Shown here: positions 1 to 64,000 of the stretch, in pieces
Numbering within the stretch: position 1 is the first letter of the stretch
How the letters are laid out: the number at the start of each line of letters is the position of its first letter
DNA from: Denitrobaculum tricleocarpae
GTDB lineage: Bacteria; Pseudomonadota; Alphaproteobacteria; Kiloniellales; Kiloniellaceae
Reading direction: 5' to 3'
Assembly (NCBI RefSeq): GCF_007004665.1
Contig: NZ_ML660064.1
Location: forward strand, 1-64,000
Length of the DNA: 64,000 nt
Notes under the pieces: generated by a model
The model's input: the letters and a program-made list of their open reading frames with translations, nothing else
Told to the model about the DNA's origin: nothing
Databases searched by the model: none
Translations under genes and position numbers: made by a program

Positions 1-66
1 CGATCGCTGTATCGCAGCTCGGACAGCATGAGTCGTCGTGGCGCTGCCGTGTAGTACCTGTCCCAT
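1..66 (-). CDS. IS481-family transposase, N-terminal fragment (cut by window edge)
   Basis: Reading leftward from an ATG at 66, the 22 visible codons begin MGQVLHGSATTTHAVRAAIQ. This matches the remembered N-terminus of IS481-type transposases (MGQVLHGSATTT.AVRRAIQ...), which continue into an HTH and a DDE integrase domain outside this window. A purine-rich AAGGAA stretch precedes the start. The gene is open at the edge, so whether it is intact cannot be judged. The start and motif are seen; the family comes from memory of the conserved N-terminus. Confidence 0.75.
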   Translation of the reverse strand, partial: MGQVLHGSATTTHAVRAAIQRS

Positions 67-128
67 AGTGCTTCCTTATCGATGGTCTTCAATGTGATAC
101 CATCACACCGTGGGACTATACACCTAGA
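1..128 (-). mobile_element. End of an IS481-like insertion sequence with its target site
   Basis: The non-coding lead of the transposase runs to about 122, where the minus-strand element would begin TGTATAGTCCCACGG, a TGT-type end. The next bases outward are CCTAGA (123-128), which fits the NCTAGN target that IS481 is known to duplicate. Only one end is visible, so the duplicated copy cannot be checked. The exact boundary is inferred. Confidence 0.55.
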
Positions 129-187
129 GCGCGTCATGTTTTAACGGAAACACTCTGTGTTTTCGCTAAAACATGTGAACCCGCTCT
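126..187. repeat. Extragenic palindrome 1
   Basis: AGAGCG (126-131) pairs with CGCTCT (182-187). Inside, an 18-base arm (CATGTTTTAACGGAAACA, 135-152) pairs with 158-175 with two mismatches around a 5-base loop. No T-tract follows, so it is unlikely to be a terminator. It resembles the dispersed palindromic units common between genes in Rhizobiales and relatives. The IS end abuts its CTAG boundary. Confidence 0.6.
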
Positions 188-199
188 ACATCATATAGT

Positions 200-263
200 G
201 AGAGCAGATTCACCGGTGCGACGGATCGCCAAAGGCGATTCCATCTAAACCGGAGCTGCCCTA
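200..263. repeat. Extragenic palindrome 2
   Basis: An imperfect inverted repeat lies next to palindrome 1. AGAGCAG (201-207) pairs with CTGCCCT (255-261), and GATCGCC pairs with GGCGATTC around an AAA loop. A CTAG sits at its right end, as at the left end of palindrome 1, so the two may be halves of one composite dispersed element. Confidence 0.45.
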
Positions 264-653
264 GTGCCTCATACGGGATCGAGGCATGGGCGTTCGGAGT
301 CGAGAGAGCTCTGGGCCGCAGAGGTTCGGCCAGGCGTGTTGAAGCAATAGTGCTTCGGTGTAACGTCGAACCGGTACACACAAGCGGTCTCGCCAGGCCA
401 CTGCCCAGGACTTTGTCGGCTGAAGCCTGCATCCGGTATACGACTTATGCCGGATATTATTTTAGGGACAGTATATTTTATAAATGATCAGCGCCGAAAA
501 ATCGATGATCAAAGGCAGCGTCAAGAACGGAAAGATGCCGGTGAGTACTGCTCTTGAGATTCAAGGCGGGTGGCGTGAGACTGTTTATGACTTAAAGTCG
601 TGCGATCGGGAGGCACGCCCTGCCGCTGTCGCAGTTTGAAACCTGCCGCCGCT
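264..653. other. Intergenic stretch, no gene seen
   Basis: No reading frame here has a plausible start, a ribosome site or a recognisable product. The stretch becomes AT-rich around 450-490. It separates the IS/palindrome region from the flagellin terminator. Confidence 0.5.
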
Positions 654-686
654 AAAAAAAGAGTGGGATGCACGTACATCCCACTC
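654..686 (-). terminator. Rho-independent terminator of flagellin gene 1
   Basis: On the minus strand, GAGTGGGATG and CATCCCACTC form a perfect 10-bp stem around a 6-base loop. A run of seven T follows (A654-660 on the plus strand), 28 bases after the flagellin stop. Confidence 0.9.
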
Positions 687-713
687 GCAGTGACAGTAAC
701 TCTAGGAGATGGC

Positions 714-1547
714 TTATTGCAGCAGTGACAGGAGGCTTTGGGGCAACTGGTTGGCCTGGGAGAGCGCCGAAACCGACGCCTGCACAAGGACCTGGGAGGA
801 GACCAGTTTGCTCTGTTCTTCGGCCAGATCGACGTCCATGATCGCGGAGCGTGCGGCCGCTACGTTTTCGAGCGCCGTATTGATCTGCTGGCCGCGGAAC
901 TCGAAGCGAGAAAGAATGGCGCCGACTTCGGCACGGGCTTCGGAGATCCGATCGATCGCGATATCCACTGCCGACATGGCGGAAGTTGCCGTTGTGACCG
1001 ACGTGACGTCGGTTGGTCCCGTGAGCGCGAGGCCGCCTGATGTAAAGCTGTCGGAGCCGAAGCTCGTAAAGTCCACCAGGATCACGTCGGCGGGGTCGGT
1101 GCCGACGAAATAGCTCTGCTGTGTGGTCGTACCGTCCAGGAGGGAATCACCGTTAAAGCGGGTCGTGGCCGCCATGCCGTCGATTTCCGCCAGAAGGCTC
1201 TGGAACTCAGCATCGATGAAACTGCGTTCGGTGTCGGTCGGCACGCCGGAGAGCGATTGCGCGGCCAGCGCCTTCAAGCGCTGCAACACATCGGCAATCC
1301 GGGCCAGGCCACCGTCCGCGACCGACATGATCGAACCGCCCTGGGAAGCGTTGATCGCAGACTGGCGCAAAACCGTCACGTCCGAGTTCAGCCGCGTGCC
1401 GATCGCCAGACCGGCAGCGTCATCGGATGCCTTCACGATCCGTGAGCCACTTGCCAGCTTGGACACCGAACTTCCCGACTGGGCGGCGTTGTAGTTTAGA
1501 AACCTTAGGGCAGAATTTGCTGCGGTATTTGTCGTTACTGTCGGCAT
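714..1547 (-). CDS. fliC: Flagellin, copy 1
   Basis: Flagellar filament subunit of 277 residues, the short Caulobacter-type form with conserved coiled-coil ends and almost no surface domain. The N-terminal D0/D1 block starts MPTVTTNTAANSALRFLNYN and includes the ASGSRIVKASDDAAGLAIGTRL signature. The C-terminal block ends SALSQANQLPQSLLSLLQ. Only about 40 residues near 178-220 differ strongly from copies 2 and 3. The start at 1547 is chosen over an upstream ATG at 1661 because all three copies begin MPTV after an AAGGAGATGCGGA ribosome site, and 1661 lies at or upstream of the sigma-54 transcription start. Export should need FliS, encoded at 17774. Confidence 0.97.
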   Translation of the reverse strand: MPTVTTNTAANSALRFLNYNAAQSGSSVSKLASGSRIVKASDDAAGLAIGTRLNSDVTVLRQSAINASQGGSIMSVADGGLARIADVLQRLKALAAQSLSGVPTDTERSFIDAEFQSLLAEIDGMAATTRFNGDSLLDGTTTQQSYFVGTDPADVILVDFTSFGSDSFTSGGLALTGPTDVTSVTTATSAMSAVDIAIDRISEARAEVGAILSRFEFRGQQINTALENVAAARSAIMDVDLAEEQSKLVSSQVLVQASVSALSQANQLPQSLLSLLQ

Positions 1548-1569
1548 TCCGCATCTCCTTAAATTATCG

Positions 1570-1583
1570 GCTCGTCTCCGAGC
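1570..1583 (-). promoter_or_regulatory. Leader hairpin with GAGA loop, flagellin 1
   Basis: On the transcript, GCTCG-GAGA-CGAGC forms a 5-bp stem capped by a GNRA-type tetraloop, about 15 bases before the AAGGAG ribosome site. Copy 2 has the same hairpin, and copy 3 has GCTTG-GCGA-CGAGC, which keeps both pairing and loop class. It is a candidate site for post-transcriptional control such as the FlbT action known on Caulobacter flagellin leaders. Confidence 0.5.
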
Positions 1584-1664
1584 GGTTGGCTTTGACCTCA
1601 CGCCGCGCCGCCCCGATCCGTCTGACCCAATGGCACAACATGAGAGTATCGTTGTGAGCAATTG

Positions 1665-1680
1665 AGCAAACTACGTGCCA
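1665..1680 (-). promoter_or_regulatory. Sigma-54 promoter, flagellin 1
   Basis: The minus strand reads TGGCACGTAGTTTGCT, with GG and GC separated by exactly ten bases, matching the -24/-12 consensus TGGCAC-N5-TTGC. The transcript would start near 1653 and carry a leader of about 105 bases. Confidence 0.9.
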
Positions 1681-1799
1681 AATTTTAGATTCCACCTTTT
1701 CTTCAATTCAATCAAAGGTTTGCGCCGGCTCTCGCACAACACGAAGTGAAACGGTGAGCGCCACACAGCCCCCCATTCCAGAAAAAACTTCCCTGCTCC

Positions 1800-1814
1800 C
1801 GGCAAAGACTGCCG
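1800..1814 (-). promoter_or_regulatory. FlbD/ftr-like enhancer box, flagellin 1
   Basis: CGGCAAAGACTGCCG is an inverted repeat CGGCA-N5-TGCCG, 119 bp upstream of the sigma-54 element. The identical 15-mer lies 121 and 119 bp upstream of the other two flagellin promoters. Caulobacter FlbD binds ftr elements of this kind, and FlbD is encoded at 28143-29540. A second shared block, GGACAGAA (1821-1828), follows and recurs at copy 2. Confidence 0.75.
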
Positions 1815-1931
1815 TCTGCCGGACAGAACTGCCCGGCGGGAGTACGTCAAATACCAAGGGTCGGGAAGTTGCCGGACAGATCTTGCGTGGCATGCGTCCC
1901 AAGCAAGAAGACAGGAGCGCCGGCTACTTGC

Positions 1932-2762
1932 TTACTGCAGGAGTGACAGCAGGCTTTGGGGCAGCTGATTGGCCTGGGAGAGTGCGGAAACCGACGCCTG
2001 GACAAGGACCTGAGACGACACCAGCTTGCTCTGCTCCTCAGCAAGATCGACGTCCATGATCGCCGAACGGGCCGCCGCCACGTTCTCGAGCGCCGTGTTG
2101 ATCTGCTGTCCGCGGAATTCAAAACGGGAGAGAATGGCGCCGACATTGGCACGCGCTTCCGAAATCAGATCGATCGACAAGTCGACCGCCGTCATGGCCG
2201 AGGTCGCGAGCGCGGCGGTGGAGACGCTCTCACCCGCGAGCGATATACCGCCCGTCGTGTAGTCGGTCGCGCCGAAGCTCGTAAAGTCCACCAGGATCAC
2301 GTCGGCGGGGTCGGTGCCCACGAAATAGCTCTGCTGTGTGGTCGTACCGTCCAGCAGGGAATCACCGTTAAAGCGGGTCGTGGCCGCCATGCCGTCGATC
2401 TCCGCCAGCAGGCTCTGGAACTCCGCATCGATGAAACCGCGTTCCGTGTCGGTCGGCACGCCGGAGAGCGATTGCGCGGCCAGCGCCTTCAAGCGCTGCA
2501 ACACATCGGCGATCCGGGCCAGGCCACCGTCCGCGACCGACATGATCGAACCGCCCTGGGAAGCGTTGATCGCAGACTGGCGCAAAACCGTCACGTCCGA
2601 GTTCAGCCGCGTGCCGATCGCCAGACCGGCAGCGTCATCGGATGCCTTCACGATCCGTGAGCCACTTGCCAGCTTGGACACCGAACTTCCCGACTGGGCG
2701 GCGTTGTAGTTTAGAAACCTTAGGGCAGAATTTGCTGCGGTATTTGTCGTTACTGTCGGCAT
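1932..2762 (-). CDS. fliC: Flagellin, copy 2
   Basis: Filament subunit of 276 residues. The first 177 residues match copy 1 except one position (Ser to Gly in the TER-FIDAEF segment), and the last 72 are identical from GAILSRFEFRGQQINTALEN to the end. The middle (TTGGISLAGESVSTAALATSAMTAVDLSIDLI) is distinct. The 44 bases just before the start codon are also identical to copy 1, pointing to recent duplication or gene conversion. The start has the ribosome site AAGGAGATGCGGA. No strong terminator is seen after its stop. Confidence 0.97.
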   Translation of the reverse strand: MPTVTTNTAANSALRFLNYNAAQSGSSVSKLASGSRIVKASDDAAGLAIGTRLNSDVTVLRQSAINASQGGSIMSVADGGLARIADVLQRLKALAAQSLSGVPTDTERGFIDAEFQSLLAEIDGMAATTRFNGDSLLDGTTTQQSYFVGTDPADVILVDFTSFGATDYTTGGISLAGESVSTAALATSAMTAVDLSIDLISEARANVGAILSRFEFRGQQINTALENVAAARSAIMDVDLAEEQSKLVSSQVLVQASVSALSQANQLPQSLLSLLQ

Positions 2763-2784
2763 TCCGCATCTCCTTAAATTATCG

Positions 2785-2798
2785 GCTCGTCTCCGAGC
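2785..2798 (-). promoter_or_regulatory. Leader hairpin with GAGA loop, flagellin 2
   Basis: GCTCG-GAGA-CGAGC on the transcript, identical in sequence and position to the copy 1 hairpin. Confidence 0.5.
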
Positions 2799-2879
2799 GG
2801 TTGGCTATCACCCCTTGCCGCGGCGCTCCGGTCTTCGCGGATTCGTGGCATGACACATGAGTGTTCGTATAAGCAATTG

Positions 2880-2895
2880 AGCAAACTACGTGCCA
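2880..2895 (-). promoter_or_regulatory. Sigma-54 promoter, flagellin 2
   Basis: TGGCACGTAGTTTGCT on the minus strand, identical to the copy 1 element, with GG-N10-GC spacing. The DNA further upstream has diverged to an AT-rich tract, so the conserved part is limited to the promoter core. Confidence 0.9.
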
Positions 2896-3016
2896 AATTG
2901 TATGTAGTCTAATTTTTTTCGTTTGTATTCATATACTTATACGACTAATTCAAAATTCCGGCCCCCGGCACAGGCCGTTTCGGGCGAGATAGGAACTGCA
3001 AAAACTACCCCTGCCC

Positions 3017-3031
3017 CGGCAAAGACTGCCG
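3017..3031 (-). promoter_or_regulatory. FlbD/ftr-like enhancer box, flagellin 2
   Basis: CGGCAAAGACTGCCG, 121 bp upstream of the sigma-54 promoter. It is followed by a second imperfect element containing GGACAGAA (3038-3045). Confidence 0.75.
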
Positions 3032-3380
3032 CCGGCAGGACAGAAATCGCCGGGATGGATGCCTGAAACGGCTGGCGGCCGAGATCGGGCGCAGAGAGAA
3101 ATGAGATGCCGCCGGAGGGGTTCGGACAGCGTTGCGCAGAGCCATGCCAAACGGCAGACACACCGCCAGCGGACGTAAAAACGCGAGACGCCTGTACCAG
3201 ATCTGACGTGATTCTGACGTTTACCTCTTGAAGCGGAGCGAAGGCCGCGTCGCGGACGGGCGGGACAATTGCCCGGGGCTAGTCTGAGATCACAGGCCGA
3301 TGCGATAGGGCACGGCGAGGTCATAGCGGGGGCCGGAGCGCCTGCGATATCCCGTCGGCCCAAGATGCACGCAAGGCCGA
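3032..3380. other. Spacer between flagellin 2 control region and flagellin 3
   Basis: No gene or clear terminator is seen. The only structured piece is the second half of the enhancer region at the left end. Confidence 0.5.
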
Positions 3381-4229
3381 TTACTGCAGGAGTGACAGCA
3401 GGCTCTGGGGTAGCTGATTGGCCTGGGAAAGCGCCGAAACCGATGCCTGGACAAGGACCTGTGACGACACCAGCTTGCTCTGTTCCTCGGCAAGATCGAC
3501 ATCCATAATCGCCGAACGGGCCGCCGCCACATTCTCGAGCGCCGTGTTGATCTGCTGCCCGCGGAACTCGAAGCGCGAGAGAATGGCACCGACATTGGCA
3601 CGCGCTTCGGAAATCACGTCGATCGCCGTGTCCACTGCTGTCATGGCCGCTGTCGCCGATACCGCGGTCGATACAGCCTCGACCGAGAGCGAAAGCCCGC
3701 CCGACGTCGAGGTGGAAAAGTTCGTAATGCCGGTTCCGCCAAAGCTTGAGAAATCGACCAGAATCACATCGGTAGGGTCGGTGCCGACGAAATAGCTCTG
3801 CTGTGTGGTCGTACCGTCCAGCAGCGAGTCCCCGTTAAAACGGGTCGTGGCCGCCATGCCGTCGATTTCCGCCAGCAGGCTCTGGAACTCCGCATCGATG
3901 AAACCGCGTTCCGTGTCGGTCGGCACGCCCGAGAGCGATTGCGCGGCCAGCGCCTTCAAGCGCTGCAAAACGTCGGCGATCCGCGCCAGGCCGCCGTCGG
4001 CGACGGCCATGATCGAGCCGCCCTGGGAGGCATTGATCGCAGACTGGCGCAAAACCGTCACGTCCGAGTTCAACCTTGTGCCGATCGCCAGACCGGCAGC
4101 ATCGTCGGAAGCCTGCACGATCCGCGAGCCACTCGCGAGCTTGGACACCGATTTGCCCGACTGCATTGAGTTGTAGTTCAGAAATCTCAGGGCAGAGTTT
4201 GCTGCGGTATTTGTCGTGACTGTCGGCAT
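3381..4229 (-). CDS. fliC: Flagellin, copy 3
   Basis: Filament subunit of 282 residues, the most divergent of the three but with the same D0/D1 ends. It has NSMQSGKSVSKLASGSRIVQ in place of NAAQSGSSVSKLASGSRIVK, and a longer central insert (about residues 178-215, Ser/Thr/Gly-rich). Ser/Thr-rich central segments are the usual O-glycosylation sites in flagellins, and a sugar-modification island starts 330 bp away. The ribosome site AAGGAGATGCGGA matches the other copies, and its control region has the same three-part layout with independent base changes. Confidence 0.97.
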   Translation of the reverse strand: MPTVTTNTAANSALRFLNYNSMQSGKSVSKLASGSRIVQASDDAAGLAIGTRLNSDVTVLRQSAINASQGGSIMAVADGGLARIADVLQRLKALAAQSLSGVPTDTERGFIDAEFQSLLAEIDGMAATTRFNGDSLLDGTTTQQSYFVGTDPTDVILVDFSSFGGTGITNFSTSTSGGLSLSVEAVSTAVSATAAMTAVDTAIDVISEARANVGAILSRFEFRGQQINTALENVAAARSAIMDVDLAEEQSKLVSSQVLVQASVSALSQANQLPQSLLSLLQ

Positions 4230-4251
4230 TCCGCATCTCCTTCGTGTATCT

Positions 4252-4265
4252 GCTCGTCGCCAAGC
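4252..4265 (-). promoter_or_regulatory. Leader hairpin with GCGA loop, flagellin 3
   Basis: The transcript reads GCTTG-GCGA-CGAGC. Relative to copies 1 and 2, one stem base became a G.U pair and the loop changed GAGA to GCGA, both structure-preserving. The flanking sequence has changed much more. Confidence 0.5.
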
Positions 4266-4347
4266 GGTTGGTTTAAATCTCTTACGCTGCTCTACCGTGG
4301 TCGGTTTGACCCCGGGCAGGACAGGGAGAGTTCGTCAACCGCTCTTG

Positions 4348-4363
4348 CGCAAGCCACATGCCA
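4348..4363 (-). promoter_or_regulatory. Sigma-54 promoter, flagellin 3
   Basis: TGGCATGTGGCTTGCG on the minus strand, with GG-N10-GC spacing and TTGC at -12. Confidence 0.85.
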
Positions 4364-4482
4364 CTTTTTTCTGATTTGCCTTTTTCGTTTGCATTCAATC
4401 ACTTGACTACAAACGAAATAACCGGCCGCTCTGAGAGAGCTGCAGTCTCTGCACGGCGGTAGAGGTAAAAACCTCCATCTCC

Positions 4483-4497
4483 CGGCAAAGACTGCCG
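4483..4497 (-). promoter_or_regulatory. FlbD/ftr-like enhancer box, flagellin 3
   Basis: CGGCAAAGACTGCCG, 119 bp upstream of the sigma-54 promoter. A GTAAAAAC block lies 17 bases nearer the promoter (4466). Related A-rich blocks occupy the same place at copies 1 and 2. Confidence 0.75.
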
Positions 4498-4562
4498 GAT
4501 CGCGGCTTATGGCATCAGCAAAGATCTGCGGGGGAGAATAAGAGAGAATCTGGCAGCGGGCG

Positions 4563-5744
4563 CTATCCGCGCAGGGCTGCAATGACCGCGGTTTTAACCC
4601 TGTGGATGTCGTCACGGGTCATATCAATATAAAAAGGCAAGCCGATTACGCTGTCCGTCAGACCCTCCGTCACCGGCAAGGCGGTCCGTGGGCAGGAGTC
4701 AAAGGCCGGCGCCGTGGCGCAGCCGTCACCCCACCAGCGGCGGGCGGCGATCCCGCGCTGGGCAAGAGCGGCAATCAGGGTCCGGGCACTCACATCCGGC
4801 ACCGCAAAGTTAATGGTCGCCGAGACCCAGGGTTCCAGGCCGCCGGGTTGCGGCTGCAGCTCGGGGATATTCTCCAGTATTGCGTAATAAGCATCGCGCA
4901 CGTCAAGGAACCGCTGGCGCGTCGCCGGCCAATCCTCCAGCCCCGCGAGGCCGACGGCGGCGCAGTACTCGCTGAACTTGGCGTTCAGGCCGGGCAGGAG
5001 CGCAGCACGCGGCTCGGTCTTTTTTGCCGGATCGAGCGGGAAGCCGAAGCTCGAGAGACTGCGGATCTGCGAGATAAGCGCCTTATTGCGCGACAGGATC
5101 AAACCACCCTCGCCCACCCCGAAAACCTTGGTACCATGCAGGCTGATCATAACCGGCGACTGCCCGACCCGGGCCGCATCGAAGCTCGCCGCCCCGTCGA
5201 TCACGGCGGGAATCCCGGTCTCAAGGCTGAATTCATCCCAGGCGGCCACGTCGACGGGCCGCCCGAAGACCGATACCGGCATGACCGCGGCAACACGCCC
5301 CGGTGCGTTCGGCAAGCAGTCGCGCGCAAGCGCGGGCTCCAAGGCCCAGCTCCCGGGATCGACATCAACGAACCAGGGCGTCAGACCCGCCGCCATAACC
5401 GCGGACGCCGACGCGCTGAAGGTAAAGGCAGGCAGCATACAGAGATCGCCGGGCAGCGCCGCGGCCGCCTGAAGCGCCAGCGTCAGGCCCAGGGTACCGT
5501 TCGCGACCGCCAGGACAGAGCCCGCGCCGCTGCCGAACTGCGAAGACAGCCGCTCCTCGAAACGGCCGGCCAGAGGTCCGAAGTTCGAATACCAGCGGCT
5601 CGCGTCGATTTCCTCCAGATAAGGCGCGATCCGTGCCGCAGTCGGCAATTGCGGCCGCATAAGAGGTATTGGAGAGGCCGGGTTCTGTTCTACTCTTTGA
5701 AAAGAGTCTTGGATGAGATCGGATTCGCCTAATGATTGTGCCAC
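4563..5744 (-). CDS. DegT/DnrJ/EryC1-family sugar aminotransferase
   Basis: PLP-dependent enzyme of 393 residues. The family transfers an amino group to nucleotide-linked keto-sugars. The fold signature is clear: ANGTLGLTLALQAAAALPGD near 81-100, the VIDGAASFDAA motif near 181, and the Schiff-base lysine in SLHGTKVFGVGEGG (Lys206). A start at Met29 (5660) is also possible, since residues 1-28 are poorly conserved in type. It is divergent from rfbA across 153 bp, which suggests that both act on dTDP-sugars. Position and stereochemistry of amination cannot be read from sequence. Confidence 0.88.
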   Translation of the reverse strand: MAQSLGESDLIQDSFQRVEQNPASPIPLMRPQLPTAARIAPYLEEIDASRWYSNFGPLAGRFEERLSSQFGSGAGSVLAVANGTLGLTLALQAAAALPGDLCMLPAFTFSASASAVMAAGLTPWFVDVDPGSWALEPALARDCLPNAPGRVAAVMPVSVFGRPVDVAAWDEFSLETGIPAVIDGAASFDAARVGQSPVMISLHGTKVFGVGEGGLILSRNKALISQIRSLSSFGFPLDPAKKTEPRAALLPGLNAKFSEYCAAVGLAGLEDWPATRQRFLDVRDAYYAILENIPELQPQPGGLEPWVSATINFAVPDVSARTLIAALAQRGIAARRWWGDGCATAPAFDSCPRTALPVTEGLTDSVIGLPFYIDMTRDDIHRVKTAVIAALRG

Positions 5745-5897
5745 GGGATTCGCTCGGCTGGTTGTTTTTCCTGCGACGAAGAGACTGACTTTCCTCGTCT
5801 TTAAGACAGTTTTAAGCAGTAACGTTAATAATTCTACTCTATGAAAAACAAGGGACTGTTAACGCCTCGGCGTGAAACGTGCCGATAACGGGTATAT

Positions 5898-6794
5898 ATG
5901 GCCAAAGTCGATAAAGTGAGCCGCAAGGGCATTGTCCTTGCCGGAGGCTCGGGCACCCGCCTTCATCCGCTGACCGTTTCGGTCAGTAAGCAGCTTCTGC
6001 CCGTGTACGACAAACCCATGATCTATTACCCGCTTTCCAATCTGATGCTCGCGGGAATCGACGAGATCCTGATTATCACCGCGCCGGATCAGCAGGATCT
6101 GTTCCGCAACCTGCTTGGCGACGGCAGTCAGTACGGTATTCATCTGGACTATGCGGTTCAGGAGAACCCCGATGGCGTGCCACAGGCCTTCGTGATCGGC
6201 GCAGATTTTATCGGCGACGATCCGGTCACCCTGATTCTCGGCGACAACATCTTTTACGGTCAGGGACTGGTTCAGCAGCTGCGGCGGGCCGTCACCTCGA
6301 ACCACGGAGCGACGATCTTTGCCTACGTCGTGACCGACCCGGAACGCTATGGGGTCGTGACTTTCGACGATGAGGGCACCCCCATCGCCATCGCCGAAAA
6401 ACCGCGGCGCCCCCGCTCCGACTACGCGGTGACGGGCATGTACTTCTTCGACAACGACGTGGTGGAGATCGCCCGCAATCTCACCCCCTCGAAACGGGGG
6501 GAGACCGAGATCATCGATGTCATCCGCAGCTATATGAAACGCGGGGATCTCTCCGTGGAGCGTATGGGCCGCGGCATCGCCTGGCTGGACGTCGGGACGC
6601 ACGATGCGCTGGCCGAAGCAGCCGCCTACATACAGGCGGTGGATCACCGGCAGGGTTTCAAGATCGCCTGTATCGAGGAGATCGCCTGGCGCCAGCAATG
6701 GATCAGCGACGAGCAGCTGCTGTGTCTCTCCGAAAACTACGGCAACTCTCCCTACGGCGCGTACCTGGCCGGGCTGATGGAAAGCCGGCTATGA
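5898..6794 (+). CDS. rfbA: Glucose-1-phosphate thymidylyltransferase
   Basis: RmlA, which makes dTDP-glucose from dTTP and glucose 1-phosphate, the first step to dTDP-deoxysugars. Its 298 residues match the family length. The nucleotide-binding motif GIVLAGGSGTRLHPLT is at 11-26, followed by SKQLLPVYDKPMIYYPLSNLM, LGDNIFYG and EKPRRPRSDYAVTGMYFFD. It is the first gene of a plus-strand operon, and its stop overlaps the next start (ATGA). The matching rfbB lies 28.5 kb away at 35298-36407. No rfbC or rfbD is in the window, so the pathway need not end in rhamnose. Confidence 0.96.
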   Translation: MAKVDKVSRKGIVLAGGSGTRLHPLTVSVSKQLLPVYDKPMIYYPLSNLMLAGIDEILIITAPDQQDLFRNLLGDGSQYGIHLDYAVQENPDGVPQAFVIGADFIGDDPVTLILGDNIFYGQGLVQQLRRAVTSNHGATIFAYVVTDPERYGVVTFDDEGTPIAIAEKPRRPRSDYAVTGMYFFDNDVVEIARNLTPSKRGETEIIDVIRSYMKRGDLSVERMGRGIAWLDVGTHDALAEAAAYIQAVDHRQGFKIACIEEIAWRQQWISDEQLLCLSENYGNSPYGAYLAGLMESRL

Positions 6795-7471
6795 AGGACG
6801 CCGTACTGGACCGCAAAGGCAGGAAACAGGAGACCGCGCCCGGTTACCGCCGACTGGTCGAACACTACGAAAACTGCTTCGAGCGGCACGGCGCCACGCC
6901 CCAGGGAGTCGACTGGCCGGATGCGGGGGACCTCGCCACCAGGTTCGACGTCATGACCGGGGTGATCCGCCCGGACACCAAGACCTGCCGACTGCTTGAC
7001 CTGGGGTGCGGCCCGGGCCTGCTGCTCGATCACCTGAGGGACAAAGCCGCCCCTGCCCCGATCCGTTATCTGGGTATCGATCTCTCGGAAAAGATGATCG
7101 CGGCGGCCCGGCAACGGCACCCCGATGAGAGCTTCGAAGCACGCGATCTGCTCGCGGATCCGCTGAAGGAACGCTGCGTCGACTACGTGATCATGAATGG
7201 CGTGCTGACTGAAAAACGCGAACTGCCGCAAGCCGAGATGGTCGCCTTCGCGAAGGAAATCATCGCCGCGGCCTTTCATGCCGCGGAGATCGGCATCGCC
7301 TTCAACGTGATGTCGACCCAGGTCGACTGGACCCGCGACGATCTTTTCCACTGGTCCTGCGACGAGGTCCTCGGCTTCGCCGCCAGGGAGCTGACCCGTC
7401 ACGCCGTTATCCGGGCCGACTACGGTCTCTACGAATACACAACCTACCTTTACCGAAGCCCGCAAAGGTGA
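6791..7471 (+). CDS. Class I SAM-dependent methyltransferase
   Basis: 226 residues starting MKDAVLDRKG at an ATG that overlaps the rfbA stop, which implies translational coupling. An upstream in-frame ATG at 6698 lies inside rfbA and is rejected. The SAM-binding motif I is LLDLGCGPGLLLDHL (about 66-80), with the acidic motif II at YLGIDLSEKMIAAARQRHP. The substrate is unknown. Position between rfbA and a flavoprotein suggests a sugar or sugar-linked acceptor. Confidence 0.82.
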   Translation: MKDAVLDRKGRKQETAPGYRRLVEHYENCFERHGATPQGVDWPDAGDLATRFDVMTGVIRPDTKTCRLLDLGCGPGLLLDHLRDKAAPAPIRYLGIDLSEKMIAAARQRHPDESFEARDLLADPLKERCVDYVIMNGVLTEKRELPQAEMVAFAKEIIAAAFHAAEIGIAFNVMSTQVDWTRDDLFHWSCDEVLGFAARELTRHAVIRADYGLYEYTTYLYRSPQR

Positions 7472-7478
7472 AGCAGCG

Positions 7479-8870
7479 ATGAAGCAGTTCGATTTGATCA
7501 TTGTCGGCGGCTCGATCGGCTGCCTGGTCGCCGCGGCGCAGGCCGCGCGCGCGGGCAAGCAGGTCAAGCTCTTCCTGCCCGAACGCGGGGTTGGCAGCGG
7601 TTTCGGCGCCCGGCCTTTCAGGGGCCGGCGCCTGGACATCGGCACCCGGGTCTTCGACCTCAATGCCCATCCGAACGCCGCGGCCCCGGCGACGGGTCTC
7701 GACGAATACCGCGGCAACGAGGACTTTCGCCTCTACATGCCGCACATCCGGGCCTTCGTTGAAGAACTGCTCGACGGTGAATTGCAGGACCTGCCATCCG
7801 CCGAACTGTCCTACGGCGGCAAACTGGTGCCGGAGTTCCTGGCCAGCCTGGACCTCTCCAGCCTGCCGCGGCTCCTCAATGAGGACCAGATCGCGCGGAT
7901 CCGCGAAGAGACCGCGCAGATCCTCGCCCAGGAGCTGAACGGTACTCCGGTTCTGGGCCGCTCCAGCGAGCTCGATTTCACCGGACTGGACTATCAGTCA
8001 CTCTCTCTGACCAATCACGGCCGGGCATTTCACGACGCCTTCATCGCACCCTACAGCGCGAAGATCTATCCGGAGAACTGGCAGGAGGTTCCGGCCGACC
8101 TGCGCCACAAGATCTGGTCGCCGCTCTTCTACCCCAAGACCCTGAACCAGGCCTGCGACGGCCAGTTGGAACGGGGCCGGGAAACCCTGGTCTTTAGCAC
8201 CGTCAGGAATGGCGACTTCGGCGTCTTCGTGGACCGCCTGATGACCCGGATCGAAACCACGCCCGGCATCGAACTTGAGCGCACGGGCAGACTGCTCGGC
8301 CTTAGGCCACAGGGGGCCGGCCACAGCCTGACCTTCGAAGACCGCGAGGCAACCGCCGAGGCGGCGGGACAGCTGGTGCTCGGACTTTCGGTTGCCGACA
8401 TCGTGGGCCTGAACGGTCACGCGGCGGAGATCGATATGCTGAGTCTGGGTATCGCCTGGGCCGAAGTGGATGAAGCGGATATCAACAGCCTCGCCAGCTA
8501 CGTCACGGTCCACGACCCGGATAATCCCGCCTACCGCCTCTCCTTCGGCGGCAGCGGCGCGCCCGAGGGCAAACGGATCGCCAATGTGGAACTGAGCTGC
8601 CGAATCCCGCGCGAAGATTATGAAAGCAGCGTCCGCTATGCCCTGGAGCAGAGCGGCGTCTTACGCGAAGGCGCGCCCATCGAGCTGCTGGACGGCATCG
8701 CCGGCGTCCGCATTCCCGCCCCGACCCGGCAGAACCGGCGCAGCCTGGAACAGGCCAAGCAGCAGCTCGCGGATGAGGGGGTCGAAGCCGACTACATCGG
8801 CACCGCCAAAGACATGTCCCGCGACATCCTGAACCAGCACATTCTGCAGGGCCTGACGCTTGCGGCTTGA
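7479..8870 (+). CDS. FAD/NAD(P)-binding oxidoreductase of unknown substrate
   Basis: 463 residues beginning with a dinucleotide-binding beta-alpha-beta (FDLIIVGGSIGCLVAAAQAARAG) whose glycine pattern is GGSIG. The overall layout resembles amine-oxidase, UDP-galactopyranose-mutase or protoporphyrinogen-oxidase-type flavoproteins, with a mid-region SAKIYPENWQEVPADLRHKIW and a C-terminal return to the Rossmann fold. It starts 7 bases after the methyltransferase, so it belongs to the rfbA operon. A role in sugar-nucleotide oxidation or ring change is conceivable but unproven. It converges on the gene ending at 8923. Confidence 0.6.
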   Translation: MKQFDLIIVGGSIGCLVAAAQAARAGKQVKLFLPERGVGSGFGARPFRGRRLDIGTRVFDLNAHPNAAAPATGLDEYRGNEDFRLYMPHIRAFVEELLDGELQDLPSAELSYGGKLVPEFLASLDLSSLPRLLNEDQIARIREETAQILAQELNGTPVLGRSSELDFTGLDYQSLSLTNHGRAFHDAFIAPYSAKIYPENWQEVPADLRHKIWSPLFYPKTLNQACDGQLERGRETLVFSTVRNGDFGVFVDRLMTRIETTPGIELERTGRLLGLRPQGAGHSLTFEDREATAEAAGQLVLGLSVADIVGLNGHAAEIDMLSLGIAWAEVDEADINSLASYVTVHDPDNPAYRLSFGGSGAPEGKRIANVELSCRIPREDYESSVRYALEQSGVLREGAPIELLDGIAGVRIPAPTRQNRRSLEQAKQQLADEGVEADYIGTAKDMSRDILNQHILQGLTLAA

Positions 8871-8922
8871 ACGGAAACAGACAGACTTCTCGCAATCAAA
8901 TCAGATTGAGGTAAGGCCCAAC

Positions 8923-9924
8923 CTAGCGCGGTGCCCGATATGCCGGGAAGTAACCGTTCCGGTTCTGCGCATCGCAGGCATTTTCCTCGCAGAGCGCGTC
9001 GTAAGCTTGCAGATCGTAGACCTGTTTCAGGCACTGCGTCGGGGTCAGGGTGGCGCCGAAGCGGCGTTTGAATTCGCCCACGCCGTCCCCTTCCTTCACC
9101 GCACCGCCCAGATTGATCCACTCGGCACCGCGCGCCTTGGCCTCGCGCATCCCGCACCAGATCAGGCCGACGGAATGATCGCGGGCGTCCTCGGTCGCGG
9201 CGAAGAAGAGGTAATCGGCACAGGGGGCGGTGACGGCGGTCATGGAGACGGCCTCGATTTCACCGGCCTCGTTGCGCGCGCCGAAGAGAACGACCGAATC
9301 CAGCCCGGCCATCCGGCGAAGAGCATCATCACCGAAGAAATAGACGGACGCCGCGCCCAGACGTGACATATGCGGCGGGTAGAGCTTCACGAAGGCATCG
9401 ACCAGTTCGGCGCGGCCGGTCGCAACCTCGACCTCTTTCAGCCAGCGGCGCAGGCTGGGGCGGCGCCGCTTCGACATGCCGGCAATGATATCGTCCTCGC
9501 CGGGCCGTAGATCGAGGAGGTATACGGGGCTCGATTCGAAACGCTCTTCATCGGCGCCAATGGCACTGCAGGACAGGGAAGGATGCTGCGCGAGGTATCC
9601 CGCGACATATCCCCGCTCTCGGGCAAATGCCCGCCAGGCCTGGTCCAGACCGGTGAGATCGCCGACCCCGATGAAGCCACCGAAGCCGTAGGGTGTCGCG
9701 ATATCCGCGCGCGTCTCCAGAGGACGTTCCAGAACCGGGCAGACCGCTTTGCCGCGCTCGCTCTCTGCAACGAAGAGGACACACTGCGCATCGTCGCGAC
9801 CGGTGTCCAACGCCGCGCGAAAGGCCGCTTCATGGGCTATCGAATGCGGCAAGCCCTCGAGGGCTGCACTCCAGGCCGCCGGGTCTTTAAGGCCGACCAG
9901 ACGGGTTCGCATTTCCGTCGTCAT
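8923..9924 (-). CDS. FemAB/GNAT-like acyltransferase
   Basis: 333 residues with features of the FemAB branch of the GNAT fold: MSKRRRPSLRRWLKEVEVATG near 160, the substrate-side strand EIEAVSMTAVTAPCADYLFFAATEDARDHSVGLI, and EWINLGGAVKEGDGVGEFKRRFGA near the end, as in FemAB-type proteins of polysaccharide clusters. Members move acyl or aminoacyl groups onto amines. Its ATG overlaps the stop of the formyltransferase gene (ATGA), making it the last gene of that operon. It may acylate an amino sugar; the substrate is not determined. Confidence 0.65.
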   Translation of the reverse strand: MTTEMRTRLVGLKDPAAWSAALEGLPHSIAHEAAFRAALDTGRDDAQCVLFVAESERGKAVCPVLERPLETRADIATPYGFGGFIGVGDLTGLDQAWRAFARERGYVAGYLAQHPSLSCSAIGADEERFESSPVYLLDLRPGEDDIIAGMSKRRRPSLRRWLKEVEVATGRAELVDAFVKLYPPHMSRLGAASVYFFGDDALRRMAGLDSVVLFGARNEAGEIEAVSMTAVTAPCADYLFFAATEDARDHSVGLIWCGMREAKARGAEWINLGGAVKEGDGVGEFKRRFGATLTPTQCLKQVYDLQAYDALCEENACDAQNRNGYFPAYRAPR

Positions 9925-10799
9925 GCCAAACGCTCCCCCAGCGTCACCGGCGGCTCACTCCGGCACTTCAGAATATCGCCCGCGCCGCAGGCAACTTCGA
10001 ACCAGCCGCCGGCGCTGCAGGCGAGGACCTCGCCGGGCAGGGCGTCCGAAGCCCGGTGAACGGCGGACAGCCGCGCCTCTTTGACCCTGATCTCGCGGCC
10101 CTCCTGCCCCACAGCAAAGGCAGAGGGTAACGGCTCAGGCAAGGCGCGGACAAAGTTGAAAATCGAGCGTGCGCTGAGCGACCAATCGATCCTGCCGTCT
10201 TCAGGTCTACGGCGCGGGGCATAGGAACTCTCGCCTTGTTGCTGTTTTTCCTTCGGCAGCGTCCCATGTTTCTCAATGTATTCGAAGACCTCGACGGCCA
10301 ATGCAGCCGAGAGATTATCGAGATCCCCGGTCAGGCTCCACAGGTCATGGTGATCCGCGATGGAGATAGCACGAGCAGCCAGGATCCCGCCGGTGTCAAC
10401 ACCCGGATCGATCCGATGCAGCGTCACGCCGGTTTCCCGCTCGCCGTTGATCAAGACCCAGGAGACCGGATGGACACCGCGGTATGCCGGCAGCAGAGAA
10501 GAATGGATGTTGAGCGATCCAAGACGCGGCGCGCTGAAAACCTCTTCGGAGAGAAGGTTGAAGCGGCAGACCAGCAGCAGGTCGAGATCCTGCAGCCTCG
10601 CAGTCTCATCCCGCAGGTCGGAGGTTTCAAGCAGCTCGACGCCGCGCGCCGCGCACCAGCCGGCCAGTTCGGCACGGTCGCTCTCGGGCGCTTCGGGCAT
10701 AGACGCGACGAAGACCGGGACAAAGCCCCGGTCTTCGAGTGCGGTCAAAACCCGGATGGCTTGCGGCTTACATCCCGCAAAGGCCCACCGCAGGCTCAC
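9921..10799 (-). CDS. Formyltransferase of the methionyl-tRNA formyltransferase fold, probably acting on an amino sugar
   Basis: 292 residues from a GTG at 10799 that overlaps the upstream stop (GTGA). A longer form from 10832 would run 36 bases into the neighbour. The catalytic triad of N10-formyl-THF-dependent transferases is visible: Asn97 and His99 in SLNIHSSLLPAYRG, and Asp135 in IDPGVDTGGIL. The housekeeping tRNA enzyme usually sits with def, so this copy amid sugar genes suggests a nucleotide-sugar N-formyltransferase (VioF- or ArnA-N-like). The C-terminal about 90 residues may be an OB-type domain. Confidence 0.75.
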   Translation of the reverse strand: MSLRWAFAGCKPQAIRVLTALEDRGFVPVFVASMPEAPESDRAELAGWCAARGVELLETSDLRDETARLQDLDLLLVCRFNLLSEEVFSAPRLGSLNIHSSLLPAYRGVHPVSWVLINGERETGVTLHRIDPGVDTGGILAARAISIADHHDLWSLTGDLDNLSAALAVEVFEYIEKHGTLPKEKQQQGESSYAPRRRPEDGRIDWSLSARSIFNFVRALPEPLPSAFAVGQEGREIRVKEARLSAVHRASDALPGEVLACSAGGWFEVACGAGDILKCRSEPPVTLGERLA

Positions 10800-12250
10800 G
10801 CCACGTTTTTCCTTTCTTTGAACTTCTTCCATTCCCAGTCCTGGGGGAAGGTCGCGTACTGCGGCCGGATATAGTTCTCGATGCCCGGGTGCGATTTGCG
10901 GTCGAGCACTGCCTGAATATTCTTACTGTCGAGATCGACGTGGTATTCCAGCCAGAACCAGAAGCGGCCCATGTCGCGGGTGAAATCGACGTGCTGATCG
11001 GCCTGGCCGACCCACTGGATGATATTCCACATCAGCTTGCCCTGCAGGATACCTGCCCAGATGTGCTGCGGCACGTACAGGGTTTGCTGTACGGGTTCGT
11101 CATCGTCCCAGTCGAACGCAAAGCCGTCTTCGGGGCTGGCTTTCAGCACAAAACTGAAATCCGCCCTGTCGCCCTCGATGAAAAGCCGGAAGCGTGAGGT
11201 GAAATCGATGTAGTCCTTGGTCATCCACTTCTGGACGATGTCGCAGCGCCGGCGGGACCGGGCCTCCAGATCGTCCAGATCAACCTCGTGCAGCCATTCG
11301 TTCAAGGCATCGACCTTGGGCTGGAACAGGCTCTTGATCTTCTTGACCTCGCCGAGCATGTCGTCCCAATCAATCTCGGGATGGTTCCGGGTGACACCGC
11401 CGCTCATGGTCCAGGTGTCTGAAGGATAGAGCACCACCACCTCCGTGCCGCTGTCGGGGTAGTCCTGTTCGATCATTTCCCAGAAGAGCTTCAGAGTGGT
11501 CCGGTTGGCCCAGTTGTTGTGGAAGTACTTGTCGTCGAGCCAGCAGAAATCGCCGGCAAAGGGCGCGATCCGCGCGGGCGTCACAAAATCCATCAGGCGG
11601 CGCTGATCGCGGAAGGCGACCTTGCGCTTCTGCGCGGCTTCGCGCATCTCCGCTTCATCCATGCGGAAACAGCCCGGGAACATGGTCACGCCGCCGGACT
11701 GGATAAATCCGATATCGACCTTCGGCCAGCGCGCCTTGATCTCCTTGCAGAGTTCCTCGTCATTGACGTTGTCGTTCATGTTCAGGAGCGTGCAGTCGGG
11801 ATGCTCGATCACGAAGCCGCTGTTTTCCCAATCCTGGTCCCGGGTCTTGGCGGAGGGCACAACGGTAAAGGGCGTCACACCGCCAAGCTTAACGGTTTCC
11901 CAGGAATGCAGCTTCTTGATGTTGTGAAACCCGAGCTCGCGCATCACCCGCTCGACCGTCAGGGCGCGCATTCCAGGGTGTTCGTTATAGGCGGGCAGAT
12001 AGACCTGTACGTTCCGGTCGATGTAATCGATCGAGGGAATGTGAAAGTGGTCTTCGTGGGAGTGGGTGATGTAGAGGTAGTCGACGTCGCGCGCGACCTC
12101 TTCCGGTGGCACGGCGGCAGCCGGGAACTTCCAGGTGCTCAGGTTGTAGACCGGTTCGTTCAGGAACCAGGGATCGCAGAGGAAGGTTCCGAAGTCACCG
12201 CGAATTTTCAGGGTTGCGTGAGAGATGAATTCTACTTCTAGCTCGCTCAT
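10796..12250 (-). CDS. MBL-fold metallo-hydrolase/oxygenase-like protein
   Basis: 484 residues. The metal motif ITHSHEDHFHIP (His63, His65, Asp67, His68) marks a metallo-beta-lactamase fold, and NSGFVIEHPDCTLLNMNDNVND resembles the strand that carries later ligands. It is much longer than simple hydrolases, with about 200 extra C-terminal residues. The arrangement recalls the MBL part of CMP-N-acetylneuraminate hydroxylase, but no Rieske iron-sulphur motif is present. It lies in the sugar operon between a PhyH-like oxygenase and the formyltransferase. The function is unknown; the CMAH likeness is a low-certainty impression. Confidence 0.6.
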   Translation of the reverse strand: MSELEVEFISHATLKIRGDFGTFLCDPWFLNEPVYNLSTWKFPAAAVPPEEVARDVDYLYITHSHEDHFHIPSIDYIDRNVQVYLPAYNEHPGMRALTVERVMRELGFHNIKKLHSWETVKLGGVTPFTVVPSAKTRDQDWENSGFVIEHPDCTLLNMNDNVNDEELCKEIKARWPKVDIGFIQSGGVTMFPGCFRMDEAEMREAAQKRKVAFRDQRRLMDFVTPARIAPFAGDFCWLDDKYFHNNWANRTTLKLFWEMIEQDYPDSGTEVVVLYPSDTWTMSGGVTRNHPEIDWDDMLGEVKKIKSLFQPKVDALNEWLHEVDLDDLEARSRRRCDIVQKWMTKDYIDFTSRFRLFIEGDRADFSFVLKASPEDGFAFDWDDDEPVQQTLYVPQHIWAGILQGKLMWNIIQWVGQADQHVDFTRDMGRFWFWLEYHVDLDSKNIQAVLDRKSHPGIENYIRPQYATFPQDWEWKKFKERKNVA

Positions 12251-12419
12251 TGACCGAAATGTCCTTTAGAGATTGCGCACAGCCACCTCAATCTGGCTGG
12301 GTATAATGAACCGCAGGTCCGCTCCGTTATCCATTAGATAACATTCATAGTTAATAAAGGCTTACACTTAGGTCCCGCACTACAACCGCCGGTCAAAATG
12401 TCGCAACGTGAGCGGTGTT

Positions 12420-13259
12420 TCAGTCTTTGCTGCGGCCCGGTCCCGGAAAGTCCGGATGGATCAGCTTTTCCGGCGCGGCGTAAGAAAAGGGATTGATAAA
12501 AGAGCGCTCTACGAAACTGCTCTCCAGCGCGTTGTTGTAACGGAAGTTCACAGTCAAGCGCGTCCGGTCGGTTGTATTCGTTCCCGAACGATGGACGAGG
12601 AAGGACGAGAAGAACAGAACCGAGCCCAGAGGCACCTCGACCTCGACAAAGTCTTCCTCGCGCACGGCATCCCGGCTGAGCGCCAGGGGATAGTCAGCCT
12701 CGTCATCAGGCGCGAAAGGCAGGAGGCCGTCCCGATGACTGCCGGGAATGACCTGCAGGCGCCCCATCTCGGGGCTGACCTCGACAAGCGGCAGCCAGGC
12801 GACCGCGCCGTCAAGGCTGCCCTGCATGTTCGACCACTCCTGATGGGCCGGCAGGCGATGATAACGTTCCGTCTTGGCAAGACGCCGCGAATGGAACCAC
12901 ATCAGGGGACGCGCGCAGATGGCGGGAAACTCGAGCCCCAGCATCTTCAGGCTCTCCACGAGTTCGTCCGAGGTGCCCAGACGATGCAGGCTGATCAGAT
13001 GATTGCAGAGCTTTGCCGCGCCGAGATAGCCCTCGAAGTCATTCTCGAACAACCACTGCAGTGTCTCGTCCAGGCTCTCGCGGCCCCGGCCATGGTTCGA
13101 GACGTCCGCGCGGGCCGAAAAGACGGCCGCCACGTCAGCGCGCAACGCCGCCAGCTGTTCGGGCGCCAGAAGCTTCGGCAGGATCACAAACCCCTGCTCA
13201 TCGAAACGGTTACGCAGGTCCGCAAGGGCGCTGTCCGAACTATCGCAGGCCAGGGTCAT
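12420..13259 (-). CDS. Phytanoyl-CoA dioxygenase (PhyH)-family 2OG-Fe(II) oxygenase
   Basis: 279 residues, probably a non-haem iron, 2-oxoglutarate-dependent hydroxylase. The iron ligands can be placed at His139 and Glu141 (PAHQEWSNMQGS) and His223 (LVHRSGTN), with Arg234 for 2-oxoglutarate (DRTRLTVNFRY). PhyH enzymes normally have HxD, so Glu at 141 is unusual. The fold marker MGRLQVIPGSHRDGLLPF is present. Its ATG overlaps the stop of the TylF-like gene. Such enzymes hydroxylate small molecules or sugars; the substrate is unknown. Confidence 0.75.
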   Translation of the reverse strand: MTLACDSSDSALADLRNRFDEQGFVILPKLLAPEQLAALRADVAAVFSARADVSNHGRGRESLDETLQWLFENDFEGYLGAAKLCNHLISLHRLGTSDELVESLKMLGLEFPAICARPLMWFHSRRLAKTERYHRLPAHQEWSNMQGSLDGAVAWLPLVEVSPEMGRLQVIPGSHRDGLLPFAPDDEADYPLALSRDAVREEDFVEVEVPLGSVLFFSSFLVHRSGTNTTDRTRLTVNFRYNNALESSFVERSFINPFSYAAPEKLIHPDFPGPGRSKD

Positions 13260-14053
13260 CCCCCTCCCCCTTCCTTGACGAAATAGGCATAGGGCACGGT
13301 GGAGAAAGGAAATTTTTTCATTTCCGGCACGCCGCCCCTATCGGCGAAGAATTCCTCGATCGCCTCGGCCTCACCCTGCCAGGGCGGCATTCCATAGCCG
13401 TTGAACGCGACCACGCCGCCGGGCATCACCAGGGGATAAAGATGCTTGAGCCCCGCCATCGTGGGTTCGTAGAGCCCGATATCGAAGTACAGGAGGCTCA
13501 GGCGCATTCCGAGGTTCTCGGCGGCGAAACGCGGGAGCGTCTGTGAAATCTCTCCATCGATGATGCGGCAGCGCTCGACGCCGGGCAGCAGATTGTCCTG
13601 GTTGTGCAGATCGACGAGACCATGCGCCAGATCCCCGTCGGACACCATCTTTCCGAGGACGCGCTCGACCCAGGGCTGGGCATTGCCGTCGCGTTCCTCA
13701 TAGGCGGCGTAGCCTTCAAAATGATCGAAGCCGAAAACCTTGCGGGTCCGGTCGCCAGGGCAGAAGGTCTCCAGAAGGTTTGCCCAGGTGAAGAGTCCTG
13801 AGCCCCGGAATACCCCCAGTTCCGCCACCGAGCCCGGCATGTCGGCGATCAGTTTGAAGAGTTCGTAGTGGCCAAGGATTCGCGGCAGGTCGCGGCGCTG
13901 AATAAACGCAGGATAACTCTTGAGCACATCGCGGATCGAAAGGCCGGCTCCGGCGATCAGGGCTTCGAGTTTTTCCCAGTGCGCGGCGTCGCGGGCGTCG
14001 TAATCGGTCCGGACGCTGCCGCCGACGCGGTCTTGATAAGCTTGATCTGTCAT
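13256..14053 (-). CDS. TylF/MycF-like O-methyltransferase
   Basis: 265 residues with the macrocin-O-methyltransferase pattern: SVAELGVFRGSGLFTWANLLE for SAM (about 75-95), KVFGFDHFEGY, a central LSLLYFDIGLYEPTMAGLKHLYPLVMPGG, and a late YGMPPWQGEAEAIEEFF. Family members methylate sugar hydroxyls on antibiotics and polysaccharides, usually with a divalent metal. It is translationally coupled to the PhyH gene by an ATGA overlap and follows the WbqC gene after 49 bases. Confidence 0.82.
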   Translation of the reverse strand: MTDQAYQDRVGGSVRTDYDARDAAHWEKLEALIAGAGLSIRDVLKSYPAFIQRRDLPRILGHYELFKLIADMPGSVAELGVFRGSGLFTWANLLETFCPGDRTRKVFGFDHFEGYAAYEERDGNAQPWVERVLGKMVSDGDLAHGLVDLHNQDNLLPGVERCRIIDGEISQTLPRFAAENLGMRLSLLYFDIGLYEPTMAGLKHLYPLVMPGGVVAFNGYGMPPWQGEAEAIEEFFADRGGVPEMKKFPFSTVPYAYFVKEGGGG

Positions 14054-14102
14054 ACCGAAGCTTTAGCCCTCCGAGGCTTACATATGGTTAACAAAACACC
14101 AA

Positions 14103-14768
14103 TCAGGCGATGAGCGGCTTGCTTTGGCTGATGATTTCGCGGGTCAGGTTTGCGGGACCTTCGCGGCGCAGCCGGTGAAGAATGCTGCCCCAGTCCCCCT
14201 CGTAAGGCGCGAGAAACCCCAATTCGATCTCCGCGGCCCGAAAGGTCTCGGGATCATAGAGATCGCGGCCGCCAGGCGCGTTGATGTAAGAGCTGCCTTC
14301 CAGGCGTTTCACAATCTCGATGATGCGCGCCTGGCCTTTGAGCCCGACCGGCAGGTTAAGGTCGCTGGACCTCACAAACCTGGGAGCGAAGCCCAAAAGT
14401 GCGCAGGTCGTCTCGAGGTATTCCGCCAGCCAATCCCCCAGACTGCCCTCGGCTTTGAAGAGAGGCGCGACGAGCGGATGACTCCTGTCCTGAAGATCCG
14501 GAAAGCTGCGGGCCTCGGTCTCCAGGCGGCTCAAGGAATCCTGCGAAAACCGCATGGCGTTGATTGCCGTGCTCTGGGGCGCTTTTGCCAGAGGCAGAGT
14601 GAGCCAACGGACCACACCCTCGCCGTCCGGCAGCCTGTTCCGGTGAACCCAGCCGCGGCGCGGAAACTGGACGCAATCGAAAATGACAAAGATGTCGCTC
14701 GCCGCCGCCAGCCGGAAGTATCCGGCATAGGGTGCGAAGTAGGGCTGCATGACTGCGATCCGGGTCAC
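14103..14768 (-). CDS. WbqC-family protein
   Basis: 221 residues. The N-terminal block IAVMQPYFAPYAGYFRLAAASDIFVIFDCVQFPRRGWVHRNRL is the hallmark of the WbqC family, found in O-antigen and other surface-sugar clusters. The molecular activity is not well established and is not claimed here. It is the first gene of the minus-strand run WbqC, TylF, PhyH, MBL, formyltransferase, FemAB, and is separated from the OGT-like gene by 74 bases. Confidence 0.8.
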   Translation of the reverse strand: MTRIAVMQPYFAPYAGYFRLAAASDIFVIFDCVQFPRRGWVHRNRLPDGEGVVRWLTLPLAKAPQSTAINAMRFSQDSLSRLETEARSFPDLQDRSHPLVAPLFKAEGSLGDWLAEYLETTCALLGFAPRFVRSSDLNLPVGLKGQARIIEIVKRLEGSSYINAPGGRDLYDPETFRAAEIELGFLAPYEGDWGSILHRLRREGPANLTREIISQSKPLIA

Positions 14769-14842
14769 AACCGGGAATCCTTTTTACCAGGCGGCAGTTT
14801 TATCAAATGGCGGCGTCGCCGTATCCCTCGACCACGCCTGCC

Positions 14843-17287
14843 TCAACCTGCCCTATGCTTGTCGCACCAGCGCCGCCACATGTCACGATAGGCATTTTCA
14901 ACATCGCGGGTCTGTGCCACCGGATCCGTAATGCCGGTCGCCACGAACCGCTCGCGCAATCCGCCGCGCATGGCGCCCAGCTTCTCCGGGTGCTTCGCGA
15001 AGTCCACGCCCTTGGCGATGTAGTCCTCGCGGGACGATGCAATCAGGCTTTGCATACCCATGGCGTCGAGGATCGCGGAGCCGTTGCGCGAAACCCAGGT
15101 TTCGCCCTCGAGCGCCAGAAGGGGTATGCCCATGTAGAGCGCTTCGAGCGTCGTCGTTCCGCCGTTGTAGGGAAAGGGATCCAGGGCAATATCGATGGCG
15201 TCGTAGCGCTTCAGGTAGTCCTTATGCCCTGATGGCCCCTCGCAGGTAATACGTTCGGGATCAACACCGTGGGCTTCGAACGCCGCCTTGCTGGTGGCAA
15301 CCACGCTTTCGCTGCGGTAAGCATGGGCCTTTAACAACAACTTGGTGTCGGGTGCTTCACGGAGAATCCCACTCCAGGTTTCGATCGCCGTTGCCCCGAC
15401 CTTGATGCAATTGTTGAAACAGCCGAAGGTCACGTGACCGTTGCGTTCATAGGGATTGCCGGAGAGTTCGGGGACATCATCCGGAATCCTGAATGTCGTC
15501 GGGACACGCGGCAGATAGTAGACCTCTTCGCTGAAGTACTCCTTCAGCGCGGGCGGAACGTAGTTCTTCGTCGTCAGAATGTAGTCCATGTTTTTCAGGC
15601 CGGTGGTGTTGGGATAACCGATCCAACTCACCTGCACGGGGGCAGGTTTTGCCCCGAAGACCGGCAAGCGGTTGTTGCCGGTGTGCCCGGCCAGATCCAC
15701 CAGAACATCGATCCCGTCATTGACGATCTGTGTCGCGACTTCGGTATGGTTTCGGTCGACGGTCGAATACCAATGATCGAAGTAACCCTTCAAACGCTCG
15801 GTTATATGATCAGGATTGTGAACCTCGGCGTAAGCGTACAATTCGACCTGGTCCCGGTCGTGCGCCTTGAGCACTTCCTCGATGAACTTGATGACGACGT
15901 GTTGCCGGAAATCCGGTGAGACGTAACCGACTTTTAAACGGCGGTCCGGATCGGGCTGGTTGGTAAAGTTGGCTTCGTCATACGGGAGATCCCAGCGCTC
16001 ACCGTACTCGAAGTGCTGGTCTCTGCTCTCCGACAAGGAAACCTCAGGTACGTAGGTCAAGGAAAACAACTTGTTGGAATGCGCCAGACTGAACTTGGGA
16101 GCGGCAGTGATCGCGTCGTCGAAACTCTTGAGCGCCTTGTCGAGCTGGCCCAAAAGGATATAGGTCATCCCGATATTGTTGTGGGCGATGCAATCCTCCG
16201 GATCTTTCTCCAGCGCCTTAGTATAGGCCTTCAAAGCCTGTTCGTATTCCCCGTTTTCGGAGAGCGTCAAACCCATTTCACGATAGGCTTCAGATATTTC
16301 GGGAGCCAGCTTGATGGCCTTGTTCAAGGCCTGGACGGCCTCGATCCTCTTGCCCTGTGCCCTGAGAATCTTTCCCAACACACAATGAGCGGCCGAGGAG
16401 TCGGGCGCCAGTTCGATCCCTTTACGCACCTCGGCTTCGGCGCGCTCGTTATCGCCGAAAGCGTTGTAGGTCGCCGCCATGTTGTTGTGGGCGTCGCCAA
16501 AGCCCGGCTTGATTTCCGATGCCATGGCAAAACAGCTCATGGCGTTATCCAGGTAACCATCCCGCCGCCAGGCCACACCCATGTTATTGTAGGCCTCGGC
16601 GTTTCCAGGATCGAAGCTCAGAGCCTGCTCGAAGTAGGTCTTGGCATCTTCGGTTTCATGACGCTCAAGCAAAATCGCACCGATGTTCAGATGCGCATCT
16701 GCGTAGTCGGGACTAATTTCCAGAGCGTTGCGGTAGGCAGTCATCGCCACATCTTTATCGCCCTTGAGACTCGCCGCCCGTCCCAGGTTCAGGTGCGCCT
16801 GCTCCGACTCCGGAGCAAGCTTGATCAGCTTTTTGAAGACCGACGATGCCCGGTCGTACTGTTCCAGGTCCATATAGACGTTGCCCAGATTGAGGTGGGC
16901 CGGCGCAAGGTTTTTGTCACCTTTGATCGCTTGGCTATAAGCCTTGGACGCTTCCTTCAGCTTGCCCTGCTCCTGAAGAGCCACACCGAGATTGAAATGC
17001 CCCTCCGCGAACTTCGGCTGCTTCCGCAGGGCTTTCGTGAGGTACTCCGCCGCAGCATCATTCACACCGTTCTGCAAATAGAGAACGCCCAGGTAATACA
17101 GCGCGTCGATCTGCCCGGGAGAAATCGCGAGAGCCTGCTGGTAGAGACTCTCCGCCTCCCGGATCCGGCCCGCGTGATGATGATCGAAGGCCAGCTCTAT
17201 CGACTGCCTGGCGAGATCCCCGCGCGCGGGGGTTCCATTGCCACCTGCCGGCGGCACGGCCGCTGCACCCTGAAATTTTCCGGCCAT
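14843..17287 (-). CDS. TPR-containing O-linked glycosyltransferase (OGT/GT41-like, FlmG-like)
   Basis: 814 residues. About ten or more 34-residue TPR units span roughly residues 25-410 (e.g. AYNNMGVAWRRDGYLDNAMSCF, AHNNMAATYNAFGDNERAE). A GT41-type catalytic region follows, with RLKVGYVSPDFRQHVVIKF, VQVSWIGYPNTTGLKNMDYI, NCIKVGATAIETWSGILREAP and LDPFPYNGGTTTLEALYMGIP. TPRs bind protein acceptors and the C-terminus transfers sugar to Ser/Thr. Caulobacter FlmG, a TPR-glycosyltransferase, modifies flagellin. With flagellins and fliS on either side, this is the likely flagellin transferase. Start 17287 has GAGGG upstream; an in-frame ATG at 17356 is less likely. Confidence 0.88.
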   Translation of the reverse strand: MAGKFQGAAAVPPAGGNGTPARGDLARQSIELAFDHHHAGRIREAESLYQQALAISPGQIDALYYLGVLYLQNGVNDAAAEYLTKALRKQPKFAEGHFNLGVALQEQGKLKEASKAYSQAIKGDKNLAPAHLNLGNVYMDLEQYDRASSVFKKLIKLAPESEQAHLNLGRAASLKGDKDVAMTAYRNALEISPDYADAHLNIGAILLERHETEDAKTYFEQALSFDPGNAEAYNNMGVAWRRDGYLDNAMSCFAMASEIKPGFGDAHNNMAATYNAFGDNERAEAEVRKGIELAPDSSAAHCVLGKILRAQGKRIEAVQALNKAIKLAPEISEAYREMGLTLSENGEYEQALKAYTKALEKDPEDCIAHNNIGMTYILLGQLDKALKSFDDAITAAPKFSLAHSNKLFSLTYVPEVSLSESRDQHFEYGERWDLPYDEANFTNQPDPDRRLKVGYVSPDFRQHVVIKFIEEVLKAHDRDQVELYAYAEVHNPDHITERLKGYFDHWYSTVDRNHTEVATQIVNDGIDVLVDLAGHTGNNRLPVFGAKPAPVQVSWIGYPNTTGLKNMDYILTTKNYVPPALKEYFSEEVYYLPRVPTTFRIPDDVPELSGNPYERNGHVTFGCFNNCIKVGATAIETWSGILREAPDTKLLLKAHAYRSESVVATSKAAFEAHGVDPERITCEGPSGHKDYLKRYDAIDIALDPFPYNGGTTTLEALYMGIPLLALEGETWVSRNGSAILDAMGMQSLIASSREDYIAKGVDFAKHPEKLGAMRGGLRERFVATGITDPVAQTRDVENAYRDMWRRWCDKHRAG

Positions 17288-17622
17288 TAAGCCCTCTTTA
17301 CGGATAAATCGTGTTGCTTTTCTGCCCATGCGAAGCAGCGGATGCCAGAAGGACATGCCAGCGTCTTTGCAATGATGGTGAAGAGAGTTTGACCAAACAG
17401 AGTTAATGAACGCTTTACCTGCGGTGGGTTGTGGCGCTGATAGTGCCCTTCACGCCTCTCCCGGAACCAGGACATGCGGTTTCCGCCCTGCCCGGTCCCT
17501 TGCGGAAATTTTTACCCCGAGGTCAGGCGCAGCTAGGAAAAGTCCGCCTACCTGCTTGGGTTTTCACGCCCAAAATCATAAATTATATATAAAATACAAT
17601 GAGTTATGTTTTTCTCGAATTT
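17288..17622. other. Divergent control region between OGT-like gene and fliS
   Basis: No gene is seen. Read on the minus strand at 17518-17509, a GGGGTAAAAA block lies about 105 bp upstream of the fliS sigma-54 promoter, the place and orientation of the GTAAAAAC block at flagellin 3. The adjacent CCGGGCAGGGCGG is at best a degenerate FlbD box. The segment 17578-17605 is very AT-rich. Confidence 0.4.
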
Positions 17623-17638
17623 TGGCCCGCCCTTTGCA
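17623..17638 (+). promoter_or_regulatory. Sigma-54 promoter of fliS operon
   Basis: TTGGCCCGCCCTTTGCA, with GG (17624-17625) and GC (17636-17637) separated by ten bases and TTTGC at -12. It lies about 150 bases before fliS. Confidence 0.82.
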
Positions 17639-17773
17639 AAGACTTGGCCGAACCAATCCGTCCCTGTATCGGCGCAGTACTTCGCCGGGACCATACGAGG
17701 AGGTATCGGAGGACCCTGCAGATCCGATCGGCAGATCAGATCAGCGGGTCCGACACAAGAATGGAGTAAAGCA

Positions 17774-18232
17774 ATGGCACTACCCGCTGCTCATACAGAC
17801 TACGGCGAGATGATGGAATCCCGCCCTGGCCGCGCCATGGTCGAATTGCACGACGAAGCAATCACGGCCCTCCTGGCTGCGGTTGAAGCCATCGGCGCGC
17901 AGAAGATCGAGGAACGCTTCAACGAAACCGCGGCGGCCATGCAGGCCGTCACTGCCCTCTACACCATGATCGATCAGACCAATGGTGGCGAGCTCGCGGT
18001 CAATCTGGGACGCATCTACCACGATGTGCTCACCAAGCTCGGCCGGATTTCCTTCGACAGCGATCCGGCAAGGCTTGCCGGGGAATCGATCGATCTCCTG
18101 AAGCCCCTGCGCGATGCCTGGGACGGCCTGGACCGGCGCGAGGCCGGTGAAGAGGAACCCGTTGCCCCGGTACGGAAGGTTATCTCGGGCGCAAAAGCAA
18201 GTGCAGTCCAGTCGCAAGCCGGTCACCTGTGA
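17774..18232 (+). CDS. fliS: Flagellin export chaperone FliS
   Basis: 152 residues, all-helical in appearance. FliS binds the flagellin C-terminus in the cytoplasm and hands it to the export gate. The family pattern shows as MVELHDEAITALLAAVEAIGAQ, then FNETAAAMQAVTALYTMIDQTNGGELAVNLGRIYHDVLTKL, matching the LY..AI...L and GGE.A.NL..LY..... blocks of FliS. The ATG at 17774 is chosen because GGAG precedes it by 7 bases; a longer frame from 17606 would start before the sigma-54 promoter. It likely serves the three flagellins at the left of the window. Confidence 0.82.
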   Translation: MALPAAHTDYGEMMESRPGRAMVELHDEAITALLAAVEAIGAQKIEERFNETAAAMQAVTALYTMIDQTNGGELAVNLGRIYHDVLTKLGRISFDSDPARLAGESIDLLKPLRDAWDGLDRREAGEEEPVAPVRKVISGAKASAVQSQAGHL

Positions 18233-18255
18233 CCCGGGCCCGTCTTGCCCAGTCC

Positions 18256-18315
18256 CGTCTGACTTAGGCCCGTCTGACTTAGGCCCGTCTGACTTAGGCC
18301 CGTCTGACTTAGGCC
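18256..18315 (+). repeat. Four exact 15-bp tandem repeats after fliS
   Basis: CGTCTGACTTAGGCC is repeated four times without change (18256, 18271, 18286, 18301), with decayed partial units on both sides. It begins 23 bases after the fliS stop and ends 50 bases before the fliK start. In one frame it would encode LGPSD repeats, but no credible start leads into it. Confidence 0.95.
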
Positions 18316-18365
18316 CGTCTGCAAACAGGATCTCAAGAGCAAACGTTAGAGAGCAGAGCACCGCA

Positions 18366-19961
18366 ATGAGTTCGATCCTATTCGACCCAGCGACATCTTC
18401 CGGTCATTCCGCCGGATCGCACAACACCTCCAGGTCTGCGGCCAACGCAGCGGCAGGTCTGTCGTTCGACTCTTTTCTGGCCAAAAACCAGAGCAGGTAT
18501 GAAGCGAGCACGGCCTTGCGCTCTGAGCGGGCCGACAATGACCGCGGTTACGATAACGACCGTGATTACAAGTCAAGCCGGACGGACGAGCGTGACACCA
18601 AGGTAGATTCGAGCAGTCGAACCGAAGACACGGGTGATGATTACAGTCACTGGGACGATGAAGAAGATCTCAGCGCAGATGCTCCCGAGCGTGAAGCCGG
18701 CATAAGCGAGACCGAGGACGAACACCCGGAAGCGAGCGCTGCGCAGAGCAATAATGAAGCGGCTCAAACGGAAGAAAGCTCCGATGCTCGTCCGGGGACA
18801 CAGGAAACAGACGCTGTCAGTGCTGCTGACGCGACCGCAGATCCGGCCGCAACCGCGGCTGCCGCCGCGAGCACGAACGCGTCGGCAGGCGCCGCGTCAT
18901 CGGCTGCCGCCGCAGGCAACAATCCGGCGAGTGCGCAAGCTTCCCAGGCCGCCGGGAACACCGCAGCAGCGGCGCAACAGGCGGCCAATGCCAATGCAGC
19001 CAATCAGAATCAGGCCGGCAAGGGCAGCAGCGAAAAGAATACCGCAACCACCACCAGCGTCTCCAACAATGCGTTGGTGTCACAGTCGAACACGGCCCTG
19101 ACCAGCGGCTCGGCAGTGATCACCCTGCAGTCCGTCGACCCGAAAACCGGCGCGCCGGCCGGGCAGATAGCTGCGGGCGATGCCGCGGTGACAGCTCAAA
19201 TGGATGGGAAACCCGAGGCCGCGGCAGAACCGAAGCCGGCGAATGCCGCCGCACAGGCCGCGAAGGCCCAGCAAGCGGGTAATCCCGCTGCTCAAGCCAA
19301 CGCAGGCCAGGCTGCTCCGAACGCCGCAGTAAACCCGGCGGCAGCCCAGAGTGTCCAGACGGCACCCACCGCCCCCTCTGCCGCACCGCTTGACGCCTTG
19401 GCAAACGTGAGTGCGCCGCAGGCCGCCACCAGCACGGGCACCCCGGCCTTCACCAGTCTGACACCGGTCGGCGGGGTCACGCAGACCGCGAACGCAACCG
19501 GGGCCGGTGCCGCGGCATCGGGGAACGCTTCGGCAGGCGCAGCCACCCCGACCGACCAGGTCGCTGTAGAGATCCGCAAAGGGGTCGCCGCCGGCAAGGA
19601 CTCGATCACGATCAAGCTCAATCCGGCGGAACTCGGGAAAATCGACGTAAAAATGGAGATCTCCGACGACGGCACCCTTCGGGCGACCATCGCCGTGGAG
19701 AAATCCGAGACCCTCGACATGCTCCAGAAAGATGCCAGAGGCCTGGAACGGGCACTCCAGAACGCGGGCCTGCAGGCCGACAGCGGCAGCCTGAACTTCA
19801 GCCTGCGCGGTGAAGGCAACAATAACGCGAACGAATTCGACACGGCATCGAACGCGGGATCCGGAGACGGAGGAGATGATACCGCCTCCGGCGACCCGGT
19901 TACCGGGAATGAAGCAAACGGCAGGTCGTCGCACGACGGCGCGCTCGACATCTCCGTTTAA
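18366..19961 (+). CDS. fliK: Flagellar hook-length control protein FliK
   Basis: 531 residues. FliK is a secreted ruler that stops hook growth and switches export to filament proteins. The N-terminal about 400 residues are low-complexity, rich in Ala, Gln, Asn, Pro and acidic residues. The conserved C-terminal Flg_hook domain is at about 400-495: DSITIKLNPAELGKIDVKMEIS, then KSETLDMLQKDARGLERALQNAGLQ. The start at 18366 (MSSILFDP) is preferred over an in-frame ATG at 18114 inside fliS, since the intervening frame would cross the 15-bp tandem repeats. Next is flgD after 25 bases. Confidence 0.88.
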   Translation: MSSILFDPATSSGHSAGSHNTSRSAANAAAGLSFDSFLAKNQSRYEASTALRSERADNDRGYDNDRDYKSSRTDERDTKVDSSSRTEDTGDDYSHWDDEEDLSADAPEREAGISETEDEHPEASAAQSNNEAAQTEESSDARPGTQETDAVSAADATADPAATAAAAASTNASAGAASSAAAAGNNPASAQASQAAGNTAAAAQQAANANAANQNQAGKGSSEKNTATTTSVSNNALVSQSNTALTSGSAVITLQSVDPKTGAPAGQIAAGDAAVTAQMDGKPEAAAEPKPANAAAQAAKAQQAGNPAAQANAGQAAPNAAVNPAAAQSVQTAPTAPSAAPLDALANVSAPQAATSTGTPAFTSLTPVGGVTQTANATGAGAAASGNASAGAATPTDQVAVEIRKGVAAGKDSITIKLNPAELGKIDVKMEISDDGTLRATIAVEKSETLDMLQKDARGLERALQNAGLQADSGSLNFSLRGEGNNNANEFDTASNAGSGDGGDDTASGDPVTGNEANGRSSHDGALDISV

Positions 19962-19986
19962 CGGCAGCGACTGAGGACTCAGATCT

Positions 19987-20733
19987 ATGGAAACGACCGC
20001 AACCAGAGCACCCGTTAATGGTGTGGACTACGTCGACACCAGTGGCGGCAGCACCGGGATCGCCGGCGCACAGTCGCTCGCGGAGACCTTCGACAACTTC
20101 CTGGTACTGCTGACCGAACAGCTCAAACACCAGGACCCGCTCTCGCCGATGGAATCCAACGAATTCACTTCGCAGCTGGTCGAATTCACCGGCGCAGAGC
20201 AGGCCGTTCTGACCAACAACAAACTCGATAGCCTGATCCAGCTGCAGTACAGCAATCAGCTGAATTCGGTGGTCAGCTACATCGGAAAAACCGTGACCGC
20301 CAACAGTCTGGCCCTGAACCTCGATGAGAACGGTGCCACCATCAAGTACAGCCTCGGCGGCAATGCGAAGACCACCGAGATCAGAATTATCGACGAAGAC
20401 GGGAACACGGTCACAACCCTCGAAGGCAAGATAACCGGCGGCACCCACGAGGTGACGTGGGACGGCAAAAACTCCGAAGGCGAGCAGATGAAGGAAGGCG
20501 TATACGGCTTCCTGGTGGTGGCGAAAGACGCCGAAGGCGAACCTGTCCAGACCACCCAAGGCATTGTCGGCGAAGTGACCGGCGTGGAATCCGACAACGG
20601 CACGCTCCTGCTCGCCATCGGCAAGGTCGTCATTCCTCTGGACCAGATTTCCTCGGTCCAACAGACCAAGACGGCGGAAACGCCTCCCGATGAGGAGCCC
20701 GCCGATGAGGAGCCCGCCGATGCCGCAACCTAA
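19987..20733 (+). CDS. flgD: Flagellar hook-capping protein FlgD
   Basis: 248 residues. FlgD forms the transient cap on which hook subunits assemble. The N-terminal export and cap segment is clear (FDNFLVLLTEQLKHQDPLSPMESNEFTSQLVEFTGAEQAV, about 35-75). It is followed by FlgD Ig-like and Tudor-like domains (GTHEVTWDGKNSEGEQMKEGVYGFLV). The C-terminus carries an acidic DEEPA repeat encoded by a tandem 15-bp repeat (20689-20718), which looks like a recent extension. It lies between fliK and flgE. Confidence 0.95.
   Translation: METTATRAPVNGVDYVDTSGGSTGIAGAQSLAETFDNFLVLLTEQLKHQDPLSPMESNEFTSQLVEFTGAEQAVLTNNKLDSLIQLQYSNQLNSVVSYIGKTVTANSLALNLDENGATIKYSLGGNAKTTEIRIIDEDGNTVTTLEGKITGGTHEVTWDGKNSEGEQMKEGVYGFLVVAKDAEGEPVQTTQGIVGEVTGVESDNGTLLLAIGKVVIPLDQISSVQQTKTAETPPDEEPADEEPADAAT
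20689..20730 (+). repeat. 15-bp tandem repeat at the 3' end of flgD
   Basis: GATGAGGAGCCCGCC occurs twice exactly (20689-20703, 20704-20718), followed by a diverged 12-base third unit ending at the stop codon. Encodes DEEPA-DEEPA-DAAT. Confidence 0.9.
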
Positions 20734-20844
20734 TTCACACCTTGATCAATACTCTATTGGTTTCAGAGTGTTCGACCGTTTCTTTAAGAACGAACTTAAC
20801 ATCACAAGCGCTTCGCTTCCCAAGTCAACCAGGGAGATTCGACT

Positions 20845-22098
20845 ATGAGCTTATACGGCGCACTTTACGCAGGTGTTTCCGGTCTATCGGCCCAGGCCAA
20901 TGCGATCGGTATCATCTCAGACAACATCGCCAACGTGAACACCGTCGGCTACAAGGGAACCAGTGCACGCTTTTCGACGCTGGTCACCCAGCAGGCCACA
21001 CAGACTCTGCATTCGCCTGGCGGTGTCAGGTCCCAGCCCTTCAACCACATTGACCAGCAGGGACTCTTGCAGGCATCCGCGTCAGCCACGGATATCGCGA
21101 TCGCGGGCAATGGCTTCTTCGTTGTCAACGAATCCGCCACCCCGGGCGTTGGAGATGAATATCTCTTCACACGGGCCGGCTCGTTCTTTCCGAACCAGAA
21201 CGGCGATCTGGTAAACACGGCGGGCTTCTTCCTGCAGGGCTATAACCTTGCCAACGGTCCGGCAACGACCAGCGCGAGCACGGTCACTGGTTTGGAGACC
21301 GTCAACGTTGCCGACCTGGCCGGCGCCGCCACCCGGACGTCTGAGATTGAAATCGGACTGAATCTGCCCTCGACCGCCGCGAACGGCGACACAGAAACTC
21401 TGACCATCCAGGTTTACGATTCCTTGGGCAACTCCCATGATCTCGATCTGCTCTTCACCAAGGTAGCGGACAACGACTGGTCGATCACACCGCAGGACCC
21501 CACACTCACGTCAAGTGGTGCCGCCAGCGGTAACGTCACCAGCGGCGCAGGCAGCATCACCTTTGTTGACGGCTTGCCCGCAACCATCACGATGCCTGAC
21601 ATCGACATAACCTGGACGATCGGCGGCGCCACAAACAGCAGCATAGTCGTGGACGCCGGCGCCATCGGGCAGCCCAACGGCATCACCCAGTTCTCCGGCG
21701 AATTCACAGTCCGGAAGTCAAACCAGAACGGTGTCAGTTTCGGCAACTTCTCGGGCGTATCGATCGATGAGGAAGGGATTGTCACCGCCCTGTTCGATAA
21801 CGGCGAAACCCTCGATATTTATCAGCTTCCCATCGCAACCTTTCAGAGTCCCAACGGGTTGAGCGCGGAGTCCGGAAACGTCTATCAACAGACGTCACGC
21901 TCCGGTCCCTTCCTGCTGAACCTGCCGCAGTTGGGCGGTGCAGGAACGGTTGCTCCGTCGTCCCTGGAAGCCTCGACCGTCGATCTGGCCGATGAATTCA
22001 CCAATATGATCGTGGTTCAGCGGGCCTATTCGGCAAGCGCGGAAATCATCACCACCGCCGATGAGATGCTTGAGGAACTGATCAGAATCAGCCGTTAG
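20845..22098 (+). CDS. flgE: Flagellar hook protein FlgE
   Basis: 417 residues. Subunit of the hook that joins the basal body to the filament. The flagellar rod/hook N-motif is GALYAGVSGLSAQANAIGIISDNIANVNTVGYKGTSARF. An FlgE D2-type region and the C-terminal LEASTVDLADEFTNMIVVQRAYSASAEIITTADEMLEELI follow. A good AGGGAGA ribosome site lies before the ATG. The 111-bp lead after flgD holds TTAAGAACGAACTTAAC (20784-20800), close to a CtrA site but with an 8-base spacer. A strong terminator follows the stop. Confidence 0.97.
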   Translation: MSLYGALYAGVSGLSAQANAIGIISDNIANVNTVGYKGTSARFSTLVTQQATQTLHSPGGVRSQPFNHIDQQGLLQASASATDIAIAGNGFFVVNESATPGVGDEYLFTRAGSFFPNQNGDLVNTAGFFLQGYNLANGPATTSASTVTGLETVNVADLAGAATRTSEIEIGLNLPSTAANGDTETLTIQVYDSLGNSHDLDLLFTKVADNDWSITPQDPTLTSSGAASGNVTSGAGSITFVDGLPATITMPDIDITWTIGGATNSSIVVDAGAIGQPNGITQFSGEFTVRKSNQNGVSFGNFSGVSIDEEGIVTALFDNGETLDIYQLPIATFQSPNGLSAESGNVYQQTSRSGPFLLNLPQLGGAGTVAPSSLEASTVDLADEFTNMIVVQRAYSASAEIITTADEMLEELIRISR

Positions 22099-22131
22099 AT
22101 CTGACGCCTGATCACTTGAAGACAGAAAACA

Positions 22132-22175
22132 GCGGCCTGAGTGAAGTAAAGCCTTCGCTCAGGCCGCTCTTGTTT
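22132..22175 (+). terminator. Terminator after flgE
   Basis: GCGGCCTGAG (22132) pairs with CTCAGGCCGC (ending 22167), extended by GAA/TTC inside, and is followed by TCTTGTTT. Confidence 0.85.
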
Positions 22176-22232
22176 GGGCCGCAGCGCAGTAACTCAAGGC
22201 GGGGCGGGTAAAAACATAGATAAAACTTCCTT

Positions 22233-22257
22233 AAACCCTTGAATTAAGGGTTTTTCA
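22233..22257 (+). terminator. Second hairpin between flgE and sciP
   Basis: AAACCCTT-GAATT-AAGGGTTT followed by further T. It may be a back-up terminator or part of the sciP promoter region; TTAA occurs in it twice, but with 9-base spacing rather than the 7 of CtrA sites. Confidence 0.5.
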
Positions 22258-22314
22258 ACACCGAAGCGATAGTTTGTGCAGACCATCAATTGTGAGGAAA
22301 TTTGGAGCGTCTTG

Positions 22315-22644
22315 ATGGAGTCAGATCGCCCAGGTAGGCCAACACGAGTCATTGGACCGGCAGGAGAGCCGTTGACCCTTAATGACTTGCCGCCACCGAG
22401 TACAAAGCGTTGGGTTATCCGGCGCAAAGCAGAAGTCGTCGCCGGCGTCCGCAATGGCCTGATCACCATTGAGGAAGCCTGTGAGCGCTATAAGCTTTCG
22501 ATGGAGGAATTGCTGTCCTGGCAACGCCTTATTGATTCGCACGGCATGCGCGGCCTGCGGACAACCAGGCTGCAGCAATATCGCCGAAAGATTGAAAACG
22601 CGACGCCGAACTCAGGCAGCGCGACCTCCGGCGCGTCATCGTAA
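22315..22644 (+). CDS. sciP: CtrA inhibitor SciP (DUF1153)
   Basis: 109 residues. The block RPTRVIGPAGEPLTLNDLPPPSTKRWVIRRKAEVVAGVRNGLITIEEACERYKLSMEELLSWQRLIDSHGMRGLRTTRLQQYR is nearly the whole SciP/DUF1153 family signature and contains a helix-turn-helix. In Caulobacter SciP binds CtrA and blocks activation of CtrA-dependent promoters in G1. The ATG at 22315 is chosen for GGAG 8 bases upstream and because conservation begins just after it. Its place between flgE and fliF is, as recalled, the same as in Caulobacter, and ctrA itself is 16 kb away. Confidence 0.93.
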   Translation: MESDRPGRPTRVIGPAGEPLTLNDLPPPSTKRWVIRRKAEVVAGVRNGLITIEEACERYKLSMEELLSWQRLIDSHGMRGLRTTRLQQYRRKIENATPNSGSATSGASS

Positions 22645-22730
22645 CGGAAAGCGAGATCGCCCGCTTTTGAAAAGCATAGAGAAACCGTTGAATTAGTTCC
22701 TTTATTCAACTTCAAGATTCTTCCTCACAA

Positions 22731-22762
22731 AGCCGGCGAACATCGCGTTCGCCGGCTTTTTC
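22731..22762 (+). terminator. Terminator after sciP
   Basis: AGCCGGCGAAC (22731-22741) pairs perfectly with GTTCGCCGGCT (22747-22757) and is followed by TTTTTC. Confidence 0.92.
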
Positions 22763-22812
22763 ATTGGCTTTTTTACCTACCTTTGGATGTCGGCAATTTT
22801 TTCCCAAAGCTA

Positions 22813-22825
22813 GGCAATAATTGCC
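22813..22825 (+). promoter_or_regulatory. FlbD-like box in the fliF promoter
   Basis: GGCAATAATTGCC is a perfect inverted repeat with the GGCA-N5-TGCC core of the flagellin enhancer boxes, lying 118 bases before fliF. In Caulobacter FlbD represses fliF from a single ftr site (ftr4) at the promoter, so this may be the equivalent brake. Confidence 0.55.
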
Positions 22826-22831
22826 TCACCG

Positions 22832-22846
22832 TTAACGCCCTATTTA
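22832..22846 (-). promoter_or_regulatory. CtrA-like site in the fliF promoter
   Basis: On the minus strand TAAA-TAGGGCG-TTAAC, one mismatch from TTAA-N7-TTAAC, lies 6 bases from the FlbD-like box. In Caulobacter CtrA activates fliF early in the flagellar cascade. Confidence 0.5.
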
Positions 22847-22943
22847 CCCAAACGCCTTAGCCTCTCTTAAACAGGCAAGGACATCTGCGCGGTCTCCAGG
22901 AGCCTGAAAAATCAGTACCCCTCCAGGCAGGATTCATCGCAGC

Positions 22944-24686
22944 GTGAACTCAACAATCGTCGACACCTTCCGCAGTCTTGGCCCCATCCGTTTGGGGATC
23001 ATGGCAGCCGTCGCCGCGGGCGTTCTGGCATTCTTTGTCTACCTCACGAGCCGCCTGGCAACGCCGGACATGTCCCTGCTTTATGCCGAGCTGGACAATC
23101 AGGACAGCGGACAGATCGTGGCGCGCCTGGAAGAACTCAACGTCCCCTACCGCATCGAGGGCAACGGCTCCCGCCTGATGGTTTCGGAAGACCAGGTGGC
23201 GCGCGTGCGCCTTCAGATGGCGCAGGAAGGCCTGCCCAGCGGCGGTTCCATCGGTTACGAGATTTTCGACCGTTCCGAAGGCTTTGGCACCACAAACTTC
23301 GTTCAGAACATCAACCATTTGCGCGCCCTGGAAGGCGAACTGGCCCGGACCATCAAATCCATCGCCAATGTGAAGCAGGCGCGCGTGCATCTGGTCATGC
23401 CGCAGCGCGAGCTTTTCAGCCGCGAACGGCAGGAACCCAGCGCATCCATCGTGCTGGTCATGCGCAACACGGGCCGGCTGGAACGCAACCAGATTGCCGC
23501 GGTTCAGCATCTTGTGGCTGCGGCGGTGCCGGGGCTCAAGCCCACCCTGGTTTCCATCATCGACGACAAAGGCACTCTGCTGGCGCGCGGCGCGTCCGAT
23601 GACGACCCCACGCAGCTTGCCACCACCGCGGAAGAGCGCCGGATCGCCCACGAGACCCGATTGATCCGCACGGTCGAGGAAATGCTGGAGCGCACCGTCG
23701 GCCCCGGCAACGTGCGCGTGCAAATCTCGGCTGAAATGGACTTCGACCGCATCACTGAGAATTCGGAAACCTATGACCCCGACGGGCAGGTCGTGCGCTC
23801 CACCCAGGTCGTAGAGGAAAACGCGGGTTCGAACGAAGGACAGGACCCCGGCGTTACCGTCGGCAACAACCTGCCCGACGCCGATCTCGATCAGCTCGGC
23901 GAAGGCGGCGGCAGTCAGTCCAACTCCTCACGCAGCGAAGAAACCGTCAACTACGAGATCTCGCGCACGGTCAAGACGGCGGTGCGGGAAACCGGTCTGG
24001 TCCGGCGCCTGTCGGTCGCGGTTTCGGTCAACGGCCTGACCTCGGTCGGCGAAGACGGCGAGACGGTCTACGAACCACGCAGCGAAGAAGAAATGGCCCA
24101 GCTCGCGGCGCTCGTGCGCGCGGCGGTGGGCTACGACGAAGAGCGCGGCGACACCCTGGAGATCGTCAATCTGCGCTTTACCGGTATCGATGCGGGCCTG
24201 CAGGCCGACGACACCATCTTCGGTTTCGAAAAGGCCGAACTGATGCGCTTCGTCGAGCTTCTGGTCCTGGGCGTCGTTGCCATCCTCGTGCTGCTGCTGG
24301 TCGTGCGCCCCCTCATCGCCCGTGTACTGGACGGTGATTTCGAGGCCGGCACGATCGATCCGGAAACCGGTCTGCTGCGCGGTCCCGAGGGTATGCAGTA
24401 CGCGATTGCCGGCCCCGGCGGCGGCGCGATCGCGGGCGCGACCGAGAGCGGCCCGATGCTGATCACCAACCCGGACGGCACGACGACCACGGTCGCCCGC
24501 CGCGTCGGCGACGGCGGCGGCGGCGAGGACGGCCCGACGGTTGCCGAAGAGATCGAACAGATGATCGACATCAACAAGGTCGAGGGCCGTGTCCGCGCCT
24601 CCTCCGTCCGCAAGATCGGTGAGATCGTCGAAAAGCATCCGGACGAGGCCGTCAACATCCTGCGCGCCTGGCTGCACCAGACGTAA
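22944..24686 (+). CDS. fliF: Flagellar MS-ring protein FliF
   Basis: 580 residues. FliF forms the inner-membrane MS ring on which the rotor and export gate assemble. TM helices are near 17-36 and 435-457, bracketing a periplasmic region with ring-building motifs (LLYAELDNQDSGQIVARLEELNVPYRI; GYEIFDRSEGFGTTNFVQNINHLRALEGELARTI). The cytoplasmic tail that binds FliG is at the C-terminus (RASSVRKIGEIVEKHPDEAVNILRAWLHQ). The start is a GTG at 22944; no better start lies nearer the first TM helix. It heads the run fliF-fliG-fliH-fliN. Confidence 0.96.
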   Translation: MNSTIVDTFRSLGPIRLGIMAAVAAGVLAFFVYLTSRLATPDMSLLYAELDNQDSGQIVARLEELNVPYRIEGNGSRLMVSEDQVARVRLQMAQEGLPSGGSIGYEIFDRSEGFGTTNFVQNINHLRALEGELARTIKSIANVKQARVHLVMPQRELFSRERQEPSASIVLVMRNTGRLERNQIAAVQHLVAAAVPGLKPTLVSIIDDKGTLLARGASDDDPTQLATTAEERRIAHETRLIRTVEEMLERTVGPGNVRVQISAEMDFDRITENSETYDPDGQVVRSTQVVEENAGSNEGQDPGVTVGNNLPDADLDQLGEGGGSQSNSSRSEETVNYEISRTVKTAVRETGLVRRLSVAVSVNGLTSVGEDGETVYEPRSEEEMAQLAALVRAAVGYDEERGDTLEIVNLRFTGIDAGLQADDTIFGFEKAELMRFVELLVLGVVAILVLLLVVRPLIARVLDGDFEAGTIDPETGLLRGPEGMQYAIAGPGGGAIAGATESGPMLITNPDGTTTTVARRVGDGGGGEDGPTVAEEIEQMIDINKVEGRVRASSVRKIGEIVEKHPDEAVNILRAWLHQT

Positions 24687-24725
24687 CTGAAAAACGAACG
24701 ACAACGATGAACGAGCACAGAAGCA

Positions 24726-25736
24726 ATGCGTGACGATTACCGCACTATGACGGGCCCGGAGAAGGCCGCTCTGCTGGTTATGACCGTCGGCGACGAGAAC
24801 GCCGCGCGCCTTTTCTCGATCATGGAAGACGACGAGATCCGCGAGATCTCGCAGGTCATGGCGAGCCTGGGCACGGTGAGCTCCGAAATCATCGAACGCC
24901 TGCTGATGGATTTCGCCGACCAGATCTCGACCACCGGGACCGTGATCGGCAACTACGACAATACGGAACGCCTGCTGAACAAGGTTCTGGATAAGGACCG
25001 CGTGAGCTCGATCATGGAGGAGATCCGCGGTCCCGCCGGACGCACCATGTGGGAGAAGCTCGCCAACGTGAACGAGCAGGTGCTGGCCAACTACCTGAAA
25101 AACGAATACCCGCAGACCGTTGCCGTCATCCTGTCGAAGATCAAACCGGAGCACGCCTCGCGCGTCCTGAGCCTGCTGCCCGAGCCCTTCGCCATGGAGG
25201 TCATCATGCGGATGCTGCGCATGGAATCGGTGCAAAAGGAAATCCTGGACGACGTCGAGCGGACCCTGCGCAACGAGTTCATGTCGAACCTCGCCCGCAC
25301 CAACCGGCGCGATTCCCACGAGCTCATGGCGGATATTTTCAACTTCCTGGACCGCAACATGGAGTCCCGCTTCATCACGGCCCTGGAAGAACGCAACCGC
25401 GATTCCGCTGAGCGAATCAAAGCCCTGATGTTCACCTTCGAGGATCTCGGCAAGCTGGATCCGGGTGGCGTTCAGACCCTCATGAGCAATGTTGAAAACG
25501 ACAAAATGGCCCTCGCCCTCAAGGGCGGATCGGAAACGGTCCGGGACCTCTTCTTCTCGAACATGTCCGAGCGCGCGGCCAAGATCCTCAAGGAGGACAT
25601 GGCCTCCATGGGACCGGTTCGCCTGCGCGATGTCGACGAAGCCCAGATGTACATGGTCACTATCGCCAAGGACCTCGCCGCCAAGAACGAAATCGTTATC
25701 GCCGACTCAAAGGGCGACGACGAGTTGGTCTATTAA
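24726..25736 (+). CDS. fliG: Flagellar rotor switch protein FliG
   Basis: 336 residues, normal length. FliG couples stator force to rotation. FliG_N begins [29 protein letters not shown]. The middle domain holds EHPQ-like [26 protein letters not shown]. The C-terminal torque helix carries [32 protein letters not shown], with the charged residues that meet MotA. It lies 39 bases after fliF and 15 before fliH. Confidence 0.97.
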
Positions 25737-25751
25737 TCGGGGCGCCACCGG

Positions 25752-26867
25752 ATGTCAGCAGGACAAAAATTCCTCTTCAACGATGCCTTCGAAGCCCCGC
25801 TCACAACAGAGCGGCAGGCCGAGGCCCAGGCTGCAGCTTCGGCCCCGCCGCCGGAGCCGGAAGTTGTCGAGCCGGAAATCTCGGAAGCGGACCTGGAGCA
25901 GGCCCGGGCCGAGGGACGGCAGGAAGGTCTTGCTCTGGGCCGGGAAGAAGGCCGTACCGAGGCCTTTACCGGGATCGAGCAAACCACGCAGACCCTGCTG
26001 CTGAACCTGACCGGCCGTGTCGGCGAGCTGCTGTCGGAGCAGCCACGGATGCATGAGACGGTCGCAGAAGAAGCCTTGAAAGCGGCCTCGACGATCCTGC
26101 GCAAGCTTGTGCCCTCGTTGGAGAAATCGGCCGCTCTCAAGGAGATCGAGGCCGTGGTCTCGGAATGCCTCGAGCGCGCCCAGGACGAACCCCGCCTTGT
26201 GGTACGGGTGTCCGAGCCGATGCTGGAACCGGTCAAATCGAGAATTGACGCCTTGGTCAAGGCCGAGGGTTTCGAGGGGAAAGTCGTGTTCCTCGCGACC
26301 GACGATCTCGGCGACAGCGACGTTCGGGTCGAGTGGGCCGACGGCGGCGCGGAACGCAGAACCGATGAGATCTGGCGCGACATCGACGAGGTGCTGGGGC
26401 GTTTTCTCAAGGTGCCGGCGGAGAGTCTCTCCCGGCAACCGGTGTCGGCACCTCAAGTTCAGCCGGCGGTTCAGCAGGCGCCTCCGCTCCCCGCGGCCGC
26501 AACAGAAGCACCGCCACAGCATCAGCCCGAGGTAAAAACCCCCGGGGGAACGCAGCCCGAACCGGCTGAGACGCCACCGCCTCTGGTATCGCCCATGGAA
26601 CAAATGGGTCTGGCGACCGTGGAAGACGGCTCGAGCGCCGGGAACATCTCAACCGCACCGGCGCAGCCCGTTCCGGCCACGCCGCCTGTACCCGACACAG
26701 CACCGGTAGCCGAAACTGCACCGGTGGCCGATACAGCAACAGCGCCGGATACAGCAGCGGTCACCGAAACGCCGGTCGCCGAACCGCCGGTTACTGAAAA
26801 CACACCGCAGACCCTTCAAAAGCCGGCAGCCCCCGCCGCCGGCCCTCAGGAGCCTAGCCATGACTGA
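25752..26867 (+). CDS. fliH: Flagellar export ATPase regulator FliH, with long C-terminal extension
   Basis: 371 residues, against roughly 200-250 usual. FliH holds the FliI ATPase at the export gate. The core (about 1-225) has a coiled-coil with ARAEGRQEGLALGREEGRTEAF, the glycine-repeat type stretch of FliH, then the C-terminal domain EEALKAASTILRKLVP...LVVRVSEPMLEPVKSRI and VEWADGGAERRTDEIWRDIDEVL. The last about 140 residues are Pro/Ala/Thr/Glu-rich with AP.A(E/D)TA.V repeats, probably disordered. Its end overlaps fliN by 8 bases. Confidence 0.85.
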   Translation: MSAGQKFLFNDAFEAPLTTERQAEAQAAASAPPPEPEVVEPEISEADLEQARAEGRQEGLALGREEGRTEAFTGIEQTTQTLLLNLTGRVGELLSEQPRMHETVAEEALKAASTILRKLVPSLEKSAALKEIEAVVSECLERAQDEPRLVVRVSEPMLEPVKSRIDALVKAEGFEGKVVFLATDDLGDSDVRVEWADGGAERRTDEIWRDIDEVLGRFLKVPAESLSRQPVSAPQVQPAVQQAPPLPAAATEAPPQHQPEVKTPGGTQPEPAETPPPLVSPMEQMGLATVEDGSSAGNISTAPAQPVPATPPVPDTAPVAETAPVADTATAPDTAAVTETPVAEPPVTENTPQTLQKPAAPAAGPQEPSHD

Positions 26868-27219
26868 TTCTGAAACACTGACGCTCGACGACCTGGATAT
26901 GGCGCAGCCCGATCAGGTTGCCCTTATCGACGAAGGCGAGGTTCCCGAGGTCGCGGGCCGCCCGCCGACCAATGCCAAGGAACTGGAAGCGGTTTACGAC
27001 ATTCCGGTTCAGGTTTCCGCTGTCCTGGGCAAAGCCAACATGCAGGTCAGCCAGCTTCTCAAGCTCGGCCGGGGAGCCGTGGTGGAACTCGACCGTAAAG
27101 TCGGCGAGGCCATCGATATCTACGTCAACAACCGGTTGGTCGCGCGCGGCGAAGTGGTTGTCGTTGAAGACCGTCTGGGTGTGACCATGACGGAAATCAT
27201 CAAAATGGACCGCAATTGA
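26860..27219 (+). CDS. fliN: Flagellar motor switch protein FliN
   Basis: 119 residues. It is part of the C-ring and helps dock FliH. The SpoA domain fills the C-terminal two thirds: YDIPVQVSAVLGKANMQVSQLLKLGRGAVVELDRKVGEAIDIYVNNRLVARGEVVVVEDRLGVTMTEII. The ATG lies inside the end of fliH, implying coupled translation. No fliM is in the window. Confidence 0.96.
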   Translation: MTDSETLTLDDLDMAQPDQVALIDEGEVPEVAGRPPTNAKELEAVYDIPVQVSAVLGKANMQVSQLLKLGRGAVVELDRKVGEAIDIYVNNRLVARGEVVVVEDRLGVTMTEIIKMDRN

Positions 27220-27279
27220 TCCCGATGCGCCACCTGAACCCACAGCCGAACGCGCGTTCACAGCCGAGAAGAGTCCGTC

Positions 27280-28122
27280 ATGGCTAATGTAGCAGCCAAT
27301 CCGCCAAGGGCCCGCCGGCCTGCAAAAAAACGCAAGGCACCGGCCGGACCGACGCTCGATTTCGCGACTCTCGTCGGGGCTATCGGCGCCTTCGTCGTCA
27401 TCGGCGCGGCCATGACCCTGGGCGGCTCTCCAGGTTCCTTTATCGACATTCCCGCCATGCTGATCGTCTTGGGCGGAACCTTCCTGGTGTCATCCGTATC
27501 CTTCTCGATCACGGAGGTCGTGCAGGCCCAGCGCGTGATGCTGCAGGCCGTGCTCTATCAGGTGGTCGAGCCTGACGACGCCGCGCGCCACGTTCTGACC
27601 CTGGCTGACCACGCCCGAAAGAACGGGATCCTGGCGATCCAGAACACGCTCAAAGACCTGAAGACCATGCCATTCCTCTACCGCGCCGCGGCGATGGTCA
27701 TCGACGGCATGCCGCCGGAACAGGTCGAGAGTATTCTGATGCGCGAAGCCGATGCCATCCGGCAGCGCCACATCCGTTCGGCAGGCGTCTTGCGCCGCGC
27801 CGGGGAAGTGGCTCCGGCCATGGGGCTGATCGGCACTCTGGTCGGCCTGGTACAGATGCTGGGCAACCTGGAAGACCCCTCGACCATCGGTCCTTCCATG
27901 GCAATCGCCCTGCTCACCACCTTTTACGGGGCCGTGCTGGCGAACATGCTGTTTCTGCCGCTGGCCAACAAACTCGACCGAAATTCAGAAGCCGAAAGCA
28001 TGATCAACCAGATCTACGCCATCGGCATCGCATCGATCAGCCGGCAGGAAAACCCCCGCCGTCTGGAAGTTGAACTCAACACGATTCTGCCACCTGCGCG
28101 CCGGGTGGAGTACTTCGATTAA
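27280..28122 (+). CDS. motA: MotA/PomA-like flagellar stator subunit
   Basis: 280 residues with four apparent TM segments (about 25-45, 55-75, 170-192, 205-228) and the conserved stator core RRAGEVAPAMGLIGTLVGLVQMLGNLEDPSTIGPSMAIALLTTFYGAVLANMLFLPLANKL. MotA with MotB forms the ion channel that drives rotation. A basic N-terminal tail (PPRARRPAKKRKAP) precedes the first helix. No motB partner is adjacent, so the partner must be elsewhere. It lies between fliN and flbD on the same strand. Confidence 0.85.
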   Translation: MANVAANPPRARRPAKKRKAPAGPTLDFATLVGAIGAFVVIGAAMTLGGSPGSFIDIPAMLIVLGGTFLVSSVSFSITEVVQAQRVMLQAVLYQVVEPDDAARHVLTLADHARKNGILAIQNTLKDLKTMPFLYRAAAMVIDGMPPEQVESILMREADAIRQRHIRSAGVLRRAGEVAPAMGLIGTLVGLVQMLGNLEDPSTIGPSMAIALLTTFYGAVLANMLFLPLANKLDRNSEAESMINQIYAIGIASISRQENPRRLEVELNTILPPARRVEYFD

Positions 28123-28142
28123 AAGGGACTTGGAGAAAAAAT

Positions 28143-29540
28143 ATGAGACTCCTCATCGTCGGATCACTCGAGGGTCACATCGTTACCGCAGGCAAGATTG
28201 CCCTGGATCGAGGCGCGAAAGTCGCCAACGTCGACGATATTGATGCAGCCCTGGATGCTCTGCGCTCGGGCCAGGGTTCGGAGCTGCTGATGGTCGATGT
28301 CGATCTGGACATTGCTCAGCTTTGCGCCAGCCTTGAAGCGGAACGGATCTCCATCCCGGTCGTCGCCTGCGGCATCGATACCTCGCCGGCCCGCGCCGTG
28401 GAGGCCATCAAAGCCGGCGCGAAAGAGTACATTCCCCTGCCCCCGGACGCAGAGCTGATCGCTGCGGTTCTGGCCGCCGTCACCGAGGAATCGACCTCGC
28501 TGGTGTTCCAGGATCCGGTCATGAACGCCGTCCTGAAGCTGGCCGAACAAATCGCCCCCTCCGAAGCCAGCGTGCTGATCACCGGTGAATCCGGCACCGG
28601 TAAAGAGATCATGGCGCGCTACGTGCACAGCAAGTCCCGCCGCTCCAAGGCCCAGTTCATCTCGGTCAACTGCGCGGCCATTCCTGAAAACCTGCTGGAG
28701 TCCGAACTCTTCGGCCATGAGAAAGGCGCCTTTACCGGCGCAGTCGGCCGCCGCATCGGTAAGTTCGAGGAAGCCAGCGGCGGCACCCTGCTGCTGGACG
28801 AGATCTCGGAAATGCATCCGCGTCTGCAGGCCAAACTCTTGCGCGCCGTCCAGGAACGTGAGATCGACCGGGTTGGCGGCAGCCAGCCGATCAAGGTCGA
28901 TATCCGCCTGCTGGCGACGTCGAACCGGAACCTGGAAGACGAAGTCCGGCAGGGCAACTTCCGGGAGGATCTCTACTTCCGTCTGAACGTCGTCAACATC
29001 GCGCTGCCGGCGCTGCGCGAGCGCCCCCGGGACATCGAAATTCTGGCCGATCACTTCATCGCAAAGTATGCCGAAGCCAACGGCGTTCCGGTTCCGCCAA
29101 TTTCCCCGGAAGCCCGCCAGATCCTCTTGAACCATCACTGGCGCGGCAACGTGCGGGAGCTGGAGAACACCATGCATCGCGCGGTGCTGCTGGCGCAGGA
29201 CGGCCGGGTCACCGAAAACTCGATCATGCTGACCGGCGAAATGCTCGCACCGGAAGGAAGCCCGGCATCGCAGGCTGCGCCTTCTCACGGCACAGCGGCA
29301 GCGGGTTCGGCGGCTTCACCCGCGCGCACAGGAGACGCGAGCGAACTGGTCGGACGCACGGTCGCGGACGTGGAACGGGATCTGATCCTGGACACGCTGG
29401 AGCATTGTCTCGGCAATCGCACCCATGCCGCAAACATTCTCGGCATTTCGATCCGGACCCTGCGCAACAAGCTGAAGCTCTACGGCGAGAAGGGATTGCC
29501 GATTTCCATGCCCGGCGAAGCCGAACGCACGACCGCCTGA
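28143..29540 (+). CDS. flbD: Sigma-54-dependent flagellar regulator FlbD
   Basis: 465 residues. An N-terminal receiver-like domain (1-115) has a degenerate acidic pocket. The AAA+ sigma-54 activator domain follows, with Walker A GESGTGKE (148-155), GAFTGA (195-200), GGTLLLDEISEMHPRLQAKLLRAVQEREIDRVGG, and a C-terminal Fis-type HTH (HAANILGISIRTLRNKLKLYG). The degenerate receiver and flagellar setting match Caulobacter FlbD, which activates late flagellar genes and represses fliF through ftr boxes. It is the obvious activator for the four sigma-54 promoters found here. Confidence 0.92.
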   Translation: MRLLIVGSLEGHIVTAGKIALDRGAKVANVDDIDAALDALRSGQGSELLMVDVDLDIAQLCASLEAERISIPVVACGIDTSPARAVEAIKAGAKEYIPLPPDAELIAAVLAAVTEESTSLVFQDPVMNAVLKLAEQIAPSEASVLITGESGTGKEIMARYVHSKSRRSKAQFISVNCAAIPENLLESELFGHEKGAFTGAVGRRIGKFEEASGGTLLLDEISEMHPRLQAKLLRAVQEREIDRVGGSQPIKVDIRLLATSNRNLEDEVRQGNFREDLYFRLNVVNIALPALRERPRDIEILADHFIAKYAEANGVPVPPISPEARQILLNHHWRGNVRELENTMHRAVLLAQDGRVTENSIMLTGEMLAPEGSPASQAAPSHGTAAAGSAASPARTGDASELVGRTVADVERDLILDTLEHCLGNRTHAANILGISIRTLRNKLKLYGEKGLPISMPGEAERTTA

Positions 29541-29607
29541 CCCGAAAAAAGACAACAGCGATTGGCCGACGGTACTTCGCGGCCCGGTATCACGACTGGA
29601 TTAGTTT

Positions 29608-31725
29608 ATGTCCGAGACCAGCACTTCGGATGATCCCCAAGCAAGCGGTTCGCGGGAGTCATTCAACAACGCGCTGGATTTTTTAAAGCGCGGCGACATT
29701 GCCCTGGCGTTGGGCGTCGTCTGCATTCTGGTCGTCCTGATCCTGCCGATGCCGGCGTGGCTGCTGGACGTCGCGCTTGCGCTTTCCATGACTCTCTCCG
29801 TGCTGATCCTCATGACCGCCCTCTTCATCAGCCGGCCGCTGGATTTCAGCTCCTTTCCGACCGTGCTGCTGATCGCGACCATGCTCCGGCTGTCGCTCAA
29901 TCTGGCCTCGACGCGACTGATCCTGGCCAACGGCCACGAGGGCACCGCCGCCGCCGGTAAGGTCATCGAGGCCTTCGGCGGCTTCGTCATGAGCGGCAAT
30001 TTCGTGATCGGGATCATTGTCTTTTCGATCCTGGTGATCGTGAACTTCATCGTCATCACCAAGGGTTCCGGACGTATCGCCGAGGTCTCGGCCCGCTTCA
30101 GCCTGGATGCCATGCCGGGTAAACAGATGGCCATCGACGCCGACCTTTCGGCGGGTCTGATCGACGAGCAGGCGGCGCGCGACCGGCGCAAGACCCTGGA
30201 GGACGAGAGCAACTTCTTCGGCTCCATGGACGGTGCCGCGAAATTCGTGCGCGGCGACGCCATCGCCGGTCTGCTGATCACCTTCATCAACGTCATCGGC
30301 GGCATCATCATCGGCGTCGCGCAGATGGATCTTTCCTTCGGTGAAGCGGCGGAAGCTTACACCATGCTGACCGTGGGCGACGGCCTGGTCAGTCAGATCC
30401 CCGCGATCATCGTCTCGACCGCCGCGGGTATCCTGGTCTCGCAGACGACCCAGACCGGCTCCGCGGACCAGGCGGTGTTCGGACAGCTCGGCGGCTATCC
30501 CCGCGCACTGGGGCTCTCCTCCTTCCTGATGGTCGCCCTTGCCCTGCTGCCCGGCATCCCCGCCGTCCCCTTCCTGATGATCGCGGCGGTCACCGGCGGC
30601 CTGGCCTGGAAATCCAACCGGAGGATCGACACAGCCGAACAGGACGCGGAAGCGGCCAAGCAGGCCGAAGCCCAGGCCGTGCCGGTTGCGGAAGACCCGA
30701 TCTCGAACTCCCTGCAGATCGACAACCTGCGCCTGGAACTGGGCTATGGTCTGCTGCCCCTGATCAACGGCCAGGGCGGACAGCGCCTGACCGATCAGAT
30801 CAAGGCCCTGCGGCGGCAGATGGCTCAGGACCTGGGCTTTATCCTGCCGTCGGTGCGTATCCAGGACAATCTGCAGCTGCCGGCCAACAACTACATCATC
30901 CGGGTCAAGGAGATCGAGGCAGGCAGCGGCGAGCTGCGGCCGAACATGCTGCTGATCATGGACCCGCGCGGTGAAAAGATCTCCCTGCCCGGCGAGGACA
31001 CCATCGAGCCGACCTTCGGTTTGCCCGCAAAGTGGGTCGACGAAGCCAGTCGCGAAGAAGCGCTCTTCCGGGGCTACACCGTGGTGGATCCGCCAACCGT
31101 GGTCACCACCCATTTGACCGAAGTGGTCAAGGACAACGTCGCCGAGCTCTTGTCCTACGCCGAGACGCAAAAGCTGATGGACGAACTGGATTCCGATCAG
31201 CAGAAGCTGATCGCGGATCTGATACCGGCGCAAATCTCGGTCGGCGGCGTACAACGGGTCTTGCAGAACCTGCTGAACGAGCGGGTCTCGATCCGCGACC
31301 TGCCGACCATCCTGGAAGGCGTCTCCGAGGCTTGCGGCTACACCCGCAACGTCACGGCGATTACCGAGCATGTCCGTGCGCGGCTTGCCCGGCAGATTTC
31401 CAACGCGCAGATCAACGAAGCCGGCTTCATTCCCATGGTCACCATGACACCGAACTGGGAACAGGCCTTCGCGGAAGCCATCATCGGCGACGGCGAGGAA
31501 CGTCAGCTTTCCATGGCCCCCTCGAAACTGCAGGAGTTCATCGCAGAAGTCCGCAAGACCTTCGAGCAGCACGCCATGATGGGCGAAACCCCGGTGCTCA
31601 TGACCAGCCCGGGTATCCGCCCCTACGTGCGTTCGATCGTCGAACGTTTCCGGCCCTCGACCGTGGTGCTTTCCCAAAACGAAGTTCACCCCAGGGCCAA
31701 GATCAAAACCCTTGGCCAGCTATAG
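29608..31725 (+). CDS. flhA: Flagellar export gate protein FlhA
   Basis: 705 residues. FlhA is the large gate component of the flagellar type III secretion system. About eight TM helices fill residues 25-325, with the FHIPEP signature region LLIATMLRLSLNLASTRLIL and the loop RISEVSARF-like GRIAEVSARFSLDAMPGKQMAIDADL. The cytoplasmic ring domain follows (DNLRLELGYGLLPLINGQGGQRLTDQI to the end). It starts 67 bases after flbD. Confidence 0.97.
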   Translation: MSETSTSDDPQASGSRESFNNALDFLKRGDIALALGVVCILVVLILPMPAWLLDVALALSMTLSVLILMTALFISRPLDFSSFPTVLLIATMLRLSLNLASTRLILANGHEGTAAAGKVIEAFGGFVMSGNFVIGIIVFSILVIVNFIVITKGSGRIAEVSARFSLDAMPGKQMAIDADLSAGLIDEQAARDRRKTLEDESNFFGSMDGAAKFVRGDAIAGLLITFINVIGGIIIGVAQMDLSFGEAAEAYTMLTVGDGLVSQIPAIIVSTAAGILVSQTTQTGSADQAVFGQLGGYPRALGLSSFLMVALALLPGIPAVPFLMIAAVTGGLAWKSNRRIDTAEQDAEAAKQAEAQAVPVAEDPISNSLQIDNLRLELGYGLLPLINGQGGQRLTDQIKALRRQMAQDLGFILPSVRIQDNLQLPANNYIIRVKEIEAGSGELRPNMLLIMDPRGEKISLPGEDTIEPTFGLPAKWVDEASREEALFRGYTVVDPPTVVTTHLTEVVKDNVAELLSYAETQKLMDELDSDQQKLIADLIPAQISVGGVQRVLQNLLNERVSIRDLPTILEGVSEACGYTRNVTAITEHVRARLARQISNAQINEAGFIPMVTMTPNWEQAFAEAIIGDGEERQLSMAPSKLQEFIAEVRKTFEQHAMMGETPVLMTSPGIRPYVRSIVERFRPSTVVLSQNEVHPRAKIKTLGQL

Positions 31726-31834
31726 CCAGTTTTTGCCAACTCTAGATTGAGTTTATTGAGTGTGATTTGGAAGTGTACGATACAGCCGGGGCAGAGCGCC
31801 GGCCCGCGCGGATCCCGGGGAGGCGATAGGTCCC

Positions 31835-32812
31835 ATGCGGCTTAGAAGCTTCACCGCGGAAACGCTGCCCGATGCCATGCATCAGGTCCGCGAGGAACTG
31901 GGCCTGGATGCCGTCATCCTCTCCACCCAGGAGCTGGGCGGCGCGCTCGGCGTCAAGGTCATGGCGGCCCTGGACAGCGATCTGGACGACGAACTCGATC
32001 TGCAGGAGCCAGAGAACCTGATCGAAACCGTCGACGGCCTGTCGGAGGTGCTCGATTACCACCAGGTTCCAGCCCCGCTCGCCAACCGCCTCCTGAGCAA
32101 TGCGTCGGGATTGAACGCCGAGGACAACGTCATGGCCCTTGCGGGCGTTCTGGACGGTGCCTTCGACTTCGCCCCCCTGCCCACGGCCGCCAGCAAGCAC
32201 CCGGTGATGATCATCGGCCCGAGCGGGTCGGGCAAGACGGCAACAGCCGCGAAGCTCTGCGCGCTGGCCCGCCTGGCCGGACAGGACGCCAGTCTGATCA
32301 CCATGGACGCAGAGAAAGCCGGCGGCATGTCCCAGGCCGAGACCTTTGCGGCAGCCCTCGAGGTTCCGCTGCAGCGGGCCGACACGGCGACGGCGCTCTC
32401 GGCGGTGATCGCGGCCTCGTCGAAAGACCCCTTGATCGTGATCGATACTCCGGGGGTATCGCCCTACGACGAAGCCGCATTGCAGGAACTGCGCGAGACC
32501 GCCGACAAGGTTGGCGCGCAGACCATCCTGGTTCTGCCCTCGGGTGGAGACTGCTACGAACAGGCCGAGTGCGCCCTCGCCTTCCGGGACGCCGGAACCC
32601 GCCACCTGATCATGACCCGGCTCGATTCCAGCCGCCGCTACGGCGGGCTGCTCTGTGCCGCCCATGCCGGCCGCTTCAGCCTGATGGGTGTCGGCATCTC
32701 CGCCCAGATCGGCAACGGACTTGCCCCGATCAATCCGGTCTCCATGGCCCGCCTGCTTCAACCCGCCACGAACACGCAAGAGCATCTGTCGCTCGTTTTG
32801 GGAACACTGTGA
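31835..32812 (+). CDS. flhF: FlhF-like SRP-type GTPase
   Basis: 325 residues. FlhF places the flagellum at the pole in many bacteria. It opens MRLRSFTAETLPDAMHQVREELGLDAVILST, the typical FlhF N-terminal B-domain. The G-domain has P-loop GPSGSGKT (128-135), LITMDAEKAGGMSQAETFA and LIVIDTPGVSPYD in place of the usual DTAG.S.RD. G-box residues partly differ from the norm (DTPG, RLDSS), so GTP handling may be altered. It is somewhat shorter than usual, with a short linker. The stop is 2 bases before the flhG ATG. Confidence 0.88.
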   Translation: MRLRSFTAETLPDAMHQVREELGLDAVILSTQELGGALGVKVMAALDSDLDDELDLQEPENLIETVDGLSEVLDYHQVPAPLANRLLSNASGLNAEDNVMALAGVLDGAFDFAPLPTAASKHPVMIIGPSGSGKTATAAKLCALARLAGQDASLITMDAEKAGGMSQAETFAAALEVPLQRADTATALSAVIAASSKDPLIVIDTPGVSPYDEAALQELRETADKVGAQTILVLPSGGDCYEQAECALAFRDAGTRHLIMTRLDSSRRYGGLLCAAHAGRFSLMGVGISAQIGNGLAPINPVSMARLLQPATNTQEHLSLVLGTL

Positions 32813-32814
32813 TA

Positions 32815-33597
32815 ATGGAAGTATCGAACGCACTTGCCGATAACGGAAAGTCATCCGCAAACATCGTCGCCGTCGCCTCCGGCAAGGGCGGCGTGGGAAA
32901 GACCTGGCTGTCGGTGTCCCTCTCCCAGGCGCTGGCAAATGCGGGCAAGGCGACGATGCTTTTTGACGGCGATCTCGGCCTTGCGAACGTGGACATTCAG
33001 CTTGACCTGGCCCCGGAACGGGATTTGGGCGGCGTGATCGCCGGACGCTACGCGCTGGAAGCCGCCAAGGTGCGCTATGATATCGGTGGCTTCGACGTGA
33101 TCGCGGGGCGTTCCGGCTCCGGCAATCTGGCCAACCTGCCCAATAACCGGCTGGGCGGCCTGATTTCAGATCTCGTCGTGCTGTCAAACAACTATGGCTA
33201 CGTCATTCTGGATCTGGGCGCGGGGATAGAGCGCACCGTCCGTCAGTTCGCCAACCTCGCCGGCACCTGTCTTGTGGTCACCAATGACGAGCCGACGTCC
33301 CTGACCGACGCCTATGCCTTCATCAAACTGACGCACCAGCAGTTCCCCGGTATGGACCTGCGCGTGGTCGTCAATATGGCGGACAGCGTCAGCGAGGGCC
33401 AGCGAACCTACGGAACGATCCGCAAGGCCTGTGAGTCCTTCCTGAAGTTCACCCCGCCGCTGGCCGGTATCATCCGGCGCGACAGTTCGGTCAAGGAGAG
33501 CATCCGGCACCAGACGCCCCTGCTGACCCGGCATCCCAACTCTAAAGCGGCCGAGGATATCGAAGCCCTGGCCCGTCGCCTGATCAACGGTCCATGA
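32815..33597 (+). CDS. flhG: FlhG/FleN-like MinD-family ATPase
   Basis: 260 residues. It controls flagellar number together with FlhF. The deviant Walker A is VAVASGKGGVGKTWLSVSLSQALA (17-40), followed by FDGDLGLANVDIQLDLAPE and YVILDLGAGIERTVRQFANLAGTCLVVTNDEPTSLTDAYAFIKL, all MinD/FlhG-type. The ATG at 32815 is 2 bases after flhF; a GTG at 32809 overlapping the flhF stop is an alternative. The frame open upstream to 32569 lies within flhF and is not used. Confidence 0.9.
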   Translation: MEVSNALADNGKSSANIVAVASGKGGVGKTWLSVSLSQALANAGKATMLFDGDLGLANVDIQLDLAPERDLGGVIAGRYALEAAKVRYDIGGFDVIAGRSGSGNLANLPNNRLGGLISDLVVLSNNYGYVILDLGAGIERTVRQFANLAGTCLVVTNDEPTSLTDAYAFIKLTHQQFPGMDLRVVVNMADSVSEGQRTYGTIRKACESFLKFTPPLAGIIRRDSSVKESIRHQTPLLTRHPNSKAAEDIEALARRLINGP

Positions 33598-35279
33598 GAA
33601 GCGTCTCACCCTCTCCCCCTCCGTCACAGCCCTCGGGCACGGCGGCGCCCAGCCAGACGGCCTCCTCCTCCGGCACGGTCACGCCCGTGCCGCCCGCTAC
33701 CGGCGCCGCAGCCACGTCCCCCGCGGCAACCCAGCCCGTCCAGATTCCGATCGTCAAGGCCCCGGAACCGCTCTCGACGCTCCCCGGCGGCACCGTGCTG
33801 TCCGGCACAGTGGCGACGGCGGAAGAGTCCGCGCTGCTCAAAATCATGACCAGGTACGGCAGCTTTGAACTGGACTCAAAACTGGCCCTTGCGAGCGGCA
33901 CCAAGGTCGCGCTGCAGATCCGCGACGGCGGCCAGGTTCAGTTGCAGATCGTCAAACCCGAGATCGCGGCAAACCTTCCGGATGCAGCCGCGAAGGCCCT
34001 TGCCGACGCGGCGGTGCGCCTGCCGAACCAGATCCTGCTGGCGACGCTCCAATCCAGAGGCAACCCGTCACCGGCCCCTGCGGCCGGAAACACCCTGCAG
34101 GGCGGCAACGCTCCGGGCAACGCTCCGGGCAGCAGTCCTGTCCCCGGCGCGGCCCCGCCGGGCAATGCCGCCGCGGCGAGCCTGCAGATTCCCGCCGTCC
34201 TCCGGCAACTCACCGCCGGCGCCCAGTTTCAGGTTCAGTTGACCGCGATCAATGGCGGCGCGGCCGGCGTCCAGGCGAACCCGACAGCGACGACCACGGC
34301 AACGCCCGCAAGCGCAACGGCGCCCGGCGTGACGGCGCAAGGCCCTGCGGCGGGACCGGCAGGCCCGGCGGCGGCCACCGGCGCTTCGGTGACGGCAAAT
34401 GATCCGATCCTCTCGGGCACTGTCATCGCCTCGGCGGCCAAAGGACGCCCCGTCCTGCAAACCCCGTTCGGCATCCTGTCCCTGGAAAACGGTGTTCAGT
34501 TACCCCTGGGCACCAAAGTTCAGATTCAAATTCTGAGCAGCAGCCTTCCCCAAGCAACCGCCGGATCCGCCGCACCGCTCAATCCGCTCGCGCACCCCCT
34601 TCAAGGCTCAAACTTCGCCTGGCCGAGCCTGGACGTGATCGCGCGCCAGGGCGAAGCGAATGCTCTCTCCAGTTCCCTGGCATCCAAGATCATGAGCCGC
34701 GTGCCCACTGCCGGCGCGGCCCTGAGCTCCAACATGCTCTTTCTTCTCTCCGCGCTCAACACGGGGCAGCTCAACGGCTGGCTGGGCCGCGCGACGGTGG
34801 ATCAGATGCAACGCGAGGGCCATCGCGACCTGGTCGGCAAACTGGATCAGGATCTCGCGCAGGCGGGGCGGATCTCGGACGCGGCCGGCGGCGAATGGCG
34901 GACACTCATCCTGCCGTTTCTCGACGATCAGCAGATCCGTCAACTGCGTCTTTTCATCCGCCGTGACCAGGAAGACGGCGAAGGCGACGGCCAGGAGCAA
35001 TCGGGAGCGGATACGACCCGTTTCGTTCTGGAAATCGAATTAACGAAAACGGGCGATCTGCAGCTTGATGGCCTGATCCGCTCAAAGCTGTTCGATCTGA
35101 TCCTCAGGACCCGCAGCCCCTTCCCGCAAAGCATGCGTGACGAAATCATCAGGATCTTCAACGAAAGCAATCACAGCCTGGGACTCGCCGGTCAGATCGT
35201 CTTTGAGGCGTCGGGCGACTGGCGTTCCAAGACGATCGAAAGTGCCGGGCTGACGGACTCGCCCGATCTTATGATCTGA
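33594..35279 (+). CDS. Flagellar-cluster protein with FliK-like C-terminal region
   Basis: 561 residues, start overlapping the flhG stop (ATGA). The first about 330 residues are Pro/Ala/Gly/Thr-rich, with repeats of NAPGNAPG type. Two short folded pieces recur in similar form: LSGTVATAEESALLKIMTRYGSFELDSKLALASGTKVALQI and LSGTVIASAAKGRPVLQTPFGILSLENGVQLPLGTKVQIQI. The C-terminus (FVLEIELTKTGDLQLDGLIRSKLFDLILRT) resembles a FliK/Flg_hook type domain. A second FliK-like or hook-related protein is possible; the true fliK is at 18366. The exact function is unknown. Confidence 0.6.
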   Translation: MRSVSPSPPPSQPSGTAAPSQTASSSGTVTPVPPATGAAATSPAATQPVQIPIVKAPEPLSTLPGGTVLSGTVATAEESALLKIMTRYGSFELDSKLALASGTKVALQIRDGGQVQLQIVKPEIAANLPDAAAKALADAAVRLPNQILLATLQSRGNPSPAPAAGNTLQGGNAPGNAPGSSPVPGAAPPGNAAAASLQIPAVLRQLTAGAQFQVQLTAINGGAAGVQANPTATTTATPASATAPGVTAQGPAAGPAGPAAATGASVTANDPILSGTVIASAAKGRPVLQTPFGILSLENGVQLPLGTKVQIQILSSSLPQATAGSAAPLNPLAHPLQGSNFAWPSLDVIARQGEANALSSSLASKIMSRVPTAGAALSSNMLFLLSALNTGQLNGWLGRATVDQMQREGHRDLVGKLDQDLAQAGRISDAAGGEWRTLILPFLDDQQIRQLRLFIRRDQEDGEGDGQEQSGADTTRFVLEIELTKTGDLQLDGLIRSKLFDLILRTRSPFPQSMRDEIIRIFNESNHSLGLAGQIVFEASGDWRSKTIESAGLTDSPDLMI

Positions 35280-35280
35280 G

Positions 35281-35298
35281 GCCCTTTCGGGCTTTCGT
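35281..35298 (+). terminator. Small terminator after the flhF-flhG operon
   Basis: GCCC-TTTC-GGGC followed by TTTCG, right after the stop at 35279 and abutting the convergent rfbB stop. The stem is short, so the call is weak. Confidence 0.45.
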
Positions 35299-36407
35299 TA
35301 CCCGGTGGCGGCACGCGCAGGCGTTAGCTCCACGAGTTCCGGCTTGCCGAGACCGAGACGATGGCCATCGTAGCTGCTGCCGATAATCGGCTTCCAGAAG
35401 TCGGGTGTGTCGAGGTACCAGTCGATGGTTTCTTCCAGGGCGGTTTCAAAATCGGCCTCTGGTTTCCAGTCCAGCTTCGTCATCAGCTTCATGGCATCCA
35501 AAGCATAGCGTCGGTCGTGGCCGGGCCGGTCGGTGACAAAGGAAATCAGTTCTTCATGGGACCCGCCGCCGGTCATGACCTTTCGGCGGTCCAGCGAGCG
35601 GCAGATCTTGCGCACCACATCGAGGTTGGAAGCCTGATTGCCGCCGGCAACGTTATATGTCCCGCCCGGCTGTCCGGCCTCGAGCACCGCGAGCACGGCG
35701 CGGCAGTGATCCTTGACATAGAGCCAGTCACGCACGTTCCCGCCATCGCCGTAGACCGGCAGCGGCAGTTCGCGCACCGCCTTCAGGATCATCAGGGGAA
35801 TCAGCTTTTCGGGAAACTGCATCGGACCATAGTTGTTCGTGGCAACCGTGATCAAACTCGGCAGGCCGTAGGTGGTGTGGTACGCCCGCACAAGATGGTC
35901 AGCCGCGGCCTTGCTCGCGGAATAAGGCGAGTTCGGCTGGTAGGGACTCTCCTCCGTCGCGGCAGCGCCGTCGATCGAGCCGAATACCTCATCGGTCGAG
36001 ATCTGCAGAAACCGGAAACTGCGGCTTTCGTGATCCGCCAGCCCGGCCTGATACCGCACGGCCGCATCCAGCAGATTTTGAACACCGACAACGTTGCTTT
36101 GAACGAAGATCCCCGGGTTGTCGATCGAGCGGTCGACATGGGTTTCCGCCGCGAAGTTGATGATGGCTGAGGGGGCGTGCTGGCGCAGAATGATATCGAC
36201 AACCTCGCGGTTCTCGATCCGGTCATTCACGAATCGGTGCTCCGGATGACGCAGCAAGTCATTGAGAACGAAAGAGCCGCCCGCGTAGGTCAGGGCGTCC
36301 AGGTTCACGACCCGGTATCCCTCACTCAAGGCAAGATGAACAAAGTTGCTGCCGATAAAACCGGCGCCACCCGTTACGAGAATGCAGCCTTTATCCATTT
36401 TCACCAC
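35298..36407 (-). CDS. rfbB: dTDP-glucose 4,6-dehydratase
   Basis: 369 residues. RmlB turns dTDP-glucose into dTDP-4-keto-6-deoxyglucose. The NAD motif is CILVTGGAGFIGSNFVHLAL at the N-terminus. The SDR catalytic region shows ISTDEVFGS and YSASKAAADHLVRAYHTTYGLP, with NNYGPMQFPEKLIP and GDGGNVRDWLYVKDHC also typical. Met1 or Met4 (36398) could be the start. It stands alone among flagellar genes, apart from rfbA at 5898. Together the two supply the intermediate that a DegT aminotransferase would use. Confidence 0.96.
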   Translation of the reverse strand: MVKMDKGCILVTGGAGFIGSNFVHLALSEGYRVVNLDALTYAGGSFVLNDLLRHPEHRFVNDRIENREVVDIILRQHAPSAIINFAAETHVDRSIDNPGIFVQSNVVGVQNLLDAAVRYQAGLADHESRSFRFLQISTDEVFGSIDGAAATEESPYQPNSPYSASKAAADHLVRAYHTTYGLPSLITVATNNYGPMQFPEKLIPLMILKAVRELPLPVYGDGGNVRDWLYVKDHCRAVLAVLEAGQPGGTYNVAGGNQASNLDVVRKICRSLDRRKVMTGGGSHEELISFVTDRPGHDRRYALDAMKLMTKLDWKPEADFETALEETIDWYLDTPDFWKPIIGSSYDGHRLGLGKPELVELTPARAATG

Positions 36408-36562
36408 CGTTGTCCGATCGCCGCCGAAAGCCGGTCATTGGAAAGCCTGTCGTTCTGAAACCCAGTTTCGAAATTCCGTCCGGCACTTCATGATGTTAAC
36501 TAAACATAGTCACTGAAACTTAAAGAGAGATTGATCCGCAGGAATCTCCCCGGACTGGCAGG

Positions 36563-36997
36563 TTAAGCCCGCCGCGCCGTTCGTCGACGATAGAGGTTCA
36601 GTCCCACTTCGTCCAACGCCTGCTGCTCGCGTTTCGCGCGTTTAGCCTTCTCGCGCCGCAGTTCGTTGCTCTCGGCCGTCTGATACTTTTTGAGTTCCTG
36701 GAAAGACGCGCGCACTTCTTCGCGAGCGTCTTCAATCGACACGCTGAGCACCTGCATGGAATCCTGGATGCGCTTACGCCGCAGCTTGACCGCATCGGCA
36801 TAGTTGGGGAAAGCCGCAGCCGCCTCGGGTGACGTCGTCGCGATCTTCTTCTCCGACTCGTATGCCTGTTCGATCTGCATCAGGTCATTTTGCAATTTAT
36901 CGAGCAGCCGCTCCATATCGGCGAGTTTCTGCCGCTTCTCGTCAAGCTCCCACTGATGCACCCGCACCAGGCTGTTTAATGCTGTCACAGTCTCCAC
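36563..36997 (-). CDS. fliJ: Flagellar export chaperone FliJ
   Basis: 144 residues forming one long predicted coiled coil, with strongly charged heptads (VHQWELDEKRQKLADMERLLDKLQNDLMQIEQAYESEKKIA; LRREKAKRAKREQQALDEVGL). FliJ sits in the centre of the FliI hexamer and links it to FlhA. It follows fliI after 126 bases on the same strand, the usual order. Confidence 0.88.
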   Translation of the reverse strand: METVTALNSLVRVHQWELDEKRQKLADMERLLDKLQNDLMQIEQAYESEKKIATTSPEAAAAFPNYADAVKLRRKRIQDSMQVLSVSIEDAREEVRASFQELKKYQTAESNELRREKAKRAKREQQALDEVGLNLYRRRTARRA

Positions 36998-37123
36998 ACC
37001 CTTTTTCGAGTCAGTCGTTCTCTCACTTGCATCGAGAACCTTGTCTGTTCGTCAGGAAAAACCTGAAGCGGTTCGCCCCCTGGCCGGCCTACCAGATGCG
37101 CCTCTTGGATCAAGTCCCCCCGC

Positions 37124-38533
37124 TCAGGCAACTCTCTCGGCTTGAGCTTCGGCATTTGCCCCTTGCAGAGCATCCACGCCAGGCTGAGCGTTTGTCTCCT
37201 CAGCAGGCCAGGCTTCGTTGAGCAGACGCGCGAGCTCGGCATATCCGTCTTCGATCTGGAACCTTTGAGTCCGGCCCTGAGACAGGAAGCTTTCCAGCGC
37301 CGGGTAGTAGGCGAGCGCCTCGTCCGTCGCCGCGTCGCTGCCCTGCTTGTAGGCGCCGATGCGGATCAGTTCCGCCATATCCTCGTAGGTCGAGAGCAGA
37401 CCGCGCGCGCGGGTCACCAGCGCGGTTTCGGCGTCCGAATTGCAGCCGGGCATGGTACGCGAAATGCTGCGCAGAATGTTGATTGCGGGATAGCGGTTGC
37501 GCTCCGCGATGCCACGCTCGAGCACGATATGGCCGTCCAGAATACCGCGCACGGCATCGGCGACAGGTTCGTTGTGATCATCGCCCTCTACCAAAACCGT
37601 GAAGAGACCGGTGATCGAGCCCTTGCCGACGCCCGGACCGGCACGTTCCAGCAGCTGCGGCAGCTCGGCAAAAACCGATGGGGTATAGCCTTTACTCGCG
37701 GGGGGCTCGCCGGCAGCCAGTCCGATCTCGCGCATGGCCATGGCGAAGCGCGTGACCGAATCCATCATGCAGAGGACGTCGCGGTCCTGGTCGCGGAAGT
37801 ACTCGGCAACGGCAAGGGTCAGATAAGCGGCCTGCCGGCGCATCAGCGGCGGCTCGTCCGAGGTCGCCACGATCACCACGGAACGGGCGAGCCCTTCTGC
37901 GCCCAGATCGTCCTCAAGCCATTCCTGAACCTCGCGGCCGCGCTCCCCGATCAGGCCGATGACATTGACGTCGGCCTGGGTGTAGCGCGCCAGCATAGAG
38001 AGCAGAACGGACTTGCCGACGCCCGAACCGGCGAAGATACCCATGCGCTGGCCACTGCAACAGGTCAGGAAAGTATTGATCGCGCGCACGCCGAGATCCA
38101 GCTTCGCGCCGACCCGGCTGCGGCTGTGTGCGGGTGGCGGCGACGCCCTCAAGCGGTAAGGCTCGATGCCGGTCGGCAAGGGCCCCTTGCCGTCGATCGG
38201 CTCGCCCATGGCATTGATGACCCGTCCGAGCCAGGCATGGTGCGGTCTGATGACAGGGTCCGAATCCGCCAACTCGGCCTTACAGCCGAGGCCGACTCCG
38301 TCCAGAGATCCGAATGGCAGGACCAGGGCCCGTTTCTCCCGGAAGCCGATGACTTCCGCCGGAACGCGCCGGTTGCCCCTGGCCACCAGGTTGCAGCGTG
38401 CGCCGATGGAAAGGACCCGGTCCAGGCCGGCGACCTCAACCAGCATGCCCAGTATCCCGGCAACGCGACCATAGATCTGATAAGAAGGAACCTGTTCGAT
38501 TTCGTTGAGAAGAGAGGAAGACAAAAGAGGCAC
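37124..38533 (-). CDS. fliI: Flagellum-specific ATPase FliI
   Basis: 469 residues. Hexameric ATPase that energises export of flagellar proteins. It has an F1-beta-like core with Walker [18 protein letters not shown], then [21 protein letters not shown] and [48 protein letters not shown], which is specific to FliI-type enzymes. It begins at 38533. A consensus CtrA site lies 65 bases upstream in the region shared with ctrA. Confidence 0.96.
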
Positions 38534-38597
38534 GATACCATCCGAAATTCAAAGGGTTATGGCTAACCCTGCAGAAGATAAAGATGTCCGATTACGC

Positions 38598-38612
38598 TTA
38601 AGGTTTGTTTAA
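38598..38612 (-). promoter_or_regulatory. CtrA-binding site upstream of fliI
   Basis: TTAA-GGTTTGT-TTAA on the plus strand is an exact TTAA-N7-TTAA match, 65 bases before the fliI start. CtrA activates early flagellar operons, including fliI, in Caulobacter. GANTC sites that CcrM could methylate lie nearby at 38627 and 38664. Confidence 0.72.
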
Positions 38613-38749
38613 AAAAATCCGCCGCCGACTCATTTTTATCCCCGGCCGGCTGCGTCGAGATCTGAGTCCCGGAAATTTTACAGATTTCGCTTAAGAGTGT
38701 TTTTATTAATATTATCAAAGTGTTATATGCGCCTGCTTATTATTACTGG

Positions 38750-38766
38750 AAATTTTGCGAAAATTT
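38750..38766. promoter_or_regulatory. 17-bp palindrome in the fliI-ctrA region
   Basis: AAATTTTGCGAAAATTT is a perfect palindrome around GCG, 103 bases before ctrA. It is probably a binding site for a dimeric regulator, identity unknown. Confidence 0.45.
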
Positions 38767-38816
38767 GTTCGTACATAACCGTCTTTGAGTAAGGGTTTGT
38801 TAATAAAGCTTCCCCA

Positions 38817-38857
38817 AAATGGTTAACGGTCTTAATCTTGATTAATCTTAACCATTT
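38817..38857 (+). promoter_or_regulatory. TTAA-rich inverted repeat ahead of ctrA
   Basis: AAATGGTTAA (38817-38826) and TTAACCATTT (38848-38857) are perfect inverted arms around 21 bases that contain two further TTAA. The repeat ends 11 bases before the ctrA ATG. None of the TTAA pairs has exact 7-base spacing, but the cluster suggests autoregulation by CtrA or an operator for another factor. Confidence 0.5.
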
Positions 38858-38868
38858 GGGTTGGAGCT

Positions 38869-39606
38869 ATGAGAGTACTTCTCGTCGAGGACGATTCTGC
38901 GACGGCACAAGGCATCGAAATGATGCTGCGGTCCGAGGGCTATGTATGTGACACCACCGATATGGGTGAGGATGGCCTCGAGATCGGTAAAATTTACGAT
39001 TACGATATTATCATTCTGGACCTCATGCTGCCGGATATCGACGGCTATGAGGTGTTGCGGCGTTTGAGGGCCGCGCGGGTCAGAACCCCGATCCTCATTC
39101 TATCGGGCCTGAATGGTCTTGATGATAAGATCAAGGGACTGGGTGTCGGCGCCGACGACTACCTGACCAAGCCTTTCGACAAGCGCGAGCTGATCGCCCG
39201 GATCCAGGCAATCGTCCGCCGCTCCAAAGGCCACTCGGATTCGATCATCCAAACCGGCAAGCTCACGGTCAACCTGGATACCCGCACCGTTGAGGTCGAC
39301 AGCCAGCCGCTGCATCTCACCGGCAAGGAATACGGTATTCTGGAGCTGCTTTCTCTGCGCAAGGGCACGACCCTGACCAAGGAAATGTTCCTGAACCACC
39401 TTTACGGCGGTATGGACGAGCCTGAGCTTAAGATTATCGACGTCTTCGTCTGCAAGCTTCGCAAGAAGCTCTCCGCAGCGACGGGCGGTGCGAACTACAT
39501 TGAAACCGTTTGGGGACGCGGCTACGTGCTGCGCGATCCGGTCGGCGGGCAAGAGGCACAGCCTCAGACCAAGTCAGAGCCAGAACAGGAAGCTGTTTCC
39601 GCTTAG
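38869..39606 (+). CDS. ctrA: Cell-cycle response regulator CtrA
   Basis: 245 residues. OmpR-class regulator that controls flagellar, chemotaxis and division genes in alphaproteobacteria. The sequence [39 protein letters not shown] is near-invariant in CtrA. The phosphate acceptor is Asp51 in [21 protein letters not shown]. The winged-helix domain ([54 protein letters not shown]) is also characteristic. GGAG precedes the ATG. Its phosphotransferase ChpT (55931) and inhibitor SciP (22315) are in the same window. Confidence 0.98.
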
Positions 39607-39690
39607 AGCCTCAATCCCGTTCTCGGGCGCATGCGCTTTGAGAAGGGTTTGCTGCTCCTGGTCTTCGGCCTCTCCGCCACACGTCCGGTT

Positions 39691-39728
39691 AGTAAAGGGC
39701 CTGCTCCTCTCGGTGCGGGCCCTTTACT
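39691..39728 (+). terminator. Stem-loop after ctrA
   Basis: AGTAAAGGGCC (39691-39701) and GGCCCTTTACT (39718-39728) are perfect 11-bp arms around 16 bases, 84 bases after the ctrA stop. The T-tract is poor, so it may act with Rho or stabilise the mRNA. Confidence 0.65.
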
Positions 39729-40049
39729 TGTCCTGCCTTCCGCAAAAGGCTGGTTCCTTCCCACTGGTGCCCCTCAAGGCCTTACGGTGGGTCTTGCCGG
39801 GTCTTGCTGGAAGCGTTTGCCGGCGGCCGTGCTCCTAGGCCCCGGCGCGACCCGGAAGCCGCCTCAGATCGGTGGGGGTAAAAACTCTCCTGTCCCCCCT
39901 TCCCTCGCCACGAAAAGACCCTGTGCCGGTTCACGACCAGTCGCAGGCTTGTTCCGATGTCATCTGCGGTGCAGCAGGTTGGACATGGACGCAGATGCAA
40001 AGAGCGCGACCGTGTTCCGCCCTGCCGGCAAAACACAATCGCGCCCTCA
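39729..40049. other. Convergent spacer between ctrA and cheR
   Basis: No gene is seen. A GTAAAAACTCTCC block (39878-39890) resembles the block beside the flagellin enhancer boxes, but no CGGCA-N5-TGCCG box or sigma-54 promoter accompanies it. Confidence 0.45.
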
Positions 40050-40098
40050 CAAAAGAAAAAGCTGACCGATTCACTTCAGACAAAGTAAATCGATCAGC
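40050..40098 (-). terminator. Terminator of the che operon
   Basis: On the minus strand GCTGATCGATTTACTT pairs with AAGTGAATCGGTCAGC (two G.U pairs) around a 6-base loop, followed by TTTTTCTTTT. It lies 62 bases after the cheR stop. Confidence 0.92.
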
Positions 40099-40159
40099 CT
40101 CTCCTACAGGCAGTCACCTGCCGTTCAAATCCAGACCGGGCGGCGGCGGTCTCTTAAGA

Positions 40160-40996
40160 TCACACGGCTTTCTTGACGGCGCCTTCGTTGGCCAGACCGT
40201 AGATTCCGCGCTGTCCGGGGATCAGCAGGAAGCGGTCGGAGATTCCCAGCACCGTCTCGGCACCGCCGAGATAGAGGAACCCGTCGTTCGCCAAAAGACC
40301 CGCCATCTGATCCAGAACCTGCGTCTTGGTCGGCTGATCGAAATAGATCAGAACGTTCCGGCAGAAGATCACATCGAACTGGCCCATCCCGGACATGCTG
40401 TTCAGAAGGTTGAAATTCTTGAACGTCACCATGTTGCGGATTTCATCGTTCAGCTGCCAACGATCCTCAACCTGGGTGAAGTACTTGACCAGAAGGTTGA
40501 TCGGAAGGCCGCGTTGCACTTCGAACTGCGAGTACACGCCTTCCTTGGCCTTATCGAGAATTTCCTGGGAAATATCGGTTCCCACAATCTCAACCCGCCA
40601 GCCGGCCAGCTTGGCTTGTGCTTCCTTGAGAAGCATCGCCAAGGTATATGGCTCCTGCCCGCTTGACGCGGCAGCGCACCAGATCCTGATCGACTTTTTC
40701 GGCGCCCGGTGTTCGAGCAGGTACGGGAGTACGACGTCCCGGAACTGATCAAACGGCTTTTGGTCCCGAAAGAAGAACGACTCATTGGTCGTCATGGCTT
40801 CGGTAATATCAACCAAAAGCTTTTCGTCGTTGGTCTTACGGACCTGTTGCGCCAACTCGTCGAAGCCGCTGAGGCCCCACTTGCGCGCGACAGGATTCAA
40901 TCTGCTTTCCAGCAGATATGCCTTGTCTTCCGAAAGAACCAACCCCGAACGCTTTTTCAGGAGTTGAGAAATGAGTTCGAAATCGTTCACGTTCAT
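40160..40996 (-). CDS. cheR: Chemotaxis methyltransferase CheR
   Basis: 278 residues. CheR uses SAM to methylate glutamates on chemoreceptors. The CheR N-domain is at 1-70 (LISQLLKKRSGLVLSEDKAYLLESRLNPVARKWG). The catalytic domain has ESFFFRDQKPFDQFRDVVLP, RIWCAAASSGQEPYTLAMLL and FDVIFCRNVLIYFDQPTKTQVLDQM. The start at 40996 (MNVNDFEL) overlaps the cheB stop; the longer frame from 41101 runs through cheB. It is the last gene of the che operon. Confidence 0.95.
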   Translation of the reverse strand: MNVNDFELISQLLKKRSGLVLSEDKAYLLESRLNPVARKWGLSGFDELAQQVRKTNDEKLLVDITEAMTTNESFFFRDQKPFDQFRDVVLPYLLEHRAPKKSIRIWCAAASSGQEPYTLAMLLKEAQAKLAGWRVEIVGTDISQEILDKAKEGVYSQFEVQRGLPINLLVKYFTQVEDRWQLNDEIRNMVTFKNFNLLNSMSGMGQFDVIFCRNVLIYFDQPTKTQVLDQMAGLLANDGFLYLGGAETVLGISDRFLLIPGQRGIYGLANEGAVKKAV

Positions 40997-42132
40997 GCCG
41001 CCGACCTCATAACAAGCTTTAGCACCTGGGGACCGATCTCCTTGAGCGGCAAAACAGCCGAACAAAGACCATCGCTGGCTACTGCGCCAGGCATCCCCCA
41101 AACAACACTTGTCGCTTCGTCCTGAGCGACCACTGCGCCACCGGCCGCAGTGACAACTTCAGAGCCTCGTTGCCCATCAGACCCCATCCCCGTCAGAATG
41201 ATGACGAGAAGTTTGGGCCCATAGATTTTACTCAAACTTCTGAGCATCGGATCGACCGATGGTCTGCAGAAGTTCTCCGGTGGATCTTGCGTTAAACGGA
41301 TGACTTTGTTTCCACCCTCGGCTTCAAGCACCATGTGGTAATCGCCAGGCGCCACGTAGGCCTGCCCCCCCACAATCGCTTCACCGTCCGTTGCTTCGTT
41401 ACAGGTCATCCCACTCACTCGTGAAATATGCTCCGCCAGCAGCTTCGTAAAAGTCGCCGGCATATGCTGTGTTATCAGGATCGGCTGCGTCACCTTTCCC
41501 GAGAGGCTTTTCATCACCTCGAAAAGCGCTTGCGGTCCGCCAGTCGAGCTGCCGATCGCAATGATGTCCGGAATCATCGTCGGCATCGGCCGGAGCTGTA
41601 TCGGTCTCTTCGCCGATACCGGCTTGGCCACGACAGTGTCCGAAGCAGTCGTCTGAGCCGGAACCGCGACCGGCGCTTGTGTTCCCCCCCGGGCCGCGAG
41701 GCCCAGAGCTTTGACCTTCTCCGTCAGTTCCCGCTTGAAATCGCCGGCGGTAGATATGCTCCCGGTCGAAGTCGGTTTGGGAATGTAGTCAGCCGCGCCA
41801 GCCTGCAGTGCCTGCATGCTGATTTCGGCATTCTTCAGGGTCAGGGTCGAAGCCATGATCACTTTGACGCCGGGCTGAGTCTTTATGATCAGCGGCAAAG
41901 CGGTCATTCCGTCCATAACGGGCATCTCGATATCGAGAACCACCACATCGACCTTTTGACGTTCCAGGGTCGAGACGGCGATTTTGCCGTTCTGAACGGA
42001 AGCAGCGATTGATATCTGTGGATCCGACTCAAGCGCACGCGTCAGAAGGCCCCGGATCACAGCCGAATCATCGACTATCATCACCTTATAAGGACCCGTC
42101 AGACCGGTTGCTGAAGCTTCACCAACAGCCAT
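40993..42132 (-). CDS. cheB: Receptor methylesterase CheB
   Basis: 379 residues. Phosphorylation-activated methylesterase that reverses CheR. The receiver domain (about 15-135) has the acceptor Asp67 in VDVVVLDIEMPVMDGMTALP. A linker of about 55 residues leads to the esterase, with IGSSTGGPQALFEV, ITQHMPATFTKLLAEHI and LTGMGSDGQRGS supplying Ser, His and Asp. The ATG at 42132 lies 2 bases after the cheY stop and is preferred to a TTG at 42138. Confidence 0.96.
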   Translation of the reverse strand: MAVGEASATGLTGPYKVMIVDDSAVIRGLLTRALESDPQISIAASVQNGKIAVSTLERQKVDVVVLDIEMPVMDGMTALPLIIKTQPGVKVIMASTLTLKNAEISMQALQAGAADYIPKPTSTGSISTAGDFKRELTEKVKALGLAARGGTQAPVAVPAQTTASDTVVAKPVSAKRPIQLRPMPTMIPDIIAIGSSTGGPQALFEVMKSLSGKVTQPILITQHMPATFTKLLAEHISRVSGMTCNEATDGEAIVGGQAYVAPGDYHMVLEAEGGNKVIRLTQDPPENFCRPSVDPMLRSLSKIYGPKLLVIILTGMGSDGQRGSEVVTAAGGAVVAQDEATSVVWGMPGAVASDGLCSAVLPLKEIGPQVLKLVMRSAA

Positions 42133-42134
42133 GA

Positions 42135-42500
42135 TCAAATCAAACCCACCTGCGTGAATTTCGATTCGATAATCTCGCTGTCAAACGGCTTCATAATGTA
42201 CTCATTCGCACCGGCCTGGATGGCTTCCTGGATGTGCGACATGTCGTTTTCCGTCGTGCAGAAAACCACGACAGGCTGCTCGACATCCTTCATGGCGCGA
42301 AGGTCGACAAGGAACTCGATGCCACTTTTGATAGGCATGTTCCAATCGAGCAGTACGGCATCAGGCATGTTTTTCTCGCACGCCTCAATGGCCTTCTGGC
42401 CATCTTCAGCCTCGTCGATTGCAAAGTTGAGACCCTCGAGGATTTTTCGGGCCACCATTCGAACGACTTTAGAGTCGTCGACGATCAGGCAGGACTTCAT
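42135..42500 (-). CDS. cheY: Chemotaxis response regulator CheY
   Basis: 121 residues, a single receiver domain. Phospho-CheY binds the flagellar switch. It has the acidic pair VDDS at 8-10, the acceptor Asp52 in DAVLLDWNMPIKSGIEFL, a Thr in VVFCTTEND and the conserved Lys in YIMKPFD. It is located between cheW and cheB. Confidence 0.93.
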   Translation of the reverse strand: MKSCLIVDDSKVVRMVARKILEGLNFAIDEAEDGQKAIEACEKNMPDAVLLDWNMPIKSGIEFLVDLRAMKDVEQPVVVFCTTENDMSHIQEAIQAGANEYIMKPFDSEIIESKFTQVGLI

Positions 42501-42572
42501 ATTGAGACTCCGGATCGAGTTGTAAACTCATGAAATTCTAACATTTTTTTCACGTGCCTTCGATAACTTGCC

Positions 42573-43052
42573 TTACGCGGCGACCTCGCGGCCGTAGTCG
42601 AGAAGACGAGTTACGTCCAACACCACCAGTAGCTTATCGTCTAAACGGTAAATACCGTCTGAATACTCTCTAAACTTTTGATCTAATGTCGGAGGATTTC
42701 GTTCGAAGTGGCTTGCTTTCAGCTGAAGGACTTCACCGACCGAATCAACCATCAGGCTATAGAGCTCGCTGTCGTGCTCGACGACGATGCTCATGCCCTC
42801 GTCCCCCTCATCGCGGCCATTCAGGCCGAGACGAAGCCGGACATCGATCGCGGTCACGATCCGGCCACGCAGGTTGAGCGATCCGGCAATCTCAGGCGGC
42901 GCCAGCGGGATCGGTGTGATCTGCTGCGGGCTGAGGACATCCTGGACCTTCAGAACCGGAACGCCGAACAGCTGGCCCGCAATCACAAAGGTAATGTACT
43001 CGTCGGTCTGTGCGACCGAGGCCGAGGTGGAAACTTCCATTTGCTCGCTCAT
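42573..43052 (-). CDS. cheW: Chemotaxis coupling protein CheW
   Basis: 159 residues with one CheW SH3-like domain: EYITFVIAGQLFGVPVLKVQDVLSPQQITPIPLAPPEIAGSLNLRGRIVTAIDVRLRLGL, the receptor-coupling core. CheW joins CheA to receptors. The start overlaps the cheA stop. Its 72-base gap to cheY has no terminator. Confidence 0.95.
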   Translation of the reverse strand: MSEQMEVSTSASVAQTDEYITFVIAGQLFGVPVLKVQDVLSPQQITPIPLAPPEIAGSLNLRGRIVTAIDVRLRLGLNGRDEGDEGMSIVVEHDSELYSLMVDSVGEVLQLKASHFERNPPTLDQKFREYSDGIYRLDDKLLVVLDVTRLLDYGREVAA

Positions 43053-45889
43053 GCGGCACCTCTTACTTCAGCTAGGGTGTCTTTCAGGGTGTGAAGCAGG
43101 GCATCACGGTCATTCTTGGACACATAATCCGTGAAGCCGACTTCGCGGCCCCGCGCCAGATCGTTGGGCGAAGCGAAGGACGACAGCGCGACCAGTGGAA
43201 CATTGGCCCAGCGCGTGTTGTTCTTGACGGTTTCGGCAAACTCGAAGCCGCTCATACCAGGCATTTCGATGTCGGAGACGATGACGTCGAAGACCTTGCC
43301 CGCTTCGCAAAGCTCCAAGGCTTCCGCCGCGGATTCGACCGTCGTGACTTCATAGCCGGCGACTGAAAGCAGGGGTGCAAGCAGGTTCCGGAAGAAGGGG
43401 CTGTCGTCGACCACCAGGATCTTGGATCCGCCCTCTTCAGCACCGTCACCGCGCTCACCGCCGGCAAACCAATCCGAGAAGGCCTGCTGCAGGTAGAAGC
43501 TGGCATCGATGATGTCGGTTGCCTTGTCGTCGATGATGGCACTGCCGATACAGCCCTGTTTCTCGGTGCCGAGCTCGATGTTCATGCGGTCTTCGACGAT
43601 GTCGACAATCTCGTCGACCACGAGGCCCATGGTGCGATCCCGGTCGCTGAAGACCAGGACGGGCTGGCGCCCTTCCGACTTCAGTTCCTTGCCGTCCATC
43701 TGCACCAGCGGCATCAGGGCGCCACGATACTGAACGACCCGCTGACCGCCGGAATTCTCGACGCTCGCAAGATCGATTTCCTCAAGCCGCGCAACGAGAC
43801 CAAGAGGCACCGCCTTGGGCGCTTCGTCTGCTGCCCGGAAGACCAGCATGGCAACGGTTTCCGCATTGTTGCCGGCATGGCGCTCGGCCGCGCCTTCCGC
43901 GGCAGAACCGGAAACGGCGATTTCACCGGTTGCAGCGGCAATTCCATTGGGATCAAGGATCATGACAACGGCTCCATCGCCCAGGATCGTATTGCCCGAG
44001 AAGAGCTGAATGTCGCGCAGGATCGGTGCGACAGGCTTGACCACGATTTCCTCGGTGTCGAAGACCCGGTCGACAATGATGCCGAAGCTGTAGGTTCCGA
44101 CCTGGGCCACGACGATGAAGTTGTCGTTCTTGATAAGGCCTGTCGTGTCTTCTGGGCTCTTGCTCTCCGCATCGGCCATTTCCGCGTGCTCCGCAGTCTC
44201 GGAAGCTTCATCGCTCTCGCTGCCGACGGGACCTTCGGCTTCCTGAGGCGGCAGCTTGAGAAGCTCACGCAGATTGACCAGCGGCAGAAGACGGTTACGC
44301 AAGCGGAGAACCGGCGTATCGTTGATCCGCTCGATCGAGTGCTCGGAGTTGCCGGACGCCCGGACCAACTCGACGACCGAAAGCTGCGGAATGGCGAAGC
44401 GCTCGCGGCCGCAGGCCACGATCAATGCCGATACAATCGCAAGTGTGAGCGGGATCTTGATGGTAAAGGTTGTTCCCTTGCCTTCGACTGACTTCAGCTC
44501 GACCGTACCACCGATTTTCTCGATGTTGGTCCGGACCACGTCCATGCCGACACCCCGGCCCGATACCGAAGTTACGGCAGCGGCGGTGGAGAAACCGGCC
44601 TTGAAGATGAACTGCTGAATCTGCTGTTCGCTCATGGATTCCAGTTCGGCTTCCGTGGCGAGGCCGTTCGCCAGAACCTTTTCCTTGATCTTGGCGCTGG
44701 CGAGGCCGCGGCCGTCATCGACGATTTCGATGATGATGTGGCCGCCTTCATGGAATGCATTGAGCAAAACCTTACCGGTCTCGGGCTTGCCGACCTTGAT
44801 ACGATCCTCCGGCATCTCCAGGCCGTGATCGGCGGAGTTCCGGACCATGTGGGTCAGCGGATCCTTGATCAGTTCCAAAACCTGACGGTCAAGCTCGGTC
44901 TCGGCGCCCTTCATAACCAGATCTATCTTCTTGTCCAGTTCGAGCGAAAGATCGCGGATGATACGGGGCAGCTTCGCCCAGGCATTGCCGATAGGCTGCA
45001 TCCGGGTCTTCATGACGCCTTCCTGCAGCTCCGACACCACGTGGTTCAGGCGCTGGAGCGGCGCGGCAAACTCGCTGTCCTTCTGCCCGCGCAGGATCTG
45101 CAGGGTCTGGTTCCGGGTCAGCACCAGCTCGGACACCATCGTCATGAGATTTTCGAGCAGATCAACGTTGACGCGGATTGACTGGTTGGCAACGGAAGAT
45201 TCCTTGGCAACCTCCTGATTTCCGGCCGGTTTTTTCGCGGCTGCCGCCGGTGCAGGCGGCGCAGCGGCGGGTGCTTCCGGCGCGGCGGGTGCCGGCGTCT
45301 CGGCAACAGGCTCAGGCGCGGCCTCGGCGGCCGGCTCTTCGGCCACGGCCTCGGCCTGCGGCTCTTCAGCCATCACGTTCATATTGCCGGTCTCGGACGC
45401 AGGCGTCGGGACGAACTCTTCCTCGGCTTCCGCCTCGGGCTCAGCTGCTGCAGGCGCGGCTTCCGCCGGGGCCGCCGCCGGTGCAGCAGCCTCCGCAGGC
45501 GCGTCCGCCATATTCCCTTCTGCAGCCGCATTCAACCGGCTGATCAGCTCGCTATCATCACCTTCGGGCTCGGCCTCTGTTGCCTCAAGCGCGTTGAGAA
45601 TGTCGCGGATCTGGTCGAGGCATTCCAGAATCAGGGATACGATCGGTCCGGTGACGACCAGTTCGCCGTCACGTACCTTACCAAGGATGTTCTCCCCCGC
45701 ATGTGCAACCGATTCCAGCCTCGGCAATCCGAGAAACCCGCAGGTTCCCTTGATTGTGTGCATCAGCCGGAAGATGTTTCCCAGCAAGTCCGCATCATTT
45801 GGATTCTGCTCGAGCTTCACGATCTCGACATCAAGTGTCGACAATCCCTCGCTGGTCTCGGTCAAAAATTCACTCAACAGGTCGTCCAT
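43049..45889 (-). CDS. cheA: Hybrid chemotaxis histidine kinase CheA with C-terminal receiver
   Basis: 946 residues. The HPt domain carries His44 (LMHTIKGTCGFLGL). An Ala/Pro/Glu-rich linker covers about 125-225. Dimerisation and ATPase domains follow (IRVNVDLLENLMTMVSELVLTRNQ; HMVRNSADHGLEMPEDRI; IEIVDDGRGLASAKI; GRGVGMDVVRTNI), then two CheW-like regulatory domains (about 500-640 and 680-800). A receiver ends the protein (SKILVVDDSPFFRNLLAPLL; IVSDIEMPGMSGFEFAE). The second CheW-like part and fused receiver make it longer than E. coli CheA (654). The operon order is cheA-W-Y-B-R. Confidence 0.95.
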   Translation of the reverse strand: MDDLLSEFLTETSEGLSTLDVEIVKLEQNPNDADLLGNIFRLMHTIKGTCGFLGLPRLESVAHAGENILGKVRDGELVVTGPIVSLILECLDQIRDILNALEATEAEPEGDDSELISRLNAAAEGNMADAPAEAAAPAAAPAEAAPAAAEPEAEAEEEFVPTPASETGNMNVMAEEPQAEAVAEEPAAEAAPEPVAETPAPAAPEAPAAAPPAPAAAAKKPAGNQEVAKESSVANQSIRVNVDLLENLMTMVSELVLTRNQTLQILRGQKDSEFAAPLQRLNHVVSELQEGVMKTRMQPIGNAWAKLPRIIRDLSLELDKKIDLVMKGAETELDRQVLELIKDPLTHMVRNSADHGLEMPEDRIKVGKPETGKVLLNAFHEGGHIIIEIVDDGRGLASAKIKEKVLANGLATEAELESMSEQQIQQFIFKAGFSTAAAVTSVSGRGVGMDVVRTNIEKIGGTVELKSVEGKGTTFTIKIPLTLAIVSALIVACGRERFAIPQLSVVELVRASGNSEHSIERINDTPVLRLRNRLLPLVNLRELLKLPPQEAEGPVGSESDEASETAEHAEMADAESKSPEDTTGLIKNDNFIVVAQVGTYSFGIIVDRVFDTEEIVVKPVAPILRDIQLFSGNTILGDGAVVMILDPNGIAAATGEIAVSGSAAEGAAERHAGNNAETVAMLVFRAADEAPKAVPLGLVARLEEIDLASVENSGGQRVVQYRGALMPLVQMDGKELKSEGRQPVLVFSDRDRTMGLVVDEIVDIVEDRMNIELGTEKQGCIGSAIIDDKATDIIDASFYLQQAFSDWFAGGERGDGAEEGGSKILVVDDSPFFRNLLAPLLSVAGYEVTTVESAAEALELCEAGKVFDVIVSDIEMPGMSGFEFAETVKNNTRWANVPLVALSSFASPNDLARGREVGFTDYVSKNDRDALLHTLKDTLAEVRGAA

Positions 45890-46236
45890 GACCGCTGCCC
45901 CATGATAGTGATTTGAATTTTAAACGGGAAACTTTGCAGGTGTTAACTAAGCCTCCGCTTCAGCGTTAGAGTGCCAAACAGAGCTTAATAAGCCCTTACT
46001 GCTGCAATGCTCCTACCCGCGATAGATAAATCACTGAAAAATTTAAATTTTTTCTCTTGAAAATTGCCCTTTCCAACCCTGGAGAGAATCCATGGGGGCA
46101 GCGTATCCAGGTTGACGCGTATTCAAACGTCTACAAATGCGACCGCCGCTCTTTAATTCCACAGAGACCTGAGACAAATTTTTGAACAAAGCATTGTTTG
46201 CGAACGCGTCGCGTTGTTAGTTATAAATCACTTCTG
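45890..46236. other. Divergent promoter region of cheA
   Basis: No gene is seen. The stretch contains a CtrA-like TTAA-TAAGCCC-TTAC (45985-45999) about 100 bases before cheA, and an AT-rich tract at 46040-46062. Confidence 0.45.
45985..45999 (-). promoter_or_regulatory. CtrA-like site upstream of the che operon
   Basis: TTAA-N7-TTAC, one base from TTAA-N7-TTAA, 96 bases before the cheA start. Chemotaxis operons are CtrA targets in several alphaproteobacteria. Confidence 0.45.
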
Positions 46237-46400
46237 CTTCACAGAGCCTGAAGACAGGTGTTTTGGGCGCAAGAGTGCGTGACCAAAATCGGAATGAAGG
46301 CATGTGAAACGGAGGCGCACAGACCGGTGTGAAATCCCGAGCTTTCGGAAACCGCGGTCTGAAGCCAGTGCTATGGGATCCGGCCGCTTTCCGTCAACTC
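46237..46400 (+). ncRNA. Structured leader, candidate riboswitch, before the iron permease
   Basis: Several nested helices can be drawn: TTTTGG/CCAAAA (46260-46286) enclosing GCGC/GTGC; GCAC...GTGC and CAGACCG/CGGTCTG (46316-46370); and CCGA-GCTT-TCGG inside. The segment GGTGTGAAATCCCGAGC fits the GGUG-x-RA-x3-CC-x3-GC part of the cobalamin-riboswitch core, and GAAGCCAG is near its 3' box. Other expected parts, such as the CCCGC-x-ACUGU stretch, are missing or displaced. It is clearly structured; the ligand is uncertain. Confidence 0.38.
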
Positions 46401-46514
46401 GGCGGCGCGAACGCACCGGGCCTCAAGAAGCTTATGTGTAGACGATTCAGTCTCTTGACCATCCCGGCGAGAGGGATCGGGTGGTTAAGGAATGCTTGTA
46501 AAGGTGGGATCTTC

Positions 46515-48254
46515 GTGACGGACGATGTGCGCCAGGGCCCGCCGGGAGTTGATACGCGGGCAGGCTTAGGGGAAGCTATCAGCCTTCGTTTGCGCGACGT
46601 CATACGCTCGTTCGGCGAACTCTCCGCATTTACATGGCTGTCGCTGGCGATTGCCTGCCTGCTGACAATCCCGGTGATCAGTGTCCTGGCCAACGTCTTT
46701 TCCAGTGGCTCGGGAACCTGGCAACACCTGGTTGAGACAGTTCTGCCGAACTACACCATTAACACGACCCTGCTCATTCTGGGTGTTGGCATTTGCGTTC
46801 CCATTATTGGCACCACGACCGCCTGGCTGGTCACCATGTGCAGGTTTCCGGGATGGCGTATCTTCGAGTGGGCGCTGATTCTGCCACTCGCGGTCCCTGC
46901 CTACGTCATGGCCTATACCTATACGGACTTCCTGCAGCCCAGCGGCCCTCTGCAGCAATGGATCCGGGACACCTGGGATCTTTCTTTCCGGGAGTACTGG
47001 TTTCCCGAGGTCAGATCGCTGGGCGGCGCCATAACCATGCTGTCGCTGGTGCTCTACCCTTATGTCTATATGCTGGCGCGCGCGGCATTCCTCGAACAAT
47101 CGATCTGCGCACTGGAAGTCAGCCGGACGCTCGGCTGCAGCCCGCGCAGCAGCTTCCTGCGCGTGGCCCTGCCCCTGGCCCGCCCCTCGATCGCCGCCGG
47201 CACCGCCCTGGCTCTGATGGAGACCCTGGCCGATTTCGGAACCGTGTCGTTCTTCGGGGTTCAGACCTTTACCACCGGGATCGTGCGGGCCTGGATCGAC
47301 TTTGGCGACCGGATTGCCGCCGGTCAGCTCTCTTCCGTCCTGCTCGCCTTCGTGTTCGCCATTCTGCTGATGGAACGCCTCAACCGGGGGGTCGCCCGCT
47401 ATCATCAGGCCACGAACCGTTATCAGAACCTGCCGCGCTATGAGCTGCGAGGAAGCCGGGGGATCCTTGCTTTTCTGGCCTGCGGCCTGCCCCTGACCCT
47501 GGGTTTCCTGCTGCCCTGCATCCTCCTGATCTCCATGGCGCTGGAGAGTGAAACCGCCCTGATCACGTCCCGTTTTCTGGACCTTGTCTTCAACAGCTTC
47601 ACCCTTGCAGCCATAACGGCAAGCATCGCCGTCGTTATCGCCCTGGTGATGGCCTATGGGGTGCGCTTGAACCCGAACAGCCTTTCCAGGTTCGCGGTGC
47701 GGATCGCATCGATGGGCTACGCCGTGCCCGGTACGGTCATCGCCGTGGGAGTCCTGATCCCCTTCGCGCGCCTGGACAATGCGGTCGACGCCTGGATGGA
47801 GAGCAGCTTCGGCATCTCGACAGGACTGCTGCTCACCGGCGGCATCGCGGCCCTGGTGTTTGCCTATCTGGTGCGCTTCATGGCCGTCTCGCTCAATACG
47901 GTGGAAGCCAGCCTGGGCAAGGTCAGACCTTCGATGGACGATGCCGCGCGCACCCTGGGCCAAAGCGCGGCCAGCACCCTCTGGCGGGTGCATATGCCCC
48001 TGATGTGGGGCAGCCTGCTGACCGCCGGTCTGGTGGTCTTCGTGGATGTCATGAAGGAACTGCCGGCGACCCTTGTCATGCGGCCCTTTAATTTCGACAC
48101 CCTCGCCATCCAGGCCCATAACCTGGCTTCGGACGAAAGGCTGACGGAAGCTTCGATCCCATCCCTCGCCATCGTGATTGTCTCTATTCCGCCCCTGATC
48201 CTTTTGACCCGCGCCATCGCCCGTTCGCGCCCCGGCTCGGGCCCCCGTTCGTAA
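46515..48254 (+). CDS. fbpB: Iron(III) ABC transporter permease, FbpB-like
   Basis: 579 residues with about twelve TM helices in two homologous halves, each with an EAA-type loop (SRTLGCSPRSSFLRVALPLARPSIAAGTALALMETLADFG; ARTLGQSAASTLWRVHMPLMWGSLLTAGLVVFVDVMKELPATL). This is the FbpB/SfuB layout. The GTG at 46515 (VTDDVRQG) with AGGTGGG upstream is chosen; an upstream in-frame ATG at 46329 lies inside the structured leader. A matching binding protein is at 54479, and no dedicated FbpC ATPase is in the window. Confidence 0.85.
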   Translation: MTDDVRQGPPGVDTRAGLGEAISLRLRDVIRSFGELSAFTWLSLAIACLLTIPVISVLANVFSSGSGTWQHLVETVLPNYTINTTLLILGVGICVPIIGTTTAWLVTMCRFPGWRIFEWALILPLAVPAYVMAYTYTDFLQPSGPLQQWIRDTWDLSFREYWFPEVRSLGGAITMLSLVLYPYVYMLARAAFLEQSICALEVSRTLGCSPRSSFLRVALPLARPSIAAGTALALMETLADFGTVSFFGVQTFTTGIVRAWIDFGDRIAAGQLSSVLLAFVFAILLMERLNRGVARYHQATNRYQNLPRYELRGSRGILAFLACGLPLTLGFLLPCILLISMALESETALITSRFLDLVFNSFTLAAITASIAVVIALVMAYGVRLNPNSLSRFAVRIASMGYAVPGTVIAVGVLIPFARLDNAVDAWMESSFGISTGLLLTGGIAALVFAYLVRFMAVSLNTVEASLGKVRPSMDDAARTLGQSAASTLWRVHMPLMWGSLLTAGLVVFVDVMKELPATLVMRPFNFDTLAIQAHNLASDERLTEASIPSLAIVIVSIPPLILLTRAIARSRPGSGPRS

Positions 48255-48292
48255 CCCGGTTCGTGACCTGGTTCGTGTCTGGGCTCGGGCCT
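48245..48292 (+). repeat. Degenerate 12-bp tandem repeat at the 3' end of the iron permease
   Basis: Four 12-base units: CCGTTCGTAACC, CGGTTCGTGACC, TGGTTCGTGTCT, GGGCTCGGGCCT. The first overlaps the permease stop codon and the last touches the convergent ugpE stop. Confidence 0.75.
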
Positions 48293-49157
48293 ACTTGATC
48301 CCGGCGCGCATGAAGCTCTGAACGAACTGCCGCTGAAACAGCAGGAAGGCGATCAGCAGCGGGCCGGAGGTCATCAGGGTGGCCGCGGTAATCAGCGACC
48401 AGTCCACCCCCTGATCCACAGAAGCGAAAATCGAGAGCCCGACGGTGACCGGACGGGTTTCGACGGAATTGGTGATGATCAGCGGCCAGAGGAAGTTGTT
48501 CCAGTGGTGGCTGACCGAGACCAGTCCGTAGGCCAGATAGGTGGGTTTGGCCAACGGGACATAGACTTTCCAAAGAATACCCAGCGGCCCTGCCCCCTCG
48601 ACCCGCGCCGCGTCCTCCAGTTCCTTGGGCACGGTCTTGAAGGTCTGGCGCAACAGGAAGATACCGAAGCCGGAGGCAATATAGGGCAGGCCGATGGCGA
48701 CGATGGTATCCACCAGACCCAGGACGCGCATGGTCGCATAGTTCTCGACGATCAGAATGTCGGGCATCACCAGCAACTGCAGCAGCACCAGCGTGAAAAG
48801 CAGGTTATGTCCCGGGAAGGTAAAGCGCGCAAAAGCGTAGGCGGCCAGTGTGCAGAGGATGAACTGTCCGATCAGGATAAAGGTGACCAGCAGAATCGTG
48901 TTCAGGAAGTAGCGGGCGAAGGGCGCGGCGTTCCAGGCGCGCTCAAAGTTATCGGTGGTCAGCGGCGCGAAGAGCTCGAAGCGCGTGGCGAACTCGCCGG
49001 GATGGATCGCGGTCCAGAGGCCGTAGATGACCGGCAGGAACCACAGCAGCCCGAGCGTCCAGGCGCCGATGGTGTTCAGCGTCCTGTCGAAGTCGAAGCG
49101 GGGAACGGCAGACAAGCGGCTTTTGGCGGAGGGAGCATTCAGATCCTGGAGGCTCAT
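48291..49157 (-). CDS. ugpE: ABC transporter permease, UgpE/MalG type
   Basis: 288 residues with six TM helices. The EAA loop ELEDAARVEGAGPLGILWKVYVPLAKPTYLAYGLVS marks a CUT1-type sugar-phosphate permease of the MalG/UgpE class. It overlaps the upstream permease gene by 4 bases and is the last gene of the ugp-like operon. Substrate assignment rests on the binding protein and regulator. Confidence 0.82.
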   Translation of the reverse strand: MSLQDLNAPSAKSRLSAVPRFDFDRTLNTIGAWTLGLLWFLPVIYGLWTAIHPGEFATRFELFAPLTTDNFERAWNAAPFARYFLNTILLVTFILIGQFILCTLAAYAFARFTFPGHNLLFTLVLLQLLVMPDILIVENYATMRVLGLVDTIVAIGLPYIASGFGIFLLRQTFKTVPKELEDAARVEGAGPLGILWKVYVPLAKPTYLAYGLVSVSHHWNNFLWPLIITNSVETRPVTVGLSIFASVDQGVDWSLITAATLMTSGPLLIAFLLFQRQFVQSFMRAGIK

Positions 49158-50029
49158 CTGTAGTGCACCTTGCGGTCGAAGAAGAAAAACTGCCCGATCG
49201 CCAGCAGCGACAGCAGGAGCAGGAGCACGACCGTCAGCGTCGAGGCGTAAGCGGTCTCCCAGTACTGAAAGGCGGTCTCGTAGATATAAAACAGCAGCAG
49301 GGAACTGGCGTTGTCCGGTCCGCCGTTGGTCATCACGAAGATATGGTCGACCAGCCGGAAGGAATTGATCACGGCATTGATCGAGACAAAGAGGGTGGTG
49401 GGCATCAGGAGCGGAAAGACGATGCGCCGGAAATAGGTCCAGCGGCTAGCGCCTTCGATATCAGCCGCCTCACGCAGGCTCGGCGGGATCGATTGCAGGG
49501 CCGCCAAGTAGAAGATCATGAAAAAGCCCGCTTCCTTCCAGATCGCGACCACGATGACGGAGCCCAGCGCCAGATCCGGATCGCCCAGCCAGTTCACTTC
49601 GCCCAGGCCGAAGAGGCCGCGCACCTGATCGATCAATCCAAAACCGGGGGTGTAGAAGAACATCCAGATGTTCGCGACCGCGATCAGCGGCAGCACGGTG
49701 GGCGCGAAGTACGCCATGCGGATGAAGGAGCGGCCGCGCAGCTTGCCGTCAACCCAAAGAGCCATGATCAACGCCAAAGCAATCGAGACCGGGATCGTGA
49801 TCCCCGCATACCAGGCGTTGTTCACCAGCACCTGCCAGAAGGTCTCGTCCTCGAGCAAGGTGACGTAGTTCTCCAGCCCGACGAATTCCGCCTCACGGCG
49901 GCCGCGCGGCGTCGAGAAGAAGCTCGCCCAGAAAGTCGTGACCGCGGGGTAATGAGTAAAGGCAAACAGCAGGATCAGGGCAGGCGTCAGCAACAGCCAG
50001 GCGTAGATCCATTCCATGCGCCGATGCAT
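49154..50029 (-). CDS. ugpA: ABC transporter permease, UgpA/MalF type
   Basis: 291 residues with six TM helices and the EAA motif LREAADIEGASRWTYFRRIVFPLLMPTTLFV. The short form without the large MalF periplasmic loop is typical of UgpA. It lies downstream of the binding-protein gene beyond a strong hairpin. Confidence 0.82.
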   Translation of the reverse strand: MHRRMEWIYAWLLLTPALILLFAFTHYPAVTTFWASFFSTPRGRREAEFVGLENYVTLLEDETFWQVLVNNAWYAGITIPVSIALALIMALWVDGKLRGRSFIRMAYFAPTVLPLIAVANIWMFFYTPGFGLIDQVRGLFGLGEVNWLGDPDLALGSVIVVAIWKEAGFFMIFYLAALQSIPPSLREAADIEGASRWTYFRRIVFPLLMPTTLFVSINAVINSFRLVDHIFVMTNGGPDNASSLLLFYIYETAFQYWETAYASTLTVVLLLLLSLLAIGQFFFFDRKVHYR

Positions 50030-50078
50030 CCGCCCTCCCCTTATCCTCGATTGAACTTGATCATGAATTGAGAAAGAT

Positions 50079-50118
50079 GAGCCGGCGAACCGGGCTGCAG
50101 CCCCCGGTCCACCGGCTC
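50079..50118 (-). terminator. Strong hairpin between binding-protein and permease genes
   Basis: GAGCCGG/CCGGCTC arms enclose ACCGGG/CCCGGT. On the minus strand it follows the ugpB stop and leads to ATCTTTCTC. Such stems commonly reduce read-through, so the binding protein is made in excess over the permeases. Confidence 0.75.
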
Positions 50119-50131
50119 AATCCGGTCTTTC

Positions 50132-51418
50132 CTACCGGTACTTTTTCAGGATGCGGTCGGCCTTTTCCTGGGCTTCCTTCAGCGCGGCCTCAGGGCTGCT
50201 CTTGCCGGTGATCGCGGATTCCAGCGCATCGTTGAAGATCCTGGTCACGCGCTGGTTCTGATAGGTCGAGAGTTCCGCAACCGCGTGCTCCAGCTGATCG
50301 CGGGCCACCAGAGCCGGTTTGAAGTCGGCGACATAGGCCTTCATCGCCGGCGTTTCCCAGGCATCGGGACGCGGCGCAACATAGCCGGTCGCAATGGTCC
50401 AGCGCGCCGCCTGCTCCGGTGCGGTAATCCACTTGATGAAGTCCAGCGCGCCGGCTTTCTGCTCGTCGGTGGAGTCGGCGAAGATGTAGAAGTTGCCGCC
50501 GCCGGTCGGTGCGCCCCGGCGCTTGTTGGCGGGCAGCATGGCCACGCCGAAGTCGAAGGGGGCATTGGCACGAACGTTGGTTAGGTTACCGGTCGTGGTC
50601 CACATCATGGCCGTCTCGCGCTCGAAGAAGGCCTTGGGTGTTGCGCCCCACTCGACGATGCCGGGCTGCATGATCTTGTGTTCCGTCGAGAGATCGACGA
50701 GGAACTGCAGCGCTTCGACCACTGCCGGGTCATCGAAGTTGGTCTCGTTTCCCGCATCGTTGGCCAGAATGACATCGTTCTGCGTGGTCAACCCCTGGAA
50801 GAGCCAGTAGGGAAAACCCGAGCTGGGAATCCGCAGGCCCCACTGGGAAACATTGCCATTGGAATCGCGCTTGGTCAGCTTCTTGCCGAATTCGACCATC
50901 TCCTGCCAGGTCGCCGGCGGCGTCTCGGGATCCAGGCCCGCTTCCTTAAAGGCTTCCTTGTTCCAGTAGAGAACCGGAGTCGAACGCTGGAAGGGAATGC
51001 CGTAGGTCTTGCCACCGGTGCGGCTGTTCTCCATGAAGGCCGGATAGAAGGAGGACATCCAGAGCTTGCCCTCGGCCGAGGTCACCAGATCTTCGAAGGG
51101 CACGATGGCATCCTCTTCGATCAGGGTGAACATATCTACCGAGAGGATCACGGAAAGCTGCGGCGCGGTGCCGCCCCGGACCGCCGTCAGGGTCTTGGTG
51201 ATGGTGTCCTGATAACTGCCGGCATAGACCGCATCGATATTGACGCCCGGGTTGGCGGCGACGTATTCCGCGGTCAGTTCCTCGATGGTGTCCGCGGCTT
51301 TACCGCCAACCGCCACGGGGAAATAGAACTGAAGGTCAACGGCAGACGCGCCGCCGGCGAGAAAACCGCTCAGCGCAAGCGCGCCGGCTGTCACTCCAAA
51401 TCTGCTCATAAACGACAT
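50132..51418 (-). CDS. ugpB: ABC transporter binding protein, UgpB-like
   Basis: 428 residues with a signal peptide (RFGVTAGALALSGFLAGGASA, about 5-26). The mature part resembles UgpB: IEELTAEYVAANPGVNIDAVYAGSYQDTITKTLTAVRGG and STPVLYWNKEAFKEAGLDPETPPATWQEM, close to E. coli UgpB as recalled. Glycerol-3-phosphate or a glycerophosphodiester is the likely ligand, though a related polyol cannot be ruled out. It is translated after the ATPase gene and before the hairpin. Confidence 0.8.
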   Translation of the reverse strand: MSFMSRFGVTAGALALSGFLAGGASAVDLQFYFPVAVGGKAADTIEELTAEYVAANPGVNIDAVYAGSYQDTITKTLTAVRGGTAPQLSVILSVDMFTLIEEDAIVPFEDLVTSAEGKLWMSSFYPAFMENSRTGGKTYGIPFQRSTPVLYWNKEAFKEAGLDPETPPATWQEMVEFGKKLTKRDSNGNVSQWGLRIPSSGFPYWLFQGLTTQNDVILANDAGNETNFDDPAVVEALQFLVDLSTEHKIMQPGIVEWGATPKAFFERETAMMWTTTGNLTNVRANAPFDFGVAMLPANKRRGAPTGGGNFYIFADSTDEQKAGALDFIKWITAPEQAARWTIATGYVAPRPDAWETPAMKAYVADFKPALVARDQLEHAVAELSTYQNQRVTRIFNDALESAITGKSSPEAALKEAQEKADRILKKYR

Positions 51419-51477
51419 TTTCCTGGTCTCCTTTTGGTCTTTTCTTACGGACTTTTATGGTCGGGTTGATTTCGTCT

Positions 51478-52635
51478 TTACCGAGGTCCCTGTGCTGCCG
51501 ACGCGGGCGGCGCCGACAGCTCTCTCGTCTCGTCACGCGGCGGCCCGGCTGATCGGGCGAGAAGCCGTGACGCTTCCTCCAGCCGCTCCTCCGTCAAGGC
51601 ATTGAAAAGGTGGGCAGCACCGGGCGCCCAGGTCAGCCGGATGGTCTCACCCGGCGTGATCTTAAAATGGTGCGGCAGGCGCGCCGTCAGCCGCTCGGTT
51701 CCGATACGGCAGTCGATCATATTGTCGGCGCCCAGGTATTCGACAGCCTCGACCACAGCGGGCACACCTCCCTCGCCGGCAAGGCTCAGATCCTCCGGAC
51801 GCACGCCGAAATAGAGTTCGTCCGGCAACGGCCCTTCGAATTGCTTAGCGAAAGGCGCCGCGTCTCCGGCAATCATCCAACCGCCGTCCTGCCGGGCAAG
51901 ACGCAGCAGGTTCATCGGCGGGGTGCCGATGAAACGCGCGGCGAAGAGGCTGGCGGGCGTTTCATAGAGGGCCCGTGGCGTGGCGGCCTGCTCGACCCGC
52001 CCGCCATTCAGCACAATGATCTTATCGGCCATGCTGATGGCCTCCGCCTGATCATGGGTCACGTAGACCATGGTCAGTCCGAGTTTCTGCTGAAGCGCGC
52101 GCAGCTCGATCCGCATCTCGTGGCGCAGCTTGGCATCCAGGTTCGAGAGCGGTTCGTCCATCAGGCAGATCGGCTTTTCCGCGATGATCGCACGTCCGAG
52201 CGCAACCCTTTGCTGCTGCCCGCCCGAAAGCTGACTCGGCCGCCGCTTGAGCAGATCGCTCAGTCCCAGCAGAGCCGCGGTCTTTTCGAGACGATCCGAC
52301 TGTTCGCGCGCTGGGACGCGGCGGACCTTCAGGCCGAAGAGAATGTTTTCGGCGACACTCAGGTGCGGAAAAAGTGCGTAGGATTGGAAGACCATGGAGA
52401 TCTTGCGTTTGTTCGGAGGCTGACGTGTGACGTCGTCGCCATCGATCAGAATCTGTCCGGAACTGGCCTCTTCCAGACCGGCGATCAGGCGCAGGGTCGT
52501 GGACTTGCCGCAGCCCGAGGGTCCCAGCAATACAGTGAACTGGCCCGCCGAAGCCGAGAAGGACACAGCATCGACCGCGGTGGTTTCCTCCCAGCGTTTG
52601 GTAAGCGCGCGCACTTCAATGCCCACTCCCTTCAT
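51478..52635 (-). CDS. ugpC: ABC transporter ATPase, UgpC/MalK type
   Basis: 385 residues. Walker A is GPSGCGKSTTLRLIAGLE, the signature LSGGQQQRVALGRAI, and Walker B ICLMDEPLSNLDAKLR. The D-loop and switch His (VYVTHDQAEA) are present, with a C-terminal OB/TOBE regulatory region (PDELYFGVRPEDLSL). It belongs to the MalK/UgpC class that serves CUT1 permeases. Its ATG overlaps the regulator stop. It might also serve the orphan iron permease, but that is speculation. Confidence 0.88.
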   Translation of the reverse strand: MKGVGIEVRALTKRWEETTAVDAVSFSASAGQFTVLLGPSGCGKSTTLRLIAGLEEASSGQILIDGDDVTRQPPNKRKISMVFQSYALFPHLSVAENILFGLKVRRVPAREQSDRLEKTAALLGLSDLLKRRPSQLSGGQQQRVALGRAIIAEKPICLMDEPLSNLDAKLRHEMRIELRALQQKLGLTMVYVTHDQAEAISMADKIIVLNGGRVEQAATPRALYETPASLFAARFIGTPPMNLLRLARQDGGWMIAGDAAPFAKQFEGPLPDELYFGVRPEDLSLAGEGGVPAVVEAVEYLGADNMIDCRIGTERLTARLPHHFKITPGETIRLTWAPGAAHLFNALTEERLEEASRLLARSAGPPRDETRELSAPPASAAQGPR

Positions 52636-53468
52636 GCTGCTTCCTCCGCCCCACAGAGTACAAACTCCCGGCCGGCGTCAGCCAGAGCCGCCTCGACCGA
52701 CTGCGGCGGCCGGTAGTCGGAGAAAACCACGTCGGCGTCGGCGATGTGGCCGCCGCGCACATGCGCCGCGCGTCCGAACTTGGTGGCGTCCAACAGCAAA
52801 AAGGCTTTGCGGCAGTTCAGGCGGATGGCCTCGCGCACGCGCACCTCATCCTCATGAAAGTCCAGCAAGCCACCGTCGGCATCGACACCGCCGACACCGT
52901 AGATGCCGATATCGACCTTGTATTGCGCGAAGAAGGACTCGACCGCCGGGCCGACCAGATCACGCGCGCCGGCCCGGATCATGCCGCCTGGGATGTGCAC
53001 CTCCGCACTCGGCAGGGTGCAGGCACTCAAAGCCGCCATGATGTTGTTGGTGAAGACTTTCATATCGCGGTGGTGGGTCAGATGCCGCACCACGATTTCG
53101 GGCGTCGTCCCGATGCTGACGGCGAGGCTGGCGCCGTTGGGGATCTGCCCGAGCGCAGCCCGGGCGATCTGTTCCTTCGCTGTGAGATTGAGAATCTGCC
53201 GGTCGGCGAAGCTGAGGTTCGCACCCGGCTCCGGCAGTTCGACACCGCCGTGACGGCGCTTCAGGATTCCGCGCTCGCTCAGTTCATGCACGTCCCGGCG
53301 GATCGTCTGGCCGGTCACTTCGAAGTGCGCGGCGAGTTCGGCAATCGTCTGAAACCCGCGCTGGCGCACGCGCTCGGCAATCAGGGCCTGACGGTCCGAA
53401 ATGGCATCATCCATCGCCGTGGCCGACGTGGTGGCGGGCGTATTGGCAGGTAACGCGTTCCTCATCAT
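52632..53468 (-). CDS. DeoR/GlpR-family transcriptional regulator
   Basis: 278 residues. The N-terminal DeoR HTH is RQALIAERVRQRGFQTIAELAAHFEVTGQTIRRDVHELSERGILKRRHGGVEL. The sugar-phosphate sensing domain includes LAVSIGTTPEIVVRHL and GVGGVDADGGLLDFHEDEVRVREAI, close to GlpR, which responds to glycerol 3-phosphate. It is the first gene of the ugp operon, coupled to the ATPase gene. The start is uncertain: 53468 has no good ribosome site, and Met19 (53414) is an alternative. Confidence 0.85.
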   Translation of the reverse strand: MMRNALPANTPATTSATAMDDAISDRQALIAERVRQRGFQTIAELAAHFEVTGQTIRRDVHELSERGILKRRHGGVELPEPGANLSFADRQILNLTAKEQIARAALGQIPNGASLAVSIGTTPEIVVRHLTHHRDMKVFTNNIMAALSACTLPSAEVHIPGGMIRAGARDLVGPAVESFFAQYKVDIGIYGVGGVDADGGLLDFHEDEVRVREAIRLNCRKAFLLLDATKFGRAAHVRGGHIADADVVFSDYRPPQSVEAALADAGREFVLCGAEEAA

Positions 53469-53527
53469 GCTGCAAAGTACCGCTGCAATGCTTCAGACCG
53501 GGCACAGTTCAATGAAGGATTTATTTC

Positions 53528-53551
53528 AAATGAACGTTCATATGGACATTT
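53528..53551 (-). promoter_or_regulatory. Candidate operator of the DeoR/GlpR regulator
   Basis: AAATGAACGTTCATATGGACATTT contains the perfect palindrome ATGAACGTTCAT (53530-53541), and its ends AAATGAAC and GGACATTT also pair with two mismatches. GlpR sites use ATGTTCG-type half sites. It lies 60-80 bases before the regulator, so autoregulation is plausible. Confidence 0.5.
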
Positions 53552-53604
53552 ATATCATATCTGAAGATGACGCGTCCCTTGGTCTATGGTCTCCCCCGAA
53601 CCGC

Positions 53605-53634
53605 AAAAAAAGCCGGCGGCCTGGCGGCCGCCGG
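53605..53634 (-). terminator. Terminator of the secreted-protein gene
   Basis: CCGGCGGCC/GGCCGCCGG stem followed on the minus strand by TTTTTTT, 90 bases after the stop at 53724. Confidence 0.9.
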
Positions 53635-53723
53635 AAGATGGCGCGGTTTTTTAATCCGGCCCCAAAGCATGCCGAAGCGATGCGGTCTTTTGACCTCTGG
53701 AGCCTTTTTATGTTTGCGGTCTT

Positions 53724-54341
53724 TTACTGGCGCTGCTCCGCAATGATATCGACGAGCAAATCCGTCATCTCGGTCACGCGGATATAGGCTTTCTCGAAAG
53801 CCTCTTCTTTCGTCAGGCCTCTCTGCGCGGCAACGCCGAAGGCGCTGCGGTTCCACACCGTGACCGGCAAGGCCCCCATGCGGTCGAGGATGGCCCGGGT
53901 TTCAGCGTCCACCCCGGTGATGTTCTGCGCCGGGATGCCGGTATGGAACGACAGCTCGACATGCAGCGCGCATTCAACGTTGAGCGCGCCGAAGGCAATG
54001 TTGCCCACGACCAGCGAGGCATCGACCTGGGCATCGGGGGTTTCAATCAGATCGAGCTTTTCCATGGCCGAAACCGCATGGGCCCGAATTTCCTTATCGC
54101 GGACATCAAGGGCGCAATCCGCAGCGTCGTCATCGAGGATCACCTCGAGGCTGCGGTACCCACGAAGCTCCTTGGCCACCAGGTCCGCTGCCTGGGCAAG
54201 CGGAACAGCAGCCATGGTCACAGCAACAGTGACCGCGGCGAGCGAGGTCGCCGAAAACCAGGTTCGACGACGTGAGAAAAAGTGGTTTAACTGAGATTTT
54301 TTTGCACGGAGACATGAACAGGCTTGATGAAGATCTTGCAC
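53724..54341 (-). CDS. Secreted protein of unknown function
   Basis: 205 residues from a GTG at 54341 with GGGAGGG just upstream. A longer frame starts at 54386 but has no ribosome site. A signal peptide is clear: basic RRRTWF, then SATSLAAVTVAVTMAAVPLAQA and cleavage before ADLVAK. The mature part of about 150 residues has no motif I recognise. It includes paired cysteines (ADCALDVRD, VECALHVEL) that may form a disulphide. The function is unknown. It has its own terminator and lies between the ugp regulator and fbpA. Confidence 0.6.
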   Translation of the reverse strand: MQDLHQACSCLRAKKSQLNHFFSRRRTWFSATSLAAVTVAVTMAAVPLAQAADLVAKELRGYRSLEVILDDDAADCALDVRDKEIRAHAVSAMEKLDLIETPDAQVDASLVVGNIAFGALNVECALHVELSFHTGIPAQNITGVDAETRAILDRMGALPVTVWNRSAFGVAAQRGLTKEEAFEKAYIRVTEMTDLLVDIIAEQRQ

Positions 54342-54419
54342 AGTACCCTCCCGAACTATCAGTAGTGTTTTTACAGTACACAACAACCTGTGTCATTTGG
54401 GTGCTTTGGCAAGCGTACA

Positions 54420-54450
54420 CAAAAAAAGCCCCGCCGAACCGACGGGGCTT
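54420..54450 (-). terminator. Terminator of fbpA
   Basis: On the minus strand AAGCCCCGTCGG-TTCG-GCGGGGCTT is followed by TTTTTTT, 28 bases after the fbpA stop. Confidence 0.92.
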
Positions 54451-54478
54451 CTTGTCAGAAAACGCTGATGGGAGGCTG

Positions 54479-55507
54479 TTACTTCCAGCCGGCCCGATCG
54501 AAAATCTTCTGTGCAACAGGCTGATTGTCACCAAAGACCGCAACATTCACAGGGTCGGCCTTGAAGTCACCGAGACCGGCAACTGCCGAGGCCGGTGCCA
54601 CACCGGCCACCACCGGATACTCGTTATTGCCGTTGGCAAAGTAGCCCTGGGCTTCGTCGCTCGCCAGGTACTCGAGGAACTTGACTGCGGCGTCACGGTT
54701 CGGTGCGTTCGCGAGGACACCTGCGCCCGATACGTTGACGTGGGTTCCACGATCATCCTGGTTCGGGAAGACATAGCCGAGCTTGTCGGTCAGGCCCTTG
54801 TCCGAATCCTTCGGATTGGTCAGCAAACGGACGAAGTAGTAGGAGTTGGCAACCGCGATCTCGCATTCACCGGAACCGATGCCGCGAAGCTGGTTGGTGT
54901 CGCCCGATACGGGGTCGCGCGCGAAGTTGGCGACAACGCCCTTCGCCCAGTCCTCAGCCGCGGCCTCGCCGTGTGCTGCGATGATGGATGCAAGCATGGA
55001 CTGGTTGTAGACATTCGAGCTCTTGCGAATGCAGACCTTGCCCTTCCACTTGGGATCAGCGAGGTCTTCGTAAGACTTGATTTCACCGGCCTCGATCTTG
55101 GCTTTATCGTAATAGATCAGGCGGGCACGGGTCGAGAAACCGAACCAATGACCGTCGGGATGACGAAGGTTTTCCGGAACGCGCTTTTCCAGGGACGCGG
55201 AAGACGTCGGCTGGAACAGGCCGGCCTGGTCGGCGCGCCACAGGCGGGTAACATCGACAGTCAGCAGAACATCGGCCGGGCTGTTGGCGCCTTCGCTTTT
55301 GATCCGCTCGATCAGGGCATCGCCCTTGCCTTCGATACGGTTGATCTTGATGCCAGTCGCCTTGGTGAAGTTATCGTAAAGCGCCTCGTCCGTGGAGTAA
55401 TGACGCGAAGAGTAGAGATTGAGCTCTTCTGCGCCGGCCGCAGCGGCGGTGACCGCCAGAGCCACGCCGGCGACACCAGCGCCCAGTCTGCGGAATAGTT
55501 TGTTCAT
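54479..55507 (-). CDS. fbpA: Iron(III) ABC transporter binding protein, FbpA/FutA-like
   Basis: 342 residues. The signal peptide is RLGAGVAGVALAVTAAAAGA, then EELNLYSSRHYSTDEALYDNF, the FutA/FbpA opening. Iron-ligand tyrosines are probable in SRHYSTDE and in AVANSYYFVRLL (adjacent Tyr pair). Periplasmic ferric-iron capture is the family role. It is monocistronic with a terminator. The upstream region has TGCAAATCACTTTCAATCGC (55629-55648), faintly like an iron-regulator box. The candidate permease partner is at 46515. Confidence 0.9.
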   Translation of the reverse strand: MNKLFRRLGAGVAGVALAVTAAAAGAEELNLYSSRHYSTDEALYDNFTKATGIKINRIEGKGDALIERIKSEGANSPADVLLTVDVTRLWRADQAGLFQPTSSASLEKRVPENLRHPDGHWFGFSTRARLIYYDKAKIEAGEIKSYEDLADPKWKGKVCIRKSSNVYNQSMLASIIAAHGEAAAEDWAKGVVANFARDPVSGDTNQLRGIGSGECEIAVANSYYFVRLLTNPKDSDKGLTDKLGYVFPNQDDRGTHVNVSGAGVLANAPNRDAAVKFLEYLASDEAQGYFANGNNEYPVVAGVAPASAVAGLGDFKADPVNVAVFGDNQPVAQKIFDRAGWK

Positions 55508-55930
55508 TACTTGGTCTCCTGTAAGTCCGTCTGAAGCTTTTGAGCGTCGCGCGGATCTCCTCCCCCACTGTCCCTAGCCGGACAATGAACCTTCTTCCAA
55601 TCAGCTCCGAGGCATGGAGAGAAGAAACTGCAAATCACTTTCAATCGCGACTATGGTGCAATTGAGAGGCTTTCGCAAGTCGAATTACGAGGAGAAATAA
55701 CAGAAGAAACCTGGGAAAATCAGGCATCCCAGCAGGAACAACGACTTGGATCATGAATTGGGAATCCGGTTTCGCTCTGCCGCCCTGCCCAAGCCGGCCT
55801 CGCTTCCAGAAGAAACGCTCGTGCAGGTTTTTCTTCCGCGCGAAAGCAGAGAAGCAGAGTTACAAGATCACTGTGGCGTAACGCGGCGGGACGAGATCAG
55901 ACCGGACGAGACGAGGGAAAGTTCCTTCAC
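55508..55930. other. fbpA promoter region and chpT 3' side
   Basis: No gene is seen. Just beyond the chpT stop are two related short units, CGGGACGAGATCAGAC and CGGACGAGACGAGG (about 55887-55917), a further weak case of gene-end repeats. Confidence 0.45.
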
Positions 55931-56566
55931 TCAGAACTCCGCCAGAAAACGAACCCGTCCGGGAACCGAGGCCTCGACGCTGAGGTCACTCCCCATCCGG
56001 CGGCAGAGCAAGCGGGTGAAATAGCCCTGAACATTGCGCGCGGTGAGATCTTCAATAGCAACGTCGGGTTTCAGGGCGATCTCGGCTTCGGGCCGCAGAC
56101 CGGCGTTCTCCCCTGCCGCCAGAACCGACAGCGTGACGCCATCCGGCCGGGCGATCACGTCAACCGTCAAGTGGCCGCCGCGGGGCAAAGCCTCAGCTGC
56201 CAGAGCGATCATATTCAGGATCAGCTTTCCAAGATCTTCGGGGCCTTCGTCCGGCGCAGGGCTGTCCGGCCAGTCCAATTCCGCTTTTGAATGAGACACA
56301 AAACCGGCCGCCAGCGTGCGCAGGGTGCCAAAATCCGAACCGATACGGCTGCCCGCCACGCCGTAGGCCAAGCGATAGAACTGGAGGGCGTTGGCAGCTT
56401 GCTGGGCGCTGGCATTGGCAAGCTTCATGGCGTCATCCGCCATATCGAAACTCTCGTCCTCAAGCAGTTCGAGACCGTTTCCGACCGCCCCGATAGGCCC
56501 GACCAGGTCGTGACAGAGTCGTGAAGAAAGAAGTTCCAGAACCCGGAAATCAATTTGCGACGTCAT
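55931..56566 (-). CDS. chpT: Histidine phosphotransferase ChpT
   Basis: 211 residues. ChpT carries phosphate from CckA to CtrA. The HPt-like helical hairpin is LELLSSRLCHDLVGPIGAVGNGLELLEDE with His19 as the phosphate carrier, followed by a degenerate GHKL-like domain (LGKLILNMIALAAEALPRGGHLTVDVIARPDGV). The ATG at 56566 is chosen for GGAAG 7 bases upstream and because family similarity begins there; a longer frame reaches 56647. ctrA and sciP are in the same window. Confidence 0.9.
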   Translation of the reverse strand: MTSQIDFRVLELLSSRLCHDLVGPIGAVGNGLELLEDESFDMADDAMKLANASAQQAANALQFYRLAYGVAGSRIGSDFGTLRTLAAGFVSHSKAELDWPDSPAPDEGPEDLGKLILNMIALAAEALPRGGHLTVDVIARPDGVTLSVLAAGENAGLRPEAEIALKPDVAIEDLTARNVQGYFTRLLCRRMGSDLSVEASVPGRVRFLAEF

Positions 56567-56823
56567 GACTACGCTTCCACTTTCGTTTTTTCCCGACCAA
56601 CGCCGTAGCAACCTCGCACCGTCCTGCCGCATCGGCGGTTCCAGCAATCCGCGTCAGCAACACCCCAATAGACCCTCGCCAGAGCGTTTATGCCCGGCAG
56701 CGCACGAAACTCCTGAATAGATGGGAAAGGCGCGATTCGCCTTTTGCGCTTCCCCTCATACAATGCTCCTTATACACTAACTTCTGAATTGAAAACCCTT
56801 GGATTTTTCCGCTCAAGAGGCCA

Positions 56824-57003
56824 ATGCGATACGATCTGGTTCCCGGCGTTTTCGTCCGCCACCCCGACGAACCGGATTGGGGCGTCGGCCAAATCCAGTC
56901 CTCGATTGGCGCACGCGTCACGGTGAACTTTGAGAACGCAGGCAAACTCCTGATAAATATAGATAAAGTAGACCTTGAGGTCTGCAGAGATCAAAAGCCC
57001 TGA
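56824..57003 (+). CDS. Small DUF3553-family protein
   Basis: 59 residues: begins MRYDLVPGVFVRHPDEPDWG, continues GVGQIQSSIGARVTVNFENAG, ends VCRDQKP. The RHP..PDWG.GQ.QS..G..VTVNFE.AGK pattern is the DUF3553 family common in alphaproteobacteria. It looks like a small beta-barrel similar to CarD/Tudor-type folds; the role is unknown. AGAGG lies 3 bases before the ATG. It is divergent from chpT. Confidence 0.82.
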   Translation: MRYDLVPGVFVRHPDEPDWGVGQIQSSIGARVTVNFENAGKLLINIDKVDLEVCRDQKP

Positions 57004-57277
57004 GCGTTTCGCGTAGCTGTCACGCACCCATATTCAGGTATCACCATTGCCCACTGCCGCAGGGGCTGCTGGAGCGGCTGGGCCATCTGCACCGTGAGCA
57101 GGAAAATGCGCGCCTGACCTGCGGTCAGACTTTTATTAATTTTGTTGAAGCAGATGCTATGCGACAAATCACCGGTGACCCGGGTTCGCCCAGGCTTTAG
57201 CGAATAGCGCTTCAACGAATGGCGCTATAGCAAAGCTTGCACGGCGGCCCGATCGTGCGGTGCCCCAGGAGACAGCT
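57004..57277. other. Spacer before the LysR gene
   Basis: No gene is seen. TTTATTAATTTTGTTGAAG (57130 region) is AT-rich and may hold the LysR promoter. Confidence 0.4.
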
Positions 57278-58183
57278 TTGAACATCAGGCAGCTTCAATT
57301 TCTTGTCGCGCTCTCTCAGGAGAAGCACTTCGCGCGCGCGGCTGCCGTCTGCAACATCTCGCAACCGACTCTGTCCTCGCGGATCCGTCAGCTGGAAGAA
57401 GAACTGGGTGTGCCGATCGTCGAGCGTGACAAGCGTTACATCGGTTTAACGGTCGAGGGTACCCGCGTCCTGGAGTGGGCCAAACGCATTCTGGCGGACT
57501 GCGAGTTCCTGGAGCAGGAACTCAGCGAACTCAAAGGTGGTTTATCCGGCCGTCTGACGATCGGTGTGATCCCCTCGGCCCTGCCGGTTGTCTCCCTGCT
57601 CACCTCCCCCTTCTGCGTGGCACATCCCGGGGTCAAAGTAACGGTCCTCTCGCGCAGCTCGGTGGAGATCCAGCGGCAACTTCAAGACTTCGAGATCGAA
57701 ATCGGCTTGACCTATGTCGAGAACGAGCCGCTCAAGCACGTCAAAACCCTGCCGCTGTATCAGGAGCATTATATACTGGTGACCGCGACCGACGGCCCGC
57801 TCGCCGGACGTGAGACCGTCAGCTGGCAGGATGTGTCCGCGATTCCGCTTTGCCTGCTCACCACGGACATGCAGAACCGGCGGATCGTCGATCAGGCGTT
57901 CCGGCAGGCAAACTGCGAGGTGTCGCCGCAGGTTGAGGCGAACTCGATCACGGCGCTCTACTCTCATGTCCGCTTCGGCCGATGGTCAAGCGTCCTGCCT
58001 CAAGCCTACAGCGCAATGGTCGGATTGGGTGACAGCCTCGAGGCTATTCCCATCACAGCCCCTTCGGTGTCGCATTCCGTGGGCCTGATCGCCTCCGACC
58101 GCGATCCTCCCTCGCCCCTGGCCAGCGCGATCATGGCGGAGACCGCCAAGCTGGATCTTACGGATTTGCTGAGCACAGTCTGA
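57278..58183 (+). CDS. LysR-family transcriptional regulator
   Basis: 301 residues. The winged-HTH is NIRQLQFLVALSQEKHFARAAAVCNISQPTLSSRIRQLEEELGVPIVERDKRYIGLT, followed by the substrate-binding domain (GRLTIGVIPSALPVVSLLTSPF...). The TTG at 57278 is preferred because GGAG lies 7 bases upstream and family members start at NIRQLQ; a GTG at 57260 is the alternative. Relatives often sit near formate-dehydrogenase genes, but none are here. The target is unknown. Confidence 0.88.
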   Translation: MNIRQLQFLVALSQEKHFARAAAVCNISQPTLSSRIRQLEEELGVPIVERDKRYIGLTVEGTRVLEWAKRILADCEFLEQELSELKGGLSGRLTIGVIPSALPVVSLLTSPFCVAHPGVKVTVLSRSSVEIQRQLQDFEIEIGLTYVENEPLKHVKTLPLYQEHYILVTATDGPLAGRETVSWQDVSAIPLCLLTTDMQNRRIVDQAFRQANCEVSPQVEANSITALYSHVRFGRWSSVLPQAYSAMVGLGDSLEAIPITAPSVSHSVGLIASDRDPPSPLASAIMAETAKLDLTDLLSTV

Positions 58184-58193
58184 GGCCCAGGCG

Positions 58194-58245
58194 GCGTGTA
58201 CAGTTAGCGTGTACAGGCAGCAACTGCAGTCGGGATGTACAGGCG
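58194..58245 (+). repeat. Degenerate 13-bp tandem repeat after the LysR gene
   Basis: Units GCGTGTACAGTTA, GCGTGTACAGGCA, GCAACTGCAGTCG, GGATGTACAGGCG. TGTACAG recurs at 58197, 58210 and 58236, so its spacing is 13 and 26. It begins 10 bases after the stop. Confidence 0.75.
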
Positions 58246-58326
58246 CAGAAACCTCTTAGCTCTGGCCCAAATCGCTGGAACGTGCGAACTTGTTTGTAGA
58301 CGTTTCGATTTTTTGGGCGTGTTCCC

Positions 58327-59271
58327 GTGATTTTTCCCTGGCGTATTTTCGTTACGATTGTCCCGCTGATGATTGCGCTTTTGGCGCTGCAGTTCTTCGT
58401 GCCCGACACCGAGTTGCGCGCGACGATGGCGGAAAGCTGGTGGCAATCCCAACTTAAGCCGGCAGCTTACAGCGGCGGTTTCATCGGTTACGCAACGGCG
58501 GTCAGCGTGCACATCCTGATCTGCATCGTCGTCATCGCCTTTAATCTCTATCACATCCGCGCCTGCGAGAAGAGCAGCCGCCGAAGGCTCTTGTCGATTG
58601 CGATCGCCTATCTGTTGCTGCTTTCCGGGCTTCTGATCGCAACGAATCACCCCGGGCTCGCGGCCTATAAGATTACCTTTCTGAATTTTCGAGAACTCTA
58701 TGCCGGCAGCCACCTCTTCGACGTGCTCCAAACGATGCTCGGGGTCCAGGTTATTGTCCCGACTCTTTTCGGCATCGCGGCGGTGATCTTCGCGGCCACC
58801 GGCGCAGAGAGCCTCTTTGTAGACTTCGACAAGGAAGCGCCGAAGCTGAGTGAGGCGGAACTGAAAGCAAAGATCGCGATCCTGAAGCGCGGCTTCCAGT
58901 CGCTGAGTATCGTTCTGGTATCAACGACCATCGCCGCCGCGGTTTTTTTTCATCTGCCCGCACGGCTCTACAAAGAGGACGGCGAGAAAATCGTCACGGC
59001 TTATGCCGACGAGGTCACGATTTTCTGGGGCGCTATCTTTACCCTCACCCTCATTGCAACCTACGCGCCGCACCTCTTTCGATTGCGAAGTCTGAGCAAA
59101 AGCTACGCCAAGGCGCTGAAGCGCAGCGCCGACGGCAGCGGCCTTCCGGAATGGTTGAGCGACACCGCCTTGTTCGGAAACTTCAAAACCCATCTGACGA
59201 CGCTCTTCACCCTGCTCGCCCCGCTCATCACAGGCTCCTTGAGCACTATCATTCAGTCGCTTCCGCTATAG
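58327..59271 (+). CDS. Integral membrane protein of unknown function
   Basis: 314 residues from a GTG at 58327. About six TM segments: 5-25, 50-76, 89-108, 137-160, 196-215 and 235-255. A cytoplasmic-looking charged loop (DFDKEAPKLSEAELKAKIAILKRGF) lies at about 165-190, and a hydrophobic C-terminus (LTTLFTLLAPLITGSLSTIIQ) follows. No family is recognised. It stands between the LysR gene and the convergent oxygenase. It could be LysR-regulated, but the 13-bp repeats separate the two. Confidence 0.6.
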   Translation: MIFPWRIFVTIVPLMIALLALQFFVPDTELRATMAESWWQSQLKPAAYSGGFIGYATAVSVHILICIVVIAFNLYHIRACEKSSRRRLLSIAIAYLLLLSGLLIATNHPGLAAYKITFLNFRELYAGSHLFDVLQTMLGVQVIVPTLFGIAAVIFAATGAESLFVDFDKEAPKLSEAELKAKIAILKRGFQSLSIVLVSTTIAAAVFFHLPARLYKEDGEKIVTAYADEVTIFWGAIFTLTLIATYAPHLFRLRSLSKSYAKALKRSADGSGLPEWLSDTALFGNFKTHLTTLFTLLAPLITGSLSTIIQSLPL

Positions 59272-59300
59272 GCCGGTTGATCACGCGCCCTCCCGCAGGG

Positions 59301-60062
59301 CTAAGACGCATCGTGGAAAATCATACCGAGGGTGTGGCGATTGCCATGCCTGATCCGGCTGACACCGTGGCGCATTTTGACCCGGTAGTCGCCGCGCGCG
59401 CCCTGCACGGGCCGCTCATTCACGCAAAAGATCACCGCCTCGCCCCTTTTTATGGGAACGACTTCGGCGCGCGACTGCATGCGCGGGCGCTGCTCGGTCA
59501 GGATAAACTCGCCGCCCTCGAAGTCCCGGCCCGGTTCGTTCAGCAGAACCGCCAACTGAAGCGGAAACGACGTCGCGCCATAGAGATCCTGATGCAGGCA
59601 GTTGTAGTCCCCTGCAGCGTATTTCAGGATCAGCGGGGTCGGACGTTCCTGGCCCTGGGCATGGCAGTCGGCAAGGAAGCTCCCGAGGTCTTCGGGATAG
59701 CGGAGGTTCTGTTTCATGCGCGCGGCCCAGCGATTGGCCAAAGGGGCCAGGAAGGGATAGGCCGCAGCGCGCAGACCCTCAATCAGACCGGGCAAGGGGT
59801 AGGAGAAGTAGCGGTACTCACCCAGACCGAAGTTATGGCGCTTCATGACAACACGGCTGCGGTAGATCGACTCCCTGTCGTAGTCCCCGACCAGTCTCTC
59901 GCACTCCTGCGGGCTCAGGAGTTTGCCCGGCAGCGCGTAGCCCCGTTCATCGAGTTCATCATAAAGGCGATCCCAATCGAAGCCCGCAACTCGGGCCTCG
60001 ATGGTCCCGGCGCACGCGAGGTCCGCCGAGCGAGACCTTGAAGACTGGGCGCTATCCGTCAC
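59301..60062 (-). CDS. 2OG-Fe(II) oxygenase encoded with ada
   Basis: 253 residues from a GTG overlapping the ada stop. Iron ligands are His157 and Asp159 (NCLHQDLYG) and His232 or His239 (RHGVSRIRHG), with Arg242 (NRHTLGMIFHD) for 2-oxoglutarate. The core FPLQLAVLLNEPGRDFEGGEFILTEQRPRMQSRAEVVPIKRGEAVIF is the usual double-stranded beta helix. It does not look like AlkB, which has a different C-terminal pattern. Coupling to ada suggests a role in the alkylation response. Confidence 0.82.
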   Translation of the reverse strand: MTDSAQSSRSRSADLACAGTIEARVAGFDWDRLYDELDERGYALPGKLLSPQECERLVGDYDRESIYRSRVVMKRHNFGLGEYRYFSYPLPGLIEGLRAAAYPFLAPLANRWAARMKQNLRYPEDLGSFLADCHAQGQERPTPLILKYAAGDYNCLHQDLYGATSFPLQLAVLLNEPGRDFEGGEFILTEQRPRMQSRAEVVPIKRGEAVIFCVNERPVQGARGDYRVKMRHGVSRIRHGNRHTLGMIFHDAS

Positions 60063-61177
60063 GCCGCCCGCTCCCGCGCGAGCAGATCCTTCTTGCGCTC
60101 AAGCCCCCAGCGATAACCGCCGAGGCCGCCATCGCTGCGAACCACCCGGTGACAGGGGATCGCGACAGCCACCGGGTTGGCGCCGCAGGCCTGCGCCACG
60201 GCACGCACCGATTTGGGTTTACCGATAGCTTGCGCAACATCGGCGTAGGAGGCGGTCTGACCGGCAGGAATTCTGCGCAGCGCTTGCCATACCTGTTCCT
60301 GAAAGGCCGTACCGGCAATATCGAGCGGAAGGGAAAACTGCGCTTCCGGCGCCTTCATAAAGGCCAGGGTATCGTCGATCCATTGCTGGAAATCGGAACC
60401 GGGTTCGGCGGGCTCGAAGACCGCACCTGGAAAGCGTGCGTGCAGGTCGCTTTTCAAGCCCCTTTCATTCTCGCCAAAGAGGATCGCGCAGATCCCGCGT
60501 TCTGTTGCCGCGACGACCACCGGCCCAAGCCAGCTGTGGGCCGTTGCATACCTGATGGACATCCCCTCTCCTCCTTTTTTGAACGTCGTCGCCGTCATCC
60601 CGATCCTCGCGTCCGCCTGTTCGTAGAAACGGCTGTTTCCTCCAAAACCGGCGTCGTAGATGGCTTCCGTCACGCTCACGCCGGACCGCAATGCCCTCTT
60701 CATGCGATCCGCGCGGCGCGCAGCCGCATACTGCTTCGGCGTTACGCCGATGGCCGCTTTGAAGATCCGGTGGAAATGATGCGGGCTCAGGCCCGCGTCG
60801 GCAGCCAGCTCGGCCAAGCCCGGGGGCGTCTCCGCATCACTCAGGCTCCGGCAGGCGGCGGCGACCAGATCACGGTGACGTTCGGCCCGGGGCGGCAGAT
60901 CCGGGCGGCAGCGTTTACAGGGCCGAAAACCCGCCCTTTCCGCGTCAGCTCTGTGGTCGTAGAACGCGACGTTCTCCCGGCGCGGCTGGCGCGCGGCGCA
61001 GGAGGGACGGCAGTAAACACCGGTCGTCATGACCGAAAACCAAAAACGTCCTTCCGCCCCCTCATCACGGGCAAGAACTGCGGTCCAGCGGGCATCGTCA
61101 CTCCGGTATCCCCGCGTAGAACCGGTCGGACCAGTCTCTGATCCAGGTGAAAAGATATCTGCGTCGATCATCGTCAT
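60059..61177 (-). CDS. ada: Ada: alkylation-response regulator and O6-methylguanine-DNA methyltransferase
   Basis: 372 residues. The zinc and methylphosphotriester acceptor domain has Cys56, Cys60, Cys87 and Cys90 (GVYCRPSC, CKRC). An AraC-type HTH follows (LAADAGLSPHHFHRIFKAAIGVTPKQYAAARR). The C-terminal methyltransferase has the acceptor Cys342 in VAIPCHRVV. Methylated Ada activates repair genes, including its own operon. AGGAAG lies before the ATG. All three domains are intact. Confidence 0.96.
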   Translation of the reverse strand: MTMIDADIFSPGSETGPTGSTRGYRSDDARWTAVLARDEGAEGRFWFSVMTTGVYCRPSCAARQPRRENVAFYDHRADAERAGFRPCKRCRPDLPPRAERHRDLVAAACRSLSDAETPPGLAELAADAGLSPHHFHRIFKAAIGVTPKQYAAARRADRMKRALRSGVSVTEAIYDAGFGGNSRFYEQADARIGMTATTFKKGGEGMSIRYATAHSWLGPVVVAATERGICAILFGENERGLKSDLHARFPGAVFEPAEPGSDFQQWIDDTLAFMKAPEAQFSLPLDIAGTAFQEQVWQALRRIPAGQTASYADVAQAIGKPKSVRAVAQACGANPVAVAIPCHRVVRSDGGLGGYRWGLERKKDLLARERAA

Positions 61178-61321
61178 GGTTCTTCCTCAATCTGCTGTCC
61201 AACGGCTCTGAAGGCCTCTGGCATAGCAGGAAGATGAAGCTTACCGGCTTGCGATTCACTCCGATCCTTGCGGTCAAATCGAAAAACCGCTGTCTTCAGG
61301 TGGAACTTGCCTTTCAACCAC

Positions 61322-62284
61322 TCACGGCAGGACGTGGTCCTTTTCCCGTGGCCGCGGCATCGGGCCGGCGTCGGGCCGGGCGTTGCGGGTGCTGGAGACC
61401 GGTGCGGTATCGGAGACCTCCGCCCGGTTTTCACGCCATACGACGAAGAGACCGCTGCCGATGATGATGCTTGTGCCCGCCGCAACCCAAAGGTCGGGAA
61501 CGTCGCCGAAAAGGAAGAAACCGAAGGGGACCGCCCAGATGATCTGGGAATACTGAAAGGGTGCCACCATGGCCGCCGGTGCGGCACGAAACGCGCCGAT
61601 GACGCAAAGCTGCGCCACCATGCTGAGCAAGCCAACCGAAGCCATCAGGCCGAGGTCGGTCAGCGGCATGGGCACATAGACCCAGGGCAAGAGCATCGCC
61701 ATGAAGAGAATGTTCGCCAGCATCGGAAAGAGAATAAGGACGGCACTGCGCTCCTCGGAGCCGATCTTGCGCACGATGATCCCCGAGAAGGCGCTCGCAG
61801 TAGCCGCCGTGAGCGCCGCCGCGTGCCCCAGGCTGAAATCGCTGTAACCCGGCCGCAGGATCACGAGCACGCCGATCAGGCCCACGAAGACCGCGATCCA
61901 TCTGCGCAGACGCACGGTCTCGCCCAGCAGCGGCACGGACAGGGCGGTGATCATCAGAGGCGTGGCGAAGAGCAACGCATAGGTCTCCGCCAGGGGCAGC
62001 ACCGAAAAGGCGTAAAAGGCACAGACCATGGAGGTCATCATGGTAAAGGTGCGCACCACCACCAGCCAGGGATGGTGCGGCCGCAGATTCGCCTCGGAAC
62101 GGTCGACCAGCAGCATCACCATGACCGGCACAAAAGCAAAGAGCACCGAGAAGAAGATGATCTGAAAGACCGCGTAGTTGGCGCCCAGGCTTTTAATCAC
62201 CGCGTCGTGGGTGGCGAATACGCCGTAGGCCAGCATCGCCATGCCGGCGCCCCGGCCACTCGCGGATATCTTTTTCTCTTGCAC
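61322..62284 (-). CDS. EamA/DMT-family transporter
   Basis: 320 residues with ten TM helices in two EamA repeats: ...LAETYALLFATPLMITALSVPLLGETVRLRRWIAVFVGLIGVLVILRPG and PAAMVAPFQYSQIIWAVPFGFFLFGDVPDLWVAAGTSIIIGSGLFVVWREN. Probably exports a metabolite, ligand unknown. It starts at a GTG. It lies 144 bases after ada on the same strand, which leaves open whether it is transcribed separately. Confidence 0.88.
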   Translation of the reverse strand: MQEKKISASGRGAGMAMLAYGVFATHDAVIKSLGANYAVFQIIFFSVLFAFVPVMVMLLVDRSEANLRPHHPWLVVVRTFTMMTSMVCAFYAFSVLPLAETYALLFATPLMITALSVPLLGETVRLRRWIAVFVGLIGVLVILRPGYSDFSLGHAAALTAATASAFSGIIVRKIGSEERSAVLILFPMLANILFMAMLLPWVYVPMPLTDLGLMASVGLLSMVAQLCVIGAFRAAPAAMVAPFQYSQIIWAVPFGFFLFGDVPDLWVAAGTSIIIGSGLFVVWRENRAEVSDTAPVSSTRNARPDAGPMPRPREKDHVLP

Positions 62285-62523
62285 GGCTGTCCCGGTCTTC
62301 TTGCTTATGCAAATGTGGATTTGACGCTGAGGTCAATCGGGTAGAGTCTATTGCAGTCGCCCTTACGCCGATAGGGGTGATTGCAGAAAGATCGGATTTT
62401 TACAATGATGATTCCTTAGGGCCTGCTGACAATCGCCCGCAGTGCCGCTTTCGACACTTGCGTTCGCGAGAGCATGCCGCTACAGGACTCCCGTTTCACC
62501 AATCAAGCGAGTGTTATTGCAAC

Positions 62524-63267
62524 ATGACGGCCATCAATTCGCCCCACGACGAGTCTTTGGAACTGACCCGGACCTTCACGCTCGTGATCCCTATTCTTCT
62601 GGTCGTCGTTCCCTTTGCCGCGCTGTTGATCGGCGAGGACTACAGTTTTTACCGCACCCGCATGATCACCGAGGCCGGCCTCATTGAACACGCCACGGTG
62701 CTCTTCAGCGTTCTCGGCTTTGTCTTCGCCCTTCTGGTGGTAGCCAACCGGAAGTCCTGCCCGCGCCCCTGGATGACTTATTTCATGCTGCTTTTCGCGC
62801 TCGGTTTTTTCTACATTGCGGGTGAGGAGATCAGTTGGGGCCAGCACCTCTTCAAATGGGACACCCCCCAGTGGATCGGAGAAGCCAACCGCCAGAACGA
62901 GACCAATCTGCATAATCTGCATCTCTCGCTCGACCGGATCCCCAAGACTATTATCGGCGTCGGAATCGTGCTCTCAGGTATTGTCTGGCCGCTCTTCAGC
63001 CATTACCGGGGCGTGAAGATCGAGAACGTCGAAGGTGACTGGTATTGGCTCTGGCCGAACTCCGTCGTGCGGGTGACGGCGGTTTGTTTCCTGATCGTCT
63101 GGCTGCTGGACCGGCTGATGGTTCAAACCGATTTGCTCAGCGGCGAAGGCTACAGTATCGGGTTTCAGGAACATCGCGAGATGATCATGCTCTACTTCCT
63201 CTTGCTGTACACCGCGTCGATCTATCTGCGCGTGAAAGCCCGCGGGGAGACGGCCGGCTCATCCTGA
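62524..63267 (+). CDS. Conserved membrane protein of unknown function
   Basis: 247 residues from the ATG at 62524; a longer frame to 62377 has no ribosome site. About six TM helices (16-38, 57-78, 87-107, 143-163, 188-207, 219-236). A conserved-looking polar segment AGEEISWGQHLFKWDTP follows the third helix, with acidic and His residues that could bind metal or act catalytically. No function is known to me. The stop falls inside an 18-bp tandem repeat. Confidence 0.6.
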   Translation: MTAINSPHDESLELTRTFTLVIPILLVVVPFAALLIGEDYSFYRTRMITEAGLIEHATVLFSVLGFVFALLVVANRKSCPRPWMTYFMLLFALGFFYIAGEEISWGQHLFKWDTPQWIGEANRQNETNLHNLHLSLDRIPKTIIGVGIVLSGIVWPLFSHYRGVKIENVEGDWYWLWPNSVVRVTAVCFLIVWLLDRLMVQTDLLSGEGYSIGFQEHREMIMLYFLLLYTASIYLRVKARGETAGSS

Positions 63268-63316
63268 AGAGACCCCTAGGCCTGAAGAGACCGTCAGGTC
63301 TAAAGAGACCATTGGA
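63263..63316 (+). repeat. 18-bp tandem repeat at the 3' end of the membrane-protein gene
   Basis: Three units: CCTGAAGAGACCCCTAGG, CCTGAAGAGACCGTCAGG, TCTAAAGAGACCATTGGA. The core (C/T)CT(G/A)AAGAGACC is shared. The stop codon TGA of the upstream gene lies within the first unit. Confidence 0.85.
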
Positions 63317-63373
63317 AGGAAATACGATGGCGGCGTTTCAGGGAGTCTGGCGGTTGGCGCTTGATCCGCGGGC

Positions 63374-64000
63374 ATGACCTCGCGCGCGCCTCTCGTGGTA
63401 ATCGGCGGCGGCCAAGCAGCGGCTTCCATGATCCTGAAACTGCGGTCCCTCGGCGACGAGCGCTCCATCGTCCTCTTTAGCGATGAACAGCACGCACCCT
63501 ATCAACGCCCAAACCTGTCAAAAAAGTACCTGCGGGGCGAACTCGAATTGAGCGACCTGATGGTGCGGCCCTCGGAATGGTATCCGGCACACGCGGTCGA
63601 ACTTAAGCTCGGGCAACGCGTCAAGGCCATTGAGCGGGCGGAAAAGCGGATCCGCTTGGCCGACGGGTCGACTCAGGATTACAGCGACCTTGTTCTGGCA
63701 ACCGGCGGCGAGCCGCGCCGCTTGCCGGCGGCGATCGGCGGTGAGCTGTCAGGGGTTTACACGCTGCGCGATGTGGCCGATGCCGACAAGCTTGCCCCGC
63801 TCTTCACTGCCGGCCGGCGCCTTACCATTATCGGCGGCGGTTACATCGGCCTGGAGGCCGCTGCGGTCGGCGCACAGCTCGGCCTTGAGGTCACGCTGGT
63901 CGAGATGGCCGAACGCATATTACAGCGCGTCGCCGCACCGGAAACCTCAGACTACTTTCGGGTACTTCATCAGGGGCACGGCGTGCGTATTCTTGAAAGC
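63374..64000 (+). CDS. NAD(P)H:ferredoxin reductase-type flavoprotein, 5' part
   Basis: 209 codons visible, running off the right edge. The FAD motif PLVVIGGGQAAASMILKLRSLG is at the N-terminus, followed by PYQRPNLSKKYL and the second dinucleotide motif LTIIGGGYIGLEAAAVGAQLGLEVTLVEM. This is the rhodocoxin/putidaredoxin reductase class, which passes electrons from NAD(P)H to a [2Fe-2S] ferredoxin for oxygenases such as P450s. The start ATG at 63374 immediately precedes TSRAPLVV. Confidence 0.88.
   Translation, partial: MTSRAPLVVIGGGQAAASMILKLRSLGDERSIVLFSDEQHAPYQRPNLSKKYLRGELELSDLMVRPSEWYPAHAVELKLGQRVKAIERAEKRIRLADGSTQDYSDLVLATGGEPRRLPAAIGGELSGVYTLRDVADADKLAPLFTAGRRLTIIGGGYIGLEAAAVGAQLGLEVTLVEMAERILQRVAAPETSDYFRVLHQGHGVRILES

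What the first reader, a model, noticed from the sequence alone, without database searches (positions are those of the whole stretch)
4563..17287. Flagellin-linked sugar island that points to a formylated amino-deoxysugar rather than pseudaminic acid
The island is bounded by the flagellins and by fliS. It encodes RmlA, a DegT aminotransferase, a formyltransferase with the Asn-His-Asp triad, a FemAB-like acyltransferase, two methyltransferases, WbqC, two possible oxygenases or hydrolases, a flavoprotein and a TPR-GT41 transferase like Caulobacter FlmG. RmlB lies in the flagellar block at 35298. No Pse/Neu genes (dehydratase, NeuB, CMP-transferase) are present. Established: RmlA and RmlB give dTDP-4-keto-6-deoxyglucose, and DegT enzymes plus formyltransferases give formamido sugars. 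Inference: the filament carries a dTDP-derived N-formylated, possibly O-methylated sugar attached by the OGT-like enzyme.
Basis: partly seen in the sequence, partly recalled or inferred. Interest (0 to 1): 0.78.

Follow-up and report, generated by a model that had tools for sequence, protein, structure and literature searches.

The report
Flagellin amino-sugar island with formyltransferase
Beside its flagellin genes this marine bacterium carries a gene cassette that most likely builds a modified amino sugar, apparently with a formyl-capped side group, for a protein glycosyltransferase to hang on the flagellum; relatives keep the sugar core but swap the side-group enzymes.

Summary
The gene content is confirmed, but the statement about pseudaminic acid (Pse) holds only for the window: the genome encodes PseB, PseC, PseI and PseF on two other contigs. 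The dTDP reading nevertheless survives. The island's RmlA is the only RfbA-type enzyme found. The genome has no detectable RmlC or FdtA. RmlB lies about 18 kb from the GT41 in 4 of 4 genus genomes. In the family, 12 of 23 genomes carry a GT41 of this kind; 8 of these 12 have both DegT and RmlA near it, and 5 of the 12 have no NeuB-family synthase. So a dTDP-4-amino-4,6-dideoxyhexose is the likelier donor.

'Formylated' is plausible but less specific. The formyltransferase keeps the Asn-His-Asp residues but is ArnA/Fmt-like, not VioF-like, and occurs in 2 of 12 islands. GNAT or PerB-like acetyltransferases stand in others. It travels with a FemAB-like acyltransferase and a metallo-beta-lactamase-fold protein resembling CmlA/FrsH diiron hydroxylases (hydrolases match nearly as well). 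This suggests a formylated, possibly hydroxylated aminoacyl group rather than plain formamido. Verdict: partly supported; a new variant of modular flagellin-glycan islands.

The parts
714..4229 (-). three tandem flagellins; likely acceptors, with Ser/Thr-rich central regions (16 of 54, 14 of 53 and 19 of 59 residues)
   Evidence: ORFs; Ser/Thr counts
4563..5744 (-). DegT/DnrJ/EryC1 aminotransferase, probably C4-specific on dTDP-4-keto-6-deoxyglucose
   Evidence: PF01041 197.9 bits; nearest solved chains 3ju7 and 2po3, lysine of the HxTK stretch conserved in both alignments; island DegTs group apart from PseC
5898..6794 (+). RmlA, glucose-1-phosphate thymidylyltransferase
   Evidence: TIGR01207 453.6 bits over cut-off 360.65; only such enzyme among 5 PF00483 hits in the genome
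6794..7471 (+). class I SAM methyltransferase (start not settled; the ORF opens at 6698)
   Evidence: PF13649 46.4 bits; homologues in G001 and G103
7479..8870 (+). FAD/NAD-binding protein of unclear subfamily; amine oxidase/renalase, protoporphyrinogen oxidase or UDP-galactopyranose mutase (UGM) like
8923..9924 (-). FemAB-like acyltransferase, possibly aminoacyl-tRNA-dependent
   Evidence: PF02388 27.8 bits over cut-off 24, PF13480 24.5 over 22; profile hit to aminoacyl-tRNA-dependent peptide synthase 9wqy E 2.3e-7
9921..10832 (-). formyltransferase with C-terminal Fmt/ArnA-type domain
   Evidence: PF00551 81.0 and PF02911 48.7 bits; ArnA best in PDB; N108, H110, D146 invariant in 5 aligned sequences
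10796..12250 (-). MBL-fold protein with HxHxDH motif and C-terminal domain; candidate diiron oxygenase, hydrolase not excluded
12420..13259 (-). PhyH-family Fe(II)/2-oxoglutarate dioxygenase
   Evidence: PF05721 69.3 bits
13256..14053 (-). TylF-type O-methyltransferase
   Evidence: PF05711 50.1 bits
14103..14768 (-). WbqC-like protein
   Evidence: PF08889 125.5 bits; homologue found in 11 of 12 family islands
14843..17356 (-). TPR plus GT41 (O-GlcNAc-transferase-like) protein, FlmG-like architecture
   Evidence: PF13844 172.7 bits and TPR models; matches in 12 of 23 family genomes, window's included
17606..18232 (+). FliS, flagellin chaperone bounding the island
   Evidence: PF02561 55.4 bits
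35298..36407 (-). RmlB, dTDP-glucose 4,6-dehydratase, outside the island in the flagellar block
   Evidence: TIGR01181 436.1 bits over cut-off 365.1; about 18 kb from the GT41 in 4 of 4 genus genomes, one copy in the genome at E 1e-60

Best explanation
The locus is a modular flagellin-glycosylation island. RmlA and RmlB make dTDP-4-keto-6-deoxyglucose, and the island DegT aminates C4 to give a dTDP-4-amino-4,6-dideoxyhexose (Qui4N or Fuc4N type). A swappable set of enzymes decorates the C4 amine and the ring: here FemAB-like, formyltransferase, MBL-fold, PhyH, two methyltransferases, flavoprotein and WbqC, giving a formyl-containing N-acyl group and O-methylation. The TPR-GT41 protein then transfers the finished sugar to Ser/Thr of the flagellins in the cytoplasm. 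Shown by sequence and comparison: the families, their synteny, no detectable RmlC or FdtA, and different acyl enzymes at the same place in relatives. Inferred: every substrate, C4 regiochemistry, the exact acyl group, and flagellin as acceptor.
For: RmlA and RmlB over curated cut-offs; the other four PF00483 members are GMP_PMI, GalU, MurU-like and GlmU. No PF00908 (RmlC; control rings in 11 of 14) and no PF05523 (FdtA; control rings in only 1 of 14) in the genome. RmlB-GT41 spacing conserved in 4 of 4 genus genomes. DegT and RmlA both near the GT41 in 8 of 12 family genomes, DegT in 9, RmlA in 9. Five of these 12 (G008, G009, G012, G013, G014; 97-100% complete) have no NeuB family member; one of them, G009, has DegT, RmlA, GT41 and flagellins together. 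Eleven island or cassette DegTs are split from PseC and two others with support 100/99. Acyl enzymes differ: GNAT in G002, G003 and G007, PerB/PglD-like in G008 and G011. In G332 RmlB and RmlA lie directly in the cassette.
Against: The genome also holds PseB, PseC, PseI and PseF, and all four genus genomes have a NeuB-family gene. The formyltransferase is in only 2 of 12 islands. In L008 and L068 the MBL-formyltransferase-FemAB trio stands with a GT41-like protein but with no RmlA or DegT match within the roughly 20 kb read. Family GT41s outside the genus are only 27-34% identical. The DegT tree has long branches and only a drawing root. DegT is far below the DesI cut-off. No glycopeptide data exist in what I saw.
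Confidence: 0.62

Rival explanations
1. Plain reading of the first reader: the formyltransferase puts a formyl directly on the C4 amine (dTDP-Qui4NFo type), and the other enzymes act elsewhere on the sugar. (This is a finer choice inside the best explanation, so the odds overlap.)
For: Formyltransferase with the expected residues in an island with a DegT; ArnA and a GDP-4-amino-4,6-dideoxymannose formyltransferase are among its better PDB matches. Genes of acetyltransferase type replace it in relatives.
Against: Far from the VioF-type model (34.0 bits, cut-off 238). It does not explain why FemAB-like and CmlA/FrsH-like genes stand with it in 5 of 6 alphaproteobacterial MBL loci.
Confidence: 0.3
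2. The flagellin carries pseudaminic acid made by the Pse genes on contigs 1 and 2, transferred by the GT41 as in Caulobacter; the island makes something else.
For: PseB, PseC, PseI, PseF over cut-offs; a NeuB-family gene in 4 of 4 genus genomes; FlmG of Caulobacter uses Pse (PMC7591256, passages read).
Against: PseB/PseC sit among glycosyltransferase-like genes (by reading ORF starts) and an ABC transporter, and G002 has an apparent Pse set in a locus with flanking genes like those of G000's PseB/PseC cluster (by reading ORF starts). Five of 12 family genomes with a GT41 of this kind have no NeuB family gene. RmlA and DegT stay with the GT41 instead. PseG was not tested.
Confidence: 0.12
3. 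The island sugar goes to lipopolysaccharide, capsule or another protein, and its place beside flagellin is incidental.
For: Much of the same cassette exists without flagellins in L007 and G332, with a Glyco_trans_1_2 protein instead of GT41.
Against: Flagellin matches lie in the stretches read around the GT41 in 11 of 12 family genomes (G013 only as a 31-residue piece at its contig end; none in G008, whose contig starts there); FliS bounds the island in 4 of 4 genus genomes.
Confidence: 0.08

Closest known systems
FlmG flagellin O-glycosyltransferase system of Caulobacter (PMC7591256; search listing and passages seen)
   Same: TPR plus OGT-like cytoplasmic transferase serving several flagellins
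   Different: Caulobacter FlmG uses pseudaminic acid; here dTDP-sugar genes stand beside the transferase and 5 of 12 family genomes with such a GT41 lack NeuB
Viosamine island of Pseudomonas syringae pv. tabaci (PMC3927599; passages seen)
   Same: dTDP-4-amino-4,6-dideoxyglucose route with N-acylation and O-methylation for flagellin
   Different: There the sugar caps rhamnose and the acyl chain comes with acyl-carrier-type genes; here no RmlC was found and formyltransferase, FemAB-like and MBL-fold genes stand instead
Flagellin glycosylation islands with formyltransferases in Enterobacteriaceae (PMC4875605) and Geobacillus (PMC5109656, which also cites Alteromonas); passages seen
   Same: Formyltransferase in a variable flagellin island; in Geobacillus PSS1 it stands in place of the acetyltransferase FdtC
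   Different: PSS1 has FdtA and FdtB (3-amino route, as I read it); here no FdtA, and the formyltransferase stands with FemAB-like and MBL-fold genes
Dickeya dadantii flagellin cluster (PMC6637903; passages seen)
   Same: O-GlcNAc-transferase gene with a predicted nucleotide-sugar transaminase and methyltransferase between fliA and fliC; flagellin mass drops in two glycosyltransferase mutants
   Different: No formyltransferase, FemAB or MBL-fold gene among the six genes named in the passages

Membership tests
dTDP-4-keto-6-deoxyglucose route (RmlA, RmlB) | both enzymes reach the curated equivalog cut-offs | tested here: met
   TIGR01207 453.6 vs 360.65; TIGR01181 436.1 vs 365.1
dTDP-L-rhamnose route | RmlC present in the genome | tested here: not met
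   PF00908 none, control rings in 11 of 14
3-amino-3,6-dideoxyhexose route (Fdt/Qdt) | 3,4-ketoisomerase FdtA present | tested here: not met
   PF05523 none; the control rings in only 1 of 14, so a weak test
C4 aminotransferase (DesI/VioA type) | PLP lysine in the HxTK stretch | tested here: met
   alignments to 3ju7 and 2po3
C4 aminotransferase (DesI/VioA type) | curated DesI equivalog cut-off | tested here: not met
   TIGR04427 151.1 bits vs 650, though the best-scoring model
Sugar N-formyltransferase | formyltransferase domain with Asn-His-Asp | tested here: met
   PF00551 81.0 bits; N108, H110, D146 invariant in 5 of 5 aligned
VioF (dTDP-Qui4N formyltransferase) | curated cut-off of NF005755 | tested here: not met
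   34.0 bits vs 238
FlmG-type flagellin glycosyltransferase | N-terminal TPR, C-terminal GT41, near flagellins | tested here: met
FlmG-type flagellin glycosyltransferase | pseudaminic acid as donor | not testable with these tools
   Pse genes exist elsewhere in the genome, but 5 of 12 family genomes with such a GT41 lack NeuB
Pse flagellin glycosylation locus | PseB, C, I, F in the flagellar locus | tested here: not met
   they lie on contigs 1 and 2; the window is on contig 13
CmlA/FrsH MBL-fold diiron monooxygenase | MBL fold with HxHxDH | tested here: met
   motif at 63-68, invariant in 5 of 5 aligned. Hydrolases share these features
CmlA/FrsH MBL-fold diiron monooxygenase | diiron ligand set with an equivalent of Glu377 (residue named in the title of 5kil) | tested here: inconclusive
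   E142 and D160 invariant, but spacing does not fix E142 to Glu377; model pLDDT 60.8
FemAB aminoacyltransferase | Pfam FemAB over cut-off | tested here: met
   PF02388 27.8 vs 24, residues 228-292 only
FemAB aminoacyltransferase | aminoacyl-tRNA as donor | not testable with these tools
   similarity to 9wqy only
UDP-galactopyranose mutase (for the flavoprotein) | fold and FAD site of UGM | tested here: inconclusive

The most novel reading that the evidence does not exclude
The sugar's C4 amine is not formylated directly but aminoacylated by the FemAB-like enzyme. The aminoacyl group is hydroxylated by the MBL-fold (CmlA/FrsH-like) and/or PhyH oxygenase, and its amine is capped by the formyltransferase, giving an N-formyl-(hydroxy)aminoacyl-amido-dideoxyhexose on flagellin: a tRNA-linked, oxygenase-tailored acyl group on a protein glycan. 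The trio MBL, FemAB and formyltransferase occurs together in 5 of the 6 alphaproteobacterial MBL loci, and all three belong to families that include amino-acid-directed enzymes (for Fmt by recall).
Probability: 0.35. Interest if true: 0.75.

Novelty: new variant of a known kind. Interest (0 to 1): 0.52.

Why it matters
If right, the OGT-like flagellin glycosyltransferases of Alphaproteobacteria are not tied to pseudaminic acid: relatives use dTDP-amino sugars and vary the filament surface by changing acyl-group enzymes at a fixed locus. The Caulobacter paper asks whether FlmG can accept other nonulosonic or sialic-acid-like donors (PMC7591256, passage read); a GT41 standing with a dTDP-sugar cassette, also in genomes without NeuB, widens that question and makes it directly testable. 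The MBL-FemAB-formyltransferase trio is a candidate for an unstudied sugar-acyl chemistry.

Tried and rejected
Rejected: canonical rhamnose route (no RmlC); 3-amino route (no FdtA, weak control); VioF identity of the formyltransferase; foreign base composition of the island (G+C 0.61 against 0.604 for the window). Recent transfer of the cassette between G000 and G001 was looked for and not seen: fourfold-site identity of the eight cassette genes MT1 to WbqC (41-58%) is like that of FliS, FlgD, FlgE, FliF and RmlB (41-54%). Against the closer G003 the border genes DegT, RmlA and GT41 (50-57%) fall below FliS, FlgD and RmlB (69-76%), which would fit exchange of the block, but FlgE (53%) and the flagellin compared (47%) are low too, so this is not pressed.

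Led nowhere: plasmid search for the MBL protein (no match); PF01973 as a test for bacterial Maf (no hit, but that model is now MptE-like and rings only in the four archaeal controls, so inconclusive); literature searches for WbqC with flagellin and glycosylation (0 papers) and Pelagibius with flagellin (0 papers); flavoprotein model too poor. The MBL profile matched YejA nearly as well (E 7e-5) as CmlA (E 4.8e-5) in another part of the protein; I take the YejA match as chance, which also warns against leaning on the CmlA value alone.

Not done: PseG search; tree of formyltransferases against named references; a domain search of every gene of the Pse and polysaccharide loci. CMP-Neu5Ac hydroxylase was thought of as a relative of the MBL protein from recall only and was not tested.

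Scope of comparison: 23 family genomes, of which the 12 with a GT41 were read in part (G013 7.2 kb only; G008 and G014 at contig ends); 385 class genomes, drawn evenly from a larger group, for the MBL profile, 3 with a match including our own; in genome contigs 8 stretches matched a pattern, 4 confirmed. Six papers were opened, for passages only.


Full report
What is there. The window is bases 1-64000 of contig 13 of a 6.44 Mb genome in 34 contigs. RmlA and RmlB pass curated equivalog cut-offs.

Correction to the observation. The genome is not free of nonulosonic genes. A PseI (484.7 bits, cut-off 340.25) and PseF (282.6, cut-off 205.7) lie on contig 2 near 582-584 kb, with a PseH-like GNAT below its cut-off. 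PseB (545.9, cut-off 407.75) and PseC (489.5, cut-off 423.5) lie on contig 1 near 751-755 kb, beside an ABC transporter and glycosyltransferase-like frames that I recognised only by their ORF starts. PseG was not looked for.

Comparative test. In the family (23 genomes held), 12 carry a GT41 of this kind at E 1e-60 or better. I read stretches around it in all 12 and searched them with island proteins. DegT was found in 9 of 12, RmlA in 9 of 12, both in 8 of 12 and WbqC in 11 of 12; flagellin matches in 11 of 12. G013 offers only 7.2 kb, and G008 and G014 end beside the island. G008 shows only broken-looking RmlA pieces. The formyltransferase, FemAB, MBL and flavoprotein genes occur in 2 of 12 (G000, G001). 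NeuB-family genes are absent from 5 of these 12 genomes (G008, G009, G012, G013, G014, control rings in 9 of 14). G009 combines no NeuB with DegT, RmlA, GT41 and flagellins. A nonulosonic donor is therefore not needed by this transferase family here, while the dTDP-amino-sugar genes follow it. Against this, all four genus genomes, including ours, do have a NeuB-family gene, and the GT41s outside the genus are distant (27-34% identical).

Which sugar. The island RmlA is the only one of five PF00483 members in the genome that is RfbA-like; the others are GMP_PMI, GalU, MurU-like and GlmU. PF00908 (RmlC) gives no match, with the control ringing in 11 of 14 genomes, so the dTDP-4-keto sugar is not for canonical rhamnose. 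PF05523 (FdtA) gives none either, though its control rings in only one genome. DegT is best matched by the DesI model, far below its cut-off, and aligns with 3ju7 and 2po3 with the lysine kept; that 2po3 is DesI is recalled. In a tree of 16 rows, eleven island and cassette DegTs are split (100/99) from three PseC, another DegT of the genome and the Nitrospira one; the root is for drawing only and the tool warns of long branches. RmlB stands about 18 kb from the GT41 in all four genus genomes. In G332, of another family, RmlB, RmlA, flavoprotein, FemAB, formyltransferase, MBL, PhyH, a glycosyltransferase, WbqC, TylF and DegT stand in one block with no flagellin match in the stretch read. C4 amination of dTDP-4-keto-6-deoxyglucose is the simplest reading; gluco or galacto configuration is open.

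Known ground. Formyltransferases in flagellin islands are in print: nine enterobacterial strains (PMC4875605, passage) and Geobacillus, where fmt3 stands in place of fdtC, with a citation to Alteromonas (PMC5109656, passage). A dTDP-viosamine derivative on flagellin is described in Pseudomonas syringae (PMC3927599, passages), and a cluster with an O-GlcNAc-transferase gene and a predicted transaminase is tied to flagellin glycosylation in Dickeya (PMC6637903, passages). What I did not find in the listings of searches is a GT41 flagellin island with a dTDP-amino-sugar cassette of this make-up; the library is limited to open papers, most listed papers were not opened, and searches listed 2 of 3 and 10 of 13.

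Verdict. Observation partly confirmed, interpretation partly supported. The core claim, a dTDP-4-amino sugar rather than pseudaminic acid on the filament, I put at about 0.6; the exact formylated group remains open.

Noticed in passing
L012:3116-5050 (contig 2, about 586-588 kb): Beside PseI/PseF, one reading frame joins a NAD-dependent epimerase domain with a PylC-like/ATP-grasp domain; two methyltransferase-like frames, a GNAT and an HAD-family gene stand with it.
   Followed up: partly
L036:5742-6566 and 7600-8424 (contig 1): Two 274-aa frames start identically and each follows PseC sequence, the second only a 3' piece of it: a tandem duplication by its looks.
   Followed up: no
L052:8706-15155 (G001): In Pelagibius sp. 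Alg239-R121 an ABC-transporter-like set and a regulator-like gene sit between the flavoprotein and FemAB genes of the island (by reading ORF starts).
   Followed up: no
L008:8700-21100: MBL, formyltransferase, a FemAB-like frame and a GT41 protein stand near an ABC transporter, PqqD, an asparagine-synthase-like gene and a Phage Tail Collar protein with two similar-looking frames: another possible glycosylation target.
   Followed up: partly
L063 near 10700-11560 (G008): RmlA matches only in weak pieces with no long frame between the PerB-like gene and the next gene; looks degenerate. Left as found.
   Followed up: no
L056:9579-11521 and homologues: Paired GH130/GH43-like genes accompany the GNAT cassette in G002, G003 and G007 and, without the GNAT match, stand in G009, G012 and G014; weak matches in G008 and G011 (one of the pair searched in Pfam). 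Their role is untested.
   Followed up: partly
window 10796-12250, MBL protein: The model of the MBL protein also drew a sterol-carrier-protein-2 match (3bn8, Foldseek E 2.1e-4, 115 columns), presumably from its C-terminal part.
   Followed up: no
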